Shown here piece by piece: positions 1 through 16,827 of a DNA stretch of 16,827 nucleotides; position 1 is the stretch's first letter, and each line of letters begins with the position of its first letter. The DNA is from Acidimicrobiales bacterium (GTDB lineage: Bacteria; Actinomycetota; Acidimicrobiia; Acidimicrobiales; VFJN01). The position numbers and the translations under genes are program-made. The stretch spans positions 1 through 16,827 of the forward strand of contig JAFGPU010000317.1 in NCBI GenBank assembly GCA_016936035.1, in the 5' to 3' direction. The notes below the pieces were generated by a model. It was not told the DNA's origin. It made no database searches and saw nothing but the letters and a program-made list of their open reading frames with translations.

Positions 1-1707
1 ACGGGTGTCGACGAGAGCGTCATCGAGGAGCTGGCGCTCATCAAGACGCTGCGGGGCATCGTCGACTGGGTCGACGACCACCGCGACGACCCGGCCGTGG
101 CCGGGGACGGTTCGCCGGGCGCCGCCGGCCGGGGCGTGGGGGAGCACGCCTCACCGGCGGCGTCCGCCGTGCCCGCCGCCGGGCCGAAGGCTTCTGCCGT
201 CGCACCGGCCCCGGTGGCGGCGTCCACCCCGCAGCGCTACGTGCCATGCCTGGTCGAGCTGCCGGCGGCTGCCACCGGCGCCTCCGAAGCGGCCGCAGGG
301 GTCGCCGGCCTCGTGGTGGCGGTGGTCGACGACAGCACCGGCGTCGCCGACCGGGTCGCCACCCGGCTCGGTGCGGCGGGCGCGACCGTGGTGCGCGTCC
401 GCGCGGACGAACCGGTGCCCGCCGGCGTCCACACCGTCGTCGACCTCACGGCCCTGGCGCCGGCCGCGGGTGCGACCACGACCGCCGTGATCGATCAGTT
501 CACGCGCCTGCGGACCGCCACACAGGCCGGCGCCGCCCGGATCGTGGTGGTGACCGGGTCGGGAGGCCACCTGGGGCTGGGCGGCACCCCGCCCGGCGCC
601 GACCTCGTGGCCGTCGGCGCCGCCGCGCAGGGCATGGTCCGCACCTTCGCACGCGAGCTGCCCTCGGTGGCGACGCGGCTGGTCGACGTCGACGTGTCCG
701 CCGGCGCCGACGACGTCGCCGAGCGCATCCTCGTCGAGCTCGTCGCCCGGGACACACCCATCGACGTGGGGGTCACCGCGACAGGGCGCCGCACGGTCAC
801 GATCGCGGCGCGGCCGCTCGACGTCGACGCCGGCCTCGAGTCGGGCATCGGCGAGGACCGCGACCTCGGCCCGGGATCGGTGGTCGTCGTCACCGGGGGC
901 GCCCGAGGCATCGGCGCCTTGCTCGCCATCGGCCTGGCCCGCAGCACGGGGTGCGGCATCGAGCTCATCGGCCGCTCGGCGCTGCCGCTCGCCGACGAGC
1001 CGCCCGACCTCGCGGGGGCGAGCGACGCCGTCGCCGTCCGCCAGGCGATCATCCGCCGCGGCGAGCTGAGCCGCCCGGCCGAGATCGAGTCGGCGACCGC
1101 CCGGGTGCTCGCCGACCGGGAGATCCGCGGAACCCTGGCGGCGCTTGCGCAGCACGCTGCGTTCGTCGCCTACCGGTCGCTCGACGTGTCCGACACCGAG
1201 GCGCTGGCCACGGCCCTCGACGAGATCCGGTCGACGCGGGGCCGGCTCGACGGGGTGGTCCACGCCGCCGGCGTGCGCGATGACAAGCTCATCCGCGACA
1301 AGTCCCCCGCATCGTTCGCCCGGGTGTTCGACACCAAGGTCGACCCGGCGATCACCATCGTGGAGTCCGTGGGCGATCGGGGATTCGTGCTGCTCTTCGC
1401 CAGCGTGTCCGGCGTGTTCGGCAACGTCGGGCAGGTCGACTACGCAGCGGCCAACAGCGCGCTCGACGGCATCGCCCGGCGTGCCCGCCAGGCGATGCCG
1501 GGCAGCAGGGTCGTGGCGGTCGACTGGGGGCCGTGGGCCGGGACGGGCATGGTGTCGCCCGAGCTGGCGCGCGAGTACGAGCGGCGGGGCGTCGGGCTGA
1601 TCGACCCCGTCGCGGGCGTCGACGCTGCCCTGGCAGAGCTGCGAGCCGGCGCGCCCGAGCCCCAGGTCGTCGTCATGTGCGCCCGGCCCGACGTCATGGG
1701 GGCCTGA
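1..1707 (+). CDS. Iterative type I PKS/PUFA-like synthase, C-terminal part (ACP end + ketoreductase), 5' truncated by window
   Basis: The reading frame is open from base 1 to a TGA at 1705-1707 (568 residues visible), so the start lies before the window. The first ~25 residues (ending EELALIKTLRGIVDWV) look like the last helix of an acyl carrier domain of the PfaA type. An Ala/Pro-rich linker (about 26-75) follows, then a structural sub-domain of the reductase (about 80-285), then the catalytic ketoreductase: NADPH motif TGGARGIG at residues 298-305, HAAGVRDD near 421-428, catalytic Ser468, Tyr481 and Asn485 in the S-x12-Y-x3-N pattern. The helical insert between the nucleotide motif and the catalytic core (RRGELSRPAEIE...) is typical of PUFA-synthase and heterocyst-glycolipid-type KRs rather than modular PKS. 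Its expected role is NADPH reduction of the beta-keto group on an ACP-bound chain. KS and AT domains are expected upstream but are not seen. It is followed after 2 nt by the second synthase gene. Confidence 0.9.
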   Translation, partial: TGVDESVIEELALIKTLRGIVDWVDDHRDDPAVAGDGSPGAAGRGVGEHASPAASAVPAAGPKASAVAPAPVAASTPQRYVPCLVELPAAATGASEAAAGVAGLVVAVVDDSTGVADRVATRLGAAGATVVRVRADEPVPAGVHTVVDLTALAPAAGATTTAVIDQFTRLRTATQAGAARIVVVTGSGGHLGLGGTPPGADLVAVGAAAQGMVRTFARELPSVATRLVDVDVSAGADDVAERILVELVARDTPIDVGVTATGRRTVTIAARPLDVDAGLESGIGEDRDLGPGSVVVVTGGARGIGALLAIGLARSTGCGIELIGRSALPLADEPPDLAGASDAVAVRQAIIRRGELSRPAEIESATARVLADREIRGTLAALAQHAAFVAYRSLDVSDTEALATALDEIRSTRGRLDGVVHAAGVRDDKLIRDKSPASFARVFDTKVDPAITIVESVGDRGFVLLFASVSGVFGNVGQVDYAAANSALDGIARRARQAMPGSRVVAVDWGPWAGTGMVSPELAREYERRGVGLIDPVAGVDAALAELRAGAPEPQVVVMCARPDVMGA

Positions 1708-1709
1708 CC

Positions 1710-4700
1710 GTGGCCAGCGAGCCCGTCGCCATCGTCGGCATGGCCGGGATCTTCCCCGGCGCGCCCGACCTCTCCGCCTTCTGGGACAACCTGGTCGCGG
1801 GGGTCGACGCCATCACCGACGTGCCGGCGGACCGCGTCGACCCCGTGTTCTTCGAGCCGCGCCCCACCGGGCCCGACCGCTTCTACTGCCGCCGCGGCGG
1901 GTTCATCGACCCGGGAGTCCCCTTCGATCCGTCCGACTTCGGCATCATGCCGGTGGCCGCCGCGGGCACCGAGCCGGACCAGCTGCTCGCCCTGGCGACG
2001 GCGGCACGGGCACTGGCGGACGCCGGCTACGTCGAGGGCGTACCCGACCCCCGGCGGGTCGGGGTGGTGATCGGTCGCGGTGGCTACCTCACTCCGGCGA
2101 CCGCCCGGCTCGAGCAGCGGGTGCGCACCGCCCACCAGCTCGTCACCTGCGTGCGCGAGCTCGTGCCCGACCTGGGGGACGACCAGCTCGACGCCATACG
2201 CGACCAGTTCCAGCAGGCGCTGGGGCCGTCGCACCCCGAGGCGTCGATCGGGCTGGTGCCCAACCTGGTGGCGTCACTGGTGGCCAACCGACTCGACCTC
2301 CAGGGCCCGGCGTACACGCTCGACGCCGCGTGCGCGAGCTCGTTGCTGGCCGTGGCCCAGGCCGTCACCGAGCTCGCTGCCGGGCGGTCCGACCTGATGC
2401 TCGCGGGCGGCGTCCACCACTGCCACGACGTCACGTTGTGGAGCGTGTTCTCGCAGCTCAAGGCGCTCAGCCCCACAGGCGTGATCCGGCCCTTCGACCG
2501 GGACGCCGACGGCATCCTCATCGGCGAGGGCACCGGCATCGTCGTCCTGAAGCGGCTGGCCGACGCCCGTCGCGACGGCGACCGCGTCTACGCCGTCATC
2601 CGGGGCACCGGCGTGTCGAGCGACGGCCGGGCCGCCACCCTCATGAGCCCGGCGAGCAAGGGGCAGGTGCTGGCGATCGAGCGCGCCTGGGACGCGGCCG
2701 GCCTCGACCCGGCGACCGTCGGGCTGATCGAGGCGCACGGCTCGGCCACCCGCACCGGCGACAGCGTCGAGATCGCCACCCTGCGCCACGTTTTCGAGCG
2801 TGGTGGCGACGGTCGGCAGGCCCCGGTGGGCCTGGGCTCGGTGAAGTCCAACATCGGGCACGCCATGCCCGCCAGCGGGATCGCCGGCCTCATCAAGTCC
2901 GCCCTCGGGCTGCACCACGGCATCATCCCGCCCACGCTGCACTGCGACGACCCGCACCCCGACCTCGCCCCGAGCCGGTTCGAGGTGGTGACCGAGGCAC
3001 GCGGCTGGCCCGGAGGGGGCGCCGACGGGGGACCGGGCGATCGGGCGCGCCGGGTGGGCATCAACGCGTTCGGCTTCGGCGGCATCAACGCGCACGTCAT
3101 CCTCGAGGCGCGGGATCCCGACGTTGCAGGTGCCCTGCCGTACGTGGGGCGCTCGTCGGCGCACGACCGCGACCGGGGCGAAGACGACGAGCCACCGGTG
3201 CTCCGGTGGGGGCGCCCGCGACGGCGCCGACCCGACGACGCCACCGGTGATGCGGTGCCGCACGAGGGGACCCGCCTGTTCGTGTGCGCAGCCGACGACC
3301 TGGTCGATCTCGCCGCCCGGCTCGAGGACACCGACGCCGTGCTCGCCGGGACCTCGCTCGCCGAGGTCGACGAGCGGGGGCCCGTGCGCCTGGCGATCGC
3401 CGAGCCCACCCCCAAGCGCCTCGAGCTCGCCCGCAAGGTCGTGGCGCGCGGGCAGGCGTGGCGGGGACGCAACGACGTCTGGTTCGCGCCGGAGGGCCTG
3501 GTCACCGCCGGCGGGAAGATCGCGTTCGCCTTCCCGGGCATCGAGCCGACCTCGGAGGTCGACGTCGACGACGTGTCCCGCCACTTCGGCGTCGAGAGCG
3601 AGCGCATCGACCGCACGTCCGACCTCGAGCGCCAGGGAGCCAACATCATCTACGTCGGCCGGTTGCTCACCGAGGCGCTCGGCCACCTGGGGATCGAGCC
3701 CGACGTGGTCGTCGGGCACAGCCTCGGCGAGTGGACGGCGATGCTGGTGTCGGGATCGGTCACGCGCGAGGCGATCGACCGGTTCGTCCACGGCATCGCG
3801 GACGGCGACATGGTCCTGCCCGACCTCGTGTTCCTGGCGCTCGGCTGCGGTGTCGACGTGGCCGAGGCCGCCATCGCCGATCTGCCCGACATCGAGGTGT
3901 CGCACGACAACTGCCCGCACCAGGTCATCGTGTGCGGCACGGAGCAGTCGGTGGCGGTCGCGCAGGACCGGTTGAAGGCCCAGCGCGTGATGGGCCAGGT
4001 GCTGCCGTTCCGCACGGGGTTCCACACACCGATGTTCGAGCGCTACCTCCAGCCCTTCGAGGATGCGCTCGGCACGTTGCCGCTCCACCGGGGCTCCATT
4101 CCGATCTACTCGTCGGTGAGCGCGCGGCGCTTCCCGGCCGACGAGGAGGGCATGCGCGACCTGGGCCGGCGCCTCTACGTCGAGCGGGTCCGGTTCCGCG
4201 AGCTGGTCGAGAACCTCTACGACGACGGCGTGCGCATCTTCGTGCAGCCGGGCCTCGGCAGCGTCGGCGGGTTCGTCGGCGACACCCTGCACGACCGCGA
4301 CCACCTTGCGGTGCCTGCCGCGGTGGCCAAGCGGTCGGGCATGGCCCAGCTGTCCCGGGTGGCGGCCGCCCTGTTCGTCGAGGGCGCGGACGTCCCTCTC
4401 GGCCGGCTGGTCACCCCGCGACCCGGGGTCGACCGCGCCGGGCTCCCCGCGCCCGGGCCGGTGCGGCCGGCGGCGCCGCGGCCGGCGTCTCCGCCTCCGA
4501 CTGGGTCCGATCGGCCGGCTGTCCTGCGGTTCGACTCGTCGCTCGTGCGGGGCGGGCTCCGTCCGCTCGAGCGCCCGGTGCCCGCGGAGACGGGCCCGCT
4601 CCCCGACGACGCCAGCGCGTGGGGCGGACCGGTCGGCGAGGAGTTCCGCGCCACCCTGCGGGCGGTCGAGGACGCCGGGCGCGAGGTCATGGCCGTGCTC

Positions 4701-6344
4701 GAACGTGCGCCGGGCCGCCCGGCCCGGTGGCGCGCGCCGGCGCGCAACGGCGCGGTGCAGCCGGTGACCGGCGCTGCGCCGGTGGCATCGGCTCCGGTCC
4801 CGGGAGCACCGTCCACGCCGAGCGCGGTCGCGGAAGGGCCGTCGACGGCGGGTCCGGGCACAGGCACGCCGATCACCACCCGCCAGCGCCCGGAGCGCCA
4901 CCACGAGCGGCGCCGCCTGTCGCTCGCCGAGGTGCCCGAGCTGCTCGACCACGCGTTCTTCGTCCAGCGGGAGGGCACGGGCACGGTGCGCGACCGGTTC
5001 CCCGTGGTGCCCATGACGATGATGATCGACATGTTCGTCGACACGGCCGCCCGGCTGGGCGCCGGGCGGGTCGTCGTCGGCCTGCAGAACGTGCGGGCGT
5101 TGCGGTGGTTGGCGGTCGAGCCGGCCGTCGAGGTCGACATCACGGCCGTGGTCGAGGCGCCCGACCGGGTGAAGGTGGCCATCGAGGGCTACGCGCGGGC
5201 GACCGTGCTGCTCGCCGAGCGCTATCCCGACCCGCCCCCGCCCGACACTGCGCCGCTCACCGACGAGCGGCCGCCCCCGCACTCGGCCCGCGACCTGTAC
5301 GACCAGCGGTGGATGTTCCACGGCCCGGGCTACCAGGGCGTGACCGGGATGCACGCGATGAGCGCCGATGGGCTGCGGGCCACCGTCACCGCGCGGCCGG
5401 CGCCCGGGGCGCTGCTCGATGCCGCCGGTCAGCTGCTCGGGTACTGGATCGAGGCCAACTCGACCGAGGATCGCATCGCGCTGCCGATGCGCATCGACCG
5501 CATCGACTTCTACGGCCCCCACCCGGAGCCGGGTGCCGAGCTCGGGTGCGTCGTCCGCTTCACCGAGGTCAACGAAGTCGATGCCCGGGGCAACGTCGAC
5601 CTGGTGCGCGACGGGCGGCTCTGGGCGCGGCTCACGCAGTTCATCGACCGCCGGTTCGAGAGCACCAACGCGGTGTTCAAGGTCATGACCTTCCCGGAGG
5701 AGAACCTCCTCGCCGAGCGTCGCGACGGCTACTGGTACATGGACGAGCACTGGCGGTCGAGCGCGAGCCGCGACCTCGTGGCCCGCCGGTACCTCGGCGA
5801 AGAGGAGCGCGACGAGTACTTCGCGCTGACGCCCAAGGCCCAGCGTGACTGGATCCTGGGCCGGATCGCCGTCAAGGACGCCGTGCGCGACGTGCTCTGG
5901 CAGCGGGGAGCCGGGCCGATCTTCCCGTTGGAGGTGCGGGTCGGTCACGACGACCGGGGCCGGCCCGTGGTCGACGCGCCGGGGGGCGAGCGGCTGTCCG
6001 TGTCGCTGTCCCATCGGGCAGGCGTGGCGGTGGCCAGCGTGGTGGTCGACGACGACGCCGGCATCGACGTCGAGACGATCGAACCACGCAGCGACACGTT
6101 CGCCGCCATGTGCATGACCGCGGACGAGATGGCCCTCGGGGCGGGGATCGGTCACGACGCATGGGTGGCCCGGGTGTGGACGGTCAAGGAGGCCGCCGCC
6201 AAGTCCGACGGCACCGGCCTGCAGGGACGGCCCAAGGACTTCGTCATCCGTCGCGTCGACGGCGACTGGACGCTGGTGAACGACCGGTGGGTCCACACGA
6301 CACAGGAAGGTGATCTCATTGTCAGCACCGTCAGAGACCGCTAG
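1710..6344 (+). CDS. Iterative type I synthase: KS-AT-linker-DH-phosphopantetheinyl transferase
   Basis: 1544 residues, GTG start at 1710 preceded by GGGGG with 7 nt spacing and 2 nt after the previous stop; the KS opening VAIVGMAGIFPG begins at residue 6. KS (about 4-470): catalytic Cys208 (DAACASS), His343 (EAHGSATRTGD, where EAHGTGT is usual) and His384 (KSNIGH). The motif GLVPNLVASLVANRLDLQGP ahead of the Cys is typical of the PUFA/Hgl-like iterative KS clade. AT (about 603-890): GHSLGE nucleophile Ser671 and His772 (GFHTP). The oxyanion GQG motif is replaced (PGIEPT, 609-614) and Ile696 sits where malonyl-binding ATs have Arg. Pro/Ala-rich linker about 890-1070. DH (about 1075-1340): His1081 (LLDHAFF), PVVPMTMM, FHGPGYQG and catalytic Asp1237 (LLDAAGQ), a double hot-dog PKS dehydratase. 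C-terminal Sfp-type PPTase (about 1370-1535): SLSHRAG, Asp1453/Glu1455 (GIDVE), Trp1490 and Lys1493-Glu1494 (WTVKEA). The fused PPTase probably activates the operon's own ACPs. No enoylreductase is seen. Confidence 0.93.
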   Translation: MASEPVAIVGMAGIFPGAPDLSAFWDNLVAGVDAITDVPADRVDPVFFEPRPTGPDRFYCRRGGFIDPGVPFDPSDFGIMPVAAAGTEPDQLLALATAARALADAGYVEGVPDPRRVGVVIGRGGYLTPATARLEQRVRTAHQLVTCVRELVPDLGDDQLDAIRDQFQQALGPSHPEASIGLVPNLVASLVANRLDLQGPAYTLDAACASSLLAVAQAVTELAAGRSDLMLAGGVHHCHDVTLWSVFSQLKALSPTGVIRPFDRDADGILIGEGTGIVVLKRLADARRDGDRVYAVIRGTGVSSDGRAATLMSPASKGQVLAIERAWDAAGLDPATVGLIEAHGSATRTGDSVEIATLRHVFERGGDGRQAPVGLGSVKSNIGHAMPASGIAGLIKSALGLHHGIIPPTLHCDDPHPDLAPSRFEVVTEARGWPGGGADGGPGDRARRVGINAFGFGGINAHVILEARDPDVAGALPYVGRSSAHDRDRGEDDEPPVLRWGRPRRRRPDDATGDAVPHEGTRLFVCAADDLVDLAARLEDTDAVLAGTSLAEVDERGPVRLAIAEPTPKRLELARKVVARGQAWRGRNDVWFAPEGLVTAGGKIAFAFPGIEPTSEVDVDDVSRHFGVESERIDRTSDLERQGANIIYVGRLLTEALGHLGIEPDVVVGHSLGEWTAMLVSGSVTREAIDRFVHGIADGDMVLPDLVFLALGCGVDVAEAAIADLPDIEVSHDNCPHQVIVCGTEQSVAVAQDRLKAQRVMGQVLPFRTGFHTPMFERYLQPFEDALGTLPLHRGSIPIYSSVSARRFPADEEGMRDLGRRLYVERVRFRELVENLYDDGVRIFVQPGLGSVGGFVGDTLHDRDHLAVPAAVAKRSGMAQLSRVAAALFVEGADVPLGRLVTPRPGVDRAGLPAPGPVRPAAPRPASPPPTGSDRPAVLRFDSSLVRGGLRPLERPVPAETGPLPDDASAWGGPVGEEFRATLRAVEDAGREVMAVLERAPGRPARWRAPARNGAVQPVTGAAPVASAPVPGAPSTPSAVAEGPSTAGPGTGTPITTRQRPERHHERRRLSLAEVPELLDHAFFVQREGTGTVRDRFPVVPMTMMIDMFVDTAARLGAGRVVVGLQNVRALRWLAVEPAVEVDITAVVEAPDRVKVAIEGYARATVLLAERYPDPPPPDTAPLTDERPPPHSARDLYDQRWMFHGPGYQGVTGMHAMSADGLRATVTARPAPGALLDAAGQLLGYWIEANSTEDRIALPMRIDRIDFYGPHPEPGAELGCVVRFTEVNEVDARGNVDLVRDGRLWARLTQFIDRRFESTNAVFKVMTFPEENLLAERRDGYWYMDEHWRSSASRDLVARRYLGEEERDEYFALTPKAQRDWILGRIAVKDAVRDVLWQRGAGPIFPLEVRVGHDDRGRPVVDAPGGERLSVSLSHRAGVAVASVVVDDDAGIDVETIEPRSDTFAAMCMTADEMALGAGIGHDAWVARVWTVKEAAAKSDGTGLQGRPKDFVIRRVDGDWTLVNDRWVHTTQEGDLIVSTVRDR
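6304..6318 (+). promoter_or_regulatory. Extended Shine-Dalgarno deciding a TTG start for the ACP gene
   Basis: AGGAAGGTGATC at 6304-6315 matches the extended anti-Shine-Dalgarno complement (AAGGAGGTGATC) at 10 of 12 positions, with the last eight bases perfect, and lies 3 nt before TTG at 6319. The GTG at 6310 in the same frame lies inside this site, so it is unlikely to be the start. The whole site lies inside the 3' end of the synthase coding sequence. Confidence 0.65.
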
Positions 6345-6669
6345 GGCCACCACTCCCGACGTCGAGGTCGACGGCATCGTCGCGACGATCGCCCGCCTCG
6401 TGCACGAGGTCATCGGCGAGGATCTCGACATCGACCTCGACGTCACGGCCGATAGCTCCTTCAGCGAGGACATCGAGCTGGAGAGCATCGAGTTCGTCGC
6501 GCTCGGCGAGCAGCTGCAGCTCACCTACGGCGAGAAGATCGACCTGGTCGGATGGTTCGGCGAGCTCGACCTCGACGAGATCATCGACCTGACCGTCGGC
6601 GAGCTGGCGGCGTTCATCCGGGCCTGCCTGGTCGACGACGACCGACCGGGGGTGCAGCAGGGTGCCTGA
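6319..6669 (+). CDS. Free-standing acyl carrier protein
   Basis: 116 residues from a TTG start, chosen because of the strong extended ribosome-binding site just before it; a GTG three codons upstream is the alternative. The gene overlaps the end of the synthase by 26 nt. The fold is that of an acyl carrier protein: an acidic four-helix pattern with the phosphopantetheine attachment Ser56 in ELESIEFV, preceded by SSFSEDI and followed by ALGEQLQ. The usual DSL around the serine is ESI here, a form I associate with dedicated ACPs beside acyl-activating or lipid synthase genes. After 4'-phosphopantetheinylation, probably by the PPTase domain of the preceding gene, it would carry a chain for the synthases, the hydrolase or a transfer step. 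At about 116 residues it is longer than a minimal ACP (about 80) because of an N-terminal extension and a short C-terminal tail. Confidence 0.9.
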   Translation: MSAPSETARATTPDVEVDGIVATIARLVHEVIGEDLDIDLDVTADSSFSEDIELESIEFVALGEQLQLTYGEKIDLVGWFGELDLDEIIDLTVGELAAFIRACLVDDDRPGVQQGA

Positions 6670-7612
6670 GCTCGTCGCCCGCGACGGCGTGCGGTTCCAC
6701 CACCAGAGGCTGGGTCGGAGCGGCGGCGAGGTCGTCGTGATGCTGCACGGCATGCTCGTCGACAACCTGTCGAGCCTGTACCTGACCCTGGCGCCCGTGC
6801 TCGTCGACGAGATGGACGTGGTGCTCTACGACCAGCGCGGCCACGGGCGCAGCGCACGGCCGGCGGACGGCTACACGATCGAGGACGCGGTCGCCGACCT
6901 GATCGCGCTGCTCGACGAGCTGGGCGTCGACGCGCCCGTGCACCTGCTGGGCAACAGCTACGGGGCACTGGTGGCGATCGAGGCCGCGCTCGCTCATCCC
7001 GACCGGGTGAGCAGCCTGGTGCTCATCGAGGCGCACGTCGCGGTCGAGGGATGGGGCGACCACGTGGCTCACGACCTCGAACTGGCCGGGTTCGGTCTGG
7101 GCGAGGCCGACGTGCAGCAGTGGCTCGACGAGTTCGGCGGACGCAAGCTCAACCGCCTGGCCCGCAAGGTCGAGGCCCTGATCCACGACACGACGATCGT
7201 CGACGACCTGCGGGCGGCACGACCGCTGCCGGCCGACGCGCTGCGCGGGCTGGACCTGCCGGCAATGGCGATCTACGGCGAGCACTCCGACGCCATCGAC
7301 CGGGCGCGCGACCTCGAGTCGCTGCTGCCGCGGCTGGAGATGAACGTCTTCGTCGACTGCGCCCATTCCGTGCTGTTCGAGGCCACCCGCACGGTGCGCG
7401 CCGTGGTGGCCGACTGGTACACGCGGCTGCGGGTGGGCGAGGCCGTCGAGTCCCGCTCGGTGAAGGTCGCGGTGGGCGAGCAGGAGGGTGAGGGCGCCGA
7501 GCACCAGGACCACGTGGAGTTCTACAAGGCAGAGCTCGAGCGACGCATGGGCTCGGCGGTCACCGGCACGGCGCTGCGCGTCGCGGCCCGGCCGCCCGGC
7601 GGGGGCCGCTGA
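6662..7612 (+). CDS. Alpha/beta-fold hydrolase (possible thioesterase or chain-release enzyme)
   Basis: 316 residues, GTG start overlapping the ACP stop by 8 nt, with GGGGG at 6648-6652 upstream. It is a clear alpha/beta hydrolase: oxyanion segment LHG at 28-30, DQRGHGRS at 57-64, nucleophile elbow GNSYG with Ser99, acid probably Asp210 (YGEHSD), and catalytic His235 (CAHSVLFE). The core ends near residue 256; a polar, charged tail of about 60 residues follows and is not part of the usual fold. No signal peptide is visible, so it should be cytoplasmic. Its place directly after an ACP and a polyketide synthase makes hydrolysis or transfer of an ACP-bound thioester a sensible role, since the operon shows no thioesterase domain in the visible synthases. 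The fold alone does not set the substrate; esterase, lactonase or other C-O or C-C hydrolase activity remains possible. Confidence 0.88.
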   Translation: MPELVARDGVRFHHQRLGRSGGEVVVMLHGMLVDNLSSLYLTLAPVLVDEMDVVLYDQRGHGRSARPADGYTIEDAVADLIALLDELGVDAPVHLLGNSYGALVAIEAALAHPDRVSSLVLIEAHVAVEGWGDHVAHDLELAGFGLGEADVQQWLDEFGGRKLNRLARKVEALIHDTTIVDDLRAARPLPADALRGLDLPAMAIYGEHSDAIDRARDLESLLPRLEMNVFVDCAHSVLFEATRTVRAVVADWYTRLRVGEAVESRSVKVAVGEQEGEGAEHQDHVEFYKAELERRMGSAVTGTALRVAARPPGGGR

Positions 7613-8845
7613 ATGGGCCGCTTCCTCTTCGTGGTGCCGCCGCTCGCCGGCCACACCAACCCGACGGTCTCCGTCGGGCACGAGCTCGGGCGACGTGGCC
7701 ACGCGGTCGCGTGGACCGGGCACCCCGAGGTGGTGCCCGACCTGATCGGCCCGGGTGCGAGGTTCCTGCCCGTCGACGACGCGGTGCCCGCCGAGGTCGT
7801 GGCGGCGGTGGCCGAGCGATCTTCGGGGCTGCGCGGCCCCGCGGCGCTGCGCTTCCTGTGGCGCGACGTCCTCATGCCCCTGGCACGCACGATGACCCCC
7901 GGCGTCGAGCAGGCCGTGGACGGGTTCGCTCCCGACGTGTTGGTGGTCGACCAACAGGCCCTCGCGGGCGCGGCGGTGGCCGAGCGTCGGGGCCTGCCGT
8001 GGGCCACCTCGGCCACGACCTCCGCCGAGCTGACCGATCCCCTGGCCACGATGGGCAGGGTGGGCGAGTGGGTGCGGGGCCTGATGGTCGACTACCTGCA
8101 CGAGGCGGGGCTGACCCGGCGGGCCGCCGACGCGATCGACCCGCGGTTCTCGCCCCACCTGCTCGTGGCGTTCACGACGGCGGCCCTGGTGGGCCCGCTG
8201 CCGATGCCCGACCACTACGCCCTGGTGGGACCCTCGTTCGCCGGGCGGCACGACCCGACGCCGTTCCCCTGGGAGTGGCTCCGCTCCGGCACCCCGCTGG
8301 TGCTGGTCTCGCTGGGCACGCTCAACTGGCAGGACGGTGCGCGCTTCTTCGCCCGGGCGGTCGAGGCGCTGGAGGGCATGGACGCCCAGGGCGTGGTTGT
8401 CGCCCCGCCCGACCTGGTCGAGCGCGTCCCGGCGAACGTGCTCGTGCGACCGCGCGTACCGCAGCTGACCCTGCTGCCGCGCACGTCCGCAGTGATCAGC
8501 CACGGCGGGCACAACACGGTGTGCGAAGCGCTCGCTCACGGGCTGCCGCTGGTGGTGGCGCCGATCCGTGACGATCAGCCGATCATCGCCGAGCAGGTGG
8601 TCGCCGCCGGGGCCGGCGTGCGGGTCCGCTTCGGGCGGGTGGGGGCCGACGGCCTGCGAGCTGCCCTCGACACCGTCATGGGCGACCCCTCGTACCGCCG
8701 GGGGGCCGAACGGGTGCAGCGCTCGTTCACCGAGGCGGGGGGCGCGCCGGCGGCCGCCGAGCGTCTCGAGGGGCTCCTCGGACGGCGGGCCGCGGGCGCT
8801 GCGTCCCGGGGCGCGATCAGGAAGGGGACGGCGACATGGAACTGA
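7613..8845 (+). CDS. GT1-family glycosyltransferase (MGT / zeaxanthin-glucosyltransferase type)
   Basis: 410 residues, ATG start directly abutting the hydrolase stop (TGAATG), with GGGGG seven bases before it. It has the two-domain GT-B architecture: N-terminal acceptor domain with GHTNP (His14 as catalytic base) and VVDQQA (Asp112/Asp113 region), then the C-terminal nucleotide-sugar domain with LVSLGT at 231-236 and the GT1 signature around 295-322 (SHGGHNTVCEALAHG, then LPLVVAPIRDDQ, including the terminal Asp-Gln pair that contacts the sugar). Length is normal for the family. These enzymes move a sugar from a nucleotide donor to a hydroxyl of a hydrophobic acceptor such as a macrolide, sterol or carotenoid. 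In this operon the likely acceptor is the polyketide or acyl product. Donor sugar cannot be read from sequence, and no deoxysugar biosynthesis gene is present in the window. Confidence 0.93.
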   Translation: MGRFLFVVPPLAGHTNPTVSVGHELGRRGHAVAWTGHPEVVPDLIGPGARFLPVDDAVPAEVVAAVAERSSGLRGPAALRFLWRDVLMPLARTMTPGVEQAVDGFAPDVLVVDQQALAGAAVAERRGLPWATSATTSAELTDPLATMGRVGEWVRGLMVDYLHEAGLTRRAADAIDPRFSPHLLVAFTTAALVGPLPMPDHYALVGPSFAGRHDPTPFPWEWLRSGTPLVLVSLGTLNWQDGARFFARAVEALEGMDAQGVVVAPPDLVERVPANVLVRPRVPQLTLLPRTSAVISHGGHNTVCEALAHGLPLVVAPIRDDQPIIAEQVVAAGAGVRVRFGRVGADGLRAALDTVMGDPSYRRGAERVQRSFTEAGGAPAAAERLEGLLGRRAAGAASRGAIRKGTATWN

Positions 8846-9888
8846 CGACCGATGGTGGGCCGCTCGTGGGCGACGGCGGGCGCGCCGAGGTCGGTCCCGG
8901 CGGCGTCGCGGCGCGCGCCGTGGCCGAGAGCGCCAGGGCGGCATTGGTGGACGATCCCATCCTGGCCGAGCCGCCGAGGCCCGCGGTCGACGGGTACGGG
9001 CCGGGGGCCTTCACCTGCCGGCTCGCCGGCGGCGGCCACGGGGCCTGGGCCGCACCCGTCGTGGTGCGGGTGGCGCCGCTGCCGGACCTGCGCCGCGAGC
9101 GGGCCTGGCACCGGTTCTGCGGTGACCACGGGTGTGCGGTGCCCGACGTCGTCGGCCTGGTGGAGTCCGACCGCGGGGACCTCGGGGCCCTCGTTGTCGC
9201 CCAGGGCGGATCGGTGTCGTTGATGGAGCAGTTCGGGCAGAACCCGACCGCGATCCCGGTCCTGCTGCGGTGGATGGCCGAGGTGCACGCCCGGGTGCAC
9301 GGCCTGCCCGCCGAGGCGGCGCCCCCTGGGCTCGCCAGCGCTCCGCTCGACCACCTCGATCAACTGCTGGCGCGCACCGGTCTCCACGGCCGGTTCGCCG
9401 AGGAGCGAGCCTGGCTCGACGCGCATGCGCCGCCCCCGGCGGCGCGACCGGTGGTCTGCCACGGCGACATGCAGCCCGCGTCGGTGCGGCTCGAGCCGGA
9501 CGAGCCCGACCGCGCCCAGGTGGTCAACTGGTCGGCGGCCCGCGTCGCCGACGCCGAGTACGACGTGGCGGTGACGTTGCTCATGTTCTGGTCCGTGCCG
9601 TACCTGGCCGAGGGCATCGGGCAGCGCAAGATGCTCAAGACGCTGCGCGACGCGATCACCGACGGCTACCGCGCCGCGTACGAGGCCGTCCCGGGCCGCA
9701 GGCCGCTGCACGACGAGCGCCTGCGGTACTGGGGAGCCTTCCATGCACTCACGTGGTCGGTCCGGCTGGCAGCGGCGGATGCCGCCGGGGGCCCCGCCGA
9801 TCCGTGGGACCCGGTGGCGCTCGTCCGGCACGTGGCGTCGTACCGCAAGGACCTCGGTCGACGCTTCGCCCGTCTGGCGCGTGGGTGA
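8836..9888 (+). CDS. Aminoglycoside-phosphotransferase-fold protein with degenerate active site
   Basis: 350 residues, ATG start overlapping the glycosyltransferase stop by 10 nt and preceded by GAAGGGG with an 8 nt spacer. The fold is that of the APH/choline-kinase-like family: a small N-terminal lobe with a beta strand VVVRVAP (75-81), helical middle, then the catalytic-loop sequence CHGDMQPASV (208-217) and VVNWSAARVADAEYD (229-243). His209 and Asp211 of the HGD motif are kept, but the Asn of HGDxxxxN is Ser216, and the metal-binding Asp of the VIDW motif is Asn231. Both usual Mg-ligand side chains are therefore changed. It may be a pseudokinase or scaffold, use a different metal geometry, or have a non-kinase role. 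In its operon position it could act on, bind or protect against the glycosylated product; a resistance role cannot be claimed. Confidence 0.8.
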   Translation: MELTTDGGPLVGDGGRAEVGPGGVAARAVAESARAALVDDPILAEPPRPAVDGYGPGAFTCRLAGGGHGAWAAPVVVRVAPLPDLRRERAWHRFCGDHGCAVPDVVGLVESDRGDLGALVVAQGGSVSLMEQFGQNPTAIPVLLRWMAEVHARVHGLPAEAAPPGLASAPLDHLDQLLARTGLHGRFAEERAWLDAHAPPPAARPVVCHGDMQPASVRLEPDEPDRAQVVNWSAARVADAEYDVAVTLLMFWSVPYLAEGIGQRKMLKTLRDAITDGYRAAYEAVPGRRPLHDERLRYWGAFHALTWSVRLAAADAAGGPADPWDPVALVRHVASYRKDLGRRFARLARG

Positions 9889-9892
9889 ACGG

Positions 9893-11812
9893 GTGACCCG
9901 TGCCCGCCGCCTCCGGCGGGTCCGGGCAGCCGCCGCGCCGCTCGTGGTCGCGGTGGTGCTGGGCCACGGGGCGGTGCTGCGCCGCCGGCTCTCCGCGATC
10001 GACGTCCTCGGGCCCGGGAGCGAGCGCGGAGACGGACCCGAGGACGAGGAGGTCGACGGGTGCGACGGCGAGCCGGTGGAGCCGACGTACCGCCTGGTCA
10101 CCGCGGCGGGCGTGTCGGTCGACCAGGCAACCGTGCGGGCCGCCCGCCGGTACGCCCAGCGCCGGGGCCTCGATGTGGTCGACCTCGTCCCCGCCGACCT
10201 GCCGGTGGAGCCCTTGCTGGCGCTGGCGTGGCGCATCGTGCCCGGCACGTTCGCCGCGGACCCGCTGGCGACGGGCTTCGGGGCCGACCACGCGCTCGTC
10301 GTCACCGCGGACGTGCTCGCCCGGGCACGCGTCCGCCACCGCGAGGGACTGAGCGCGGTCGACATGCACCTCCTGACGAAGACCCTCAAGCGGTTCGCCC
10401 CCCGGTCGATGGGCCACGTGGTGGCGCCGGGCCTGCGGGCGCGGCCGGCCGAACCGGCGGCGCACCACCGCGCCGGCGTCGAGTCCGCCTACGCCATGGG
10501 CACGCCCTTCATGCTCGCCCTGCGCGCGAGCGGGCTGGCGGTGCTGGGCGGTCGGGCGGTCACCGGTCGGGCCTGGGGCGTGGCCGGCGTCGTCGCGTTC
10601 GGCGCCCAGGCGTGGCTGGCGACCGCCGGCACGCCGTTCCAGCCGCGCGACCTGGCCGTGCGGGTGCCGGTGCGCGTCCCCTGGGCGTTGTGCGACCGGT
10701 CGAGGGCGCTACGGGTGGGGCGGCGCCCGGGCGTCGACGCGGCTGTCGCCGAGCGGCGCGACCGCTACCGGCTGCAGCTCGCGGACGGCATCGAGAAGCT
10801 CTTCGAGCCGCGCCGGTCCGACTGCCCGTCGTGTGGCGACCACCGGCTGACGGTGCGCGTGCGCACAGGGGACATGCTCCAGGGCAAGCCGGGCACCTTC
10901 AGCCTGGAGCAGTGCCGTGGCTGTGGTCACGTCTTCCAGAACCCCCGGCTGACCGTCGAGGGCCTCGAGTTCTACTACGGCGATTTCTACGACGGGGTCG
11001 GCGAGGAGGAGATGGAGCTGCTCGGCGCCACCGGGCGCGAGCAGTACGGGGCGCGGGCGCGGTTCGTGGCCGCGCACGGCACGCCGCGCCGCTGGCTCGA
11101 CGTCGGCGGCGGACACGGGCACTTCAGCCTGGTGGCCCGCGGGATGTGGCCAGCGGCCCGGTTCGACGTCATCGACCTGGCCGAGAGCGTCGAGGTCGCG
11201 GAGCGGCGGGGGTGGGTCGACCGCGCCGAGCGGGGCCTCTTCCCGGACCTCGCGCCCCGGCTCGCCGGTGCGTACGACGTCGTGAGCATGCACCACTACC
11301 TCGAGCACACCCGCGATCCGGGGGCCGAGCTCGACGCAGCCGCCGTGGTCCTCGAGCCCGGCGGCCTGCTGTCGATCGAGATGCCCGATCCGGAGTCGTC
11401 GCTGGCGCGGGTGATGGGTCGGTGGTGGGGCCCGTACCTGCAACCGCAGCACCTCAACATGGTCCCGCTGCGCAACCTGGAGGCGATGCTGGTCGAGCGG
11501 GGGTTCTCGATCGTGGCCCGCCAGCGCGCCGAAGCGCACGAGCCGTGCGACTTCGGGTTCGCGGCCTACATGGTGGCCAACCGCCTCGGGCCGCCGTCGG
11601 ACGTGCCGTGGCGGCCGGCGCCCTCTCGATGGTCGGACCTGCGCCGCAGCGTCGGGTTCAGCGCCGGGATGCCGGTGATCGGACTGGGGCTGGCCCTCGA
11701 TCACCTGATGGCGCCGCTGGTGCCGGTGCTCGGCGCCTCGAACGCGTACCGGGTGCTCGCACGCCGGGCACCGCGGGCGTCGACCCGGCGAGCAGCGGCA
11801 CGGCGGGCCTAG
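9893..11812 (+). CDS. Fusion: unrecognised membrane-associated N-terminal region + zinc ribbon + class I SAM methyltransferase
   Basis: 639 residues from GTG at 9893, 4 nt after the previous stop; an in-frame GTG at 9881 inside the preceding gene is the alternative start, with no better ribosome site. Residues 1-310 are not recognised: a hydrophobic stretch at 15-29, an acidic spacer near 43-63, a mixed alpha/beta-looking part (66-180), then two hydrophobic stretches at about 203-220 and 228-246 that could enter the membrane. A zinc ribbon follows: CPSCG (Cys311, Cys314) and CRGCG (Cys341, Cys344). The methyltransferase core has SAM motif LDVGGGHG at 402-409, an acidic residue after the second strand (VIDLAE), MHHYLEHTRDP, and an LEPGGLLSIEMPD post-I region. 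This ribbon-methyltransferase layout is common in sugar or polyketide tailoring C- and O-methyltransferases. It probably methylates the glycosylated product or its sugar. The extreme C-terminus is an Ala/Arg-rich tail encoded by a tandem repeat. Confidence 0.85.
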   Translation: MTRARRLRRVRAAAAPLVVAVVLGHGAVLRRRLSAIDVLGPGSERGDGPEDEEVDGCDGEPVEPTYRLVTAAGVSVDQATVRAARRYAQRRGLDVVDLVPADLPVEPLLALAWRIVPGTFAADPLATGFGADHALVVTADVLARARVRHREGLSAVDMHLLTKTLKRFAPRSMGHVVAPGLRARPAEPAAHHRAGVESAYAMGTPFMLALRASGLAVLGGRAVTGRAWGVAGVVAFGAQAWLATAGTPFQPRDLAVRVPVRVPWALCDRSRALRVGRRPGVDAAVAERRDRYRLQLADGIEKLFEPRRSDCPSCGDHRLTVRVRTGDMLQGKPGTFSLEQCRGCGHVFQNPRLTVEGLEFYYGDFYDGVGEEEMELLGATGREQYGARARFVAAHGTPRRWLDVGGGHGHFSLVARGMWPAARFDVIDLAESVEVAERRGWVDRAERGLFPDLAPRLAGAYDVVSMHHYLEHTRDPGAELDAAAVVLEPGGLLSIEMPDPESSLARVMGRWWGPYLQPQHLNMVPLRNLEAMLVERGFSIVARQRAEAHEPCDFGFAAYMVANRLGPPSDVPWRPAPSRWSDLRRSVGFSAGMPVIGLGLALDHLMAPLVPVLGASNAYRVLARRAPRASTRRAAARRA

Positions 11813-11857
11813 ACCCGGCGAGCGGGAGGCACCGCGGGCGTGGGCACGGCGAGCGAG
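11767..11857 (+). repeat. Three imperfect 30-31 bp tandem repeats across the methyltransferase stop codon
   Basis: Three head-to-tail units start at 11767, 11797 and 11828, each opening GGCACSGCGGGC and sharing GGCGAGC near the end. Units 1 and 2 both contain GACCCGGCGAGC; units 1 and 3 both contain GGCACCGCGGGCGT. The TAG stop of the methyltransferase (11810-11812) lies in unit 2, where CTAGACC replaces the GTCGACC of unit 1. The repeat therefore spans the last codons and the start of the intergenic region. Confidence 0.7.
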
Positions 11858-11875
11858 GTGGGGGCGGGCGCGCAA

Positions 11876-11919
11876 CGGCGGTGGGATTCGAGGTCCTGGG
11901 CTCCCCGTTCCCACCGCCG
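11876..11919. terminator. Bidirectional rho-independent-type hairpin between convergent operons
   Basis: CGGCGGTGGGA (11876-11886) and TCCCACCGCCG (11909-11919) form a perfect 11-bp stem with a 22-nt loop. It lies 64 nt after the methyltransferase stop and 67 nt beyond the TetR-family gene on the other strand, so it can serve both. There is no U-tract, which is common for terminators in high-GC actinobacteria. Confidence 0.6.
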
Positions 11920-11951
11920 GGCACGCACAGTGTAGACGAACGCCCGCAGAA

Positions 11952-11971
11952 GGGGGCATACATTGACCCCC
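11952..11971 (-). terminator. Small hairpin just past the TetR-family gene
   Basis: Read on the minus strand, GGGGG, a 10-nt AT-richer loop and CCCCC are followed by TTCT, beginning 14 nt after the TetR-family stop. The stem is only 5 bp of G-C pairs. It is a plausible first terminator for the exporter-regulator operon, with the 11-bp hairpin at 11876-11919 behind it. Confidence 0.4.
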
Positions 11972-11985
11972 ACGTCGATAAGTTG

Positions 11986-12603
11986 TCAGTGGCGGGCGGT
12001 CGACACCGGCACCGGCAGGTCGAACCCGGCCGCCAGTTGAGCGAATGCGTCGTCGACGACCTCGACCAGCGGCCCGGGGCGGCCGCGCTCCTGCCAGACG
12101 GACAGGCTGACCTTGAGGGCGCCCACGGCGGCGGCGACCACCAGCGCCGGGTAGGGGTCGAGGTCGGGGTCCAGTCCGGTCCGCCGGGCGATCTCGCCCG
12201 CCAGCTCGCGTTCCACCTCGGTGAACCGGGCGGCGCGCCTGGCCGCCAGCGAGGGGTGCCGCTGGGTGAGGCGGTGGCGTGCCCACAGCTCGTCGGCGGT
12301 CGGCTCGAGGCGGGTGGCCGCCGCGACGGCCATGCCCCGCAGCGCCTCGAGGGGCGACTCGTCCGCCGGGCGGTCCAGGAGGTCGGTGAGCAGCTCCGAC
12401 GCCTCGGAGGGCGCGACACCGGCGATGGCGTCGTCCTTCGAGGCGAAGTAGTTGAAGAACGTTCGGGCCGACACGTCCGCCGCGTCGGCGATCGCCTCGA
12501 CGGTGACGCCGTCGGGGCCGAGCTGCTCCGCCAGCCGCAACGCGGCGGACGACAGCGCCCGCCGTGTCTCCGCCTTCTTGCGCTCGCGCCGTCCTTCGCT
12601 CAT
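11986..12603 (-). CDS. TetR-family transcriptional regulator
   Basis: 205 residues, ATG start at 12603 overlapping the exporter stop by 4 nt (ATGA), so its translation is coupled to the exporter. The N-terminus carries the TetR helix-turn-helix: GVTVEAIADAADVSARTFFNYFASKDD at about residues 32-58, shown here by its key parts VTVEAIADAADVS, the recognition-helix segment ARTFFNYF and the KDD that follows. Residues 70-200 form the variable all-helical ligand and dimer domain, ending in a short polar tail. Length is normal for the family. The usual role is repression of the adjacent transporter gene until a small molecule binds; the candidate operator is the nested palindrome before the exporter. 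The ligand is unknown. It may sense the product of the convergent synthase operon, but only proximity suggests that. Confidence 0.93.
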   Translation of the reverse strand: MSEGRRERKKAETRRALSSAALRLAEQLGPDGVTVEAIADAADVSARTFFNYFASKDDAIAGVAPSEASELLTDLLDRPADESPLEALRGMAVAAATRLEPTADELWARHRLTQRHPSLAARRAARFTEVERELAGEIARRTGLDPDLDPYPALVVAAAVGALKVSLSVWQERGRPGPLVEVVDDAFAQLAAGFDLPVPVSTARH

Positions 12604-14282
12604 CGTTCGCCCCCGTTCGCCCTGCCCACCGCCTCGGCCGGCGACGCGTCGCCGGATTGAGGCGCCCCGTTGTCGCGGTCGCGCCCGACCGGTGCCTCCC
12701 CGTAGTCCACCACGATCGCGGGGTCGCTGACAGCCGCCATGGTGTCCTCGGGGATCGAGGCCTCGACGGGCACCGTGGACGACGCCTCCGCCTCGGCGCG
12801 GGCCGATGCCGACGTCGTCCGCAGGGCCGTCTCCCGGAGCAACCAGGTGAGGAGGAAGCCGACGACGAGCAGGGGGACGGCGTAGCGGAACACCATGGTG
12901 ATGGCGTCGGCGAAGGCGCCCGCGAGCAGAGCCGCCTCGTCTGCCGGCAGCGCGCGGATCTGCTCGGGGGTCATGCCGGTGGGAGCGGCGCCGAGCAGGT
13001 CGGTCAGGCGGGCGCTGAACAGGGCGCCGAAGAGGGCCACGCCCACCGAGCCGCCCACGGCCCGGAAGAACGTGATGGTCGAGGTGGCGACGCCGAGGTC
13101 CTCGACCGGGGCTTCGTTCTGCACGGCCAGGACCAGGATCTGCATGACCATGCCGATGCCGGCACCGAGGAGGGCCATGTAGGCGCCCGACTCCCAGCGG
13201 CTCGAACCGGTGTCGAGGGTCGACAGCAGCAGCATCGCCATGCTGGTGACGGCCATGCCGGCGATGGGGAAGCGCCGGTAGCGGCCGGTGCGGGTGATGA
13301 TCTGCCCGGCGGTGATGGAGGCGACGAGCATCCCACCCATGACCGGGACCAGGAGGAGCCCCGAGTTGCTGGCCGAAGCCCCGTTCGCCACCTGGAGGAA
13401 GGTGGGCAGGTAGGTGATGGCGCCGAACATGGCGACACCGACGATGAAGCTGACCGCGGCGGCGGTGGTGAAGGTGCGGAGGCGGAACAGGCGCAGCGGC
13501 ATGGCGGGCTCGGCCACCCGCCGCTCGACCACCACGAAGCCCAGCGCCAGCACGACGGCGGCGACGCCGAGGCCACGGATGACGGGCGATCCCCAGTCGT
13601 ACTCGGTACCGCCCCAGGTCGTGAGCAGCACGAGGCACACGATGGCGGCCGACAGCAGGGCGGTGCCGACCCAGTCGATGCGCACCTGGCGTCGACGGAC
13701 CGTCCGGGGGAGGACCGCGCTGGTGACGAACAGCGCGAGGATGCCGAGGGGCACGTTGACGTAGAAGACCCAGCGCCACGACAGGTGGTCGGTGAGGAAG
13801 CCGCCGAGCAACGGTCCCGCCACGCTGGCCACGCCGAAGACGGCGCCGAAGTAGCCCTGGTAGCGGCCGCGCTCGCGGGGGCTGACCACATCGGCGATGA
13901 GGGCCATCGCCAGCACGATGAGGCCGCCCGCTCCCACGCCCTGCACGGCGCGGAAGGCGATGAGCTGGCCCATCGACGTGGCGACGCCCGACAGGACGCT
14001 GCCCAACACGAAGATGCAGATGGCCACCTGGAAGAGGCGCTTGCGACCGTAGAGGTCGCCGAGCTTGCCGAACAGCGGGGTCGAGACCGTCTCGGCCAGC
14101 AGGTACGCGGTGACGACCCACGACAGGTGGTCGAGGCCGCCGAGGTCGCCGACGATCGTGGGCAGCGCCGTGGCGACGATCGTCTGGTCGATCGCGGCCA
14201 GAAGCATGCCGAGCATGATCCCGGAGAAGACGACCAGCACCTGCCTGTGCGACAGGGCGGCGGAGGGGGCGTGTGCATCCAT
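12600..14282 (-). CDS. MFS drug:H+ antiporter, DHA2 (EmrB/QacA) family exporter
   Basis: 560 residues, ATG at 14282 with GAGG about 8 nt upstream on the minus strand. It has the length and motifs of the 14-TM DHA2 exporters: motif D1 around AAIDQTIVATALPTI (29-43, Asp32), motif A GKLGDLYGRKR (72-82), motif B RAVQGVGAG (111-119) and antiporter motif C GVASVAGPLLGG (150-161). Hydrophobic segments run up to about residue 500, followed by a cytoplasmic, Ala/Glu/Asp-rich tail of about 55 residues that is longer than in typical relatives. It should sit in the cytoplasmic membrane and exchange protons for an amphipathic or hydrophobic compound. It is the first gene of a two-gene operon with the TetR-family regulator. 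Export of the neighbouring pathway's product is a sensible but unproven role. Confidence 0.94.
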   Translation of the reverse strand: MDAHAPSAALSHRQVLVVFSGIMLGMLLAAIDQTIVATALPTIVGDLGGLDHLSWVVTAYLLAETVSTPLFGKLGDLYGRKRLFQVAICIFVLGSVLSGVATSMGQLIAFRAVQGVGAGGLIVLAMALIADVVSPRERGRYQGYFGAVFGVASVAGPLLGGFLTDHLSWRWVFYVNVPLGILALFVTSAVLPRTVRRRQVRIDWVGTALLSAAIVCLVLLTTWGGTEYDWGSPVIRGLGVAAVVLALGFVVVERRVAEPAMPLRLFRLRTFTTAAAVSFIVGVAMFGAITYLPTFLQVANGASASNSGLLLVPVMGGMLVASITAGQIITRTGRYRRFPIAGMAVTSMAMLLLSTLDTGSSRWESGAYMALLGAGIGMVMQILVLAVQNEAPVEDLGVATSTITFFRAVGGSVGVALFGALFSARLTDLLGAAPTGMTPEQIRALPADEAALLAGAFADAITMVFRYAVPLLVVGFLLTWLLRETALRTTSASARAEAEASSTVPVEASIPEDTMAAVSDPAIVVDYGEAPVGRDRDNGAPQSGDASPAEAVGRANGGER

Positions 14283-14332
14283 GAACCGACCTCGGGGAGG
14301 GGCGCGCCGGGTCTGGCGCAGCGGTCTCCGGG

Positions 14333-14360
14333 AGCCTAGCTAAAGATGCAGTGTGTGCAA
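14333..14360 (-). promoter_or_regulatory. Candidate promoter of the exporter-regulator operon
   Basis: On the minus strand, TTGCAC (14360-14355) and TAGGCT (14338-14333) are separated by 16 nt, close to a sigma-70-type -35/-10 pair, and lie about 50 nt before the exporter ATG. They sit in the only clearly AT-rich island of the 138-nt gap (14283-14420) between kinase and exporter. The rest of the gap shows nothing further that I can support. Confidence 0.45.
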
Positions 14361-14376
14361 CTTTGCAGAAGTGCAT
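14346..14376. promoter_or_regulatory. Candidate TetR operator: nested TGCA palindromes
   Basis: TGCAACTTTGCA at 14356-14367 is an inverted repeat (TGCAA/TTGCA, 2-nt centre). It is nested inside an outer pair ATGCA (14346-14350) and TGCAT (14372-14376) with almost the same centre. Four TGCA words occur within 29 nt at 8-9 nt steps. The site overlaps the proposed -35 box, so a bound regulator would block RNA polymerase. Confidence 0.5.
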
Positions 14377-14420
14377 TTTCCACCGATGGCACGCTGCCCG
14401 GTTCTCTCGCGACGACCGCG

Positions 14421-15953
14421 TCACGCCGACGGTCGTTCATCCGCCCCCGGGCGGGGCGAGCGCCGGTCGGCGTCGGTCGCCGGCACGAGCACCCGGAACG
14501 TCGAACCCTCACCCGGCGAGGAGTCCACCTCGACCCGGCCCCCGTGCGCCTCGGCGATGGCGGCGACGATCGACAGTCCCAGGCCCGTGCCACCGCGGGC
14601 CCGGCTGCGGGCCGCGTCGACGCGGTAGAACCGCTCGAACACGCGGGCCGACTGCTCCGGCGTCAGGCCCGGACCCCGATCGGCGACCTCCAGCGCCACG
14701 AGGCGCTGACCGTCCTGCTCCGCGGCGCGCACCGCCACGGTCACCGGGCTGTCGGCGGGGGAGTAGGCGAGGGCGTTGTCGAGCAGGTTGGCGAGCACCT
14801 GGTGCAGCCGGGGCTCGTCGCCGGCGACGGTCAGCTCGGCGCGCGGCCCCCCGGGCGTCGCGGGACCGAGGGCGTCGCGATCGGTGTCCGGCCGGCCGTC
14901 GATCACGAGCGCGACGTCGCGGTCGGGGGCGGTGGCCCGGGCGGCTGTCACCGCCGAGCGGGCCACCTCGGCCACGTCGACCGGAGCGAGCTGCAGCGGG
15001 CGCTGCTGGTCGAGGCGGGCGAGCAGCAGCAGGTCGTCGACGAGCAGGCCCATGCGCTTGGCCTCGTCCTCGATGCGGGCCACCAGGTGGGCGACCTCGG
15101 TCGGGTCGGTCACCGCCCCCTGGCGGTGCAGCTCGGCGAACCCACGGATCGATGTCAGCGGCGTGCGCAGCTCGTGGCTGGCGTCGGCCACGAAGCGCCG
15201 CATGCGCTCCTCGGACCCCCGCGCTCGCGCCTCGGAGGACGCCCGGGCCTGGAACGCTCGCTCGATCTGCTCGAGCATGGCGTTGAGCGCGCGGCTGAGG
15301 CGGCCCATCTCGGTGCCGGGGTGGTGGTCGGGGACACGGCGTGCCAGGTCGCCCCGCCCGATGGCGGCGGCGGTGAGCTCGATCTCGGACAGCGGGCGCA
15401 GGGCGGTGCGCACCATCGAGGTTCCGACCACGGCAAGCCCGCCGAGCACCGCGAGTCCGACCAGCAGGTCGATGCGCACGAGGCGGTCCACAGTGGCGTC
15501 GACCTCGTCGAGGCTGGTGGCCATGACCAGCGAGCCCGAACCGTCGGCGACCGGAAGCGCGACCGCACGCCACGAGTCGTGTCCCCGCACCGCGGACACG
15601 GTGAACGGGTCGCCTGCCCGGCGCACCGACTCGCCGGGGGTGAGGTGGGGCAGGTCGGGCACCGACTCGGCGAGGGCGGACGGTGCGGCCCAGACGGTGT
15701 CGCCCCGGCGGTCGAGGACGGTCACGTGGAACTGGCTGGGGACCGTGGTGGTCTGCGGTTGCGACCCGGCAACGTCCTTGCCGCTCACCAGGGCGACCGC
15801 CGCCGCGAGCTCCTCGTCGACCTGGTCGATCAGGTAGCCACGCAGCAGACGCACGCCGAACACCCCGGTGAGGCTCAGGCCCAGGGCGGCGAGCGCCAGC
15901 ATGGCCGAGATGAGCCGCAGCCACAGAGGAGTGCGGCGCCAGGCCCCGATCAC
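14421..15953 (-). CDS. Membrane sensor histidine kinase (OmpR-partner type)
   Basis: 510 residues, GTG start at 15953, with GGTGATC two bases upstream acting as ribosome site; the previous gene stops 13 nt before. Layout: TM1 at about 10-37, extracytoplasmic sensor about 38-160, TM2 about 161-182, HAMP about 183-237, then the dimerisation/phosphoacceptor domain with His260 (DASHELRTP) and the HATPase domain with N-box HQVLANLLDNA (384-394), G1 DRGPGL (425-430), F-box FERFYRVD (439-446) and G2 GGTGLGLSI (454-462). A Gly/Pro/Asp-rich insert at about 352-373 lies before the N-box. It should autophosphorylate and pass phosphate to the regulator encoded just upstream. The architecture resembles actinobacterial PhoR/TcrY/TrcS-like kinases. 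The signal cannot be read from the sensor domain. Confidence 0.95.
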   Translation of the reverse strand: MIGAWRRTPLWLRLISAMLALAALGLSLTGVFGVRLLRGYLIDQVDEELAAAVALVSGKDVAGSQPQTTTVPSQFHVTVLDRRGDTVWAAPSALAESVPDLPHLTPGESVRRAGDPFTVSAVRGHDSWRAVALPVADGSGSLVMATSLDEVDATVDRLVRIDLLVGLAVLGGLAVVGTSMVRTALRPLSEIELTAAAIGRGDLARRVPDHHPGTEMGRLSRALNAMLEQIERAFQARASSEARARGSEERMRRFVADASHELRTPLTSIRGFAELHRQGAVTDPTEVAHLVARIEDEAKRMGLLVDDLLLLARLDQQRPLQLAPVDVAEVARSAVTAARATAPDRDVALVIDGRPDTDRDALGPATPGGPRAELTVAGDEPRLHQVLANLLDNALAYSPADSPVTVAVRAAEQDGQRLVALEVADRGPGLTPEQSARVFERFYRVDAARSRARGGTGLGLSIVAAIAEAHGGRVEVDSSPGEGSTFRVLVPATDADRRSPRPGADERPSA

Positions 15954-15966
15954 GTGATCACCGCGC

Positions 15967-16698
15967 TCACCCCCGCTCGCGGGGCGCCCGCAGCACGTAG
16001 CCGACGCCCCGCACCGTGTGGATGAGCGGTTCCTCGCCGTCGTCGAGCTTGCGGCGCAGGTACGACACGTACGACTCGACGATGTTCGCGTCGCCGTCGA
16101 AGTCGTAGCTCCACACGTGATCGAGGATCTGGGACTTCGACAGCACCCGCCCCGCGTTGACCATCAGGTACCGCAGCAGGTTGTACTCGGTGGGGGAGAG
16201 CTGGACCTCACGGTCGCCTCGCCACACCTCGTGGCTCTCGTCGTCGAGGCGGAGGTCGGCGACGGTCAGGCGGTCCGGGCGGTCCCCGGTGTCGCCCCGG
16301 GTGCGGCGCAGCACGGCGCGGATGCGGGCGACGACCTCCTCGAGGCTGAACGGCTTGGTGACGTAGTCGTCGCCGCCCAGGGTGAGGCCCGTCACCTTGT
16401 CGTCGTTGGCGTCGCGCGCGGTCAGGAACAGGACGGGGAGGTGATCGCGCCCCTCTCGGAGTCGGCGGAGGACGACGAAGCCGTCGACGTCGGGCAGCAT
16501 GACGTCGAGCAGGACCAGGTCGGGTCGGTGGCGCTCCACCGACTTCACGGCGTCGGCGCCCGTCATGGCGGTCGCCACGGCGAAGCCGGCGAAGCGCAGG
16601 CTGGTCGACAGCAGCTCGACGATGTTGGGCTCGTCGTCGACGACGAGCAGGCGGGCTTCCGGGGTGCGCCCGTTGGTCGGGGGAAGGATGTCGCTCAT
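15967..16698 (-). CDS. OmpR/PhoB-family response regulator
   Basis: 243 residues, ATG at 16698 preceded by GAGGAG on the minus strand. Receiver domain (about 16-130): acidic pair Asp21-Asp22, phosphoacceptor Asp65 (LVLLDVMLPD), Thr93 (FLTARD) and Lys115 (YVTKPF). The C-terminal winged-helix domain (about 143-238) has LSPTEYNLLRYL, then VLSKSQILDHVW and VESYVSYLRRKLD, and ends in HTVRGVGYVLR. The wing and recognition-helix sequence is close to actinobacterial PhoP/TcrX-type regulators. It forms a two-gene unit with the kinase that follows after 13 nt. It binds DNA as a phosphorylated dimer in this family; its targets, including whether it controls the adjacent exporter or the synthase operon, are not visible. 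Confidence 0.96.
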   Translation of the reverse strand: MSDILPPTNGRTPEARLLVVDDEPNIVELLSTSLRFAGFAVATAMTGADAVKSVERHRPDLVLLDVMLPDVDGFVVLRRLREGRDHLPVLFLTARDANDDKVTGLTLGGDDYVTKPFSLEEVVARIRAVLRRTRGDTGDRPDRLTVADLRLDDESHEVWRGDREVQLSPTEYNLLRYLMVNAGRVLSKSQILDHVWSYDFDGDANIVESYVSYLRRKLDDGEEPLIHTVRGVGYVLRAPRERG

Positions 16699-16738
16699 GG
16701 GCTCCTCGGCCTGACGGTACCGCTGGTGACGCGTCGTC

Positions 16739-16767
16739 TCCGAGAGGGTGGCGGGACTTCCTGAGAG
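16739..16767 (-). promoter_or_regulatory. Possible regulator-binding direct repeats upstream of the response regulator gene
   Basis: The upstream region (16699-16827) holds no gene. On the minus strand it contains CTCTCAGGA and, 21 nt further, CTCTCGGA, that is two helical turns apart and in the same orientation (plus-strand 16759-16767 and 16739-16746). OmpR-type regulators usually bind such direct repeats and often autoregulate. The repeats are short and the assignment is tentative. Confidence 0.25.
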
Positions 16768-16827
16768 TTGGCTGGGCGCTCCCTGGGTGCCAGCCGTGCG
16801 CCAGCCGGGACGCCGGCACGGGGCCGC

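What the first reader, a model, noticed from the sequence alone, without database searches (positions are those of the whole stretch)
1..11812. Possibly undescribed operon for a glycosylated, methylated polyketide or lipid built by an iterative PUFA/Hgl-like synthase pair
Two iterative synthase proteins, a free ACP, a hydrolase, a GT1 glycosyltransferase, an APH-fold protein and a ribbon-type methyltransferase are packed without gaps. PUFA-like KS and KR sequences together with a macrolide-type glycosyltransferase do not match any cluster I know. Known relatives (PUFA synthases, heterocyst glycolipid synthases, enediyne PKS) have other tailoring sets.
Basis: partly seen in the sequence, partly recalled or inferred. 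Interest (0 to 1): 0.75.

Follow-up and report, generated by a model that had tools for sequence, protein, structure and literature searches.

The report
Widespread glycolipid-type operon, product unknown
This is the downstream part of a gene set, seen in many bacteria, that probably builds a long fatty chain and attaches a sugar to it; the chain-building enzyme type was catalogued in 2011 but I found no report of what it makes.

Summary
Window 1-11812 is a tightly packed operon: the end of an ACP-KR protein, KS-AT-DH-PPTase, a free ACP, an alpha/beta-hydrolase, a GT1 glycosyltransferase, an APH-fold protein and a Zn-ribbon methyltransferase. The window is a whole contig of a fragmented MAG. 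The missing front of gene 1 most likely lies on contig C146 (ER-KS-AT, ending inside an ACP). The synthase pair (fused PfaD-A plus PfaBC-PPTase) has the layout of Type M "secondary lipid synthases" listed in 2011 without a product. The cassette ACP-hydrolase-GT1 recurs in 22 of 80 related genome loci, in Actinomycetota, Bacteroidota and Myxococcota among them. So it is not a one-off cluster, but ten literature searches gave no product. Most likely it makes a long-chain, largely reduced acyl or alkyl glycoside. New details: the APH-fold protein belongs to a cluster-linked family with degraded kinase motifs, and the methyltransferase joins a sugar-C-methyltransferase-like half to a membrane domain weakly resembling GT2 synthases.

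The parts
1..1707 (+). 3' part of synthase gene 1 (ACP tail, residues 1 to about 27, then KR at about 880-1539); the 5' part most likely lies on contig C146 (L098:3311-8440: FabK/NMO-type ER, KS, AT, start of ACP)
   Evidence: Pfam KR 6.1e-32; TIGR02813 PfaA partial match; in the 11 intact homologues on which both ends could be placed, 22-27 residues are missing between C146 end and window start, 26 in five of them (same ACP copy); C146 domains
1710..6344 (+). synthase gene 2: KS (about 1719-2945), AT (about 3666-4244), DH (about 5235-5663), PPTase (about 6060-6245)
   Evidence: Pfam hits; KS Cys motif and AT GHSLGE present; PPTase motifs P1a RGRP and P1b' VSLSH
6310..6669 (+). free acyl carrier protein, attachment site ELESIEFV
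   Evidence: Pfam PP-binding 2.6e-4; an [ED]S[IV][ED] site is kept in all 24 sequences of the alignment
6662..7612 (+). alpha/beta-hydrolase, likely thioesterase-like release or editing enzyme
   Evidence: Pfam Abhydrolase_1 4.6e-23; conserved position in relatives
7613..8845 (+). GT1 (MGT-like) glycosyltransferase
   Evidence: Pfam EryCIII-like_C, UDPGT; NCBIfam TIGR01426 178.5 bits, below its cut-off of 260; solved relatives include oleandomycin glycosyltransferase and YjiC
8836..9888 (+). APH-fold protein with degraded kinase motifs (HGD kept, Asn site Ser216, Asp site Asn)
   Evidence: Pfam APH 7.8e-15; family motif counts
9893..11812 (+). fusion protein: membrane domain of about 305 residues (weakly GT2-like fold) plus Zn-ribbon (C311, C314, C341, C344) and SAM methyltransferase (residues about 303-629)
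   Evidence: Pfam Methyltransf_23; cysteines invariant in 58 sequences; models with pLDDT 92.6 and 91.2; structure matches

Best explanation
The operon encodes a Type M-like secondary lipid synthase with a glycolipid tailoring cassette. Gene 1 (ER-KS-AT-ACP-KR, split by the assembly) and gene 2 (KS-AT-DH-PPTase) work as one iterative complex. The built-in PPTase activates the ACPs, the two KS/AT sets extend the chain from malonyl units, and KR, DH and the FabK/PfaD-type ER process it, so that a long, largely reduced chain, possibly with a few hydroxyls or double bonds, is made. The chain passes to the free ACP and is released by the alpha/beta-hydrolase. The GT1 enzyme then adds one sugar to a hydroxyl or carboxyl group, and the membrane-anchored Zn-ribbon enzyme methylates the sugar or head group at the membrane. 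The APH-fold protein is more likely a binding or scaffolding protein than an active kinase. Shown by sequence: domains, order, conservation. Inferred: that C146 is the front of gene 1, chain length and chemistry, order of steps, sites of glycosylation and methylation, role of the APH-fold protein.
Against: No product is known to me for a cluster of this type, so a glycosylated polyketide with retained oxygen functions is not excluded. No sugar-activation gene lies in the part of the operon held. C146 and the window share no overlapping end sequence, so their adjacency is inferred. The cassette is not universal: L032, L037 and L041 sit in the same KS2 clade and have downstream sequence without GT1, and the order-mate G062, with a more distant KS2, has no cassette (only a 50-bit GT1 hit on the other strand). 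The only same-genus genome searched, G006 (95% complete), has no match to the methyltransferase, so the cluster is patchy.
Confidence: 0.62

Rival explanations
1. A glycosylated polyketide natural product (antibiotic-like) made by the same iterative pair, with the APH-fold protein and the neighbouring MFS pump as self-protection.
For: GT1 of the MGT/macrolide type; APH fold; an MFS transporter and a TetR gene lie next to the operon on the other strand.
Against: The MFS/TetR genes do not recur beside relatives (TetR in 0 of 80 loci, MFS only as a 50-bit hit in L081; one 98-bit MFS near the second cluster of G001); APH in 0 of 80 loci and its kinase motifs are degraded; a complete KR-DH-ER set argues for a reduced chain.
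Confidence: 0.2
2. A structural envelope glycolipid that works like heterocyst glycolipids, made under specific developmental or stress conditions (a sub-case of the best explanation).
For: Same super-group as the hgl and Azotobacter phenolic-lipid synthases: the KS1 clade and the Azotobacter KS (L051) fall in one 43-row group (support 92, not starred); Type N was discussed as a possible microcyst lipid in PMC3098273; the second, rearranged cluster of G001 has two FtsX-like permeases after gene 1.
Against: Synthase layout differs from hgl (Type F: hglC KS-CLF-AT, no DH, per PMC3098273); host biology unknown; no ABC exporter gene among the genes scanned in the window.
Confidence: 0.3
3. An enediyne-type or PUFA-type pathway.
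For: Shares PfaA-like KS/KR and a DH-PPTase end with those synthases.
Against: Two proteins with two KS and (on C146) an ER, not one KS-AT-ACP-KR-DH-PPTase protein; only one KS and one DH stretch in gene 2; the window PPTase has the P1b' and not the P1b or P0 motif.
Confidence: 0.03

Closest known systems
Type M secondary lipid synthase clusters (Shulse and Allen 2011, PMC3098273; Frankia, Actinosynnema, Renibacterium, Streptomyces avermitilis)
   Same: Fused pfaDA plus pfaBC with C-terminal PPTase (arrangement of the Renibacterium cluster as worded in PMC13291983), PPTase motifs P1a and P1b'; a MAG named Frankia alni (L015) has the same synthase end, cassette and methyltransferase
   Different: The window adds an APH-fold gene between GT1 and the methyltransferase; whether the 2011 Type M clusters all carry the GT1 cassette could not be checked (Figure 1 not held)
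Type N clusters (Chitinophaga, Chryseobacterium)
   Same: Same synthase pair and ACP-hydrolase-GT1 order in Chryseobacterium and Pedobacter loci L011, L012, L013, L025 (in L012 the ACP was found by tblastn only)
   Different: Doubled GT1 and two condensation/PapA-like proteins; no Zn-ribbon methyltransferase found
Heterocyst glycolipid (hgl, Type F) clusters
   Same: Iterative Pfa-like synthase; a sugar transferase (hglT) belongs to the hgl island (PMC11804610, passages)
   Different: Different synthase layout (no DH, KS-CLF-AT in hglC, per PMC3098273)
Azotobacter vinelandii Type P phenolic-lipid synthase
   Same: KS of L051 falls in the same 43-row group as the KS1 clade (support 92)
   Different: Works with type III PKS (PMC3098273); no ACP, hydrolase or GT1 hit in L051
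Sugar C-methyltransferases MtmC, TcaB9, KijD1
   Different: Extra membrane domain at the N-terminus; alignments end at chain residue about 269 of 394-418, so their last domain has no counterpart. UbiG-type methyltransferases score in between (21.3), so the substrate is not settled by the fold

Membership tests
Type M secondary lipid synthase | fused pfaDA: ER-KS-AT-ACP-KR in one protein | tested here: inconclusive
   Met in the four intact relatives scanned with Pfam (L009, L012, L026; G001:C61); in this genome only if C146 and the window are adjacent, which is inferred
Type M secondary lipid synthase | fused pfaBC-like protein ending in a PPTase | tested here: met
   KS-AT-DH-PPTase, 1544 aa
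Type M secondary lipid synthase | PPTase motifs of the type M-T group: x(G/D)xP and hShxH, no (F/S)NxSH, no hRxhLS | tested here: met
   Window: RGRP, VSLSH, no P1b, no P0. Over the 24 proteins that had the WxxKEAxxK motif (the others were not counted): P1a 22, P1b 0, P1b' 24, P0 4
Type M secondary lipid synthase | KS phylogeny with the 2011 Type M members | tested here: inconclusive
   Window KS2 groups with a MAG named Frankia alni and with Streptomyces (28 rows, support 97); the reference strains of 2011 were not in the tree
Heterocyst glycolipid (Type F) synthase | hglC KS-CLF-AT and no DH | tested here: not met
   Gene 2 has one KS, AT, a PS-DH domain and a PPTase
PUFA synthase (Types A, B, L) | PPTase motifs P0 and P1b | tested here: not met
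   Neither in the window PPTase
PUFA synthase (Types A, B, L) | curated NCBIfam model TIGR02813 (PfaA), cut-off 1010 bits | tested here: inconclusive
   189 bits for the gene 1 tail, 485 for gene 2, 684 for the C146 protein; gene 1 is split, so the whole protein could not be scored
Enediyne PKS | single KS-AT-ACP-KR-DH-PPTase protein (recalled) | tested here: not met
   KR and DH-PPTase are on two proteins, each relative with two KS and an ER
APH phosphotransferase (PF01636) | profile match | tested here: met
   55.7 bits, cut-off 23.2
APH phosphotransferase (PF01636) | catalytic Asp, metal-binding Asn and Asp (motif roles recalled) | tested here: not met
   Window: HGD kept, Asn site Ser, Asp site Asn. 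In 55 aligned proteins: catalytic Asp in 48, Asn site Asn in 1, Asp site Asp in 12
Zn-ribbon sugar C-methyltransferase | Zn-ribbon plus class I SAM fold | tested here: met
Zn-ribbon sugar C-methyltransferase | acts on an NDP-sugar | not testable with these tools
   Needs an enzyme assay
GT2 membrane synthases (hyaluronan/cellulose/chitin synthase) for the N-terminal 305 residues | GT-A fold with flanking membrane helices | tested here: inconclusive

The most novel reading that the evidence does not exclude
Type M and Type N secondary lipid synthases, catalogued in 2011 without products, are glycolipid synthases: a conserved cassette of a dedicated ACP, a hydrolase and a GT1 enzyme defines one family of undescribed long-chain glycosides shared by Actinomycetota, Bacteroidota and Myxococcota. 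In a lineage around Acidimicrobiales it is finished by a membrane-bound methyltransferase fused to a remnant GT2-like domain and by a kinase-dead APH-fold protein.
Probability: 0.4. Interest if true: 0.68.

Novelty: new member of a known kind. Interest (0 to 1): 0.45.

Why it matters
The Type M and Type N synthases were listed without products in 2011, and a 2026 paper still calls the Renibacterium one uncharacterised. Showing that relatives of this kind travel with one fixed cassette across phyla predicts a glycolipid, names the enzymes to assay, and points to cultured relatives (Streptomyces, Amycolatopsis, Kutzneria, Chryseobacterium, Pedobacter) in which the product can be sought. The degraded APH-fold family and the GT2-like/methyltransferase fusion are two specific enzymology questions.

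Tried and rejected
Considered and rejected: enediyne, PUFA and hgl identity (architecture and motifs); gene 1 as a complete ACP-KR protein (contig edge); the MFS/TetR and two-component genes as part of the cluster (opposite strand; MFS and TetR not conserved; the two-component genes were not searched in relatives beyond the gene-family table).

Led nowhere: no solved structure is a close sequence relative of the APH-fold protein (best E 0.018). Ten full-text searches gave no listing that names a product of a Type M or N cluster; I read passages or sections of four papers only (PMC3098273, PMC3848822, PMC13291983, PMC11804610), and the library holds only open-licence PMC papers, so absence is weak. 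The whole-protein model of the methyltransferase filled the structure list with its SAM domain, so the N-terminal 305 residues were predicted and searched alone; that gave hints only, and families absent from such lists are not excluded. (APH query in nine genomes of cluster carriers, 0 of 9) had no positive control.

Rows left out: in the KS tree 128 of 143 KS pieces were used; second and later KS copies in L070, L076, L079-L085 and L088, and third copies elsewhere, were dropped. There KS1/KS2 labels were given by score rank, so both KS of G001:C61 fall in the KS1 clade, one under the KS2 label; the tree tool flagged unusual composition in several rows, L011, L012, L013 and L036 among them. 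Gene tables cover 27 of the 80 loci plus the window. Alignments A2 and A3 used 57 of the 120 listed methyltransferase homologues; A1 used 16 of the 120 listed KS homologues. One search covers the 53 homologues, the window protein and the G001:C61 protein.
Full report
WHAT IS THERE. The window is the whole of contig C290 in a fragmented MAG (3.2 Mb, 555 contigs, 68% complete). Several close protein relatives are labelled Acidimicrobiales where a name is given, so the host is probably of that order; I did not test this with marker genes. On the + strand seven genes run from 1 to 11812: the tail of synthase gene 1 (ACP end, KR), gene 2 (KS-AT-DH-PPTase), a free ACP, an alpha/beta-hydrolase, a GT1 glycosyltransferase, an APH-fold protein and a Zn-ribbon methyltransferase. 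Neighbours overlap or lie within a few bases. On the other strand follow TetR, MFS, histidine kinase and response regulator genes.

THE MISSING FRONT OF GENE 1. Another contig of the same MAG, C146, carries an open frame that runs off its end with a FabK/NMO-type enoyl reductase, KS and AT and stops inside an ACP. The window begins inside an ACP. In the 11 intact homologues on which both ends could be placed on the same ACP copy, 22-27 residues are missing between them, 26 in five. The C146 KS falls among the KS1 domains of the intact clusters. The ends share no sequence, so the join is inferred. The gene 1 frames called in GT1-carrying relatives whose gene 1 is uncut are about 1900-2500 residues long; the four scanned with Pfam are ER-KS-AT-ACP-KR. 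A site pattern finds one or two ACPs in most of them and none in some.

HOW WIDESPREAD. Searching those 80 with the window proteins (tblastn, E 1e-5): ACP in 25, hydrolase in 30, GT1 in 22, methyltransferase in 10, APH in 0, TetR in 0, MFS in 1. The 22 GT1 loci are Streptomyces and Wenjunlia, Amycolatopsis, Kutzneria, Virgisporangium, a MAG named Frankia alni, another actinomycete MAG, Chryseobacterium, Pedobacter, a Myxococcales MAG, a delta-proteobacterial MAG and a MAG titled Proteobacteria. In 21 of 22 the order gene 2 - ACP - hydrolase - GT1 is kept on one strand; in L014 the cassette is inverted. The methyltransferase occurs in 9 of the 22 (in L009 the contig ends right after GT1). Among order-mates, 6 of 59 genomes, the host included, have a KS2 match at E 1e-100. 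Of the other five, three (G008, G011, G038) show hydrolase and GT1 in the same order after gene 2, with an ACP hit in two and an 81-residue gene in that place in G008; G014 is cut by its contig end; G062, the weakest match, has no cassette. In G008 my fetched stretch ends inside gene 1. A family-mate, G001, has one cluster of the same order (C36) and a second, rearranged one (C61). The only same-genus genome searched, G006, has no match to the methyltransferase. In the KS tree (quick method) the window KS2 lies in a 35-row clade (support 96), 27 of whose rows carry GT1. Of the other 8, L032, L037 and L041 have downstream sequence without GT1; L020, L024, L031, L033 and G014 are cut by contig ends.

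WHAT KIND IT IS. PMC3098273 (abstract, section 7 and passages read; figures not held) sorts Pfa-like clusters into Types A-T and lists Type M without product in Frankia, Actinosynnema, Renibacterium and S. avermitilis, and Type N in Chitinophaga and Chryseobacterium. [quoted passage not shown] That is the layout found here. The window PPTase has the P1a and P1b' motifs given for types M-T and neither P1b nor P0. PMC3848822 (passages and section 14 read) notes one type I PKS conserved in all Frankia strains studied; whether it is this one I could not check. Ten full-text searches, listed in Tried and rejected, gave no product.

TAILORING. The four Bacteroidota relatives carry two GT1-like units and two homologous proteins that in L012 match condensation/PapA-type acyltransferases; the deltaproteobacterial relative L026 has a leucine-carboxyl-methyltransferase-like gene and a hexapeptide-repeat protein after GT1. 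The constant core is thus ACP-hydrolase-GT1, with changing methyl or acyl finishing, which fits a glycolipid. This is inference from gene content.

THE APH-FOLD PROTEIN. The database search lists 53 relatives among the candidates scored. On aligned positions of 55 proteins the catalytic Asp is kept in 48, the metal-site Asn in 1, and the second metal-site Asp in 12, with Asn in the other 43 (motif roles recalled). Six of the 21 APH rows compared share the exact contig length with one of the 23 KS2 rows compared; five of those KS2 rows are among the nine best hits. Equal lengths are not proof of one contig, but six such cases make it likely that the family travels with this cluster. A more distant copy (35% identity) sits in the rearranged cluster region of G001. 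Elsewhere: 0 of 80 loci; in 59 order genomes a full-length match only in the host, and weak partial ones (E 2e-6 or worse) in eight others; 0 of 9 genomes of cluster carriers (no positive control). I read it as a probable pseudokinase; 12 of 55 retain the Asp, so activity in some members is not excluded.

VERDICT. Real, correctly described in its parts, and not ordinary macrolide or PUFA machinery; but it is one member of a widely conserved cluster kind whose product I could not find named.

Noticed in passing
L104 and L105 (G001:C61, about 4483-34356): A second, rearranged cluster in a family-mate: split KS and AT-DH genes without a PPTase hit, two Zn-ribbon fusion methyltransferases, two further methyltransferases, SDR and NmrA-like genes, an APH-fold gene (35% identity) and two FtsX-like permeases directly after gene 1.
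   Followed up: partly
L101 (G000:C141) and L096 (G000:C279): Two more copies of the membrane-domain/Zn-ribbon methyltransferase fusion in the same MAG, away from the operon (open frames of 655 and 643 codons).
   Followed up: partly
L011, L012, L013, L025: Bacteroidota versions carry a doubled GT1 and two condensation/PapA-like proteins downstream (Pfam run on L012 only).
   Followed up: partly
L098:1078-3115: A TetR gene and a secretory-lipase (LIP) gene lie just upstream of the ER-KS-AT gene on C146.
   Followed up: no
window 11986-16698, - strand: TetR (partial MftR-model match), MFS transporter, histidine kinase and OmpR-type response regulator; TetR and MFS are not conserved beside relatives.
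   Followed up: partly
G008:C1 and G001:C61 gene 1: Two ACP sites each with identical site sequence within the protein; tandem ACP repeats of this kind would be a plausible reason for the assembly break inside the ACP.
   Followed up: no
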